Shown piece by piece: positions 1 to 64,000 of a stretch of 64,000 bases of DNA (its first letter is position 1; the number at the start of each line of letters is the position of its first letter). Origin of the DNA: Punica granatum (Eukaryota > Streptophyta > Magnoliopsida > Myrtales > Lythraceae). The notes beneath the pieces are model-generated. The model did not search any database and was not told the origin of the DNA. It saw nothing but the letters and a program-made list of their open reading frames with translations. The position numbers and the translations under genes are program-made. The stretch covers positions 1-64,000 of the forward strand of contig NC_045128.1 of the NCBI RefSeq assembly GCF_007655135.1, written 5' to 3'.

Positions 1-5
1 GGGAA

Positions 6-841
6 TGATGCAAATCGTAGCACGACTTCAAGGGATCCAGTTCAAGTTCCAATTGGACCGATTACGCGAGCACGAAAAAAAAAGTTTAAAGATGAACTCA
101 ACGGCCTAATTCAAGAGGTTCGGGCTCAAGCAAATTCGTGGAGGCCCATTGGACATGAATCACGTGATCAACAAAAATCCATCAATTTGATTCAAGTTAT
201 AGAAGATTCCGGACAAGGCTAAATTCAGCAAGTGTTTGAGGAACTTCTAGAATAGTTGATGATCAACAGAAGATAACATCAGATTTGTTTGAAGTTTAAA
301 TCTCATAGAGATATTCTAGGGGTATTAGATTTTATATCTTTGAGATGATGTCATATCTCTATCGATATTCTTGGTTTTAATTTCCTTATCTATAGGAGGA
401 GATATGACCAGATTAGGATTACTTTATGTCTATATATATTCATCTTAGTCAATTTTTTAAAAAAAGGAACATTCAGAAAATTGGAGAGTATTCTCTTTGG
501 TTCATGAAGAACTAATCGAACTTATCGGAAGTTTCCGTGGCGTTCATCATCGACTTATCAAACGGCTTTCCACCACCGTTTGTGGCGTCTTCATCGACTT
601 ATCAAGCGGCTTTCCATTACCGTTTGTGGCGTCTTCCTATATACCGAGTTCTTGTTTCGCATTAAACAACGGGTTGAGGTCAGTTATACCAAGGTTCTTG
701 TTTTGTCGTAACAACGGGTCGAGGGTTCGTCAATCAAATCTGATCGTGGAACGATCTTGGGTTCCTTTAGTTGTCGGGTCTCGTCATTCCTTTTGATGTA
801 GGTCATGATTTGAGGACAAATCATTTTCAAGAGAAGGAGAA
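6..841 (+). repeat. Array unit 1
   Basis: Short-form unit without the 21-bp duplication. It has a 2-bp loss before the TTCTAGAATAG motif (near 242) and reads ATTGGAGAG at the start of the R/U5 frame, where most units read ATTGTGAGAG. Confidence 0.9.
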
Positions 842-1679
842 TGATGCAAATCGTAGCACGACTTCAAGGGATCCAGTTCAAGTTCCAATTGGACCGATTA
901 CGCGAGCACGAAAAAAAAAGTTTAAAGATGAACTCAACGGCCTAATTCAAGAGGTTCGGGCTCAAGCAAATTCGTGGAGGCCCATTGGACATGAATCACG
1001 TGATCAACAAAAATCCATCAATTTGATTCAAGTTATAGAAGATTCCGGACAAGGCTAAATTCAGCAAGTGTTTGAGGAAGCTTCTAGAATAGTTGATGAT
1101 CAACAGAAGATAACATCAGATTGTATGAAGTTTAAATCTCATAGAGATATTCTAGGGGTATTTAGATTTTATATCTTTGTAGATGATGTCATATCTCTAT
1201 CGATATTCTTGGTTTTAATTTCCTTATCTATAGGAGGAGATATGACCAGATTAGGATTACTTTATGTCTATATATATTCATCTTAGTCAATTTTTTAAAA
1301 AAGGAACATTCAGAAAATTGTGAGAGTATTCTCCTTGGTTCTTGAAGAACTAATCGAACTTATCGGAAGTTTCCGTGGCGTTCATCATCGACTTATCAAA
1401 CGGGTTCCACCACCGTTTGTGGCGTCTTCATCGACTTATCAAGCGGCTTTCCATTACCGTTTGTGGCGTCTTCCTATATACCGAGGTTCTTGTTTCGCAT
1501 TAAACAACGGGTTGAGGTCAATTATACCAAGATTCTTGTTTTTGTCGTAAACAACAGGTCGAGGGTTCGTCAATCAAATCTGATCGTGGAACGATCTTGG
1601 GTTCCTTTAGTTGTCGGGTCTCGTCATTCCTTTGATGTAGGTCATGATTTGAGGACAAATCATTTCAAGAGAAGGAGAA
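842..1679 (+). repeat. Array unit 2
   Basis: Short form. Diagnostic variants are TGTATGAAG, TTTGTAGATGATG and TTCTCCTTGG, shared with unit 4 (the first two at least partly with unit 6). Confidence 0.9.
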
Positions 1680-2516
1680 TGATGCAAATCGTAGCACGAC
1701 TTAAGGGGATCCAGTTCAAGTTCCAATTGGACCGATTACGCGAGCACGAACAAAAAAGTTTAAAGATGAACTCAACGGCCTAATTCAAGAGGTTCGGGCT
1801 CAAGCAAATTCGTGGAGGCCCATTGGACATGAATCACGTGATCAACAAAAATCCATCAATTTGATTCAAGTTATAGAAGATTCCGGACAAGGCTAAATTC
1901 AGCAAGTGTTTGAGGAAGCTTCTAGAATAGTTGATGATCAACAGAAGATAACATCAGATTTGTTTGAAGTTTAAATCTCATAGAGATATTCTAGGGGTAT
2001 TTAGATTTTATCTTTATAGATGATGTCATATCTCTATCGATATTCTTAGTTTTAATTTCCTTATCTATAGGAGGAGATATGACCAGATTAGGATTACTTT
2101 ATGTCTATATATATTCATCTTAGTCAATTTTTAAAAAAAGGAACATTCAGAAAATTGTGAGAGTATTCTCTTTGGTTCTTGAAGAACTAATCGAACTTAT
2201 CGGAAGTTTCCGTGGCGTTCATCATCGACTTATCAAAAGGGTTTCCACCACCGTTTGTGGCGTCTTCATCGACTTATCAAGCGGCTTTCCATTACCGTTG
2301 TGGCGTCTTCCTATATACCGAGATTCTTGTTTCGCATTAAACAACAGGTTGAGGTCAGTTATACCAAGGTTCTTGTTTTTGTCGTAACAACGGGTCGAGG
2401 GTTCGTCAATCAAATCTGATCGTGGAACGATCTTGGGTTCCTTTAGTTGTCGGGTCTCGTCATTCCTTTGATGTAGGTCATGATTTGAGGACAAATCATT
2501 TTCAAGAGAAGGAGAA
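1680..2516 (+). repeat. Array unit 3
   Basis: Short form. Variants TGTTTGAAG, TTATAGATGATG and ATTCTTAGTTTT are shared with unit 5, two units further on. Confidence 0.9.
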
Positions 2517-3355
2517 TGTGCAAATCGTAGCACGACTTCAAGGGATCCAGTTCAAGTTCCAATTGGACCGATTACGCGAGCACGAAACAAAAAAGTTTAA
2601 AGATGAACTCAACGGCCTAATTCAAGAGGTTCGGGCTCAAGCAAATTCGTGGAGGCCCATTGGACATGAATCACGTGATCAACAAAAATCCATCAATTTG
2701 ATTCAAGTTATAGAAGATTCCGGACAAGGCTAAATTCAGCAAGTGTTTGAGGAAGCTTCTAGAATAGTTGATGATCAACAGAAGATAACATCAGATTTGT
2801 ATGAAGTTTAAATCTCATAGAGATATTCTAGGGGTATTTAGATTTTATATCTTTGTAGATGATGTCATATCTCTATCGATATTCTTGGTTTTAATTTCCT
2901 TATCTATAGGAGGAGATATGACCAGATTAGGATTACTTTATGTCTATATATATTCATCTTAGTCAATTTTTAAAAAAAGGAACATTCAGAAAATTGTGAG
3001 AGTATTCTCCTTGGTTCTTGAAGAACTAATCGAACTTATCGGAAGTTTCCGTGGCGTTCATCATCGACTTATCAAACGGCTTTCCACCACGTTTGTGGCG
3101 TCTTCATCGACTTATCAAGCGGCTTTCCATTACCGTTTGTGGCGTCTTCCTATATACCGAGGTTCTTGTTTCGCATTAAACAACGGTTGAGGTCAGTTAT
3201 ACCAAGATTCTTGTTTTTGTCGTAAACAACAGGTCGAGGGTTCGTCAATCAAATCTGATCGTGGAACGATCTTGGGTTCCTTTAGTTGTCGGGTCTCTTC
3301 ATTCCTTTTGATGTAGGTCATGATTGAGGACAAATCATTTTCAAGAGAAGGAGAA
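2517..3355 (+). repeat. Array unit 4
   Basis: Short form whose LTR start is damaged (TGTGCAAATCG, 2 bp lost). It carries the unit-2 variants TGTATGAAG and TTCTCCTTGG. Confidence 0.9.
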
Positions 3356-4213
3356 TGATGCAAATCGTAGCACGACTGATGCAAATCGTAGCACGACTTC
3401 AAGGGATCCAGTTCAAGTTCCAATTGGACCGATTACGCGAGCACGAACAAAAAAGTTTAAAGATGAACTCAACGGCCTAATTCAAGAGGTTCGGGCTCAA
3501 GCAAATTCGTGGAGGCCCATTGGACATGAATCACGTGATCAACAAAAATCCATCAATTTGATTCAAGTTATAGAAGATTCGGACAAGGCTAAATTCAGCA
3601 AGTGTTTGAGGAAGCTTCTAGAATAGTTGATGATCAACAGAAGATAACATCAGATTTGTTTGAAGTTTAAATCTCATAGAGATATTCTAGGGGTATTTAG
3701 ATTTTATATCTTTATAGATGATGTCATATCTCTATCGATATTCTTAGTTTTAATTTCCTTATCTATAGGAGGAGATATGACCAGATTAGGATTACTTTAT
3801 GTCTATATATATTCATCTTAGTCAATTTTTTAAAAAAAGGAACATTCAGAAAATTGTGAGAGTATTCTCTTTGGTTCTTGAAGAACTAATCGAACTTATC
3901 GGAAGTTTCCGTGGCGTTCATCATCGACTTATCAAACGGGTTTCCACCACCGTTTGTGGCGTCTTCATCGACTTATCAAGCGGCTTTCCATTACCGTTTG
4001 TGGCGTCTTCCTATATACCGAGATTCTTGTTTCGCATTAAACAAGGGTTGAGGTCAGTTATACCAAGGTTCTTGTTTTTGTCGTAACAACGGGTCGAGGG
4101 TTCGTCAATCAAATCTGATCGTGGAACGATCTTGGGTTCCTTTAGTTGTCGGGTCTCGTCATTCCTTTTGATGTAGGTGATTTGAGGACAAATCATTTTC
4201 AAGAGAAGGAGAA
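3356..4213 (+). repeat. Array unit 5
   Basis: First unit from the left with the 21-bp duplication of the LTR start. Shares ATTCTTAGTTTT with unit 3. Confidence 0.9.
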
Positions 4214-5053
4214 TGATGCAAATCGTAGCACGACTTCAAGGGATCCAGTTCAAGTTCCAATTGGACCGATTACGCGAGCACGAAAAAAAAGTTTAAAGAT
4301 GAACTCAACGGCCTAATTCAAGAGGTTCGGGCTCAAGCAAATTCGTGGAGGCCCATTGGACATGAATCACGTGATCAACAAAAATCCATCAATTTGATTC
4401 AAGTTATAGAAGATCCGGACAAGGCTAAATTCAGCAAGTGTTTGAGGAAGCTTCTAGAATAGTTGATGATCAACAGAAGATAACATCAGATTTGTATGAA
4501 GTTTAAATCTCATAGAGATATTCTAGGGGTATTTAGATTTATATCTTTTAGTAGATGATGTCATATCTCTATCGATATTCTTGGTTTTAATTTCCTTATC
4601 TATAGGAGGAGATATGACCAGATTAGGATTACTTTATGTCTATATATATTCATCTTAGTCAATTTTTTAAAAAAAAGGAACATTCAGAAAATTGTGAGAG
4701 TATTCTCTTTGGTTCTTGAAGAACTAATCGAACTTATCGGAAGTTTCCGTGGCGTTCATCATCGACTTATCAAACGGCTTTCCACCACCGTTGTGGCGTC
4801 TTCATCGACTTATCAAGCGGCTTTCCATTACCGTTTGTGGCGTCTTCCTATATACCGAGGTTCTTGTTTCGCATTAAACAACGGGTGAGGTCAGTTATAC
4901 CAAGATTCTTGTTTTTGTCGTAAACAACGGGTCGAGGGTTCGTCAATCAAATCTGATCGTGGAACGATCTTGGGTTCCTTTAGTTGTCGGGTCTCTTCAT
5001 TCCTTTGATGTAGGTCATGATTTGAGGACAAATCATTTTCAAGAGGAGGAGAA
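4214..5053 (+). repeat. Array unit 6
   Basis: Short form without the duplication. Shares TGTATGAAG with units 2 and 4. Several single-base losses in homopolymers (for example ACCGTTGTGG near 4788). Confidence 0.9.
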
Positions 5054-5914
5054 TGATGCAAATCGTAGCACGACTGATGCAAATCGTAGCACGACTTCAA
5101 GGGATCCAGTTCAAGTCCAATTGGACCGATTACGCGAGCACGAACAAAAAAGTTTAAAGATGAACTCAACGGCCTAATTCAAGAGGTTCGGGCTCAAGCA
5201 AATTCGTGGAGGCCCATTGGACATGAATCACGTGATCAACAAAAATCCATCAATTTGATTCAAGTTATAGAAGATTCCGGACAAGGCTAAATTCAGCAAG
5301 TGTTTGAGGAAGCTTCTAGAATAGTTGATGATCAACAGAAGATAACATCAGATTTGTTTGAAGTTTAAATCTCATAGAGATATTCTAGGGGTATTTAGAT
5401 TTTATATCTTTATAGATGATGTCATATCTCTATCGATATTCTTGGTTTTAATTTCCTTATCTATAGGAGGAGATATGACCAGATTAGGATTACTTTATGT
5501 CTATATATATTCATCTTAGTCAATTTTTAAAAAAAGGAACATTCAGAAAATGTGAGAGTATTCTCTTTGGTTCTTGAAGAACTAATCGAACTTATCGGAA
5601 GTTTCCGTGGCGTTCATCATCGACTTATCAAACGGCTTTTCCACCACCGTTTGTGGCGTCTTCATCGACTTATCAAGCGGCTTTCCATTACCGTTTGTGG
5701 CGTCTTCCTATATACCGAGGTTCTTGTTTCGCATTAAACAACAGGTTGAGGTCAGTTATACCAAGGTTCTTGTTTTTGTCGTAAACAACGGGTCGAGGGT
5801 TCGTCAATCAAATCTGATCGTGGAACGATCTTGGGTTCCTTTAGTTGTCGGGTCTCGTCATTCCTTTTGATGTAGGTGATGATTTGAGGACAAATCCTTT
5901 TCAAAGGAGGAGAA
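5054..5914 (+). repeat. Array unit 7
   Basis: Long form with the 21-bp duplication. One base is lost in the pol-tail remnant (CAAGTCCAATT), breaking that frame. Confidence 0.9.
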
Positions 5915-6768
5915 TGAGCAAATCGTAGCACGACTGATGCAAATCGTAGCACGACTTCAAGGGATCCAGTTCAAGTTCCAATTGGACCGATTACGCGAGC
6001 ACGAACAAAAAAGTTTAAAGATGAACTCAACGGCCTAATTCAAGAGGTTCGGGCTCAAGCAAATTCGTGGAGGCCCATTGGACATGAATCACGTGATCAA
6101 CAAAATCCATCAATTTGATTCAAGTTATAGAAGATTCGGACAAGGCTAAATTCAGCAAGTGTTTGAGGAAGCTTCTAGAATAGTTGATGATCAACAGAAG
6201 ATAACATCAGATTTGTTTGAAGTTTAAATCTCATAGAGATATTCTAGGGGTATTTAGATTTTATATCTTTGTAGATGATGTCATATCTCTATCGATATTC
6301 TTGGTTTTAATTTCCTTATCTATAGGAGGAGATATGACCAGATTAGGATTACTTTATGTCTATATATATTCATCTTAGTCAATTTTTTAAAAAAGGAACA
6401 TTCAGAAAATTGTGAGAGTATTCTCTTTGGTTCTTGAAGAACTAATCGAACTTATCGGAAGTTTCCGTGGCGTTCATCATCGACTTATCAAACGGGTTCC
6501 ACCACCGTTTGTGGCGTCTTCATCGACTTATCAAGCGGCTTTCCATTACCGTTTGTGGCGTCTTCCTATATACCGAGTTCTTGTTTCGCATTAAACAAGG
6601 GTTGAGGTCAGTTATACCAAGGTTCTTGTTTTTGTCGTAAACAACGGGTCGAGGGTTCGTCAATCAAATCTGATCGGAACGATCTTGGGTTCCTTTAGTT
6701 GTCGGGTCTCTTCATTCCTTTGATGTAGGTCATGATTTGAGGACAAATCATTTTCAAGAGAAGGAGAA
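5915..6768 (+). repeat. Array unit 8
   Basis: Long form. The first copy of the 21-bp duplication is damaged (TGAGCAAATCG), and several single-base deletions follow. Confidence 0.9.
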
Positions 6769-7628
6769 TGATGCAAATCGTAGCACGACTGATGCAAATC
6801 GTAGCACGACTTCAAGGGATCAGTTCAAGTTCCAATTGGACCGATTACGCGAGCACGAACAAAAAAGTTAAAGATGAACTCAACGGCCTAATTCAAGAGG
6901 TTCGGGCTCAAGCAAATTCGTGGAGGCCCATTGGACATGAATCACGTGATCAACAAAATCCATCAATTTGATTCAAGTTATAGAAGATTCCGGACAAGGC
7001 TAAATTCAGCAAGTGTTTGAGGAAGCTTCTAGAATAGTTGATGATCAACAGAAGATAACATCAGATTTGTTTGAAGTTTAAATCTCATAGAGATATTCTA
7101 GGGGTATTTAGATTTTATATCTTTATAGATGATGTCATATCTCTATCGATATTCTTGGTTTTAATTTCCTTATCTATAGGAGGAGATATGACCAGATTAG
7201 GATTACTTTATGTCTATATATATTCATCTTAGTCAATTTTTAAAAAAAGGAACATTCAGAAAATTGTGAGAGTATTCTCTTTGTTTCTTGAAGAACTAAT
7301 CGAACTTATCGGAAGTTTCCGTGGCGTTCATCATCGACTTATCAAACGGCTTTCCACCAACGTTTGTGGCGTCTTCATCGACTTATCAAGCGGCTTTCCA
7401 TTACCGTTTGTGGCGTCTTCCTATATACCGAGGTTCTTGTTTCGCATTAAACAATGGGTTGAGGTCAGTTATACCAAGACTCTTGTTTTTGTCGTAAACA
7501 ACGGGTCGAGGGTTCGTCAATCAAATCTGATCGTGGAACGATCTTGGGTTCCTTTAGTTGTCGGGTCTCGTCATTCCTTTTGAAGTAGGTGATGATTTGA
7601 GGACAAATCCTTTTCAAGAGGAGGAGAA
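6769..7628 (+). repeat. Array unit 9
   Basis: Long form with the 21-bp duplication and single-base losses at GGATCAGTTC and AAAAAGTTAAAG. Confidence 0.9.
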
Positions 7629-8468
7629 TGATGCAAATCGTAGCACGACTTCAAGGGATCCAGTTCAAGTTCCAATTAGATCGATTACGCGAGCACGAAC
7701 AAAAAAGTTTAAAGATGAACTCAACGGCCTAATTCAAGAGGTTCGGGCTCAAGCAAATTCGTGGAGGCCCATTGGACATGAATCACGTGATCAACAAAAA
7801 TCCATCAATTTGATTCAAGTTATAGAAGATTCCGGACAAGGCAAAATTCAGCAAGTGTTTGAGGAAGCTTCTAGAATAGTTGATGATCAACAGAAGATAA
7901 CATCAGATTTGTTTGAAGTTTAAATCTCATAGAGATATTCTAGGGGTATTTAGATTTTATATCTTTATAGATGATGTCATATCTCTATCGATATCTTGGT
8001 TTTAATTTCCTTATCTATAGGAGGAGATATGACCAGATTAGGATTACTTTATGTCTATATATATTCATCTTAGTCAATTTTTAAAAAAAGGAACATTCAG
8101 AAAATTGTGAGAGTATTCTCTTTGGTTCTTGAAGAACTAATCGAACTTATCGGAAGTTTCCGTGGCGTTCATCATCGACTTATCAAACGGCTTTCCACCA
8201 CCGTTTGTGGCGTCTTCATCGACTTATCAAGCGGCTTTCCATTACCGTTTGTGGCGTCTTCCTATATACCGAGGTTCTTGTTTCGCATTAAACAACGGGT
8301 TGAGGTCAGTTATACCAAGGTTCTTGTTTTTGTCGTAAACAACGGGTCGAGGGTTCGTCAATCAAATCTGATCGTGGAACGATCTTGGGTTCCTTTAGTT
8401 GTCGGGTCTCGTCATTCCTTTTGATGTAGGTGATGATTTGAGGACAAATCCTTTCAAGAGGAGGAGAA
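7629..8468 (+). repeat. Array unit 10
   Basis: Short form. It carries the AATTAGATCG variant found again in units 15, 17 and 20. The pol-tail stop TAA is changed to AAA (GGCAAAATTC), so the remnant frame runs 24 codons further, to 7923. Confidence 0.9.
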
Positions 8469-9322
8469 TGATGCAAATCGTAGCACGATGATGCAAATCG
8501 TAGCACGACTTCAAGGGATCCAGTTCAAGTTCCAATTGGACCGATTACGCGAGCACGAACAAAAAAGTTTAAAGATGAACTCAACGGCCTAATTCAAGAG
8601 GTTCGGGCTCAAGCAAATTCGTGGAGGCCATTGGACATGAATCACGTGATCAACAAAAATCCATCAATTTGATTCAAGTTATAGAAGATTCCGGACAAGG
8701 CTAAATTCAGCAAGTGTTTGAGGAAGCTTCTAGAATTGTTGATCAACAGAAGAAACATCAGATTTGTTGAAGTTTAAATCTCATAGAGATATTCTAGGGG
8801 TATTTAGATTTTATATCTTTATAGATGATGTCATATCTCTATCGATATTCTTGGTTTTAATTTCCTTATCTATAGGAGGAGATATGACCAGATTAGGATT
8901 ACTTTATGTCTATATATATTCATCTAGTCAATTTTTTAAAAAAAGGAACATTCAGAAAATTGTGAGAGTATTCTCTTTGGTTCTTGAAGAACTAATCGAA
9001 CTTATCGGAAGTTTCCGTGGCGTTCATCATCGACTTATCAAACGGCTTTCCACCACCGTTTGTGGCGTCTTCATCGACTTATCAAGCGGCTTTCCATTAC
9101 CGTTTGTGGCGTCTTCCTATACCGAGGTTCTTGTTTCGCATTAAACAATGGGATGAGGTCAGTTATACCAAGGTTCTTGTTTTTGTCGTAAACAACGGGT
9201 CGAGGGTTCGTCAATCAAATCTGATCGTGGAACGATCTTGGGTTCCTTTAGTTGTCGGGTCTCTTCATTCCTTTTGATGTAGGTGATGATTTGAGGACAA
9301 ATCCTTTTCAAGAGGAGGAGAA
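8469..9322 (+). repeat. Array unit 11
   Basis: Long form with a shortened duplication (one base lost at the junction of its two copies) and small deletions near 8740-8770. Confidence 0.9.
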
Positions 9323-10186
9323 TGATGCAAATCGTAGCACGACTGATGCAAATCGTAGCACGACTTCAAGGGATCCAGTTCAAGTTCCAATTGGACCGAT
9401 TACGCGAGCACGAACAAAAAAGTTTAAAGATGAACTCAACGGCCTAATTCAAGAGGTTCGGGCTCAAGCAAATTCGTGGAGGCCCATTGGACATGAATCA
9501 CGTGATCAACAAAAATCCATCAATTTGATTCAAGTTATAGAAGATTCCGGACAAGGCTAAATTCAGCAAGTGTTTGAGGAAGTTTCTAGAATTGTTGATG
9601 ATCAACAGAAGATAACATCAGATTTGTTTGACGTTTAAATCTCATAGAGATATTCTAGGGGTATTTAGATTTTATATCTTTATAGATGATGTCATATCTC
9701 TATCGATATTCTTGGTTTTAATTTCCTTATTTATAGGAGGAGATATGACCAGATTAGGATTACTTTATGTCTATATATATTCATCTTAGTCAATTTTTTA
9801 AAAAAAGGAACATTCAGAAAATTGTGAGAGTATTCTCTTTGGTTCATGAAGAACTAATCGAACTTATCGGAAGTTTCCGTGGTGTTCATCATCGACTTAT
9901 CAAACGGCTTTCCACCACCGTTTGTGGCGTCTTCATCGACTTATCAAGCGGCTTTCCATTACCGTTTGTGGCGTCTTCCTATATACCGAGGTTCTTGTTT
10001 CGCATTAAACAACGGGATGAGGTCAGTTATACCAAGGTTCTTGTTTTTGTCGTAAACAACGGGTCGAGGGTTCGTCAATCAAATCTGATCGTGGAACGAT
10101 CTTGGGTTCCTTTAGTTGTCGGGTCTCTTCATTCCTTTTGATGTAGGTGATGATTTGAGGACAAATCCTTTTCAAGAGGAGGAGAA
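9323..10186 (+). repeat. Array unit 12
   Basis: Long form, little damaged. Private changes include GACGTTTAAATC, TTATTTATAGGAGG and CGTGGTGTTC. Confidence 0.9.
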
Positions 10187-11045
10187 TGATGCAAATCGTA
10201 GCACGACTGATGCAAATCGTAGCACGACTTCAAGGGATCCAGTTCAAGTTCCAATTGGACCGATTACGCGAGCACGAACAAAAAAGTTTAAAGATGAACT
10301 CAACGGCCTAATTCAAGAGGTTCGGGCTCAAGCAAATTCGTGGAGGCCCATTGGACATGAATCACGTGATCAACAAAATCCATCAATTTGATTCAAGTTA
10401 TAGAAGATTCCGGACAAGGCTAAATTCAGCAAGTGTTTGAGGAAGCTTCTAGAATAGTTGATGATCAACAGAAGATAACATCAGATTTGTTTGAAGTTTA
10501 AATCTCATAGAGATATTCTAGGGGTATTTAGATTTTATATCTTTATAGATTTGTCATATCTCTATCGATATTCTTGGTTTTAATTTCCTTATCTATAGGA
10601 GGAGATATGACCAGATTAGGATTACTTTATGTCTATATATATTCATCTTAGTCAATTTTTTAAAAAAGGAACATTCAGAAAATTGTGAGAGTATTTCTTT
10701 GGTTCTTGAAGAACTAATCGAACTTATCGGAAGTTTCCGTGGCGTTCATCATCGACTTATCAAACGGCTTCCACCACCGTTTGTGGCGTCTTCATCGACT
10801 TATCAAGCGGCTTTCCATTACCGTTTGTGGCGTCTTCCGATATACCGAGGTTCTTGTTTCGCATTAAACAACAGGTTGAGGTCAGTTATACCAAGGTTCT
10901 TGTTTTTGTGGTAAACAACGGGTCGAGGGTTCGTCAATCAAATCTGATCGTGGAACGATCTTGGGTTCCTTTAGTTGTCGGTTCTCGTCATTCCTTTTGA
11001 TGTAGGTGATGATTTGAGGACAAATCCTTTTCAAGAGGAGGAGAA
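10187..11045 (+). repeat. Array unit 13
   Basis: Long form with a small deletion at ATAGATTTGTCAT and GAGAGTATTTCTTT. Confidence 0.9.
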
Positions 11046-11904
11046 TGATGCAAATCGTAGCACGACTGATGCAAATCGTAGCACGACTTCAAGGGATCCA
11101 GTTCAAGTTCCAATTGGACCGATTACGCGAGCACGAACAAAAAGTTTAAAGATGAACTCAACGGCCTAATTCAAGAGGTTCGGGCTCAAGCAAATTCGTG
11201 GAGGCCCATTGGACATGAATCACGTGATCAACAAAAATCCATCAATTTGATTCAAGTTATAGAAGATTCCGGACAAGGCTAAATTCAGCAAGTGTTTGAG
11301 GAAGTTTCTAGAATAGTTGATGATCAACAGAAGATAACATCAGATTTGTTTGAAGTTTAAATCTCATAGAGATATTCTAGGGTATTTAGATTTTATATCT
11401 TTATAGATGATGTCATATCTCTATCGATATTCTTGGTTTTAATTTCCTTATCTATAGGAGGAGATATGACCAGATTAGGATTACTTTATGTCTATATATA
11501 TTCATCTTAGTCAATTTTTAAAAAAGGAACATTCAGAAAATTGTGAGAGTATTCTCTTTGGTTCTTGAAGAACTAATCGAACTTATCGGAAGTTTCCGTG
11601 GCGTTCATCATCGACTTATCAAACGGCTTTCCACCACCGTTTGTGGCGTCTTCATCGACTTATCAGCGGCTTTCCATTACCGTTTGTGGCGTCTTCCTAT
11701 ATACCGAGGTTCTTGTTTCGCATTAAACAATGGGTTGAGGTCAGTTATACCAAGATTCTTGTTTTTGTCGTAAACAACGGGTCGAGGGTTCGTCAATCAA
11801 ATCTGATCGTGGAACGATCTTGGGTTCCTTTAGTTGTCGGGTCTCGTCATTCCTTTGGATGTAGGTGATGATTTGAGGACAAATCCTTTTCAATAGGAGG
11901 AGAA
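11046..11904 (+). repeat. Array unit 14
   Basis: Long form with single-base losses in an A run (CGAACAAAAAGT) and a G run (TTCTAGGGTATT). Confidence 0.9.
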
Positions 11905-12767
11905 TGATGCAAATCGTAGCACGACTGATGCAAATCGTAGCACGACTTCAAGGGATCCAGTTCAAGTTCCCATTAGATCGATTACGCGAGCACGAACTAA
12001 AAAGTTTAAAGATGAACTCAACGGCCTAATTCAAGAGGTTCGGGCTCAAGCAAATTCGTGGAGGCCCATTGGACATGAATCACGTGATCAACAAAAATCC
12101 ATCAATTTGATTCAAGTTATAGAAGATTCCGGACAAGGCTAAATTCAGCAAGTGTTTGAGGAAGCTTCTAGAATAGTTGATGATCAACAGAAGTTAACAT
12201 CAGATTTGTTTGAAGTTTAAATCTCATAGAGATATTCTAGGGGTATTTAGATTTTATATCTTTATAGATTTTGTCATATCTCTATCGATATTCTTGGTTT
12301 TAATTTCCTTATCTATAGGAGGAGATATGACCAGATTAGGATTACTTTATGTCTATATATATTCATCTTAGTCAATTTTTAATGAAAGGAACATTCAGAA
12401 AATTATGAGAGTATTCTCTTTGGTTCTTGAAGAACTAATCGAACTTATCGGAAGTTTCCGTGGCGTTCATCATCGACTTATCAAACGGCTTTCCACCACC
12501 GTTTGTGGCGTCTTCATCGACTTATCAAGCGGCTTTCCATTACCGTTTGTGGCGTCTTCCTATATACCGAGGTTCTTATTTCGCATTAAACAACAGGTTG
12601 AGGTCAGTTATACCAAGGTTCTTGTTTTTGTCGTAAACAACGGGTCGAGGGTTCGTCAATCAAATCTGATCGTGGAACGATCTTGGGTTCCTTTAGTTGT
12701 CGGGTCTCGTCATTCCTTTTGATGTAGGTGATGATTTGAGGACAAATCATTTTCAAAAGAAGGAGAA
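11905..12767 (+). repeat. Array unit 15 (first unit of trimer copy 1)
   Basis: Carries TTTTTAATGAAAGG, ATTATGAGAG and GTTCTTATTTCGC. The last is shared only with unit 18, exactly 2589 bp downstream. Confidence 0.9.
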
Positions 12768-13631
12768 TGATGCAAATCGTAGCACGACTGATGCAAATCG
12801 TAGCACGACTTCAAGGGATCCAGTTCAAGTTCCAATTGGACCGATTACGCGAGCACGAACAAAAAAGTTTAAAGATGAACTCAACGGCCTAATTCAAGAG
12901 GTTCGGGCTCAAGCAAATTCGTGGAGGCCCATTGGACATGAATCACGTGATCAACAAAAATCCATCAATTTGATTCAAGTTATAGAAGATTCCGGACAAG
13001 GCTAAATTCAGCAAGTGTTTGAGGAAGCTTCTAGAATAGTTGATGATCAACAGAAGATAACATCAGATTTGTTTGAAGTTTAAATCTCATAGAGATATTC
13101 TAGGGGTATTTAGATTTTATATCTTTATAGATGATGTCATATCTCTATCGATATTCTTGGTTTTAATTTCCTTTTCTATAGGAGGATATATGACCAGATT
13201 AAGATTACTTTATGTCTATATATATTCATCTTAGTCAATTTTTTAAAAAAAGGAACATTCAGAAAATTGGGAGAGTATTCTCTTTGGTTCTTGAAGAACT
13301 AACCGAACTTATCGGAAGTTTCCGTGGCGTTCATTATCGACTTATCAAACGGCTTTCCACCACCGTTTGTGGCGTCTTCATCGACTTATCAAGCGGCTTT
13401 CCATTACCGTTTGTGGCGTCTTCCTATATACCGAGGTTCTTGTTTCGCATTAAACAACGGGTTGAGGTCAGTTATACCAAGGTTCTTGTTTTTGTCGTAA
13501 ACAACGGGTCGAGGGTTCGTCAATCAAATCTGATCGTGGAACGATCTTGGGTTCCTTTAGTTGTCGGGTCTCTTCATTCCTTTTGATGTAGGTGATGATT
13601 TGAGGACAAATCCTTTTCAAGAGGAGGAGAA
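12768..13631 (+). repeat. Array unit 16 (second unit of trimer copy 1)
   Basis: Carries TTTTTTAAAAAAAGG and a CCTTTTCTATAGG change. Its counterpart is unit 19, 2589 bp downstream (CCTTTCTATAGG). Confidence 0.9.
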
Positions 13632-14493
13632 TGATGCAAATCGTAGCACGACTGATGCAAATCGTAGTACGACTTCAAGGGATCCAGTTCAAGTTCCAAT
13701 TAGATCGATTACGCGAGCACGAACAAAAAGTTTAAAGATGAACTCAACGGCCTAATTCAAGAGGTTCGGGCTCAAGCAAATTCGTGGAGGCCCATTGGAC
13801 ATGAATCACGTGATCAACAAAAATCCATCAATTTGATTCAAGTTATAGAAGATTCCGGACAAGGCTAAATTCAACAAGTGTTTGAGGAAGCTTCTAGAAT
13901 AGTTGATGATCAACAGAAGTTAACATCAGATTTGTTTGAAGTTTAAATCTCATAGAGATATTCTAGGGGTATTTAGATTTTATATCTTTATAGATTATGT
14001 CATATCTCTATCGATATTCTTGGTTTTAATTTCCTTATCTATAGGAGGAGATATGACCAGATTAGGATTACTTTATGTCTATATATATTCATCTTAGTCA
14101 ATTTTTAATGAAAGGAACATTCAGAAAATTATGAGAGTATTCTCTTTGGTTTTTGAAGAACTAATCGAACTTATCGGAAGTTTCCGTGGCGTTCATCATC
14201 GACTTATCAAACGGCTTTCTACCACCGTTTGTGGCGTCTTCATCGACTTATCAAGCGGCTTTCCATTACCGTTTGTGGCGTCTTCCTATATACCGAGGTT
14301 CTTGTTTCGCATTAAACAACAGGTTGAGGTCAGTTATACCAAGGTTCTTGTTTTTGTCGTAAACAACGGGTCGAGGGTTCGTCAATCAAATCTGATTGTG
14401 GAACGATCTTGGGTTCCTTTAGTTGTCGGGTCTCGTCATTCCTTTTGATGTAGGTCATGATTTGAGGACAAATCATTTTCAAGAGAAGGAGAA
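13632..14493 (+). repeat. Array unit 17 (third unit of trimer copy 1)
   Basis: Carries CGTAGTACGAC, AATTAGATCG, CTTTCTACCACC and CTGATTGTGG. All four recur together in unit 20, 2588 bp downstream. Confidence 0.9.
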
Positions 14494-15356
14494 TGATGCA
14501 AATCGTAGCACGACTGATGCAAATCGTAGCACGACTTCAAGGGATCCAGTTCAAGTTCCAATTGGACCGATTACGCGAGCACGAACAAAAAAGTTTAAAG
14601 ATGAACTCAACGGCCTAATTCAAGAGGTTCGGGCTCAAGCAAATTCGTGGAGGCCCATTGGACATGAATCACGTGATCAACAAAAATCCATCAATTTGAT
14701 TCAAGTTATAGAAGATTCCGGACAAGGCTAAATTCAACAAGTGTTTGAGGAAGCTTCTAGAATAGTTGATGATCAACAGAAGTTAACATCAGATTTGTTT
14801 GAAGTTTAAATCTCATAGAGATATTCTAGGGGTATTTAGATTTTATATCTTTATAGATTATGTCATATCTCTATCGATATTCTTGGTTTTAATTTCCTTA
14901 TCTATAGGAGGAGATATGACCAGATTAGGATTACTTTATGTCTATATATATTCATCTTAGTCAATTTTTAATGAAAGGAACATTCAGAAAATTATGAGAG
15001 TATTCTCTTTGGTTCTTGAAGAACTAATCGAACTTATCGGAAGTTTCCGTGGCGTTCATCATCGACTTATCAAACGGCTTTCCACCACCGTTTGTGGCGT
15101 CTTCATCGACTTATCAAGCGGCTTTCCATTACCGTTTGTGGCGTCTTCCTATATACCGAGGTTCTTATTTCGCATTAAACAACAGGTTGAGGTCAGTTAT
15201 ACCAAGGTTCTTGTTTTTGTCGTAAACAACGGGTCGAGGGTTCGTCAATCAAATCTGATCGTGGAACGATCTTGGGTTCCTTTAGTTGTCGGGTCTCGTC
15301 ATTCCTTTTGATGTAGGTGATGATTTGAGGACAAATCATTTTCAAGAGAAGGAGAA
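14494..15356 (+). repeat. Array unit 18 (first unit of trimer copy 2)
   Basis: Matches unit 15 at TTTTTAATGAAAGG, ATTATGAGAG and GTTCTTATTTCGC. Confidence 0.9.
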
Positions 15357-16219
15357 TGATGCAAATCGTAGCACGACTGATGCAAATCGTAGCACGACTT
15401 CAAGGGATCCAGTTCAAGTTCCAATTGGACCGATTACGCGAGCACGAACAAAAAAGTTTAAAGATGAACTCAACGGCCTAATTCAAGAGGTTCGGGCTCA
15501 AGCAAATTCGTGGAGGCCCATTGGACATGAATCACGTGATCAACAAAAATCCATCAATTTGATTCAAGTTATAGAAGATTGCGGACAAGGCTAAATTCAG
15601 CAAGTGTTTGATGAAGCTTCTAGAATAGTTGATGATCAACAGAAGATAACATCAGATTTGTTTGAAGTTTAAATCTCATAGAGATATTCTAGGGGTATTT
15701 AGATTTTATATCTTTATAGATGATGTCATATCTCTATCGATATTCTTGGTTTTAATTTCCTTTCTATAGGAGGAGATATGACCAGATTAGGATTACTTTA
15801 TGTCTATATATATTCATCTTAGTCAATTTTTTAAAAAAAGGAACATTCAGAAAATTATGAGAGTATTCTCTTTGGTTCTTGAAGAACTAATCGAACTTAT
15901 CGGAAGTTTCCGTGGCGTTCATCATCGACTTATCAAACGGCTTTCCACCACCGTTTGTGGCGTCTTCATCGACTTATCAAGCGGCTTTCCATAACCGTTT
16001 GTGGCGTCTTCCTATATACCGAGGTTCTTGTTTCGCATTAAACAACGGGTTGAGGTCAGTTATACCAAGGTTCTTGTTTTTGTCGTAAACAACGGGTCGA
16101 GGGTTCGTCAATCAAATCTGATCGTGGGACGATCTTGGGTTCCTTTAGTTGTCGGGTCTCTTCATTCCTTTTGATGTAGGTGATGATTTGAGGACAAATC
16201 CTTTTCAAGAGGAGGAGAA
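15357..16219 (+). repeat. Array unit 19 (second unit of trimer copy 2)
   Basis: Matches unit 16 in the TTTTTTAAAAAAAGG type. Private changes are GATTGCGGAC, TTTGATGAAG and CCATAACCG; the last puts a stop in the R/U5 frame. Confidence 0.9.
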
Positions 16220-17082
16220 TGATGCAAATCGTAGCACGACTGATGCAAATCGTAGTACGACTTCAAGGGATCCAGTTCAAGTTCCAATTAGATCGATTAC
16301 GCGAGCACGAACAAAAAAGTTTAAAGATGAACTCAACGGCCTAATTCAAGAGGTTCGGGCTCAAGCAAATTCGTGGAGGCCCATTGGACATGAATCACGT
16401 GATCAACAAAAATCCATCAATTTGATTCAAGTTATAGAAGATTCCGGACAAGGCTAAATTCAACAAGTGTTTGAGGAAGCTTCTAGAATAGTTGATGATC
16501 AACAGAAGTTAACATCAGATTTGTTTGAAGTTTAAATCTCATAGAGATATTCTAGGGGTATTTAGATTTTATATCTTTATAGATTATGTCATATCTCTAT
16601 CGATATTCTTGGTTTTAATTTCCTTATCTATAGGAGGAGATATGACCAGATTAGGATTACTTTATGTCTATATATATTCATCTTAGTCAATTTTTAATGA
16701 AAGGAACATTCAGAAAATTATGAGAGTATTCTCTTTGGTTCTTGAAGAACTAATCGAACTTATCGGAAGTTTCCGTGGCGTTCATCATCGACTTATCAAA
16801 CGGCTTTCTACCACCGTTTGTGGCGTCTTCATTGACTTATCAAGCGGCTTTCCATTACCGTTTGTGGCGTCTTCCTATATACCGAGGTTCTTGTTTCGCA
16901 TTAAACAACAGGTTGAGGTCAGTTATACCAAGGTTCTTGTTTTTGTCGTAAACAACGGGTCGAGGGTTCGTCAATCAAATCTGATTGTGGAACGATCTTG
17001 GGTTCCTTTAGTTGTCGGGTCTCGTCATTCCTTTTGATGTAGGTCATGATTTGAGGACAAATCATTTTCAAGAGAAGGAGAA
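16220..17082 (+). repeat. Array unit 20 (third unit of trimer copy 2)
   Basis: Matches unit 17 at CGTAGTACGAC, AATTAGATCG, CTTTCTACCACC and CTGATTGTGG. Confidence 0.9.
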
Positions 17083-17912
17083 TGATGCAAATCGTAGCAC
17101 GACTGATGCAAATCGTAGCACGACTTCAAGGGATCCAGTTCAAGTTCCAATTGGACCGATTACGCGAGCACGAACAAAAAAGTTTAAAGATGAACTCAAC
17201 GGCCTAATTCAAGAGGTTCGGGCTCAAGCAAATTCGTGGAGGCCCCTTGGACATGAATCACGTGATCAACAAAAATCCATCAATTTGATTCAAGTTATAG
17301 AAGATTCCGGACAAGGCTAAATTCAGCAAGTGTTTGAGGAAGCTTCTAGAATAGTTGATGATCAACAGAAGATAACATCAGATTTGTATGAAGTTTAAAT
17401 CTCATAGAGATATTCTAGGGGTATTTAGATTTTATATCTTTGTAGATGATGTCATATCTTTATCGATATTCTTGGTTTTAATTTCCTTTTCTATAGGAGG
17501 AGATATGACCAGATTAGGATTACTTTATGTCTATATATATTCATCTTAGTCAATTTTTTAAAAAAAGGAACATTCAGAAAATTGTGAGAGTATTCTCTTT
17601 GGTTCTTGAAGAACTAATCGAACTTATCGGAAGTTTCCGTGGCGTTCATTATCGACTTATCAAACGGCTTTCCACCACCGTTTGTGGCGTCTTCATCTAC
17701 TTATCAAGCGGCTTTCCATTACCGTTTGTGGCGTCTTCCTATATACCGAGGTTATTGTTTCGCATTAAACAACGGGTTGAGGTCAGTTATACCAAGGTTC
17801 TTGTTTATGTTGTAAGCAACTGGTTGAGGGTTCGTCAATCAAATCTGATCGTGGGACGATCTTGGGTTCCTTTAGTTGTCGGGTCTCGTCATTCTTGGCG
17901 GGAATCGCATCA
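17083..17912 (+). repeat. Array unit 21, terminal, with complete LTR 3' end
   Basis: Starts like the other long units (21-bp duplication), but after GTCATTC it continues with the normal LTR end TTGGCGGGAATCGCATCA instead of the 52-bp linker. It carries the TGTATGAAG variant of the left part of the array and several private changes near 17750-17860. It abuts a Tekay-type LTR fragment at 17913. Confidence 0.9.
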
Positions 17913-18075
17913 GATAAAGGAAGGGAGGGTATGAGTTGTGGTATATTAAATACATTTAAAGATCCAGCAAAAAAAAATAAGGGTATATTATATACATGTA
18001 TGTTATGTAACCATGCATGTTCATATGGATATGTTTATGAGCATATATGCATGTTTGGTGGACACTAGCCTCATA
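17913..18075 (-). repeat. Remnant of the T1 3' LTR (Tekay-like)
   Basis: Matches the start of the full LTR at 38741-41282, read on the minus strand. 17913-17933 aligns with 40940-40960 and 17934-18075 with 41141-41282, so 180 bp present in the full LTR (40961-41140) are absent here. The LTR tip reads TATGAGG on the minus strand where the full copy has TGTGAGG. The remaining roughly 2.2 kb of this LTR is absent from the window. It is either displaced to the left of the B array, if the array inserted here, or deleted. Confidence 0.85.
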
Positions 18076-20207
18076 ATCTCCCCCACTAATGAAAATTTCG
18101 TCCCCGAAATTATTTACCTGATATCGGGAAAAGGTATGGATAGTTGACTCTCATAGAATCCTCGGGTTCCCAAGTGGCTTCTTCTATCGAATGACTCTTC
18201 CACAACACCTTTACTAATGGAATTCTCTTGGTTCGAAGGACCTGCTCTTTCCTTTCTAAGATCTCTACTGGCTCTTCCTCATATGTTAAGTCCTCATTTA
18301 ACTCCACCGGTTGATAACTCAAAACATGAGATGGGTCCGGTATATACTTACGCAACATTGACACATGGAACACGTTATGAATACGGGACAGTTCAGGGGG
18401 TAGAGCCAACCGATATGCCACCTTCCCAATGCGCTCCAAAATCTCGTATGGCCCGATATATCTGGGACTAAGCTTTCCTTTCTTGCCAAATCTCATAATA
18501 CCCTTCAATGGTGATACTTTTAAGAAAACTCGATCCCCTTGCTGAAATTCGAGGTCCTTTCTTCGTTTATCCGCATAATTTTTTTGTCGCCCTTGAGCGG
18601 TCTTTAATCTCTCCCTTATAACCTTAATCTTTTCAGCTGTTAAGTCGACTATTTTCGGTCCAATTAATTGCCTCTCTCCAACTTCATTCCAACACAAAGG
18701 TGTTCGACAAGCCCGACCATAAAGCGACTCGTAAGGGGCCATTCCAATACTAGATTGGTAACTGTTATTATAGGCAAATTCCATTAGAGGAAGGTAGTCA
18801 TCCCAGCCGCCATGAAATTCTATGATACACGCTCTTAACATATCCTCCAATGTTTGAATGGTCTTTTCGCTTTGCCCGTCTGATTCGGGATGAAAAGCAG
18901 TGGTCAAATTCAGCTTCGTGCCCAGAGCCGTAACAAAACTATTCCAGTACTTGGAAGTAAAATAAGAACCTCTATCTGATACTATGGATGCCGGCACACC
19001 GTGCAACCTCACAATCTCCTTAATGAACAATTGTGCCAACTGATCTGCACCAAATGTCGTTTTAGCTTGTAGGAAGTGAGCGGATTTAGTCAGCCTATCC
19101 ACTATCACCCATATAGAATCATGCCCTCTTCCTGTTCGTGGAAGTCCCGAGACAAAATTCATGGTGATCTTTTCCCATTTCCATTCAGGTACCGGAAGAG
19201 GTTGTAATAACCCGGATGGGTGCTGATGTTCTGCCTTAACCTGCTGACATACTAGACACTTAGCGACATATTCAGCTATCTCCTTTTTCATGTTATACCA
19301 CCAACAACTTCTCTCAAATAATAATACATCTTGGTGCTTCCCGAGTACATCGCATATGGTGAGCTATGGGCTTGTGCAAGGATCTCTCTCTTCAACTCAG
19401 CATCGTCAGGTACACAAATTCGATTCCCAAACATAAGTGTGTCATCCTCTTTCAAAAGAAATTCAAACTTCTTGCCTTCCTTAATCTTGTTTTTCATCTC
19501 TACCAAAAATGGATCTACTTGTTGCGCTTCTCGAATTCGATCAATTAGCACTGGCTTTACATCATAAATAGTCATCAATGTTCCAGAACTGGTCGCCTCT
19601 AATTTAACTTCTAATGACCTCAACTCATTAATAAGTGTGTTGTTAACACTCCACATACCGGCTAATCTTGCTGATGATTTCCGACTCAGTGCATCTGCCA
19701 TAACATTTGCCTTTCCTGGATGATAGTTGATCGTGCAATCATAATCTTTAATTAATTCCATCCATCTCCTCTGTCTTAAGTTGAGTTCTTTCTGAGTGAA
19801 CAAATATTTCAAACTCTTGTGGTCTGTATAAATCTCACATCTTGCTCCATATAGGTAATGTCTCCAAAGTTTAAGAGCGAACACCACAGCTACCAATTCA
19901 AGATCATGCGTCGGGTAATTCTTTTCAAGAGTCCTTAGTTGCCGAGATGCATAAGCCACTACTCTGCCGTTTTGCATTAATACACAGCCTAAGTCTTGAT
20001 GGGATGCATCACTATATATCACAAACCCCTCATCAGTGGACGGAATAACAAGCACTGGGGCAGTGATCAATCTCTTCTTCAACTCCTGGAAACTTTGCTC
20101 ACACTCATCTGTCCATTCAGACTTCACACTCCTCCGCGTTAACCGAGTCAGGGGAACAGCAATAAGGGAGAATCCTTCCACAAATCTTCGATAATAACCA
20201 GCTAATC
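18076..20207 (-). pseudogene. T1 pol, 3' half: RNaseH, integrase, chromodomain (Tekay-like)
   Basis: Minus-strand pol of a Ty3/gypsy chromovirus, starting at the A1 insertion point. RNaseH is at 19680-20181 ([22 protein letters not shown]). The integrase zinc finger, core (SDRGSYF, ESDGQSEKTI) and C-terminal region follow. A chromodomain-like tail ends at 18110 (EEPVEILERKEQVLR ... VLWKSHSIEEATWEPE), which is the reason for the Tekay/Del call. Defects: a 1-bp loss near 19312 splits RNaseH/zinc finger from the core; the second zinc-binding His is Tyr (AMYSGST; T2 has AMHPGST); the first catalytic Asp is Asn (TMNFVSG). A polypurine tract (AGTGGGGGAGAT on the minus strand) lies at 18076-18087. 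The pol continues upstream at 35888 beyond A1. Confidence 0.9.
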
Positions 20208-20625
20208 TGACGAGGAGTCCCGCCTAAAGTGACAGCCCATATTCTAGAAGACTTCGGCTGCTACTAGAGAAGAATATTGCCATAGTACAATTTCTCTTAA
20301 TTAGATATTGTTTCCTATATTAGCTTGAGTCAGGAGTCTGAAGTTTCCTATTTCAGATTATTTCCTTGTTCAATTTTAGGAAAGTAATCTAGAGGAGTAT
20401 AGGTGTCAGTTTCCTATTCTAGAGTCAATGGAGGTGTATTCCCTCTATATATAGGCTATTCACCTCATTGTAAGAGGGGGCAGAAAAACACCTTTTGTTG
20501 AATGATATTTTGAGTTTGCCATAACTCTTTGTTTTCAGCATATTGTTAGGGTTTAGCCGTGTTCTATTCCCTTCGAGTCTAAAATTCAGATTTAGGCGCG
20601 AGAAACCGTGATCCGCGCTGCGTCA
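20208..20625 (+). repeat. A1 5' LTR
   Basis: 418 bp, TGACGAGG...CTGCGTCA. TATA-like CTATATATAGG at 20444-20454. Followed directly by the tRNA-Met primer-binding site. Confidence 0.93.
20444..20454 (+). promoter_or_regulatory. TATA-like element of the family-A LTR
   Basis: CTATATATAGG, present in all four A LTRs. Confidence 0.6.
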
Positions 20626-20627
20626 GT

Positions 20628-20639
20628 TGGTATCAGAGC
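20628..20639 (+). other. A1 primer-binding site (initiator tRNA-Met)
   Basis: TGGTATCAGAGC two bases after the LTR end, complementary to the 3' end of plant initiator tRNA-Met; minus-strand DNA priming site. Confidence 0.85.
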
Positions 20640-20660
20640 AGGAGTTGCCTAAATCTGATC

Positions 20661-23021
20661 ATGGCGGACGAGGCGATTCACAACCACCCTAATGCCGAAG
20701 AGCAGGAGGTGGGCGCGATTCAAGCACTGGAGTAGAGGATCGAAAGGATGGAGCAGACTCTCGAGCAGAGGTTTGAGCAAAGACTGGACCAGAGGTTCGA
20801 GGAGCTACGTACCATGCTTGGTGCTCTAAACTTGCGTGCTGACCAGAATGCGATAGACGGCGGTCCGGCACAGCGAGTTTTTCCTTGTGAGCCACCCGTT
20901 GTTCAACGTGTTCCCCGTAGGATCCAATATTATGAAGATTCAGATGAGGAGAGTGGAGTTGCATACGATCGATTTGTTCATCCACGAAGGAATCAAAGAA
21001 ATCGCCAAGATGCTAGAGACTTTCGTTTGAAGGCCGATATTCCCGTTTTCAACGGATGCTTAAACATCGAGGAATTCTTGGATTGGCTTTCAGAAGTCGA
21101 CCGGTTCTTCGAATGCACGGAGGTTCCCGAGGAGAAGCGAGTGAAGCTGGTGGCATACCAATTGAAGAAAGGAGCATCTGCTTGGTGGGATCGTGTGCAA
21201 GAGAACCGAGGACGTGTAGGGAAGCAGCCCATCCAAACATGGGAACGCATGAGGCGAATGTTGAGGGCTAGATTTCTTCCTCCAGATTATGAGCAATATT
21301 TGTTCATGAAATACCAGAGGTGTGTGCAAGGGTCAAGGTCCGTCCATGATTACACTGCGGAATTCTTAAGGTTGGCGGAGCGTAATGCTCTAAACGAGTC
21401 AGAGAGCCAACAAGTTGCCCGGTATATGGAAGGTTTAAAGCCAACTATTCGGGACAAGATGGGCGTGCAGATGGTAGCAACAGTGGATGATGCTTGAAGC
21501 TTAGCTCTCAAGGCTGAGATGATGATGCAAGACAGGGGAAATTCATACCGTAGGAATTATGCAGAATCATCACAAGTCTCTGCAGAAAGAAGCCAAGCTA
21601 CTAAACAAGCAAGGTCAAGGAAATTTCGATAAATCAGTTGGCAAAAAGTTGGTCACCGAGACTGGAGCTTCAAGGAACCAAAATTCTCTTGCCATGCAAT
21701 TCACAGCAAAGTGCTTCAAGTGCAACCAGCCGGGTCATCGATCGAGTGATTGTCCTCGGTGAAAGGCTATCGCTTTGGTGGAGCATGAGGAAGATGTTGA
21801 AGATGTGTTTTGCGATCCTGAGGAAGAGGAAGAGGAAGATGAAGAATACAGCGGTGATGATGATTATGAGCAGACATACATGGTTCGGAAGTTGATGCTC
21901 GCACCTAAGCAAGAAGACCAATCCCAGAGAAACAAGCTATTTCGCACTAGGTGCAACATTCATTCACGCACTTTCAACTTGATTATTGACAGCGGAAGTC
22001 AAGAGAATATCATAGGAAGAGCTGTGGTTGAGAAAGCTAGAGTTGCCAGTTGAGAAGCACCCAAATCCTTATTCGATTGGCTGGATAAAGTCAGTGGGTG
22101 ATATCCGAGTGACCGAACGATGCAAGGTTCCTTTCTCCATGAGGTGTACTGCGACGTTGTGGATATGGAAGCTTGCCACCTATTATTTGGGAGACCTTGG
22201 CAGTATGACACTGATGCAAAACACCATGGCAAAGAGAATGTGTATCGGCTCGTAAAGGATGGGGTACGCTACACCCTAGTACCCTTATCAGAGAAACCTA
22301 AGCCCAAAGCTGTCCCGAAAGTGGAGGGCAAAGCGTTTTTGATAGAGACTCATTCGGAGCGGGAGATTGAAGCTGATTTTAAAGAGTCAAAGGAATTGCA
22401 TGTGCTGATTGTGAAGGATTTACCATTGCAGAAGCAAATCGTGGAGGTGCTAGAGGAAGTGAAGCCCCTACTTGCAGAATTTGAAGAGATCATTCCTGAG
22501 GAGTTGCCAGATGAGTTGCCTCCAATGAGAGATATTCAGCACCAAATCGACTTGATGCCCGGAGCAAGCTTACCTAATCTGCCCCATTATCGCATGAGTC
22601 CACACGAGAGTGCAATACTCCAGGAGAAAGTAGAGGAACTGCTAAGAAAAGGTTATATTCGAGAGAGTTTGAGTCCATGTGCCGTGCCTGCATTATTGAC
22701 TCCGAAGAAAGATGGGAGCTGGCGTATGTGTGTCGATAGCAGGGCCATTAACAAGATTACGGTGGGATACAAGTTTCCCATTCCAAGGCTTGATGATATG
22801 CTGGATCAATTACACGGGGCGGTGGTGTTCTCCAAGATTGACATTCGGAGTGGATACCACCAGATTTGAATTCGTCCAGGAGATGAGTGGAAGACTATAT
22901 TTAAAACTAGAGATGGGCTTTATGAGTGGTTGGTAATGCCATTCGGGTTGTCAAATGCTCCCAGTACGTTTATGCGATTGATGAATCAGGTACTCAAACC
23001 TTTTTTTGGCCGATTTGTAGT
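20661..23021 (+). pseudogene. A1 gag-PR-RT, 5' part of polyprotein
   Basis: Start ATG chosen by match to A2 (49288). Order: coiled-coil-like N-terminus, capsid-type gag, CCHC knuckle ([14 protein letters not shown], near 21714), acidic stretch, protease ([10 protein letters not shown], near 21980) and RT up to FGRFVV, where B1 inserts. Breaks relative to A2: TAG at 20733 (CAG), TGA at 21495 (CGA), a 14-bp deletion near 21603, TGA at 21760 (CGA), an extra A near 22034, a deletion of about 16 bp near 22140, and TGA at 22867 (CGA). The product would be non-functional. The remainder resumes at 33378. Confidence 0.92.
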
Positions 23022-23827
23022 TGATGCGATTCCCATCAGGAATGACGAGACCCGACAACTAAAGGAACCCAAGATCGTTCCACGATCAGATTTGATTGAC
23101 GAACCCTCGACCCGTTTTACTACAAAAACAAGAACCTTGGTATAACTGACCTCAACCCGTTGTTTAATGCGAAACAAGAACCTCGGTATATAGGAAGACG
23201 CCACAAACGGTAATAGAAAGCCGCTTGATAAGTCGATGAAGACGCCACAAACGGTGGTGGAAAGCCGTTTGATAAGTCGATGATGAACGCTACGGAAACT
23301 TCCGATAAGTTCGATTAGTTCTTCAAGAACCAAAGAGAATACTCTCACAATTTTCTGAATGTTCCTCCCATTAAAAATTGACTAAGATGAATATATATAG
23401 ACAGAAAGTAATCCTAATCTGGCCATATCTCCTCCTAAAGATAAAGAAATTAAAATCTAGATTATCGATAGAGATATGACATAATCTATAAAGATATGAA
23501 ATCTAAATACCCCTAGAATATCTCTATGAGATTTAAACTTTAAACAAATCTGATGATATCTTCTGTTGATCATCAACTATTCTAGAAGCTTCCTCAAACA
23601 CTAGCTGAATTTAGCCTTGTCCGGAATCTTCTATAACTTGAATCAAATTGATGGATTTTTGTTGATCACGTGATTCATGTCCAATGGGCCTCCACGAATT
23701 TGCTTGAGCCCGAACCTCTTGAATTAGGCCGTTGAGTTCATCTTTAAACTTCTTTGCTCGTGCTCGCGTAATCGGTCCAATTGGAACTTGAACTGGATCC
23801 CTTGAAGTCGTGCTACGATTTGCATCA
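23022..23827 (-). repeat. B1 3' LTR
   Basis: 806 bp. Its U3 side (23611-23827) encodes the last 72 codons or so of pol ([17 protein letters not shown] ...) on the minus strand. It belongs to the subtype with TCTTTAGGAGG and ATGGGAGGAAC. Confidence 0.92.
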
Positions 23828-25738
23828 TCCCCCTCCTCTTGAAAAGGATTTCTCCTCAAATCATCACCTACATCAAAAGGAAGCAAATCAGAAACATTAA
23901 AAGTAGCACTTACATTGTACTCACTAGGTAAGTCTAGTTTATAAGCATTGTCATTGATGCGCTCCAGGACTTGAAAAGGTCCATCTCCTCTTGGAAGCAG
24001 TTTGGAACGTCTTTGCGCCGGAAATCTCTCTTTCCTCATATGCAACCAAACCCAATCTCCGGGTTCAAAAATCAGCTTATGACGGCCCTTGTTGGCGTGT
24101 TTTGTATACTGCTCCGTTTTTCACTCAATGTTGAGTCTTGTTTTCTCATGAATCTGCTTGACAAATTCAGCTTTCTTTTTGCCATCGAAATTAACATGCT
24201 CAGTCAAAGGTAAAGGAGATAAATCCAATGGAGTTAAAGGATTAAATCCATAAACAACTTCAAATGGTGAAAATTTAGTAGGGGAATGAACAGATCTGTT
24301 ATAAGCAAACTCAACATGTGGTAAACACTATTCCCACGTTTTAATGTTTTTTTTTATGATTGCCCTCAACAAAGTAGACAAAGTTCTACTTACTACTTCC
24401 GTTTGACCATCAGTTTGTGGGTGACAAGTAGTGGAAAACAACAGCTTAGTACCTAACTTACACCACAAAGTCTTCCAAAAATAGCTCAAGAACTTAGCAT
24501 CTCTATCCGAAACAATTGTTTTAGGCATGCCATGTAACCTCACAATCTCCCTAAAGAACAAATCAGCAACATGCGAGGCATCATCCGTTTTGTGACATGA
24601 AATAAAGTGTGCCATCTTAGAAAATCTATCCACAACCACAAAAATTGAATCTCTCCCACGTTTAGTCCTAGGTAATCCTAACACAAAGTCCATTGAAATA
24701 TCAATCCAAGGCTCACTAGGAATTGGTAAAGGAGTATACAAACAGTTAGGCTGCACTCTGGATTTAGCTTGCCTACATGTAATGCATCTACCACAAATTC
24801 TCTCAACATCTCTTTTCATATGTGGCCAATAGAAGTGTTCTTGCAAAATAGCTAAAGTCTTTGCTACTCCAAAATGTCCCATTAATCCCCCACCATGAGA
24901 TTCTTGCACTAATAACTCTCTCAAGGAACAATTTGGCACGCATAACTTATTCTCTCGAAACAGAAAGTCATCATGCCTAAAGAACTTACCACAAGGAATT
25001 TTCTCACAAGCTCGATATTCCTCACAAAATTCATGGTCATCAGCATATAAATTTTTAATGTGCTCAAAACCAAGCAATTTTGCATCAAGTGTAGAGAGTA
25101 ATGCATACCTGCGAGAAAGTGCATCGGCGACCACATTCTCCTTACCTTGCTTACACCGAACGACGTATGGAAACGTCTCAATGAACTCCACCCATCGGGC
25201 ATGTCTTTTGTTTAGTTTGTGTTGGCCCTTCAAGTGTTTCAAGAACTCATGATCGGTGTGTATCACGAACTCCTTAGGCCATAGGTAGTGCTGCCACGTC
25301 TCTAAAGCTCGAACCAATGCATACAACTCTTTATCATAAGTTGGATAGTTTAAGGCTGCCCGCTTAGTTTTTCGCTGAAGTAAGCAATTGGCCGTCCTTC
25401 CTGCATGAGAACTGCACCTATACCAACACTTGAAGCATCACATTCAATCTCAAAAGTTTTAGGAAAGTTAGGTAAAGATAATAAAGGAGCGTTGGTCAGC
25501 TTCTCTTTGATTAGCTGAAACGCCTTCTCTTGTTCTTCTCCCCATCTAAATCCAACGTTTTTCTTGATCACTTCAGTAAGTGGTGCTGCTATGCTACTAA
25601 AGTCCTTCATGAACCGCCGGTAGAAACTAGCAAGTCCATGAAAACTACGAACATTACTTACACTTGTGGGACTAGGCCACTCTTGGATTGCACGTACCTT
25701 CTCCTCATCAACTTGTATACCTTGTTCACTAACAACAA
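23828..25738 (-). pseudogene. B1 pol, 3' part: RT end, RNaseH, integrase
   Basis: Minus-strand pol downstream of the B2 insertion. The RT thumb ([18 protein letters not shown]) and RNaseH ([15 protein letters not shown]) read 25738-25350. After a frameshift near 25340, RNaseH ([17 protein letters not shown]), the integrase zinc finger ([11 protein letters not shown] ... CGRCITC) and core ([28 protein letters not shown]) read 25326-24328. Stops: TAG at 24328 (B2 has GAG) and TGA at 24121 (B2 has CGA). The final segment enters the 3' LTR and ends at 23611. Catalytic D, D and E positions are preserved in the text of the pseudogene. Confidence 0.9.
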
Positions 25739-26545
25739 TGATGCAAATCGTAGCACGACTTCAAGGGATCCAGTTCAAGTTCCAATTGGACCGATTACGC
25801 GAGCACGAGCAAAGAAGTTTAAAGATGAACTCAACGGCCTGATTCAAGAGGTTTGGGCTCAAGCAAATTCGTGGAGGCCCATTGGACATGAATCACGTGA
25901 TCCACAAAGATCCATCAACATTATTCAAGTTATAGAAGATTCTGGACAAGGCTAAATTCAGCAAGTGTTTAAGGAAGTTTCTAGAACAGTTGATGATCAA
26001 CAGAAGATAACATCAGATTTGTTTAAAGTTTAAATCTCATAGAGATATTCTAGGGGTATTTAGATTTTATATCTTTATAGATTATGTCATATCTCTATTG
26101 ATATTCTTGGTTTTAATTTCCTTATCTATAGGAGGAGATATGACCAGATTAGGATTACTTTATGTCTATATATATTCATCTTAGTCAATTTTAATGAGAG
26201 GAACATTCAGAAAATTGTGAGAGTATTCTCTTTGGTTCTTGAAGAACTAATCGAACTTATCGGAAGTTTCCGTGGCGTTCATCATCGACTTATCAAACGG
26301 CTTTCCACCACCGTTTGTGGCGTCTTCATCGACTTATCAAGCAGTTTTCCATTACCGTTTGTGGCGTCTTCCTATATACCGAGGTTCTTGTTTCGCATTA
26401 AACAACGGGTTGAGGTCAGTTATACCAAGGTTCTTGTTTTTGTCGTAAACAACGGGTCGAGGGTTCGTCAATCAAATCTGATCGTGGAACGATCTTGGGT
26501 TCCTTTAGTTGTCGGGTCTCGTCATTCTTGGCGGGAATCGCATCA
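25739..26545 (+). repeat. B2 5' LTR
   Basis: 807 bp. Contains TATA-like CTATATATATTC at 26166-26177, an imperfect 44-bp tandem duplication (26286-26329 and 26330-26373) and, at its start, the copied pol C-terminus. PBS-like TTTGGTATCAGAG follows at 26546. Confidence 0.92.
26166..26177 (+). promoter_or_regulatory. TATA-like element of the family-B LTR
   Basis: CTATATATATTC in the B2 5' LTR. The same motif is present in each array unit (for example 430, 1267, 9771) and in the other B LTRs. It lies about 45 bp upstream of the GTGAGAGTATTC segment, so that segment would be transcribed as R/U5 (inferred). Confidence 0.55.
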
Positions 26546-28655
26546 TTTGGTATCAGAGAGAAAACAAAAGAATTTTTATGCAAACATGGGAGAAATTAGG
26601 CAAGCAATGTTTTTAAATCAGCCGATAATTGTACTTTTGTACAAAGAGGCATTTTTCAATACTAACGAACTTGATATCTCTCTTCCTAGTTCTGTTGTTT
26701 CTCTTTTGCAGGAGTATGAGGATGTCTTTCCCGAGGAAACACCACATGGCTTACCTCCAATCCGAGGGATTGAACATCAAATTGATTTTGTTCCCGGTGC
26801 GACAATTCCAAATCGACCAGCTTATAGGAGCAATCTTGAGGAGACAAAGGAGCTTCAACGGCAGGTAAGTGAGTTGTTGGAGAAAGGGTACGTGAGGGAA
26901 AGCATGAGTCCATGCGCCGTTCCGGTTAAACTTGTACCTAAGAAGGATGGGACGTGGAGAATGTGCGTTGATTGCCGAGCAATCAACAACGTAACGGTAA
27001 AGTATCGTCATCCTATTCCTCGCTTAGATGATATGTTAGATGAGTTACATGGTTCTTGTGTATTTTCTAAAATTGATTTAAAGAGTGGTTATCATCAGAT
27101 TAGAATGAAAGAAGGAGATGAATGGAAAACTGCCTTTAAAACAAAATACGGTTTGTACGAATGGTTAGTTATGCCTTTTGGTTTGACTAATGCTCCAAGC
27201 ACTTTTATGAGACTTATGAATCATGTTTTGCGTGCATTTATAGGTAGATTTGTGGTTGTCAACTTTGATGATATACTCGTTTACAGCAAAAACTTAGATG
27301 ATCATAAGGTACATTTGAAATCTGTTTTAGATGTGTTTAGGAAGGAAAAGTTATTGGTGCATGAATCTCTTGGTGGAGGATTAATGGGACATTTGGGAAT
27401 TGCAAAGACTTTAGCTATTTTGCAAGAACATTTCTATTGGCCACATATGAAAAGAGATGTTGAGAGAATTTGTGGTAGATGCATTACGTGTAGACAAGCA
27501 AAATCCAGAGTGCAGCCTAACGGTTTGTATACTCCTTTACCAATTCCTAGTGAGCCTTGGATTGATATTTCAATGGACTTTGTGTTAGGATTACCTAGGA
27601 CTAAACGTGGGAGAGATTCAATTTTTGTGGTTGTGGATAGATTTTCTAAGATGGCACACTTTATTCCATGTCACAAAACGGATGATGCCTCGCATGTTGC
27701 TGATTTGTTCTTTAGGGAGATTGTGAGGTTACATGGCATGCCTAGAACAATTGTTTCGGATAGAGATGCTAAGTTCTTGAGCTATTTTTGGAAGACTTTG
27801 TGGTGTAAGTTAGGTACTAAGCTGTTATTTTCTACTACTTGTCACCCACAAACTGATGGTCAAACGGAAGTAGTAAATAGAACTTTGTCTACTTTGTTGA
27901 GGGCAATCATAAAAAAAAACATTAAAACATGGGAAGAGTGTTTACCACATGTTGAGTTTGCTTATAACAGATCTGTTCATTCCGCTACTAAATTTTCACC
28001 ATTTGAAGTTGTTTATGGATTTAATCCTTTAACTCCATTGGATTTATCTCCTTTACCTTTGACTGAGCATGTTAATTTAGATGGCAAAAAGAAAGCTGAA
28101 TTTGTCAAGCAGATTCATGAGAAAACAAGACTCAACATTGAGCGAAAAACGGAGCAGTATACAAAACACGCCAACAAGGGCCGTCATAAGCTGATTTTTG
28201 AACCCGGAGATTGGGTTTGGTTGCATATGAGGAAAGAGAGATTTCCGGCGCAAAGACGTTCCAAACTGCTTCCAAGAGGAGATGGACCTTTTCAAGTCCT
28301 GGAGCGCATCAATGACAATGCTTATAAACTAGACTTACCTGGTGAGTACAATGTAAGTGCTACTTTTAATGTTTCTGATTTGCTTCCTTTTGATGTAGGT
28401 GATGATTTGAGGACAAATCCTTTTCAAGAGGAGGGGAATGATGCAAATCGTAGCACGACTTCAAGGGATCCAGTTCAAGTTCCAATTGGACCGATTACGC
28501 GAGCACGAGCAAAGAAGTTTAAAGATGAACTCAACGGCCTGATTCAAGAGGTTTGGGCTCAAGCAAATTCGTGGAGGCCCATTGGACATGAATCACGTGA
28601 TCCACAAAGATCCATCAACATTATTCAAGTTATAGAAGATTCCGGACAAGGCTAA
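26217..28655 (+). pseudogene. B2 chimeric R/U5-RT-integrase open frame (812 codons)
   Basis: One uninterrupted frame runs from R/U5 of the 5' LTR through the PBS into RT, integrase and the pol tail in the 3' LTR. Its first codon is GTG; the first in-frame ATG lies in the fused pol part. RT spans roughly residues 140-380 ([20 protein letters not shown]; the YFDD box is NFDD here, a Tyr-to-Asn change). RT ends at FRKEKL and is joined directly to the integrase zinc finger (LVHESLGGG ... CGRCITC), so RNaseH is missing. The integrase core has D, D and E ([26 protein letters not shown]). It ends [14 protein letters not shown] ... EDSGQG, the last 72 codons within the LTR. It is called a pseudogene because gag, protease and RNaseH are gone. 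Confidence 0.85.
28426..28438 (+). other. B2 polypurine tract
   Basis: AAGAGGAGGGGAA directly before the 3' LTR, lying inside the pol coding frame; plus-strand priming site. Confidence 0.85.
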
Positions 28656-29244
28656 ATTCAGCAAGTGTTTAAGGAAGCTTCTAGAACAGTTGATGATCAA
28701 CAGAAGATAACATCAGATTTGTTTAAAGTTTAAATCTCATAGAGATATTCTAGGGGTATTTAGATTTTATATCTTTATAGATTATGTCATATCTCTATCG
28801 ATATTTTGGTTTTAATTTCCTTATCTATAGGAGGAGATATGACCAGATTAGATTACTTTATGTCTATATATATTCATCTTAGTCAATTTTTAATGAAAGG
28901 AACATTCAGAAAATTGTGAGAGTATTCTCTTTGGTTCTTGAAGAACTAATCGAACTTATCGGAAGTTTCCGTGGCGTTCATCATCGACTTATCAAACGGC
29001 TTTCCACCACCGTTTGTGGCGTCTTCATCGACTTATCAAGCGGTTTTCCATTACCGTTTGTGGCGTCTTCCTATATACCGAGGTTCTTGTTTCGCATTAA
29101 ACAACGGGTTGAGGTCAGTTATACCAAGGTTCTTGTTTTTGTCGTAAACAACGGGTCGAGGGTTCGTCAATCAAATCTGATCGTGGAACGATCTTGGGTT
29201 CCTTTAGTTGTCGGGTCTCGTCATTCTTGGCGGGAATCGCATCA
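28439..29244 (+). repeat. B2 3' LTR (reference copy of the family-B LTR)
   Basis: 806 bp, TGATGC...GCATCA. Encodes the pol C-terminal tail to 28655. TATA-like motif near 28863. It carries the TCTATAGGAGG and TTTTTAATGAAAGG variants found in the array. Confidence 0.93.
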
Positions 29245-31880
29245 AACAAATCCCAAAAAAAAAAGCTTATCGGTGCAAAAAGTACACTTCTTCATATTAG
29301 CAAATAACTTTTCCTTCCTAAGCACATCTAAGACAGATTTCAAATGTACCTTATGATCATCTAAGTTTTTGTTGTAAACGAGTATATCATCAAAGTAGAC
29401 AACCACAAATCTACCTATAAATGCACGCAAAACATGATTCATAAGTCTCATAAAAATGCTTGGAGCGTTAGTCAAACCAAAAGGCATAACTAACCATTCG
29501 TACAAACCGTATTTTGTTTTAAAGGCAGTTTTCCATTCATCTCCTTCTTTCATTCTAATCTGATGATAACCACTCTTTAAATCAATTTTAGAAAATACAC
29601 AAGAACCATGTAACTCATCTAACATATCATCTAAGCGAGGAATAGGATGACGATACTTTACCGTTATGTTGTTGATTGCTCGGCAATCAACGCACATTCT
29701 CCACGTCCCATCCTTCTTAGGTACAAGTATTACTGGAGCAGCGCATGGGCTCAAGCTCTCCCTCACGTACCCTTTCTCTAACAACTCCTTTACCTGCCGT
29801 TGAAGCTCCTTTGTCTCCTCAGGATTGCTCATATAGGCTGGTCGGTTTGGAATTGTCGCACCGGGAACAAAATCAATTTGATGTTCAATCCCTCGGATTG
29901 GAGGTAATCCATGTGGTGTTTCCTCGGGAAAGACATCCTCATACTCCTGCAAAAGAGAAACAACAGAGCTAGGAAGAGAGATATCAAGTTCGTTAGTATT
30001 GAAAAATGCCTATTTGTACAAAAGTACAATCATCGGCTGATTTAAAAACATTGCTGCCTAATTTCTCCCATGTTTGCATAAAAATTCTTTTGTTTTCTCT
30101 CTGATTTTCTCCCAATGGCCGAATTTTGATTTTCTTTTTCTCTCTCATTTTTCTCAGCCTCTCTCTGATTTTCACTCTTTTTCTGTTCACTCTCTTTCAT
30201 TTGATCACTCTCTTTTTGCAATCTCACTTGATCCTCATATACTTACTGCGGAGTCAATGGTACAAGAGTGATTGATCGTTGATTAAGTACAAAGGAGTAT
30301 TTGTTCGTAAAGCCATCATGCTTCGCTCGTCTATCAAATTGCCATGGACGTCCTAGCAACAAGTGTCCGGCTTGCATCGGTACTACATCACACAACACTT
30401 CATCTTCGTATTTACCGATTCGAAATGCAACTAACACCTGCTTGTTCACCCTTATCTCACCACTATCATTCAACCATTGCAGCTTGTACGGCCTAGGGTG
30501 CTTCACCATGGGCAGTCTTAATTTTTCCACCATTGTTGCGCTTGCAACATTAGTACAACTACCACCATCAATAATCACATTGTCTTTGATGTAGCACCTA
30601 GTGTGAAAGATGTTCTCCAGCTGCACTTCTTCAACTCCTTTTGTTTGCAAGCTTAATGCTCTCCTTGCCACCAATGTCAATGCATCTGGAGCTAAATATT
30701 CCTCCTCGGGAACGTCCTCCAATGGGGGCATGTCATCGGTATCGGAATCTTCAATGTCGGACACAATGTCACCATTGTCTCGCATCACCATGACCCGCTT
30801 GTTTGGGCATTGACTTGCTATGTGTCCCTTGCCTTGGCATTTAAAACACTTAATGTCACGATTCCTAGAGGTAGAAATGTCGGTTTTACCTTGAGGAACA
30901 TGGCTGGTTGCTTCTTGCTTTTGCTCGGTTTTCAACATAGACGTGGATTGCTTCTCATCTTTCTTCCACTGATTCGGTTTCCAAGTGGATGTGCTTGGAC
31001 TTTGGCTTGCATGTGTATTGCCTCTCCTCTTGAACTGGTTCTCAATCTTGATGGCCATGTGCACCATATCCTCCAACTCCACATAATGTTGTAATTCCAC
31101 GGCATTTTGAATTTCTCGGTTCAATCCAGCCAAAAATCTTGCCATAGTAGCCTCCCGATCCTCCTCTACGTTAGCTCTAATCATGGCCACTTCCATCTCC
31201 TTAAAATATTCCTCTACACTCCGGTTACCTTGCCTAAGACTTTGTAACTTATTATACAGCTCCCGGTAGTAATAACTAGGAACAAATCGCTTCCTCATCA
31301 CCCTTTTCATTTCCTCCCACGTATCTATAGGTGGCTCTCTATTTCTTCGCCTATTTATCATCAATTGATCCCACAAAACAATTGCATAATCCGAGAATTC
31401 AATTGCTGCCAATTTGACTTTCTTCAGCTCGGAATAACTATAACAATCAAATACAAACTCCACCTTTTTCTCCCACTCAAGGTATGCTTCGGGATCACTC
31501 TTTCCTTGGAACGATGGGATTTTCATCTTAATACTACCCAAGTTATTATCTTCCCGATTCCTATCTTCTCTAAACCGCCCTCCATGTCTCCTATTACTAA
31601 CAACCGAATCTCGATCATCTTCATCAAAACCAGCCCCATAAATCTCTTCATCTTCAACCCTCACTTCCCTCGGTTGAACTCTTTCCATCCTACATGCATT
31701 AGGAGCGTTTTGTGGCTGCTCCACACGTTTATTCTCTATCAGATCTATCCGTTCATGAACCTGCTCAAACTCCAACCGCATCACACGCCTCATCTCACTC
31801 ATCATGGCCTCTATAAGTATTTTCGAATCAGCCAATTTCGTTGCACCTTCGGGAATACTCTTAGCACTGTTGTGAGACAT
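29245..31880 (-). pseudogene. B1 gag-PR-RT, 5' part of polyprotein
   Basis: Minus strand from ATG at 31880 (MSHNSAKSIPEG). Gag has the capsid stretch [19 protein letters not shown] and one CCHC knuckle (CFKCQGKGHIASQC, near 30840). The protease is IIDGGSCTN (near 30570), followed by a charged linker and RT ([23 protein letters not shown] box present) up to FFLGFV, where B2 inserts. Stops: TAA at 30243 (B3 has CAA) and TAG at 30010 (B3 has GAG); a 1-bp loss near 30053 shifts frame. In B3 the corresponding region is a single gag-pol frame, so one polyprotein is the likely ancestral arrangement. Confidence 0.9.
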
Positions 31881-32564
31881 GATTGCTGCAAAATAAAGTT
31901 AGAAAGAATGGACCTCACAATTCTCTCCCTTACGTGTTTACACTCAAGAATGTGAATCACTCTACACTCGTGTTTTCACTCAACAAAATATGTGGCTTTT
32001 AACCCTCTAATCTTCTCACCGCTCTTGCCTTTTTCCACTCGACAATTCTCTTTCAGTTCCTTTGGAACTAAACAAACAACTCCAAATTTTCCAGCAACAA
32101 TTCACCAAGAACTCATCAAGGAAAATTAATGATCAAAGGAAATTTCAGGAAGAAAAGAAGCAAGAGAAAAGGCAACTACTATGAAGGATTAAATAAACCA
32201 GAATGTTATATGAAATTATGGGATCAGAATCAATGCAGATTACAAAGAACGAGAAATAACAACTTTAGAATGGTCTGATGTAAAAAATTTGGATCAAATT
32301 GACAATGATGTCTTAATTCTTTTCTTTTGATCCTTTTTTTTTAGCTCTGTATTTTTTTTTGGCCGATTTTTTTTTCTTTTTTTTCTGCTCTATTTTTTTT
32401 TTCAGCTGTGTTTTTTTTTGGCCGAAATTTTTTTTTCAGCTCTTTTTTTTTTTCTGCTAACAATCCGCAAAAAACAAAACTCGATGAAGCGAAACTCAGC
32501 AAATTGAAACAAAAAAAAATGGATAGGATAAACCCGATTTGGAGCCTGATGCTTTGATACCAAA
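31881..32564 (-). other. B1 leader and primer-binding site
   Basis: No gene. Sense strand is minus. The PBS at 32551-32562 reads TGGTATCAAAGC on that strand, one change from TGGTATCAGAGC. Between about 32330 and 32515 the sense strand has runs of 8-10 A separated by short motifs such as GCTGA and GGCC. The same A-rich block is in B3 (43449-43580). Confidence 0.8.
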
Positions 32565-33372
32565 TGATGCGATTCCCGTCAAGAATGACGAGACCCAACA
32601 ACTAAAGGAACCCAAGATCGTTCCACGATCAGATTTGATTGACGAACCCTCGACCCGTTGTTTACTACAAAAACAAGAACCTTGGTATAACTGACCTCAA
32701 CCCGTTGTTTAATGCGAAACAAGAACCTCGGTATATAGGAAGACGCCACAAACGGTAATGGAAAGCCGCTTGATAAGTCGATGAAGACGCCACAAACGGT
32801 GGTGGAAAGCCGTTTGATAAGTCGATAATGAACGCCACGGAAACTTCCGATAAGTTCGATTAGTTCTTCAAGAACCAAAGAGAATACTCTCACAATTTTC
32901 TGAATGTTCCTCCCATTAAAAATTGACTAAGATGAATATATATAGACATAAAGTAATCCTAATCTGGACATATCTCCTCCTAAAGATAAAGAAATTAAAA
33001 CCTAGATTATCGATAGAGATATGACATAATTTATAAAGATATGAAATCTAAATACCCCTAGAATATCTCTATGAGATTTAAACTTTAAACAAATCTGATG
33101 ATATCTTATGTTGATCATCAACTATTCTAGAAGCTTCCTCAAACACTTGCTGAATTTAGCCTTGTCCGGAATCTTCTATAACTTGAATCAAATTGATGGA
33201 TTTTTGTTGATCACGTGATTCATGTCCAATGGGCCTCCACGAATTTGCTTGAGCCCGAACCTCTTGAATTAGGCCGTTGAGTTCATCTTTAAACTTCTTT
33301 GCTCGTGCTCGCGTAATTGGTCCAATTGGAACTTGAACTGGATCCCTTGAAGTCGTGCTATGATTTGAATCA
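32565..33372 (-). repeat. B1 5' LTR
   Basis: 808 bp. Same subtype as the B1 3' LTR. Its outer tip is mutated (TGATTC where TGATGC is expected, minus strand). GTAGT duplication immediately follows. Confidence 0.92.
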
Positions 33373-35494
33373 GTAGTTGTCTACTTCGATGATATTTTGG
33401 TATATAGCAGATCGATCAATGACCACCTCATGCATCTATGTGAGGTATTGACTGTGCTGCGGAAGAATAAGTTGATTATCAATCTTAAGAAGTGTAATTT
33501 TATGACGTCGAGCTTGCTGTTCCTTGGGTTTATGGTAAGCTCAGAAGGCATTCGGGTTGATGATGAGAAGGTCAGTGCAATTAGAGATTGGCCTACTCCA
33601 AAAACGGTTGGAGAAATAAGAAGTTTCCATGGCCTAGCTACATTCTATAGACAGTTTATACATGACTTCAGCACGATCATGGCCCCAATCACCGAATGCT
33701 TGAAGAAAGGGAGGTTTAATTGGGGAGAAGAAGTAGAAGCTAGTTTCGCATTGATCAAGGAGAAGTTATGCTCAGCTCCAGTTCTAGCCTTGCCATGTTT
33801 TGAGAAACTATTTGAGGTGGAATGCGATGCGAGTGGTGTTGGCATTGGAGCTATTCTATGACAAGGGAAACGGCCAGTCGCATATTTTAGTGAAAAGCTT
33901 AGCGATGCCCGTCGGAGCTGGTCAACCTATGACAAGGAATTCTATGTTGTTTTCCGTGCGTTGAAGCATTGGGAGCATTATCTTATAGGCAAGGAGTTCA
34001 TTTTGTACTCTGATCACCAAGCACTGAAGTATTTGAATAGTCAGAAGCGGATCAACAGTAACATGCATGCTCGGTGGACTACGTTTCTTCAAAAGTTTCC
34101 TTTTAAACTAGTGCACAAATCAGGTGTGCAAAACAAGGTTGCCGATGCATTAAGCAGGCGTGCAGCACTGCTGACAATGTTGAGAAGCGAACTTATCTGG
34201 TTCGAAAAATTGAAGGAGCAGTACGCAGATGATGAGGATTTTGCCGAAGCTTGGTCCAAGGTGCAAAATCGCCAAGCGGCTGGAGAGTTTCACAACCATG
34301 AGGGATTTCTGATGAGAGGTAACCAGTTTTGCATTCCTCGTTCATCCCTCCGAGAGAAACTGATTAGGGATTTACATGGTGGAGGACTAGCTGCACATCT
34401 TGGACGAGACAAGACCGTAGCTGCTGTTTCGGAGAGGTTTTATTGGCCTAAACTGCGTCGTGATATGGAGAAGTTCGTGCGGTGGTGCCATACATGTCAG
34501 ACTTCTAAAGGACAGAAGCAAAACACCGGTCTCTATCTACCGTTGCCGGTACCTGAGGATATATGTGAGGATTTGTCAATGGATTTCATATTGGGGTTGC
34601 CTCGTACTCATCGGGGTATGGATTCGATCTTTGTTATTGTGGATAGATTCTCAAAGATGGTACACTTCATACCATGCCGAAAAACTACAGGTGCTTCAAG
34701 TGTGGCTCGATTGTTTTTCAAAGAGGTGGTTCGTTTGCACGGTGTTCCTAAGTCCATCGTTTCAGATCGAGACACCAGGTTCCTTAGCCATTTTTGGCTT
34801 ACCTTATGGAAAATGTTCGATGCTTCATTAAAGTTCAGTAGCACAGCTCACCCACAGACAGATGGTCAAACGGAATCGATGAATAGGACCTTGGCAAATA
34901 TGGTTCGTAGCATTTGTGGAGAAAAACCGAAGCAATGGGATTTCGCTCTTGCTCAAGCCGAATTTGCCTACAATAGTGCCGTTCATAGTGCTACTGGGAG
35001 GTCTCCATTCTCCATAGTTTATCAAAAGGTTCCAAGGCATGCTATCGATTTGATCAAGCCACCAAAGACCTACAAAGGCAATGCTCCAGCTGAAAGCATG
35101 GCAAAGGAGGTGCAATCAATGCTGACAAGTTCATCAAAAGCTGGAAGCTACAAATGTGAAGTATAAGAAGGCCGCCGACAAGCATCGCAAAGAGCGACTC
35201 TTTTCAGAAGGGGATATGGTGATGGTGTTTCTTCGGAAAGAAAGATTTCCAGTTGGAAGTTATAACAAGCTGAAGCCGAAGAAGTATGGTCAATACAAGG
35301 TGTTGAAAAAGATAAATGACAATGCGTATGTCATAGATCTTCCCGAGTCCATGGGTATTTCACCCACATTCAATGTGGCGGACATTTACCCCTACTATGA
35401 TTCAAAGGAGCCATTATATCCTGAGTTCAGCACAAGCTCGAGGCCGAGCTTTCCACAAGTGGGGGAGACTGACGAGGAGTCCCGCCTAAAGTGA
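33373..35494 (+). pseudogene. A1 RT-RNaseH-integrase, 3' part of polyprotein
   Basis: Resumes A1 RT at [11 protein letters not shown] after the B1 insertion. RNaseH ([28 protein letters not shown]) has a TGA at 33859 (A2 has TCA). Integrase follows with zinc finger ([11 protein letters not shown] ... CHTCQ) and core ([28 protein letters not shown]). A small deletion near 35119 shifts the frame; the last part reads 35156-35494 and stops 8 codons inside the 3' LTR. By match with A2 the ancestral frame was a single polyprotein. Confidence 0.92.
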
Positions 35495-35887
35495 CAGCCC
35501 ATATTCTAGAAGACTTCGGCTGCTACTAGAGAAGAATATTGCCATAGTACAATTTCTCTTAATTAGATATTGTTTCCTATATTAGCTTGAGTCAGGAGTC
35601 TGAAGTTTCCTATTTCAGATTATTTTCTTGTTCAATTTTAGGAGAGTAATCTAGAGGAGTATAGGTGTCAATTTCCTATTCTAGAGTCAATGGAGGTGTA
35701 TTCCCTCTATATATAGGCTATTCACCTTATTGTAAGAGGGGGCAGAAAAACACCTTTTGTTGAATGATATTTTGAGTTTGCCATAACTCTTTGTTTTCAG
35801 CATATTGCTAGGGTTTAGCCGTGTTCTATTCCCTTCGAGTCTAAAATTCAGATTTAGGCGCGAGAAACCGTGATCCGCGCTGCGTCA
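35470..35887 (+). repeat. A1 3' LTR
   Basis: 418 bp, preceded by polypurine tract GTGGGGGAGAC (35459-35469) and followed by the TAATC target duplication. TATA-like CTCTATATATAGG near 35705. Confidence 0.93.
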
Positions 35888-37240
35888 TAATCCTAGGAAA
35901 CTCCTCACCTCTGTTACACTTGTAGGACGATTCCAATTCAAAATAACTTCAATCTTCGTGGGGTCCACTGATACACCATCACCTGAAATCACATGCCCGA
36001 GGAATCCCACTCGATCTAACCAAAACTCACATTTGCTAAACTTAGCATAAAGTTTTCTTTCTCTCAAAATCTGCAACACTACTCGGAGATGTTCTTCATG
36101 CTCATTCCGGTTCCTCGAGTATACCAGTATATCATCGATGAAAACCACCACAAACTGATCAAGATATGGCTGGAAGACTCTATTCATTAAATCCATAAAA
36201 GCTGCTGGAGCATTTGTTAACCCGAAAGGCATCACAAGGAATTCATAATGTCCATATCGAGTGCGAAAAGCAGTCTTGGGCACATCAGAGTCCTTGATCT
36301 TCAGCTGGTGGTATCCCGATCTAAGATCGATCTTCAAGAAGACGGTAGCACCTCGGAGCTGATCAAACAAGTCATCTATCCTAGGTAAAGGATATTTATT
36401 GCGCACGGTTACCCGATTCAGCTGTCGGTAATCTATACACAACCTGAGTGAGCCATCTTTCTTCTTCACAAACAAAACGGGAGCACCCCAAGGAGATACA
36501 CTAGGCCTGATAAATCCCTTTTCTAATAATTCTTGCAGCTGGACTTTCAATTCCTTGAGCTCTGTTGGGGCCATACGATACGGTGCACGAGAAATGGGGG
36601 CAGTACCGAGCTCTAGCTCGATAGTAAACTCAATCTCTCTATCGGGAGGAAGGCTAGGTAAGTCATCAGGAAAAACATCTGGAAACTGGCAGACCACTGG
36701 AATTTCACTAAGTTCTGGTGAGTGGGTCTCGGTAGCAACTACATGTGCCAAATATCCTTCACACCCCATTTTCAAAAGTTTCGTCGCCTCGAGAGATGAT
36801 ATAACATTGAATGGAACACCCAACTGATCTCCATGAAACTTAAATTCAGGCTCATTCGGTATTCTAAAGATAACCTCCTTCTTGTAACACTCCACCGAAG
36901 CATGATGAGAAGCAAGCCAATCCATCCCGAGGATAACGTCAAAATCCCAAATGCTTAAGGGTATTAAATCTACTAGCATCTCCTTATCCCCTAAGTGTAG
37001 CCTACAACTGCAATACACTTCCCCAACCACTACGCTCTCCCCCGTCGGTGTAGCTATGGACATACGACTATCTAATAACTCTCGTGGTCTATCAGAATGC
37101 ATGGCATATGACAATGAGATATATGAATGAGAGGACCCTGGGTCTATAAGTACATGAGCAGGTTTATTAAAGAGATTTAACGTACCCGTCACAACAGTAG
37201 GAGTAGCGTTTGCATCCCGCTTCGTCAAGGTGAATACTCA
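35888..37240 (-). pseudogene. T1 protease-RT (5' part of pol)
   Basis: Minus strand, continuous from 37228 to the A1 insertion. Protease [12 protein letters not shown] (near 37130) is followed by a linker, then RT ([36 protein letters not shown]) to TEVRSFLGL, where A1 inserts; it resumes at 20207 with [12 protein letters not shown] at 37238 separates it from gag; T2 has a sense codon at this place (TQSRVFTL). RT catalytic Asp pair is intact. Confidence 0.92.
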
Positions 37241-38587
37241 ACCCTGCGTCATTGGTCTATTTGCCTGGCCTGCTGAGCTCACCAACGATCCACCCCCTCG
37301 ACTTTGAACACTCTTATTGCTACTCATCTACCCACGGCCTCTTATCGCCGATGGCCTATTGCCCACACTAGCACTGCTAGACGCTGCTACTATAGGCTGC
37401 CTACAATTCCTATGTACATGTCCCTTCATGCCACATCTAAAACATGTAACCCCCTCACTCCTTAATTGTGGGCAATTGTTTCTTAAGTGATCACGACGTC
37501 CACAATGAAAACAACTCCCGGACTGCACTTGACAAACTCCGGAATGAAATCGACCACAATTCTGACAATTTTGATGCCTCGGGAGATTAGTTCCACCATA
37601 ATTTCCACCCCTCTGGCTCCTCATGCCCTTATCTTCATGAGACCATTGCAGAAGCGACTGATAAGTTGATTTCCCTCTATTGAAGTCCTGCATAAACCCG
37701 CCTCTTTTTGGGTGTCGGAAGGAACCCTCTACCATTGAGCTACTAGGCCGAGTCCTACTTTGTTCTCTCTGAAGAACTTCCTCTCGTAAGTCTTCCTCAG
37801 CAATGATGGCTTTATTATACAGGTCTGCAAATAATGGGATCTCCAGAACAGAAACGCGCGACCTAATATTGAGGTTCAATCCATCCAAGAACCTACTGCA
37901 TTTGGAAGCTTCATCACTTACCAATGTCGGGGCAAAACGCGACAACTTGGTGAATTTTACTTCATATTCCGCTATGCTGAGCTCTCCTTGCTTCAAATTA
38001 AGAAATTCCCGCTCCTTGGTGCGCCGAAACGAGGCTGGAAAGTATTTGTTATAAAATGCTTGCGTAAACTCACCCCAAGTGATAACATGTGAAGAGTTCG
38101 GGTCCAGTCGTCTCTGAGTAGCCTCCCACCAGTACTGAGCATCCCCTTCTAGCATAAATGTCGCAAGTGCCACACGTTGGGTGTCTGAAACCTCCATGAT
38201 TGAGAAAATCCTCTCTATTCCAGCTATCCAATTCTCTGCTTCTATCGGATCAGTACTTCCCGAAAAACTAGATGGACCATATTTCCTAAACCTTTCATAC
38301 GGCGTCAATTGTGACTCCATGTGAGATGTGGATGCACTCGGCTGTGCTGCTTGCCTCTAGAAGAAAGCCGTTTGTTGCTCAATTAGCTGCGCTTGCTGCT
38401 CAACTAAACGAGTCATGGCTGCTAATGTCTGGTGGATTGGTGGATCTTGATCCCTGGGAGCCTCAGCAGCCTCTTGAGGAGCTTGAGACACTTGATCTTC
38501 TGTCATAGGCTCAGGTATATTCTGATCAGCTAGGTTCTCGGCTGTGCGGTACCTACGTCGACCCCGCCTCGCACGTTTGGGTCCCAT
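37241..38587 (-). pseudogene. T1 gag (Tekay-like)
   Basis: Minus strand, ATG at 38587 (MGPKRARRGRRRY, a basic N-terminus). Capsid region AENWIAGIERIF ... ALATFMLEGDAQYWW. Near 37400-37560 there are two CCHC knuckles (CFHCGRRDHLRNNC, CFRCGMKGHVHRNC) and a related CQNCGRFHSGVC. Stops at 38354 (TAG) and 37328 (TAG; T2 has CAG). Gag-pol was probably one frame, because T2 reads through both downstream stop positions. Confidence 0.9.
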
Positions 38588-38740
38588 CGCTGATTTCCTA
38601 AGCAATACAAGAGTTAATCAAGCATTTAACAAACACAATTATGAGATACATCCCGTCTTGGGGCCGCAACTAATCAAAATAACGGGGATCAGGCACACTA
38701 AGTCTACAGAATCCTATAACCTAGGCTCTGATACCAAAAA
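38588..38740 (-). other. T1 leader and primer-binding site
   Basis: On the minus strand, TGGTATCAGAGCCTAGG begins 5 bases after the LTR end (plus coordinates about 38720-38736). No gene. Confidence 0.85.
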
Positions 38741-38967
38741 TGTCACGACCCGAAACTTATAGCAGAGTTTCCCCTCTATTCCTTAATATCCATGATCATA
38801 TACGCAACTCATATATGTATAATCCGTTTTCCTAACTCCCAACACATTGAACCAACCCAGCAAGCTCTATATAAACATATAACCACCTAACTAATTCAGA
38901 TATATGCATAAAACACTCAAAGATTTCTCAGTTGCAACCATCTTGTAACACAGACTGAACGAAAAGC

Positions 38968-39003
<36 letters not shown>

Positions 39004-40875
39004 CATACTTCTACAACACATCCAACCTTTAAACTAACTCGGCATGCTCTACATGAATATATAATGAGTCTAACGGATTCTAATGTACATATATGCTCTC
39101 CATAGTGTGTTCAGCTACAACCATACCACTAAACCAACTAACAAAAGTTTTAGGTCGTAACAGGATTGTAACATTTACGAACACTTACTACCTATACTAT
39201 GGGTGGGCCTACTTGCCAAAATCCTTTGCGCTGATCCCCGTTATCCAAAGTCCTCCTGTGCGGCTAGTCTAGCTCCTAGCTCGTCTGGAAAAATGTATGC
39301 AGGGGGTGAGCTGCAACTCAGTGAGTACTATATTCCAAGGTAAAATGAGCTAATATGTTACATCACAATTCACGACAATCAATCATACATATATATATAT
39401 ATATGCATATTTCACCGTGATATAGCATCCAATACCAAGATCATCCTTTCACACAACTCATAGGGCAACCAAATCCAAACAACAGTAATATAGCCATAGG
39501 GTTGCATTTCCTCGCAACAGAGTTATGACGGTACCGTGACCCCGCACATCTCACTCATACCATTCTCAACTTCCAACGCCCACATTTCATCAGCGGGGGG
39601 CGCCCGTTAACCTCTGGCGGTAAGAGTTGACCTTCATTTATATTCCGCCGGTCTAGCGGCCGATCAGGCCCTCGTTCATATTCCGCCGGGTCCAGCAGCC
39701 GATCAAGCCCCTATTTATATTCCGCCGGGTCCAGCGGCCGATCAAGTCCCTATTAATATTCCGCCGGGTTCGGCGGCCGATCAAGTCCCTATTTATATTC
39801 CGCCGGGTTCGGCGGCCGATCAGGCCCCTTTTATAATCCGCCGGGTCCAGCGATCCCATGGTTATAGTGCAACCATCACAAGCATACTGAGCATACACAT
39901 CAACTATATTCCGCAATCATTCAGCCACCATCACCTCGATAACCACACACACACACACACACAGATATATATATATATATATATATATTTATTATCATTT
40001 TACGATGGAAGAAAGTACTCACAAATACCCCTAAAATGACCACTTAATGAGTCGAGCCTTCCGGAGGTATAACCTCAGTCTCCCCAGCCCCTATTCAGTT
40101 CAAGCACAAAGGTTAGATAATATGCTAAATAAGAGTACATATAGGTATCAGTTTTAACTCCCGTATTATTCGATTAATATAACTAAAATATAACCAATGA
40201 CATAACGATTCCAATGATATGCTATGCATAACTCAAATCATATCAGTTTAGAATAGAAATTATATTATACGGAGGGCCAATTCGATCAGCCAAATCCAAG
40301 TAAGGAGTACAAGGAATTCTAAGTACTTCTTTAGTTCCAAAATACAAATAAACAAGAGCTTGGTCAATCAACCCATCACATGATATCATTATAATGCATG
40401 ATAAACTTCAAATCAGATCCCTTCTCTAATCCATAGTCAGCTCAAAGAGCAAAATATATGCATATATATACATATGTACACACACTTGTCTACATCTATA
40501 TATATGTATATATAGATTTTCAGAAGGGCATAGCTATGTGTATTAGAAACCTCCTAACTCAACTAAGAAATTTGCCCCCTGCCTTACAACCGAATTATTC
40601 AGCTTCTATTGGTGACCAAACTCATCCTAACACAATATAAAACTAACTCCAAATATATATCCAACTCAATTTATATCAGCTAGGAGAACTAACAAAATTA
40701 CCATAAACTAATCTTTTGAAACTTGATCAGACAAGAAGGATGCAAGAAGAGCCACAAACCATGTACAACATAGTAAATATGAATGTTTAAATCATAGATA
40801 ATCAACTTACTAATCAATACTCCAACTTAGTCTTCTTCCTCTTCTTCTTCTCCAAGAATTTTCTCAACTCAGCCA

Positions 40876-40911
<36 letters not shown>

Positions 40912-41282
40912 GGTTCATTTCCGTTTTCTTTCAGCTAGGGATAGAGGAAGGGAGGGTATGGCTTAAATAAGAATGAAAAGAAGAAAAAGAAGGTGGTCAA
41001 AGATGGTCAAAGGCAGTGGGAAGGAAAGGGCTGCTGAAGAGGAGGCCACTTGGCCCATTCTACACCAATCTCTATCTGATTTCTCACTTTTTCGTTTTTT
41101 ATTATTATTTTTTTTTCATATAGATAATGATCCAGCCACAAGTTGTGGTATATTAAATACATTTAAAGATCCAGCCAAAAAAAATAAGGGTATATTATAT
41201 ACATGTATGTTATGTAACCATGCATGTTCATATGGATATGTATATGAGCATATATGCATGTTTGGTGGACACTAGCCTCACA
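38741..41282 (-). repeat. Shared 2542-bp Tekay-like LTR (5' LTR of T1, 3' LTR of T2)
   Basis: On the minus strand it runs from TGTGAGGC (41282) to GGGTCGTGACA (38741). It is bounded on the left by the T1 primer-binding site and on the right by the T2 polypurine tract, so one LTR serves two internal regions. It holds no gene. Contents: AT microsatellites near 38970-39002 and 39391-39404, a 39-bp GC-rich tandem repeat (39635-39853), a CA/TA microsatellite near 39944-39988, and a CT run near 40880-40909. Confidence 0.9.
39635..39853. repeat. 39-bp GC-rich tandem repeat inside the LTR, about 5.5 copies
   Basis: Unit of the form TATTCCGCCGGGTCCAGCGG plus CCGATCAAGTCCCTATTTA. Each copy contains CCGCCGG and CGGCGG-type arms able to pair. 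The reading frame through it on the minus strand gives a 13-residue repeat (RRTRRNINRDLIG), most likely a consequence of the 39-bp period. Confidence 0.9.
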
Positions 41283-42762
41283 ATCTCCCCCACTAATGAA
41301 AATTTCGTCCCCGAAATTATTTACCTGATATCGGGAAAAGGTATGGATAGTTGACTCTCATAGAATCATCGGGTTTCCAAGTGGCTTCTTCTATCGAATG
41401 ACTCTTCCACAACACCTTTACTAATGGAATTCTCTTGGTTCGAAGGACCTGCTCTTTCCTATCTAAGATCTCTACTGGCTCTTCCTCATATGTTAAGTCC
41501 TCATTTAAATCCACCGGTTGATAACTCAAAACATGAGATGGGTCCGGTATATACTTACGCAACATTAACACATGGAACACGTTATGAATACGGGACAGTT
41601 CAGGGGGTAGAGCCAACCGATATGCCACCTTCCCAATGCGCTCCAAAATCTCGTATGGCCCGATATATCTGGGACTAAGCTTTCCTTTCTTTCCAAATCT
41701 CATCATACCCTTCCATGGTGATACTTTTAAGAAAACTCGATCCCCTTGCTGAAACTCGAGGTCCTTTCTTCGTTTATCCGCATAATTCTTTTGTCGCCCT
41801 TGAGCGGTCTTTAATCTCTCCCTGATAACCTTAATCTTTTCAGCTGTTAAGTCGACTATTTCCGGTCCAATTAATTGCCTCTCTCCAACTTCATTCCAAC
41901 ACAAAGGTGTTCGACAAGCCCGACCATAAAGCGACTCGTAAGGGGCCATTCCAATACTAGATTGGTAACTGTTATTATAGGCAAATTCCATTAGAGGAAG
42001 GTAGTCATCCCAGCCGCCTTGAAATTTCTATGATACACACTCTTAACATATCCTCCAATGTTTGAATGGTCATTTCGCTTTGCCCGTCTGATTCGGGATG
42101 AAAAGCAGTGGTCAAATTCAGCTTCGTGCCTAGAGCCGTAACAAAACTATTCCAGTACTTGGAAGTAAAATAAGAACCTCTATCTGATACTATGGATGCC
42201 GGCACACCGTGCAACCTCACAATCTCCTTAATGAACAATTGTGCCAACTGATCTGCACCAAATGTCGTTTTAGCTGGTAGGAAGTGAGCGGATTTAGTCA
42301 GCCTATCCACTATCATCCATATAGAATCATGCCCTCTTCCTGTTCGTGGAAATCCCGAGACAAAATTCATGGTGATCTTTTCCCATTTCCATTCAGGTAC
42401 CGAAAGAGGTTGTAATAACCCGGATGGGTGCTGATGTTCTGCCTTAACCTGCTGACATACTAGACACTTAGCGACATATTCAGCTATCTTCTTTTTCATG
42501 TTATACCACCAGCAACTTCTCTTCAAATTATAATACATCTTGGTGCTTCCCGGGTGCATCGCATATGGTGAGCTATGGGCTTGTGCAAGGATCTCTCTCT
42601 TCAACTCAGCATTGTCAGGTACACAAATTCGATTCCCAAACATAAGTGTGTCATCCTCTTTCAAAAGAAATTCAAACTTCTTGCCTTCCTTTACTCTGCC
42701 TTCCTTAATCTTGTTTTTCATCTCTACCAAAAATGGATCTACTTGTTGCGCTTCTCGAATTC
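41283..42762 (-). pseudogene. T2 integrase with chromodomain, 3' part of pol
   Basis: Minus strand. Integrase zinc finger is intact ([13 protein letters not shown] ... CLVCQQ). The core reads TMNFVSGFPRT (Asn instead of the catalytic Asp), then SDRGSYF and ESDGQSEMTI. A 1-bp insertion near 42026 shifts frame between 42005-42730 and 41317-41991. Chromodomain-like tail EEPVEILDRKEQVLR ... VLWKSHSIEEATWKPD ends at 41317. Upstream sequence is lost at 42757-42762 by the deletion that also removed the start of B3. Confidence 0.9.
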
Positions 42763-43349
42763 AGCAAGTGTTTGAGGAAGCTTCTAGAATAGTTGATGAT
42801 CAACAGAAGATAACATCAGATTTGTTTGAAGTTTAAATCTCATAGAGATATTCTAGGGGTATTTAGATTTTATATCTTTATAGATTATGTCATATCTCTA
42901 TCGATATTCTTGGTTTTAATTTCCTTATCTATAGGAGGAGATATGACCAGATTATGATTACTTTATGTCTATATATATTCATCTTAGTCAATTTTTAATA
43001 AAAGGAACATTCAGAAAATTGTGAGAGTATTCTCTTTGGTTCTTGAAGAACTAATCAAACTTATCGGAAGTTTCCGTGGCGTTCATCATCGACTTATCAA
43101 ACGGCTTTCCACCACCGTTTGTGGCGTCTTCATCGACTTATCAAGCGGTTTTCCATTACCGTTTGTGGCATCTTCCTATATACCGAGGTTCTTGTTTCGC
43201 ATTAAACAACGGGTTGAGGTCAGTTATACCAAGGTTCTTGTTTTTGTCGTAAACAACGGGTCGAGGGTTCGTCAATCAAATCTGATCGTGGAACGATCTT
43301 GGGTTCCTTTAGTTGTCGGGTCTCGTCATTCTTGGCGGGAATCGCATCA
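42763..43349 (+). repeat. B3 truncated 5' LTR
   Basis: Starts at CAGCAAGTG (just after the pol stop position within the LTR) and continues to GCATCA. PBS TGGTATCAGAGC at 43352-43363. Confidence 0.9.
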
Positions 43350-43363
43350 TTTGGTATCAGAGC

Positions 43364-44015
43364 ATCAGGCTTCAAATCGGGTTTATCCTATCCTTTTTTG
43401 TTTCAATTTGCTGAGTTTCGCTTCATCGAAATTGTTCTTTGTGGATTATTAGTAGAAAAAAAGGGCTGAAAAAAAAAATTTCGGCTGAAAAAAAATAAAT
43501 ATACAAAGCTGAAAAAAAAGAGCTGAAAAAAAAATTGGCCAAAAAAAAATACAGAGCTGAGAAAAAAAAAGATCGAAAGAAAAGAAAGAAGACATCGTTG
43601 TCAATTTGATCCAAATTCTTTATATCAGACCATTCTAAAGTTGTTATTTCCCTTTCTTTGTGATCTACATTGATTTTGATTCTAGAATTTCATATAACAT
43701 TTTGATATACTTCATTCTGGTTGCCTTTTCTCTTGCTTCTTTTCCTCTTGAAATTTCCTCTGAATATTAATTTTCCTTGGTAAGTTCTTGGGGAATTGCT
43801 GCTGGAAATTTTGGAGTTGTTTGTTTAGTTCCAAAGGAACTGAAAGAGAATTGTCGAGTGGAAAAAGGCAAGAGCGGTGAGAATATTAGAGGGTTAAAAG
43901 CCACATATTTTGTTGAGTGAAAACACGAGTGTAGAGTGATTCACATTCTTGAGTGTAAACACGTAAGGGAGCGAATTGTGAGGTCCATTCTTTCTAACTT
44001 TATTTTGCAGCAATC
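43364..44015 (+). other. B3 leader
   Basis: No gene. Contains an A-rich block (about 43449-43580) with repeated GCTGAAAAAAAA motifs, then ordinary sequence up to the gag ATG at 44016. Confidence 0.8.
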
Positions 44016-45041
44016 ATGTCTCACAATAGTGCTAAGAGTATTCCCGAAGGTGCAACGGAATTGGCTGATTCGAAAAGTTATTTGCTAATATAAAGAAGTG
44101 TACTTTTTGCACCGATAAGCTTGTTTTTTTGGGATTTGTTGTTAGTGCACAAGGTGTACAGGTTGATGAGGAGAAGGTACGTGCAATCCAAGAGTGGCTT
44201 AGTCCCACAAGTGTAAGTAATGTTCGTAGTTTTCATGGACTTGCTAGTTTCTATCGGCGGTTCGTGAAGGACTTTAGTAGCATAGCAGCACCACTTACTG
44301 AAGTGATCAAGAAAAACGTTGGATTTAGATGGGGAGAAGAACAAGAGAAGGCGTTTCAGCTAATCAAAGAGAAGCTGACCAACGCTCCTTTATTATCTTT
44401 ACCTAAATTTTCTAAAACCTTTGAGATTGAATGTGATGCGGTTGGAGTTTGAGCAGGTTCATGAACGGATAGATCTGATAGAGAATAAACGTGTGGAGCA
44501 GCCACGAAACGCTCCTAATACACGTAGGAGGGAAAGAGTTCAACCGAGGGAAGTGAGGGTTGAAGATGAAGAGATTAATGGGGCTGGTTTTGATGAAGAT
44601 GATCGAGATTCGGTTGTTAGTAATAGGAGACATGGAGGGCGGTTTAGAGAAGATAGGAATCGGGAAGATTATAACTTGGGTAGTATTAAGATGAAAATCC
44701 CATCGTTCCAAGGAAAGAGTGATCCCGAAGCATACCTTGAGTGGGAGAAAAAGGTGGAGTTTGTATTTGATTGTTATAGTTATTCCGAGCTGAAGAAAGT
44801 CAAATTGGCAGCAATTGAATTCTCGGATTATGCAATTGTTTGGTGGGATCAATTGATGATAAATAGGCGAAGAAATAGAGAGCCACCTATAGATACGTGG
44901 GAGGAAATGAAAAGGGTGACGAGGAAGCAATCCACGTCGATGTTGAAAACCGAGCAAAAGCGAGAAGCAACCAGCCATGTTCCTCAAGGTAAAACCGACA
45001 TTTCTACCTCCAGGAATCGTGACATTAAGTGTTTTAAATGC

Positions 45042-45073
<32 letters not shown>

Positions 45074-46091
45074 AAACAAGCGGGTCATGGTGATGCGAGA
45101 CAATGGTGACATTGTGACTGACACTGAAGATTCCGACACCGATGACATGCCCCCATTGGAGGACGTTCCCGAAGAGGAATATTTAGCTCCAGATGCATTG
45201 ACATTGGTGGCAAGGAGAGCATTAAGCTTGCAAACAAAAGGAGTTGAAGAAGTGCAGCTGGAGAACATCTTTCACACTAGGTGCTACATCAAAGACAATG
45301 TGATTATTGATGGTGGTAGTTGTACTAATGTCGCAAGCGCAACAATGGTGGAAAAATTAAGACTGCCCATGGTGAAGCACCCTAGGCCGTACAAGCTGCA
45401 ATGGTTGAATGATAGTGGTGAGATAAGGGTGAACAAGCAGGTGTTTGTTGCATTTCGAATCGGTAAATACGAAGATGAAGTGTTGTGTGATGTAGTACCG
45501 ATGCAAGCAGGACACTTGTTGCTAGGGCGTCCATGGCAATTTGATAGACGAGTGAAGCATGATGGCTTTACGAACAAATACTCCTTTGTACTTAATCAGC
45601 GATCAATCACTCTTGTACCATTGACTCCGCAGCAAGTATATGAGGATCAAGTGAGATTGCAAAAAGAGAGTGATCAAAAGAAAGAGAGTGAACAGAAGAA
45701 AAAGAGTGAAAATCAGAGAGAGGCCGAGAAAAATGAGAGAGAAAAAGAACATCAAAATTCGGCCATTGAGAGAAAATCAGAGAGAAAACAAAAGAATTTT
45801 TATGCAAAAATGGGAGAAATTAGGCAAGCAATGTTTTTAAATCTGCCGATGATTGTACTTTTGTACAAAGAGGCATTTTTCAATACTAACGAACTTGATA
45901 TCGCTCTGCCTAGTTCTGTTGTTTCTCTTTTGCAGGAGTATGAGGATGTCTTTCCCGAGGAAACACCACATGGCTTACCTCCAATCCGAGGGATTGAACA
46001 TCAAATTGATTTTGTTCCCGGTGCGACAATTCCAAACCGACCAGCCTATAGGAGCAATCCTGAGGAGACAAAGGAGCTTCAACGGCAGGTA
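44016..46091 (+). pseudogene. B3 gag-PR with inserted RT/RNaseH fragment
   Basis: Gag starts at 44016 (MSHNSAKSIPEG). After about 20 codons (…LADSK) it switches at GAAAA (near 44072) to a fragment of the element's own RT thumb and RNaseH start ([15 protein letters not shown] ... FEIECDA), then returns at TGTGATGC (near 44432) to gag ([13 protein letters not shown]). A second gag junction at GAAGC (near 44929) removes about 125 capsid codons. The CCHC knuckle (CFKCQGRGHIASQC), protease (IIDGGSCTN) and start of RT follow in one frame to a 1-bp loss near 46090. Confidence 0.9.
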
Positions 46092-47877
46092 AGGAGTTGT
46101 TAGAGAAAGGGTACGTGAGGGAGAGCTTGAGCCCATGCGCTGTTCCAGTAATACTTGTACCTAAGAAGGATGGGACGTGGAGAATGTGCGTTGATTGCCG
46201 AGCAATCAACAACATAACGGTAAAGTATCGTCATCCTATTCCTCGCTTAGATGATATGTTAGATGAGTTACATGGTTCTTGTGTATTTTCTAAAATTGAT
46301 TTAAAGAGTGGTTATCATCAGATTAGAATGAAAGAAGGAGATGAATGGAAAACTGCCTTTAAAACAAAATACGGTTTGTATGAATGGTTAGTTATGCCTT
46401 TTGGTTTGACTAATGCTCCAAGCACTTTTATGAGACTTATGAATCATGTTTTGCGTGCATTTATAGGTAGATTTGTGGTTGTCTACTTTGATGATATACT
46501 CGTTTATAGCAAAAACTTAGATGATCATAAGGTACATTTGAAATCTGTTTTAGATGTGTTTAGGAAGGAAAAGTTATTGGTGCATGAATCTCTTGGTGGA
46601 GGATTAATGGGACATTTGGGAATTGCAAAGACTTTAGCTATTTTGCAAGAACATTTCTATTGGCCACATATGAAAAGAGATGTTGAGAGAATTTGTGGTA
46701 GATGCATTACGTGTAGGCAAGGTAAATCCAGAGTGCAGCCTAACGGTTTGTATACTCCTTTACCAATTCCTAGTGAGCCTTGGATTGATATTTCAATGGA
46801 CTTTGTGTTAGGATTACCTAGGACTAAACGTGGGAGAGATTCAATTTTTGTGGTTGTGGATAGATTTTCTAAGATGGCACACTTTATTCCATGTCACAAA
46901 ACGGATTATGCCTCGCATGTTGCTGATTTGTTCTTTAGGGAGATTGTGAGGTTACATAGCATGCCTAGAACAATTGTTTCAGATAGAGATGCTAAGTTCT
47001 TGAGCTATTTTTGGAAGACTTTGTGGTGTAAGTTAGGTACTAAGCTGTTATTTTCTACTACTTGTCACCCACAAACTGATGGTCAAACGGAAGTAGTAAA
47101 TAGAACTTTGTCTACTTTGTTGAGGGCAATCATAAAAAAAACATTAAAACATGGGAAGAGTGTTTACCACATGTTGAGTTTGCTTATAACAGATCTGTTC
47201 ATTCCGCTACTAAATTTTCACCATTTGAAGTTGTTTATGGATTTAATCCTTTAACTCCATTGGATTTATCTCCTTTACCTTTGACTGAGCATGTTAATTT
47301 AGATGGCAAAAAGAAAGCTGAATTTGTCAAGCAGATTCATGAGAAAACAAGACTCAACATTGAGCGAAAAACGGAGCAGTATACAAAACACGCCAACAAG
47401 GGCCGTCATAAGCTGATTTTTGAACCCGGAGATTGGGTTTGGTTGCATATGAGGAAAGAGAGATTTCCGGCGCAAAGACGTTCCAAACTGCTTCCAAGAG
47501 GAGATGGACCTTTTGAAGTCCTGGAGCGCATCAATGACAATGCTTATAAACTAGACTTACCTGGTGAGTACAATGTAAGTGCTACTTTTAATGTTTCTGA
47601 TTTGCTTCATTTTGATGTAGGTGATGATTTGAGGACAAATCCTTTTCAAGAGGAGGGGAATGATGCAAATCGTAGCACGACTTCAAGGGATCCAGTTCAA
47701 GTTCCAATTGGACCGATTACGCGAGCACGAGCAAAGAAGTTTAAAGATGAACTCAACGGCCTGTTTCAAGAGGTTCGGGCTCAAGCAAATTCGTGGAGGC
47801 CCATTGGACATGAATCACGTGATCAACAAAAATCCATCAATTTGATTCAAGTTATAGAAGATTCTGGACAAAGCTAA
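46092..47877 (+). pseudogene. B3 RT-integrase lacking RNaseH
   Basis: RT ([24 protein letters not shown] box intact) ends at FRKEKL and is joined to the integrase zinc finger LVHESLGGG at AGTTATT, the same junction as in B2. The integrase core has D, D and E. Loss of one A in an A run near 47140 (8 A; B2 has 9) shifts the frame; the C-terminal part reads 47260-47877 and ends inside the 3' LTR (EDSGQS). Confidence 0.9.
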
Positions 47878-48468
47878 ATTCAGCAAGTGTTTGAGGAAGC
47901 TTCTAGAATAGTTGATGATCAACAGAAGATAACATCAGATTTGTTTGAAGTTTAAATCTCATAGAGATATTATAGGGGTATTTAGATTTTATATCTTTAT
48001 AGATTATGTCATATCTCTATCGATATTCTTGGTTTTAATTTCCTTATCTATAGGAGGAGATATGACCAGATTAGGATTACTTTATGTCTATATATATTCA
48101 TCTTAGTCAATTTTTAATAAAAGGAACATTCAGAAAATTGTGAGAGTATTCTCTTTGGTTCTTGAAGAACTAATCGAACTTATCGGAAGTTTCCGTGGCG
48201 TTCATCATCGACTTATCAAACGGCTTTCCACCACCGTTTGTGGCGTCTTCATCGACTTATCAAGCGGTTTTCCATTACCGTTTGTGGCGTCTTCCTATAT
48301 ACCGAGGTTCTTGTTTCGCATTAAACAACGGGTTGAGGTCAGTTATACCAAGGTTCTTGTTTTTGTCGTAAACAACGGGTCGAGGGTTCGTCAATCAAAT
48401 CTGATCGTGGAACGATCTTGGGTTCCTTTAGTTGTCGGGTCTCGTCATTCTTGGCGGGAATCGCATCA
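47661..48468 (+). repeat. B3 3' LTR
   Basis: 808 bp, complete, preceded by the polypurine tract AAGAGGAGGGGAA. Closest by eye to the B2 LTRs. Confidence 0.92.
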
Positions 48469-48836
48469 TCTTGCTCCATACAGGTAATGTCTCCAAAGTT
48501 TAATAGCGAACACCACAGCTGCCAATTCAAGATCATGCGTCGGGTAATTCTTTTCATGTGTCCTTAGTTGCCGAGATGCATAAGCCACTACTCTGCCGTT
48601 TTGCATTAATACGCAGCCTAAGCCTTGATGGGATGCATCACTGTATATCACAAACCCCTCATTAGTGGACGGAATAACAAGCATTGGGGCAGTGGTCAAT
48701 CTCTTCTTCAACTCCTGGAAAATTTGCTCACACTCATCTGTCCATTCAAACTTCACACTCCTCCGTGTTAACCGAGTCAGGGGAGCAGCAATAAGGGAGA
48801 ATCCTTCCACAAATCTTCGATAATAACCAGCTAATC
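48469..48836 (-). pseudogene. T2 RT end and RNaseH start (fragment)
   Basis: Minus-strand pol fragment between A2 and B3: [68 protein letters not shown]. Matches T1 19850-20207. Its continuation through the rest of RNaseH was deleted with the left end of B3. Confidence 0.9.
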
Positions 48837-49252
48837 TGACGAGGAGTCCCGCCTAAAGTGAGCCCATATTCTAGAAGACTTCGGCTGCTACTAGAGAAGA
48901 ATATTGCCATAGTACAATTTCTCTTAATTAGATATTGTTTCCTATATTAGCTTGAGTCAGGAGTCTGAAGTTTCCTATTTCAGATTATTTCCTTGTTCAA
49001 GTTTAGGAAAGTAATCTAGAGGAGTATAGGTGTCAGTTTCCTATTCTAGAGTCAATGGAGGTGTATTCCCTCTATATATAGGCTATTCACCTCATTGTAA
49101 GAAGGGGCAGAAAAACACCTTTTGTTGAATGATATTTTGAATTTGCCATAACTCTTTGTTTTCAGCATATTGCTATGGTTTAGCCGTGTTCTATTCCTTT
49201 CGAGTCTAAAATTCAGATTTAGGCTCGAGAAACCGTGAACCGCGCTGCGTTA
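48837..49252 (+). repeat. A2 5' LTR
   Basis: 416 bp. A 2-bp deletion (AAGTGAGCCC) and a mutated 3' tip (GCGTTA rather than GCGTCA) relative to the other A LTRs. TATA-like CTCTATATATAGG near 49070. Confidence 0.93.
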
Positions 49253-49287
49253 GTTGGTATCAGAGCAGGAGTTGCCTAAATCTGATC

Positions 49288-52200
49288 ATGGCGGACGAGG
49301 CAATTCACAACCACCCTAATGCCGAAGAGCAGGAGGTGGGCGCGATTCAAGCACTGGAGCAGAGGATCGAAAGGATGGAGCGGACTCTCGAGCGGAGGTT
49401 TGAGCAAAGACTGGACCAGAGGTTCGAGGAGCTACGTACCATGCTTGGTGCTCTAAACTTGCGTGCTGACCAGAATGCGGTAGACGGCGGTCAGGCACAG
49501 CGAGTTTTTCCTCGTGAGCCACCCGTTGTTCAACGTGTTCCCCGTAGGATCCAATATTATGAAGATTCAGATGAGGAGAGTGGAGTTGCATACGATCGAT
49601 TTGTTCATCCACGAAGGAATCAAAGAAATCGCCAAGATGCTGGAGACTTTCGTTTGAAGGCCGATATTCCCGTTTTCAACGGATGCTTAAACATCGAGGA
49701 ATTCTTGGATTGGCTTTCAGAAGTCGACCGGTTCTTCGAATGCGCGGAGGCTCCCGAGGAGAAGCGCGTGAAGCTGGTGGCATACCGATTGAAGGGAGGA
49801 GCATCTGCTTGGTGGGATCGTGTGCAAGAGAACCGAGGACGTGTAGGGAAGCAGCCCATCCAAACATGGGAACGCATGAGGCGAATGTTGAGGGCTAGAT
49901 TTCTTCCTCCAGATTATGAGCAATATTTGTTCATGAAATACCAGAGGTGTGTGCAAGGGTCGAGGTCCGTCCATGATTACACAGCGGAATTCCTAAGGTT
50001 GGCGGAGCGTAATGCTCTAAACGAGTCAGAGAGCCAACAAGTTGCCCGGTATATGGAAGGTTTAAAGCCAACTATTCGGGACAAGATTGGCGTGCAGATG
50101 GTAGCAACGGTGGATGATGCTCGAAGCTTAGCTCTCAAGGCTGAGATGATGACGCAAGACAGGGGAAATTCATACCGCAGGAATTATGCAGAATCATCAC
50201 AAGTCTCTGCAGAAAGAAGCCAAGCTACTAAACAACCCGGATTAAACAAGCAAGGTCAAGGAAATTTCGATAAATCAGCTGGCAAAAAGTTGGTCACCGA
50301 GACTGGAGCTTTAAGGAACCAAAATTCTCTTGCCATGCAATTCACAGCAAAGTGCTTCAAGTGCAACCAGCCGGGTCATCGATCGAGTGATTGTCCTCGG
50401 CGAAAGGCTATCGCTTTGGTGGAGCATGAGGAAGATGTTGAAGATGTGTTTTGCGATCATGAGGAAGAGGAAGAGGAAGATGAAGAATACAGCGGTGATG
50501 ATGATTATGAGCAGACATACATGGTTCGGAAGTTGATGCTCGCACCTAAGCAAGAAGACCAATCCCAGAGAAACAAGCTATTTCGCACTAGGTGCAACAT
50601 TCATTCACGCACTTTCAACTTGATTATTGACAGCGGAAGTCAAGAGAATATCATAGGAAGAGCTGTGGTTGAGAAGCTAGAGTTGCCAGTTGAGAAGCAC
50701 CCAAATCCTTATTCGATTGGCTGGATAAAGTCAGTGGGTGATATCCGAGTGACCGAACGATGCAAGGTTCCTTTCTCCATTGGCAAATATCGAGAGGAGG
50801 TGTACTGCGACGTTGTGGATATGGAAGCTTGCCACCTATTATTTGGAAGACCTTGGCAGTATGACACTGATGCAAAACACCATGGCAAAGAGAATGTGTA
50901 TCGGCTCGTAAAGGAAGGAGTACGCTACACCCTAGTACCCTTATCAGAGAAACCTAAGCCCAAAGCTGTCCCGAAAGTGGAGGGTAAAGCGTTTTTGATA
51001 GAGACTCATTCGGAGCGGGAGATTGAAGCTGATTTTAAAGAGTCAAAGGAATTGCATGTGCTGATTGTGAAGGATTTACCATTGCAGAAGGAAATCGTGG
51101 AGGTGCCAGAGGAAGTGAAGCCCCTACTTGCAGAATTTGAAGAGATCATTCCTGAGGAGTTGCCAGATGAGTTGCCTCCAATGAGAGATATTCAGCACCA
51201 AATCGACTTGATGCCTGGAGCAAGCTTACCTAATCTGCCCCATTATCGCATGAGTCCACACGAGAGTGCAATACTCCAGGAGAAAGTAGAGGAACTGCTA
51301 AGAAAAGGTCATATTCGAGAGAGTTTGAGTCCATGTGCCGTGCCTGCATTATTGACTCCGAAGAAAGATGGGAGCTGGCGTATGTGTGTCGATAGCAGGG
51401 CCATTAACAAGATTACGGTGGGATACAAGTTTCCCATTCCAAGGCTTGATGATATGCTGGATCAATTACACGGGGCGGTGGTGTTCTCCAAGATTGACCT
51501 TCGGAGTGGATACCACCAGATTCGAATTCGTCCAGGAGATGAGTGGAAGACTACATTTAAAACTAGAGATGGGCTTTATGAGTGGTTGGTAATGCCATTC
51601 GGGTTGTCAAATGCTCCCAGTACGTTTATGCGATTGATGAATCAGGTACTCAAACCTTTTTTTGGCCGGTTTGTAGTTGTCTACTTCGATGATATTTTGA
51701 TATATAGCAGATCGACCAATGACCACCTCATGCATCTATGTGAGGTATTGACTGTGCTGCGGAAGAATAAGTTGATTATCAATCTTAAGAAGTGTAATTT
51801 TATGACGTCGCGCTTGTTGTTCCTTGGGTATATAGTAAGATCAGAAGGCATTCGGGTTGATGATGAGAAGGTCAGTGCAATTATAGATTGGCCTACTCCA
51901 AAAACGGTTGGAGAAATAAGAAGTTTCCATGGCCTAGCTACATTCTATAGACGGTTTATACGTGACTTCAGCACGATCATGGCCCCAATCACCGAATGCT
52001 TGAAGAAAGGGAGGTTTAATTGGGGAGAAGAAGCAGAAGCTAGTTTCGCATTGATCAAGGAGAAGTTATGCTCAGCTCCAGTTCTAGCCTTGCCATGTTT
52101 TGAGAAACTATTTGAGGTGGAATGCGATGCGAGTGGTGTTGGCATTGGAGCTGTTCTATCACAAGGGAAACGGCCAGTCTCATATTTTAGTGAAAAGCTT

Positions 52201-53796
52201 AGCGATGCCCGTCGGAGCTGGTCAACCTATGACAAGGAATTCTATGTTGTTTTCCGTGCGTTGAAGCATTGGGAGCATTATCTTATAGGCAAGGAGTTCA
52301 TTTTGTACTCTGATCACCAAGCATTGAAGTATTTGAATAGTCAGAAGCGGATCAGCAGTAACATGCATGCTCGGTGGACTACGTTTCTTCAAAAGTTTCC
52401 TTTTAAACTAGTGCACAAATCAGGTGTGCAAAACAAGGTTGCCGATGCATTAAGCAGGCGTGCAGCACTGCTGACAATGTTGAGAAGCGAACTTATCGGG
52501 TTCGAAAAATTGAAGGAGCAGTACGCGGATGATGAGGATTTTACCGAAGCTTGGTCCAAGGTGCAAAATCGCCAAGCGGCTGGAGAGTTTCACAACCATG
52601 CGGGATTTCTGATGAGAGGTAACCAGCTTTGCATTCCTCGTTCATCCCTCCGAGAGAAACTGATTAGGGATTTACATGGTGGAGGACTAGCTGCACATCT
52701 TGGACGTGACAAGACCGTAGCTGCTGTTTCGGAGAGGTTTTATTGGCCTAAATTGCGTCGTGATGTGGAGAAGTTCGTGCGGAGGTGCCATACGTGTCAG
52801 ACTTCTAAAGGACAGAAGCAAAACACCGGTCTCTATCTACCGTTGCAGGTACCTGAGGATATATGGGAGGATTTGTCAATGGATTTCATATTGGGGTTGC
52901 CTCGTACTCAAAGGGGTATGGATTCGATCTTTGTTATTGTGGATAGATTCTCGAAGATGGCACACTTCATACCATGCTGAAAAACTACAGATGCTTCAAG
53001 TGTGGCTCGATTGTTTTTCAAAGAGGTGGTTCGTTTGCACGGTGTTCCTAAGCCCATCGTTTCAGATCGAGACACCAGGTTCCTTAGCCATTTTTGGCTT
53101 ACCTTATGGAAAATGTTCGATGCTTCATTAAAGTTCAGTAGCACAGCTCACCCACAGACAGATGGTCAAACGGAATCGATGAATAGGACCTTGGCAAATA
53201 TGGTTCGTAGCATTTGTGGAGAAAAACCGAAGCAATGGGATTTCGCTCTTGCTCAAGTCGAATTTGCCTACAATAGTGCCGTTCATAGTGCTACTGGGAG
53301 GTCTCCATTCTCCATAGTTTATCAAAAGGTTCCAAGGCATGCTATCGATTTGATCAAGCCACCAAAGACCTACAAAGGCAATGCTCCAGCTGAAAGCACG
53401 GCAAAGGAGGTGCAATCAATGCAGCAACAAGTTCATCAAAAGCTGGAAGCTACAAATGTGAAGTATAAGAAGGCCGCCGACAAGCATCGCAAAGAGCGAC
53501 TCTTTTCAGAAGGGGATGTGGTGATGGTGTTTCTTCGGAAAGAAAGATTTCCAGTTGGAAGTTATAACAAGCTGAAGCCGAAGAAGTATGGTCCATACAA
53601 GGTGTTGACAAAGATAAATGACAATGCGTATGTCATAGATCTTCCCGAGTCCATGGGTATTTCACGCACATTCAATGTGGTGGACATTTACCCCTACTAT
53701 GATTCGAAGGAGCCATTATATCCTGAGTTCAGCACAAGCTCGAGGCCGAGCTTTCCACAAGTGGGGGAGACTGACGAGGAGTCCCGCCTAAAGTGA
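49288..53796 (+). pseudogene. A2 gag-pol polyprotein, one internal stop
   Basis: A single frame of about 1502 codons broken only by TGA at 52978 (A1 has CGA, Arg). Order by residue: coiled-coil-like start (20-60), capsid (130-290), CCHC knuckle [14 protein letters not shown] (~355), acidic tract (~385-400), protease [10 protein letters not shown] (~447), RT (~680-860, YFDD box ~798), RNaseH ([13 protein letters not shown] ~944, [15 protein letters not shown]), integrase zinc finger ([11 protein letters not shown] ... CHTCQ ~1128-1170), catalytic core (SMDFILGLP ~1197, SDRDTRF ~1258, QTESMNRT ~1294). The stop falls between the first and second catalytic Asp. The end lies 8 codons inside the 3' LTR. 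I see no chromodomain. Confidence 0.93.
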
Positions 53797-54189
53797 CAGC
53801 CCATATTCTAGAAGACTTCGGCTGCTACTAGAGAAGAATATTGCCATAGTACAATTTCTCTTAATTAGATATTGTTTCCTATATTAGCTTGAGTCAGGAG
53901 TCTGAAGTTTCCTATTTCAGATTATTTCCTTGTTCAATTTTAGGAAAGTAATCTAGAGGAGTATAGGTGTCAATTTCCTATTCTAGAGTCAATGGAGGTG
54001 TATTCCCTCTATATATAGGCTATTCACCTCATTGTAAGAGGGGGCAGAAAAACACATTTTGTTGAATGATATTTTGAGTTTGCCATAACTCTTTGTTTTC
54101 AGCATATTGCTAGGGTTTAGCCGTGTTCTATTCCCTTCGAGTCTAAAATTCAAATTTAGGCTCGTGGAACCGTGATCCGCGCTGCGTCA
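53772..54189 (+). repeat. A2 3' LTR
   Basis: 418 bp, TGACG...CGTCA, preceded by GTGGGGGAGAC. Confidence 0.93.
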
Positions 54190-54646
54190 TAATCCTAGGA
54201 AACTCCTCACCTCTGTTACACTTGTAGGACGATTCCAATTCAAAATAGCTTCAATCTTCGTGGGGTCCACTAATACACCATCACCTGAAATCACATGCCC
54301 GAGGAATCCCACTCGATCTAACCAAAACTCACATTTGCTAAACTTAGCATAAAGTTTTCTTTCTCTCAAAATCTGCAACACTACTCGGAGATGTTCTTCA
54401 TGCTCATTCCGGTTCCTCGAGTATACCAGTGTATCATCGATGAAAACCACCACAAACTGATCAAGATATGGCTGGAAGACTCTTCTCATTAAATCCATAA
54501 AAGCTGCTGGAGCATTTGTTAACCCGAAAGGCATCACAAGGAATTCATAATGTCCATATCGAGTGCGAAAAGCAGTCTTGGGCAAATCAGAGTCCTTGAT
54601 CTTCAGCTGGTGGTATCCCGATCTAAGATCGATCTTCGAGAAGACG
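54190..54646 (-). pseudogene. T2 RT fragment between D and A2
   Basis: Minus-strand [56 protein letters not shown], to TEVRSFLGL at the A2 insertion. Catalytic Asp pair intact. The N-terminal part of RT continues beyond D at 62228. Confidence 0.9.
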
Positions 54647-55434
54647 TGATACGACTCGGAGTCAAACCGACGAGCTTAGGTCGGAAGGACTTCGTGATGA
54701 GGATCGTGGGCACGATGATGGGGCTGAAGCACACGAGCTCGGAAGTGGGATTCGTGAAGAGGGAGCTGATGCACAAGATCTCGGAGGCTTACATGTTTCG
54801 AGTGGACCAATCACACGAGCGAAGGCAAGACAAATCCAGCAAGCTGTGGAGAGCTCATTTGCAGGTTTCTTGGGCCAAGAGGAGACTAATTCGAATTGGT
54901 CTCTAAAGGGCCTTACCCAATTAACTTGTCTTGAGATGGTCAATAGCCCATCTAAGATTAGAGTGGACGCATAAGGAAAGCCAAGAGATGCTGAATAAGG
55001 AATAAAAAGACTGCCAAATATTCTAGGGGGGCCTTTATTTAGTTTCCTCTATTAATTCCGGTTTTAGGAAACTAAAGATATTCCAGTTGCCAAGTTTATT
55101 AGTTTCCAGATTCTCCTAGGCTTATATAAAGGAGGCTGAATAGCTGATTAGAGGCACTTCAGACGACACTGGTGAGAATTTTCCTCTATGTTGTTCTTCG
55201 GCAACCTTCCGTGATTGTAAGCATGGATGCTTGTAATTCTCGGCTATTTATAATATTGGTTCTTGGTTTTCTATAACCATCGGGTCAATATTCCATTCCT
55301 TTATAATATTGGTTCTTGGTTTTCTATAACCATCGGGTCAGTATTCCATCCCTCTTAATCTCTATTGGCGATTCGGGTTCGATTTCCAGTCTTTGTTGTC
55401 GGGTCTTGCGGCAGGTCTTGTGGGGTTCGCATCA
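54647..55434 (+). repeat. D 5' LTR
   Basis: 788 bp. TATA-like CTTATATAAAGG at 55121-55132. Contains a 53-bp tandem duplication (55248-55300 and 55301-55353) that is single-copy in the 3' LTR. Its first 330 bp duplicate the pol C-terminal coding sequence. Confidence 0.94.
55121..55132 (+). promoter_or_regulatory. TATA-like element of the D LTR
   Basis: CTTATATAAAGG, the best core-promoter match in the LTR; also present in the 3' LTR near 61962. Transcription would start about 30 bp downstream (inferred). Confidence 0.6.
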
Positions 55435-55910
55435 TTTGGTATCAGAGCCTAAATGCCAAATCGAGGTTTCATCTATCCTTGTTCTTTTTTTTCTTCATTC
55501 TAGAATCTTTAGATATAGCTTTCATTTCTATCCTTTCCATTAATCTTGTCTGATTTGATCTTAGCTGTCTAAATCGTCAAAAAAAAAACAAGAAGAAAGA
55601 AAAAGTGCAAAAAAAAAAGGAAAAAAGAAAAGAAGAAAGAAAAAGTGCAAAAAAAGAAAAAAAAGTGAAAAAAGGAGGTATCATTGGGTGTTGTTCGTAG
55701 CACCATTTGCTGTCTTCGTGGGCGAAGAATTTATTGCACAATTTGTTGTCTTTGTGTTCTAATCGTCTTGGCGTTAAGTTGACTTGTCATAGTAGCTCGT
55801 CCGTACTCAGTGTCTTCTATCAATCCATAAATTACGTCGTTGGGTCAGATTGTGTCATATCATTTTCTTTGGATCTAATATTATAAGTTGTTCGGGTTGA
55901 ACTCGTTTTC
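55435..55910 (+). other. D primer-binding site and first part of leader
   Basis: TTTGGTATCAGAGCC at 55435-55449, then no gene. An A-rich block (about 55575-55680) repeats AGAAGAAAGAAAAAGTGC-type motifs. Confidence 0.8.
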
Positions 55911-56718
55911 TGATGCGATTCCCGCCAAGAATGACGAGACCCGACAACTAAAGGAACCCAAGATCGTTCCACGATCAGATTTGATTGACGAACCCTCGAC
56001 CCGTTGTTTACTACAAAAACAAGAACCTTGGTATAACTGACCTCAACCCGTTGTTTAATGCGAAACAAGAACCTCGGTATATAGGAAGACGCCACAAACG
56101 GTGATGGAAAGCCGCTTGATAAGTCGATGAAGACGCCACAAACGGTGGTGGAAAGCCGTTTGATAAGTCGATGATGAACGCCACGGAAACTTCCGATAAG
56201 TTCGATTAGTTCTTCAAGAACCAAAGAGAATACTCTCACAATTTTCTGAATGTTCCTCCCATTAAAAATTGACTAAGATGAATATATATAGACAGAAAGT
56301 AATCCTAATCTGGCCATATCTCCTCCTAAAGATAAAGAAATTAAAATCTAGATTATCGATAGAGATATGACATAATCTATAAAGATATGAAATCTAAATA
56401 CCCCTAGAATATCTCTATGAGATTTAAACTTTAAACAAATCTGATGATATCTTCTGTTGATCATCAACTATTCTAGAAGCTTCCTCAAACACTTGCTGAA
56501 TTTAGCCTTGTCCGGAATCTTCTATAACTTGAATCAAATTGATGGATTTTTGTTGATCACGTGATTCATGTCCAATGGGCCTCCACGAATTTGCTTGAGC
56601 CCGAACCTCTTGAATTAGGCCGTTGAGTTCATCTTTAAACTTCTTTGCTTGTGCTCGCGTAATCGATCCAATTGGAACTTGAACTGGATCCCTTGAAGTC
56701 GTGCTACGATTTGCATCA
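55911..56718 (-). mobile_element. B4: solo family-B LTR in the D leader
   Basis: 808 bp, minus orientation, complete termini. TTTTC duplication at 55906-55910 and 56719-56723. No internal region, so it is what remains after recombination between the two LTRs of an inserted B element. It shares the TCTTTAGGAGG and ATGGGAGGAAC variants with B1. Confidence 0.95.
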
Positions 56719-56917
56719 TTTTCCGCCTTGCGATCGGATTGATTAGTTGCCCTAGAACTTTGAAGAGGAAATTAAGAGAGGAAAAAGGCAAGAGTGTGTG
56801 AGAACATCAGAGGATAAAAGCCTATTTTGAGTGAAAACACGAGTGTTTTGAGTGGCATCTTGCTGAGTGTAAACACGTGAGGGAGCGCGTGAGGATCCTA
56901 TAATTGCATATTTTATC

Positions 56918-58738
56918 ATGTCAAAGGAAAATAGTGGAGATGACAGAGGACCTGATTTGAACATGACGTTACGAGCCATGCAACAACAGTTTGAGCGCAT
57001 GAACATGGTTTTCGATGAATTCCGAGAAAGGTTGGATAGGCAAGACGAACGGTTGGAACGGCTTCAACCTGCGCCCGTGCCACGGATTAGGAGACCCCAC
57101 CGACAACCATCCGTTGATACTCTTGATGAAGAAGCATATGATGAAGAAGAGGAAGTGGCCTCTGATGCCACTTGGGGGAGAGGTAGAGGAAGAGGAGGCA
57201 GACCAAGGCATTTCGTTCGTAGGGAGCACCGGAGGAGAGACGCCGTGGACCATAACATAGGTTCGATTAAGCTGATCATACCTCCATTCCAAGGTAAAAA
57301 CGACCCCGATGTTTACATTGAATGGGAGAGCAAGGTTGAGCTTGTGTTTGATTGTCATAATTATTCAGAGGAAAAGAAAGTTAAATTGGCTGCAGTTGCT
57401 TTCACCGATTATGCCATTGTTTGGTGGGACCAATTAACTGTGAGTAGACGCAGGAATCGTGAGCCTCGTATTGATACTTGGGAGGAAATGAAAGCAGTAA
57501 TGAGAAGAAGGTTTGTTCCTGCCCATTATTATCGGGACTTGCACTTGAAGTTGCAAAGTCTGAAGCAAGGTTCCAAGTCGGTGGAGGATTATTACAAGGA
57601 GATGGAAATAGCCATGATACGTGCTAATGTTGAGGAGGACCGAGAAGCAACCATGGCTCGATTCATCTGTGGCATTAATCGGGAGATTGCCAATGTAGTT
57701 GAGCTGCAACATTACGTGGAGATTGACGACGTGGTACACATGGTCATGAAGGTTGAGAGGCAGCTCAAGAGAGGGGGTCGAACATCTTCAAAGGTAGAAG
57801 CTTCTGGTTCAGGGTCTTGGAGATCGAAGTGGGGTTCTTCTACGAAACCGGACGAGAAGACTGATTATAAGCCAAAGGGAGACACCTACAAGACCCAAGC
57901 CAACAACAAGGATAAGGGTAAAACTTTTTCTGAACCTCAAAGAAATCGTGATATCAAATGTTTTCGTTGTTTGGGCTCAGGTCACATTGCTTCCCAATGT
58001 CCAAACAAGCGGACCATGATTATGATGGAGAGTGGGGATATCGAGACTGAAGAAGAAGAAGATAGTGATTCCATGCATCCACTCGAAGATGCTAGTGACG
58101 TCAAGCATGCGGTTGAAGGTCAAGCCTTAGTTATCATGCGAGCCCTACATGTTCAAGTTAGAGAGGATGGTGATGAGGTGCAAAGGGAGAATATCTTCTA
58201 CGCTCGTTGCCATGTGAAGGATCGTGTGTGTGGGTTGATTATTGACGGAGGAAGTTGCGTGAATGTGGCCAGCAAGTTGATGGTAGACAAGCTCGGTTTG
58301 CATACCCAAAGACATCCCAAGCCGTACAAACTCCAGTGGCTGAATGAATGCGGTGAAGTGAAGGTAAATAAACAGGTTCTTGTGTCCTTTTGTATTGGAA
58401 AGTACCGGGATGAGGTTCTTTGTGATGTTGTACCAATGAGTGCTAGCCATATGTTGCTCGGGAGACCATGGCAGTTCGACAGGAGAGTGATACATGATGG
58501 GTATAGGAACCGATATTCATTTGTAAAGGATGGGAAGGAAGTAACACTTGCACCCTTGACACCGACTCAAGTGTTTGAGGATCAGATTCGAATTAAAAGG
58601 TCTCTTAGTAAGAAGAGTGAAAAAGTGGCTGAAAAACAAAAAGAGAAAAAGAGTGATCTTGAGAGAAAAGAAAGTGGAGAGAATGTGAAAAACAAGAGTG
58701 AAAAGATGGAGAGTTCAGAAAAAAGGAGAGGAAATTGA
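56918..58738 (+). CDS. D gag-protease
   Basis: 606 residues from ATG at 56918. An N-terminal coiled-coil-like, charged region is followed by an Arg/Gly-rich stretch ([12 protein letters not shown], ~88-100) and capsid ([39 protein letters not shown]). A CCHC knuckle is at ~348 ([14 protein letters not shown]), then an acidic stretch and protease [10 protein letters not shown] at ~440. It ends in a Lys/Glu-rich linker and stops at 58736. In B3 the same linker reads on into RT, whereas here pol is in the -1 frame. Packaging (gag) and polyprotein cleavage (protease) are the family roles. Confidence 0.92.
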
Positions 58739-61700
58739 GTTTTTATGCAAAAGAAAGAAAGCTTAAGGGTGCTTATAAGGCTAATAGACCGATGATCTTG
58801 TTCTTGTACAAGGAGGTCTATCTTTCTATTTCTGACCTTGACTCTACTTTGCCTAGTGCTGCTATTTGTCTCTTGCAGGAATTCAAAGATGTCTTTCCCG
58901 AAGAAATGCCGCAGGGACTACCACCAATAAGAGGGATTGAGCAAAAGATTGATCTTATTCCAGGAGCTCCTATTCCAAACCGACCGGCCTATCGAAGTAG
59001 TCCGGAAGAGGCTAAAGAACTTCAGAGGCAAGTTGAGGAGCTATTGGCCAAAGAACATGTTCGAGAAAGTATGAGCCCATGCGCTGTCCCTGTTCTGCTC
59101 GTTCCAAAGAAAGACGAGACTTGGAGAATGTGTGTCGATTGTAGAGCTGTGAACAAGATCACGGTAAAATATCGACATCCCATTCCTCGATTAGATGACA
59201 TGTTGGATGAATTGCACGGTTCCGTTATATTTTCTAAGATTGATTTGAAGATTGGGTACCACCAGATTCGAATGAAAGAAGGTGATGAATGGAAAACAGC
59301 TTTTAAAACCAAGCATGGATTGTATGAGTGGACGGTAATGCCATTTGGTTTAACTAATGCACCCAGCACTTTTATGCATCTTATGAATCATGTTTTGCGT
59401 GCTTACATTGGGAAATTTGTGGTTGTCTATTTTGATGACATTCTGATATATAGCAGGAGTTTGGATGACCATGTTGAACATTTGAGAAGTGTCATTGAGT
59501 CATTAAGACGTGAGAAGCTGTATGCTAATCTCAAGAAGTGTAGCTTTTGCTTGGATAGAGTTGTTTTTCTTGGTTTCGTTGTTAGTTCCAGGGGTGTGGA
59601 GGTCGATGAAGAGAAGGTAAGGGCAATCAAGGATTGGCCTACACCTACCACTATCGCTGAAGTGAGGAGTTTCCACGGCCTAGCGGGATTCTATCGAAGG
59701 TTCGTGCCGAACTTCAGTACCATTGCTGCTTCTTTGACAGAAATCATCAAGAAGGATGTTGGGTTCAAGTGGGGAGAAGAGCAAGAGAAGGCTTTCAACA
59801 CATTAAAAGAAAAGCTAAGTTCAGCTCCATTGCTACTTTTACCAGATTTCTCTAAACCTTTTGAAATCGAATGTGATGCTTCTGGAATTGGTGTAGGTGC
59901 TGTACTTATGCAAGACCGGAGGCCCATTGCCTATTTCAGTGAGAAGCTTAAAGGGGCCGCTTTGAACTACTCTACCTACGACAAGGAGTTATATGCGTTG
60001 GTGAGAGCACTGGAAACGTGGCAACACTACTTGTGGTCTAAGGAGTTCATCATTCACACAGACCATGAATCATTGAAGCACTTGAAAGGCCAAGGTAAGT
60101 TGAATCGCAGACATGCACGTTGGATTGAGTTCATTGAGATGTTCTCATATGTGATCCAATACAAGCAAGGTAAGGAGAATGTGGTACCCGATGCCTTATC
60201 TCGCAGGTATGCCCTTGTTTCAACTCTTGGAGCTAAGTTTCTAGGGTTTGAGCATTTTAAGGAGTTGTATGAGCATGATCCTGATTTTGCTGCTATGTTT
60301 GCTGCTTGTGAAAAGGGAGTGTTTGATAAGTTTCATAGGCATGAGGGGTATTTATTTCGTGAAAATAGGCTATGTATTCCAAAGAGTTCCATGCGTGAAT
60401 TACTTGTTAGGGAGTCTCATGGGGGAGGGTTGATGGGGCACTTTGGAGTTGCTAAGACCTTGGACATTCTGAAGGAGCACTTCTTTTGGCCTCACATGAA
60501 AAGAGATGTCGAGAGAATTTGTTCTAGGTGCATCACATGTAAGAAGGCTAAATCGAAAATTCATCCACATGGACTTTACATGCCATTACCTGTTCCAAGT
60601 CACCCTTGGATTGATGTCTCCATGGATTTTGTTTTGGGTCTGCCTAGATCTAGGAATGGTCGAGATTCTATCTTTGTGGTTGTTGACAGATTTTCAAAAA
60701 TGGTACACTTTATCCCTTGTCATAAAACTGATGATGCTACTCATGTGGCAAATCTTTTCTTTAGGGAAGTGGTGCGTTTAAATGGAGTCCCTAAGACGAT
60801 TGTGAGTGATAGGGATGCGAAATTTCTGAGTCATTTTTGGAGAGTTCTGTGGGCTAAGCTGGGAACAACTTTGTTGTTTTCTACTACCTGTCACCCACAA
60901 ACAGATGGACAAACCGAGGTTGTCAATCGAACCTTGGGTACTTTGTTGCGCGCTGTCATTGGAAAGAATTTGAAAGCTTGGGAAGATTGCATTCCATTCG
61001 TTGAATTTGCATATAATAGGACTGTGCATTCTTCTACAAAGTTTTCACCATTTGAGGTTGTTTATGGTTTTAATCCACTAACTCCATTGGACTTGATTCA
61101 TTTACCTGTAAATGAGCTTTCTAATCTTGATGGAAAGAAAAAGGCAGAGTTGGTGAAGCAGATTCATGAAGAGGCACGGCAAAACATTTTGAAGAAGAAT
61201 GAACAAGCAGCAACCCGAGCCAACAAAGAAAGGAAGCGGGTCACTTTTCAACCTGGAGATTGGGTTTGGGTTCACTTAAGGAAGGAGAGATTTCCGAGTC
61301 TGAGGAATTCCAAATTGAATTCACGTGGAGATGGACCATTTCAAGTTCTGGATAAGATCAATGACAATGCTTATAAGATTGATCTTCCAGGTGAGTATCA
61401 AGTAAGTTCGACTTTTAATGTTTCTGATCTTTCTCCCTTTGACGCAGGTTCAGATTCGAGGACGAATCCTTTTGAAGAGAGGGGGAATGATACGACTCGG
61501 AGTCAAACCGACGAGCTTAGGTCGGAAGGACTTCGTGATGAGGATCGTGGGCACGATGATGGGGCTGAAGCACACGAGCTCGGAAGTGGGATTCGTGAAG
61601 AGGGAGCTGATGCACAAGATCTCGGAGGCTTACATGTTTCGAGTGTACCAATCACACGAGCGAAGGCAAGACAAATCCAGCAAGCTGTGGAGAGCTCATT

Positions 61701-61815
61701 TGCAGGTTTCTTGGGCCAAGAGGAGACTAATTCGAATTGGTCTCTAAAGGGCCTTACCCAATTAACTTGTCTTGAGATGGTCAATAGCCCATCTAAGATT
61801 AGAGTGGACGCATAA
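58735..61815 (+). CDS. D pol: RT-RNaseH-integrase, ending inside the 3' LTR
   Basis: 1026 codons in the -1 frame relative to gag. The first codon of the open frame is TTG overlapping the gag stop, so translation probably comes from gag by frameshift or not at all. RT ~60-300 ([24 protein letters not shown] ~232); RNaseH ([15 protein letters not shown] ~382, [17 protein letters not shown]). Integrase zinc finger ~562-602 ([11 protein letters not shown] ... CSRCITC), core SMDFVLGLP ~629, SDRDAKF ~691, [12 protein letters not shown] ~725. The last 109 codons lie in the LTR ([20 protein letters not shown] ...). Possible weak points: KKDETW for KKDGTW and KIGYHQ for KSGYHQ in RT. No chromodomain is recognised. 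Confidence 0.9.
61474..61487 (+). other. D polypurine tract
   Basis: GAAGAGAGGGGGAA directly before the 3' LTR, inside the pol frame. Confidence 0.85.
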
Positions 61816-62222
61816 GGAAAGCCAAGAGATGCTGAATAAGGAATAAAAAGACTGCCAAATATTCTAGGGGGGCCTTTATTTAGTTTCCTCTATTAATTCC
61901 GGTTTTAGGAAACTAAAGATATTCCAGTTGCCAAGTTTATTAGTTTCCAGATTCTCCTAGGCTTATATAAAGGAGGCTGAATAGCTGATTAGAGGCACTT
62001 CAGACGACACTGGTGAGAATTTTCCTCTATGTTGTCCTTCGGCAACCTTCCCTGATTGTAAGCATGGATGCTTGTAATTCTCGGCTATTTATAATATTGG
62101 TTCTTGGTTTTCTATAACCATCGGGTCAGTATTCCATCCCTCTTAATCTCTATTGGCGATTCGGGTTCGATTTCCAGTCTTTGTTGTCGGGTCTTGCGGC
62201 AGGTCTCGTGGGGTTCGCATCA
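61488..62222 (+). repeat. D 3' LTR
   Basis: 735 bp. Encodes the pol C-terminus to 61815. Single copy of the 53-bp segment duplicated in the 5' LTR. Confidence 0.94.
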
Positions 62223-64000
62223 AGACAGCAGCACCTCGGAGCTGATCAAACAAGTCATCGATCCTAGGTAAAGGATATTTATTGCGCACGATTACCCGAT
62301 TCAGCTGTCGGTAATCTATACACAACCTGAGTGAGCCGTCTTTCTTCTTCACAAACAAAACGGGAGCACCCCAAGGAGATACACTAGGCCTGATAAATCC
62401 CTTTTCTAATAATTCTTGCAGCTGGACTTTCAATTCCTTGAGCTCTGTTGGGGCCATACGATACGATGCACGAGAAATGGGGGTAGTACCGGGCTCTAGC
62501 TCGATAGTAAACTCAATCTCTCTATCGGGAGGAAGGCTAGGTAAGTCATCAGGAAAAACATCTGGAAACTAGCAGACCACTGGAATTTCACTAAGTTCTA
62601 GTGAGTGGGTCTCGGTAGCAACTACATGTGCCAAATATCCTTCACACCCCATTTTCAAAAGTTTCGTCGCCTCGAGAGATGATATAACATTGAATGGAAC
62701 ACCCAACTGATCTCCATGAAACTTAAATTCAGGCTCATTCGGTATTCTAAAGATAACCTCCTTCTTGTAACACTCCACCGAAGCATGATGAGAAGCAAGC
62801 CAATCCATCCCGAGGATAACGTCAAAATCCCAAATGCTTAAGGGTATTAAATCTACTAGCATCTCCTTATCCCCTAAGTGTAGCCTACAACTGCGATACA
62901 CTTCCCCAACCACTACGCTCTCCCCCGTCGGTGTAGCTATGGACATACGACTATCTAATAACTCTCGTGATCTATCAGAATGCATGGCATATGACAATGA
63001 GATATATGAATGAGTGGACCCTGGGTCTATAAGTACATGAGCAGGTTTATTAAAGAGATTTAACGTACCCGTCACAACAGTAGGAGTAGCGTCTGCATCC
63101 TGCTTCGTCAAGGTGAATACTCTACTCTGCGTCATTGGTCTATTTGCCTGGCCTGCTGAGCTCACCAACGATCCACCCCCTCGGCTTTGAACACTCTTAT
63201 TGCTACTCATCTGCCCACGGCCTCTTATCGCCGATGGCCTATTGCCCACACTAGCACTGCTAGACGCTGCTACTATAGGCTGCCTACAATTCCTCTGTAC
63301 ATGTCCCTTCATGCCACATCTAAAACATGTAACCCCCTCACTCCTAAATTGTGGGCAATTGTTTCTTAAGTGATCACGACGTCCACAATGAAAACAACTC
63401 CCGGACTGCACTTGACAAACTCCGGAATGAAATCGACCACAATTCTGACAATTTTGATGCCTCGGGAGATTAGTTCCACCATAATTTCCACCCCTCTGGC
63501 TCCTCATGCCCTTATCTTCATGAGACCATTGCGGAAGCTGCTGATAAGTTGATTTCCCTCTATTGAAGCCCTGCATAAACCCGCCTCTTTTTGGGGGTCG
63601 GAAAGAACCCTCTACCATTGAGCTACTAGGCCGAGTCCTACTTTGTTCTCTTTGAAGAACTTCCTCTCGTAGGTCTTCCTCAGCAATGATGGCTTTATTA
63701 TACAGGTCTGCAAATAATGGGATCTCCAGAACAGAAACGCGCGACCTAATATTGAGGTTCAATCCATCCAAGAACCTACTGCATTTGGAAGCTTCATCAC
63801 TTACCAATGTCGGGGCAAAACGCGACAACTTGGTGAATTTTACTTCATATTCCGCTACGTTGAGCTCTCCTTGCTTCAAATTAAGAAATTCCCGCTCCTT
63901 GGTGCGCCGAAACGAGGCTGGAAAGTACTTGTTATAAAATGCTTGCGTAAACTCACCCCAAGTGATAACATGTGAAGAGTTCGGGTCCAGTCGTCTCTGA
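62223..64000 (-). pseudogene. T2 gag-protease-RT, 5' part (runs off the window)
   Basis: Minus strand. Gag (partial at the right edge) with knuckles CQNCGRFHSGVC, CFHCGRRDHLRNNC and CFRCGMKGHVQRNC, then RGRGQMSSNKS and TQSRVFTL in frame into protease LIDPGSTHSYIS, so gag and protease form one open frame here. TAG at 62569 (T1 has CAG) stops it before RT. RT resumes ([39 protein letters not shown]) up to DQLRGAAV at the D insertion. Confidence 0.9.

Follow-up and report, generated by a model that had tools for sequence, protein, structure and literature searches.

The beginnings of satellites are a long-standing question, and old arrays often retain no evidence of them. Among the systems described in plants, two tandem repeats of maize, CRM1TR and CRM4TR, consist wholly of CRM LTR and adjacent internal sequence and, in the available text of that report, are up to 97-98% like their parents (Sharma et al., 2013; PMC3648361). 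In the model proposed there, illegitimate recombination produces an LTR-internal~LTR remnant that acts as a seed, from which the repeat then grows by gene conversion (PMC3648361). Within the CRM clade, the accessible description of group A elements gives LTR termini of TGATG/CATCA, a 5-bp TSD, a tRNA-Met PBS, a pol frame that runs into the 3′ LTR, and a CR motif in place of a type II chromodomain (Neumann et al., 2011; PMC3059260). Here we describe an array in Punica granatum that likely represents an early stage of a CRM-like element becoming satellite DNA. A likely founding insertion, its target-site copies, a deletion junction and an unoccupied paralogue can all be read, so that a single locus allows the order of steps in the CRM1TR model to be tested and copy number to be compared between haplotypes.

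The window, by which we mean the whole 64,000-nt stretch of DNA that was analysed, opens with the array, whose components are as follows.

1..17912, + strand: tandem array of units U01-U21, with a period of about 838 or 860 bp (BLAST and alignment)
6..17082, + strand: 20 units, each an LTR without its last 18 bp followed by a 52-bp pol tail with polypurine tract (PPT)
784..798, + strand: first of the 20 LTR/tail junctions, TCATTC/CTTTTGATG, with TTC common to both parental sides
17083..17912, + strand: U21, a terminal complete LTR that ends in GCATCA and carries a 21-bp duplication

BLAST and alignment thus bear out the head-to-tail organization that a sequence-only reading of this DNA had described, with 21 LTRs of about 805 bp each, the last of them complete. 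Each of the other units lacks 18 bp at the LTR end and continues through the 52-bp spacer into the TGATG of the next LTR; the spacer contains only the 3′ pol tail and the PPT, without coding interior. Monomers U01-U04, U06 and U10 are about 838 bp long and the other 14 of the 20 about 860 bp, a difference that corresponds to 21 bp duplicated in tandem at the LTR start in 15 of the 21 units (U05, U07-U09, U11-U20 and U21). The sequence TATATATA occurs once per unit in 21 of 21 units, at unit position 426-449, and GGAGAA precedes the LTR in all 20 array tails, compared with GGGGAA or GGGGGA in the three elements of the related family B that have a tail. The array is absent from the TRF output on the window, as the longest period covered by the tool is 500. 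Because window base 1 is also base 1 of its contig (C2; 44,568,936 bp), the window does not include the left edge of the array, except if bases 1-5 are that edge damaged by errors; these bases, GGGAA, are like the parental PPT and unlike the 20 array tails.

Family B is represented at four further places in the window.

23022..33372, − strand: B1, CRM-like element with TSD ACTAC, containing the nested B2
25739..29244, + strand: B2, CRM-like element, internally deleted, with TSD AACAA and a pol ORF that runs to 28655, into the 3′ LTR
42758..48468, + strand: B3, CRM-like element with a truncated 5′ LTR, its LTRs being nearest to the array (1.9-2.1%)
55911..56718, − strand: B4, solo LTR with TSD GAAAA

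Judged by its sequence, family B is CRM-like in four features, namely LTR termini, TSD, PBS and the extension of pol into the 3′ LTR. The termini TGATG/CATCA are found in the array and in the B LTRs, with a TGATT start in the 5′ LTR of B1, and 5-bp TSDs flank B1, B2 and B4 exactly and the array with one mismatch. The PBS reads CATCA-TT-TGGTATCAGAGC in B3, differs by one mismatch in B1, and in B2 is deleted just behind TGGTATCAGAG; we take this TGGTATCAGAGC-type PBS to be a tRNA-Met PBS. In B2 the pol ORF ends at 28655, inside a 3′ LTR that starts at 28439, and the tails of B1 and B3 are alike, which agrees with the earlier description of a CRM-like family whose pol C-terminus is encoded in the LTR. 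No match to a Chromo domain was found in the scanned frames of B2 and B3. The LTR-coded GPITRARxKK block of B2 is exact in four, variant in five (one grass, with GPITRSRAK) and unseen in two of the 11 relatives that were aligned out of 120 among the matches listed. The named protein relatives among the best 120 of 7,707 matches are from plants (beech, Xanthoceras, Acer, citrus, Hibiscus, Arabidopsis, grasses and others). The mean LTR distance from B1-B4 to U01-U20 is 1.9-3.6%; the four, which had been put forward as the parents of the array, are its relatives, with B3 the nearest.

In every junction of the array, LTR position 787 is followed directly by the sequence that begins 52 bp upstream of the 3′ LTR, with TTC on either side, and this one form is shared by 20 of 20 window copies apart from small base changes. 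With at most two mismatches, TCATTCCTTTTGATG has 18 matches in the window, whereas shuffled sequences average 0.44; array junctions account for 16 of the 18 and the parental tails of the elements B1 and B2 for the other two, and the remaining four of the 20 array junctions carry a 1-base deletion each. Microhomology of at least 3 nt is expected in 5.3% of random breakpoint pairs, so the shared TTC is weak evidence. We then searched the assembly (320,430,517 bp in 474 contigs) with an extended junction pattern of 25 bases, allowing at most two mismatches and using the reversed pattern as a control. All 29 matches lie on two contigs, 16 of them in C2:1-17,912 and 13 on a second contig, C104, and the reversed control gave none in the assembly. 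The 25-base pattern misses indel-bearing junctions (four of 20 on C2 and two of 15 on C104), and indel-damaged junctions elsewhere, as well as collapsed or unassembled copies, would escape it. One extra match of the bare 15-mer, at C2:11,785,448, is attributable to chance, as no LTR surrounds it and the longer pattern does not match there. A scan of IMG/VR for the junction returned no matches.

The second contig supplies both edges of the insertion, and the following features of the window bear on its comparison with C2.

12505..17912, + strand: right part of the array, the best colinear match to the array end on C104 (98.8%)
17913..17917, + strand: GATAA, the right target-site copy (the left copy on C104 is GATAG)
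40940..40944, + strand: GATAG in the unoccupied paralogous target, AGCTAGGGATAGAGGAAGGGAGGG, from 40933 on

Read as its reverse complement, C104 (31,574 bp) comprises a 17.9-kb left flank, GATAG, TGATG, 16 LTRs over 13,267 bp, GCATCA and GATAA, and its edges take the form AGCTAGGGATAG/TGATG...GCATCA/GATAAAGGAAGGG. The 5-bp target-site copies, GATAG and GATAA, differ by one mismatch, and no pol is present directly left of the array, which starts at the target-site copy. Beyond GATAA, the right flank is the same on C104 and C2. The last 2.2 kb of the C104 left flank match window 38,741-40,944, within another Ty3/gypsy element (A), and the right flank from 17,934 matches the window from 41,141 on; the sequence at the unoccupied paralogous site is GGGATAGAGGAAGGG. 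For the remaining 15.7 kb of left flank, window 17,913-64,000 contains no match longer than 200 bp. With both edges present on C104, this contig was no longer considered to be the left side missing from C2 beyond a gap, and an intact element upstream of the window, suggested by the parental-type bases 1-5, is unsupported by C104.

The order of the last six units agrees between the two contigs, with V11-V16 of C104 pairing with U16-U21 with 1-13 substitutions per pair (for V12 and V14 a second unit is equally close); leftward there is no simple match. C104 also has variants of its own, including one unit without about 360 bp and two without about 44 bp. Its right flank is indel-rich (two mismatches and nine gap openings in 413 bp), so that alleles and assembly error are indistinguishable as sources of the difference between 16 and 21 LTRs. 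From these comparisons we infer that the C2 and C104 arrays are one locus, present either as alleles or as one locus assembled twice. The array had been proposed as a new centromeric or pericentromeric satellite, for which a high copy number or several loci would be expected. With its junction on two contigs that resemble one locus, sharing their right flank and the arrangement of their last six units, and with collapsed copies possible, it is instead likely a local expansion at what looks like one locus, and the assembly search leaves its satellite status unsupported.

Variation among the units bears on how the array grew. Mean substitution divergence in the LTR part of U01-U20 is 1.54%. U21, at 2.45% from the other units, is among the most diverged, and U11, in a poor stretch, is similar at 2.47%, so the edge effect is not clean. 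Units U01-U14 contain 53 indel events (4.85 per kb), about five times the rate of U15-U21 (five events; 0.91 per kb); the other B LTRs, six of seven once the truncated B3 5′ LTR is set aside, have four (0.85 per kb). Because of this excess, and because the window starts at contig base 1, the left 12 kb (U01-U14) are probably poor, thinly covered sequence, and private variants there are consequently not trustworthy. Among informative site pairs, 79 of 496 fail the four-gamete test, with a minimum of eight recombinations, and units that lie farther apart in the array are more diverged (Mantel r 0.28, a value reached in 80 of 20,000 permutations). The poor sequence of U01-U14 may inflate both the mosaic counts and the distance trend. 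There are five exact runs of at least 400 bp in the array, three at an offset of 2,589 (three units) and the other two at offsets of two units and of one, and U17 and U20 are only two substitutions apart. A three-unit duplication is the probable basis of the following pattern.

11906..17083, + strand: U15-U20, with type order I-II-I, I-II-I (exact runs and type order)

A second tandem form emerged when the B3 LTR was used as a query against the assembly. Among 40 scored of 847 candidates, contig C385 has seven LTRs about 6.03 kb apart and contig C456 has four, with the PPT before the LTR at 11 of 11 edges read and the PBS after it at eight of eight. No LTR was seen on C385 at about 1.8, 7.9 and 56.2 kb, where the spacing predicts one, and on C394 no more than one LTR pair was demonstrated. 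From their LTR edges alone, C385 and C456 look like whole elements that share LTRs. They would fit the description of tandem LTR retrotransposons, in which LTRs alternate with coding interiors, whereas the array, with its 52-bp spacer, does not.

We consider it probable, on the basis of these sequence relationships, that the array derives from one CRM-like insertion whose interior was lost except for 52 bp, likely by a single deletion at TTC, and which was then multiplied in place. A single CRM-like retrotransposon would have inserted between what are now GATAG and GATAA; one deletion at the 3-nt shared TTC would have left an LTR*-52-LTR remnant, where LTR* is the LTR without its last 18 bp; and unequal exchange or gene conversion between the LTRs of this remnant would have yielded (LTR*-52)n-LTR. 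That last form is what repeated exchange in the remnant predicts, and it thus fits the growth model. We infer that the deletion came first and in one step, and that growth followed insertion by LTR-LTR recombination. Mosaic variants, distance-dependent similarity and the probable three-unit duplication argue for growth after insertion, with part of the signal coming from the poor stretch, and the in-register family LTRs on C385 and C456 make LTR-LTR exchange plausible in family B. The simplest candidate for the parent of the array is the very insertion in which it lies. Against this explanation as a whole count the weak microhomology, the unclean U21 edge, the runs offset by one and two units, the poor sequence of U01-U14, the indel-rich C104 with its 16 LTRs, a unit order that agrees between the contigs only for U16-U21, and the parental-type bases 1-5.

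The alternative we take most seriously, while regarding it as unlikely, is that the array integrated whole as a ready-made tandem cDNA, the product of repeated template switching during reverse transcription or of concatemer or rolling-circle copying of extrachromosomal DNA. The array on C104 is indeed one target-site-flanked insertion, and template switching is discussed for Cassandra arrays in the available text (PMC7215508). Such copying predicts equal divergence among units, however, and we see shared derived variants, mosaic sites and similarity that depends on distance; a short founder of two or three units made in this way is compatible with the data. A tandem duplication of the 3′ end (52-bp tail and LTR 1-787) of an otherwise intact element would create the same junction and would account for the parental-type PPT in window bases 1-5, which differs from 20 of 20 array tails. 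We think it very improbable: the array on C104 begins at a target-site copy with no pol before it, the duplication could have occurred on C2 only if the two contigs are different loci or haplotypes, and bases 1-5 could also be an error-damaged GGGATAG edge.

There is a slim chance that the array is one block of a genuine (peri)centromeric satellite family in this species, which would be compatible with an origin by insertion and growth. Such a family is favoured by the CRM-like parentage, by the occurrence in the window of another CRM-like family (C), by the end of a 44.6-Mb contig within the array and by the presence of tandem CRM repeats in maize (PMC3648361), and the lack of any extended junction elsewhere in the 320-Mb assembly, collapsed or unassembled copies being possible, speaks against it. 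Least probable of all, in our estimation, is an assembly artefact in which looped or collapsed reads added units. The high indel rate of U01-U14, the position of the window at a contig end and the different copy numbers of C2 and C104 would be expected from it, but the array is on two contigs, U15-U21 are cleaner and distinguished by substitutions, and C104 has private variants between its two edges; the exact copy number may still err. We also give only a small chance to a broader proposal in which family B would make satellites by two routes, as 6.03-kb whole-element arrays and as a post-deletion 0.86-kb LTR array, the latter being a nascent centromeric satellite with a readable founding site.

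Returning to multiplication in place after a single insertion and deletion, several known systems share parts of this architecture. In the accessible text on tandem LTR retrotransposons of rice and other plants (PMC11899658), head-to-tail shared LTRs lie in one target-site-flanked insertion, as in the array, but alternate with coding interiors, as those of C385 and C456 appear to do. Cassandra arrays, as far as described in the text available (PMC7215508), likewise contain numerous consecutive LTRs separated by a short spacer, for which unequal exchange or template switching is proposed; Cassandra is a naturally small element, whereas the short spacer of the array is likely the deletion product of a coding CRM-like element. 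According to partial sources, LTRs of centromeric elements also feed or hold repeats in the LTR-derived centromeric tandem repeats of jujube (PMC12596083) and in SaazCEN of hop, within CRM LTRs (PMC12371157), where the units, in contrast to that of the array, are parts of LTRs and CENH3 binding data exist. We found no literature on the exact array unit (LTR* with the 52-bp pol tail and PPT), an absence that is not proven. The closest precedent is maize CRM1TR/CRM4TR, with the same seed-and-growth model and a unit made wholly of LTR and adjacent internal DNA of a CRM-like element. According to the available text of that report (PMC3648361), the maize units take their internal portion from UTR next to the LTR, up to a conserved site; no short direct repeats were found that would allow a one-step origin, and the repeats occupy three loci of about 115-213 kb. 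The array instead draws its internal portion from the 3′ pol tail and PPT, one step at a 3-nt match is enough to explain it, and C104 still has the two target-site copies in place. New relative to CRM1TR and CRM4TR are thus the 3′-tail composition, the one-step junction and the readable edges of the insertion.

Family B LTRs lie in register, at a spacing of ~6.03 kb, on two contigs of the genome assembly searched (G000): seven on C385 (13.9-50.9 kb) and four on C456 (4.6-23.5 kb), preceded by the polypurine tract and succeeded by the primer binding site. Judged from this arrangement, both rows look like tandem whole elements with shared LTRs.

Within the array at the start of the window, the LTR of every unit carries two copies of a ~44-bp subrepeat (~533-631 of the reference unit), and two array units on C104, the second contig bearing the array, seem to have a single copy. 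Indels are five times as frequent in window positions 1-11905 as in the remainder of the array, and this segment is probably an unpolished contig end.

Other repeats are found around family B in the window:

17934-20223, minus strand, Ty3/gypsy sequence other than B
19831-23023 with 33373-36344, plus strand, Ty3/gypsy sequence other than B
35888-42760, minus strand, Ty3/gypsy sequence other than B
39636-39852, 39-bp tandem repeat, 5.6 copies
48459-54646, plus strand, Ty3/gypsy sequence other than B
54647-62147 (provisional limits), CRM-like family C, the second such family in the window

One plus-strand Ty3/gypsy copy is split by the family B element B1, and one minus-strand sequence has a Chromo match, scoring under the curated cut-off, at its integrase end. 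The 39-bp tandem repeat falls in a stretch matching the left flank of the C104 array.

The B4 solo LTR is located between the repeats of family C. These repeats, at least 661 bp long, share 98.9% identity with each other, and the pol frame extends ~325 bp into the second of them. Compared with family B, family C shows a DNA identity of 73-78%.
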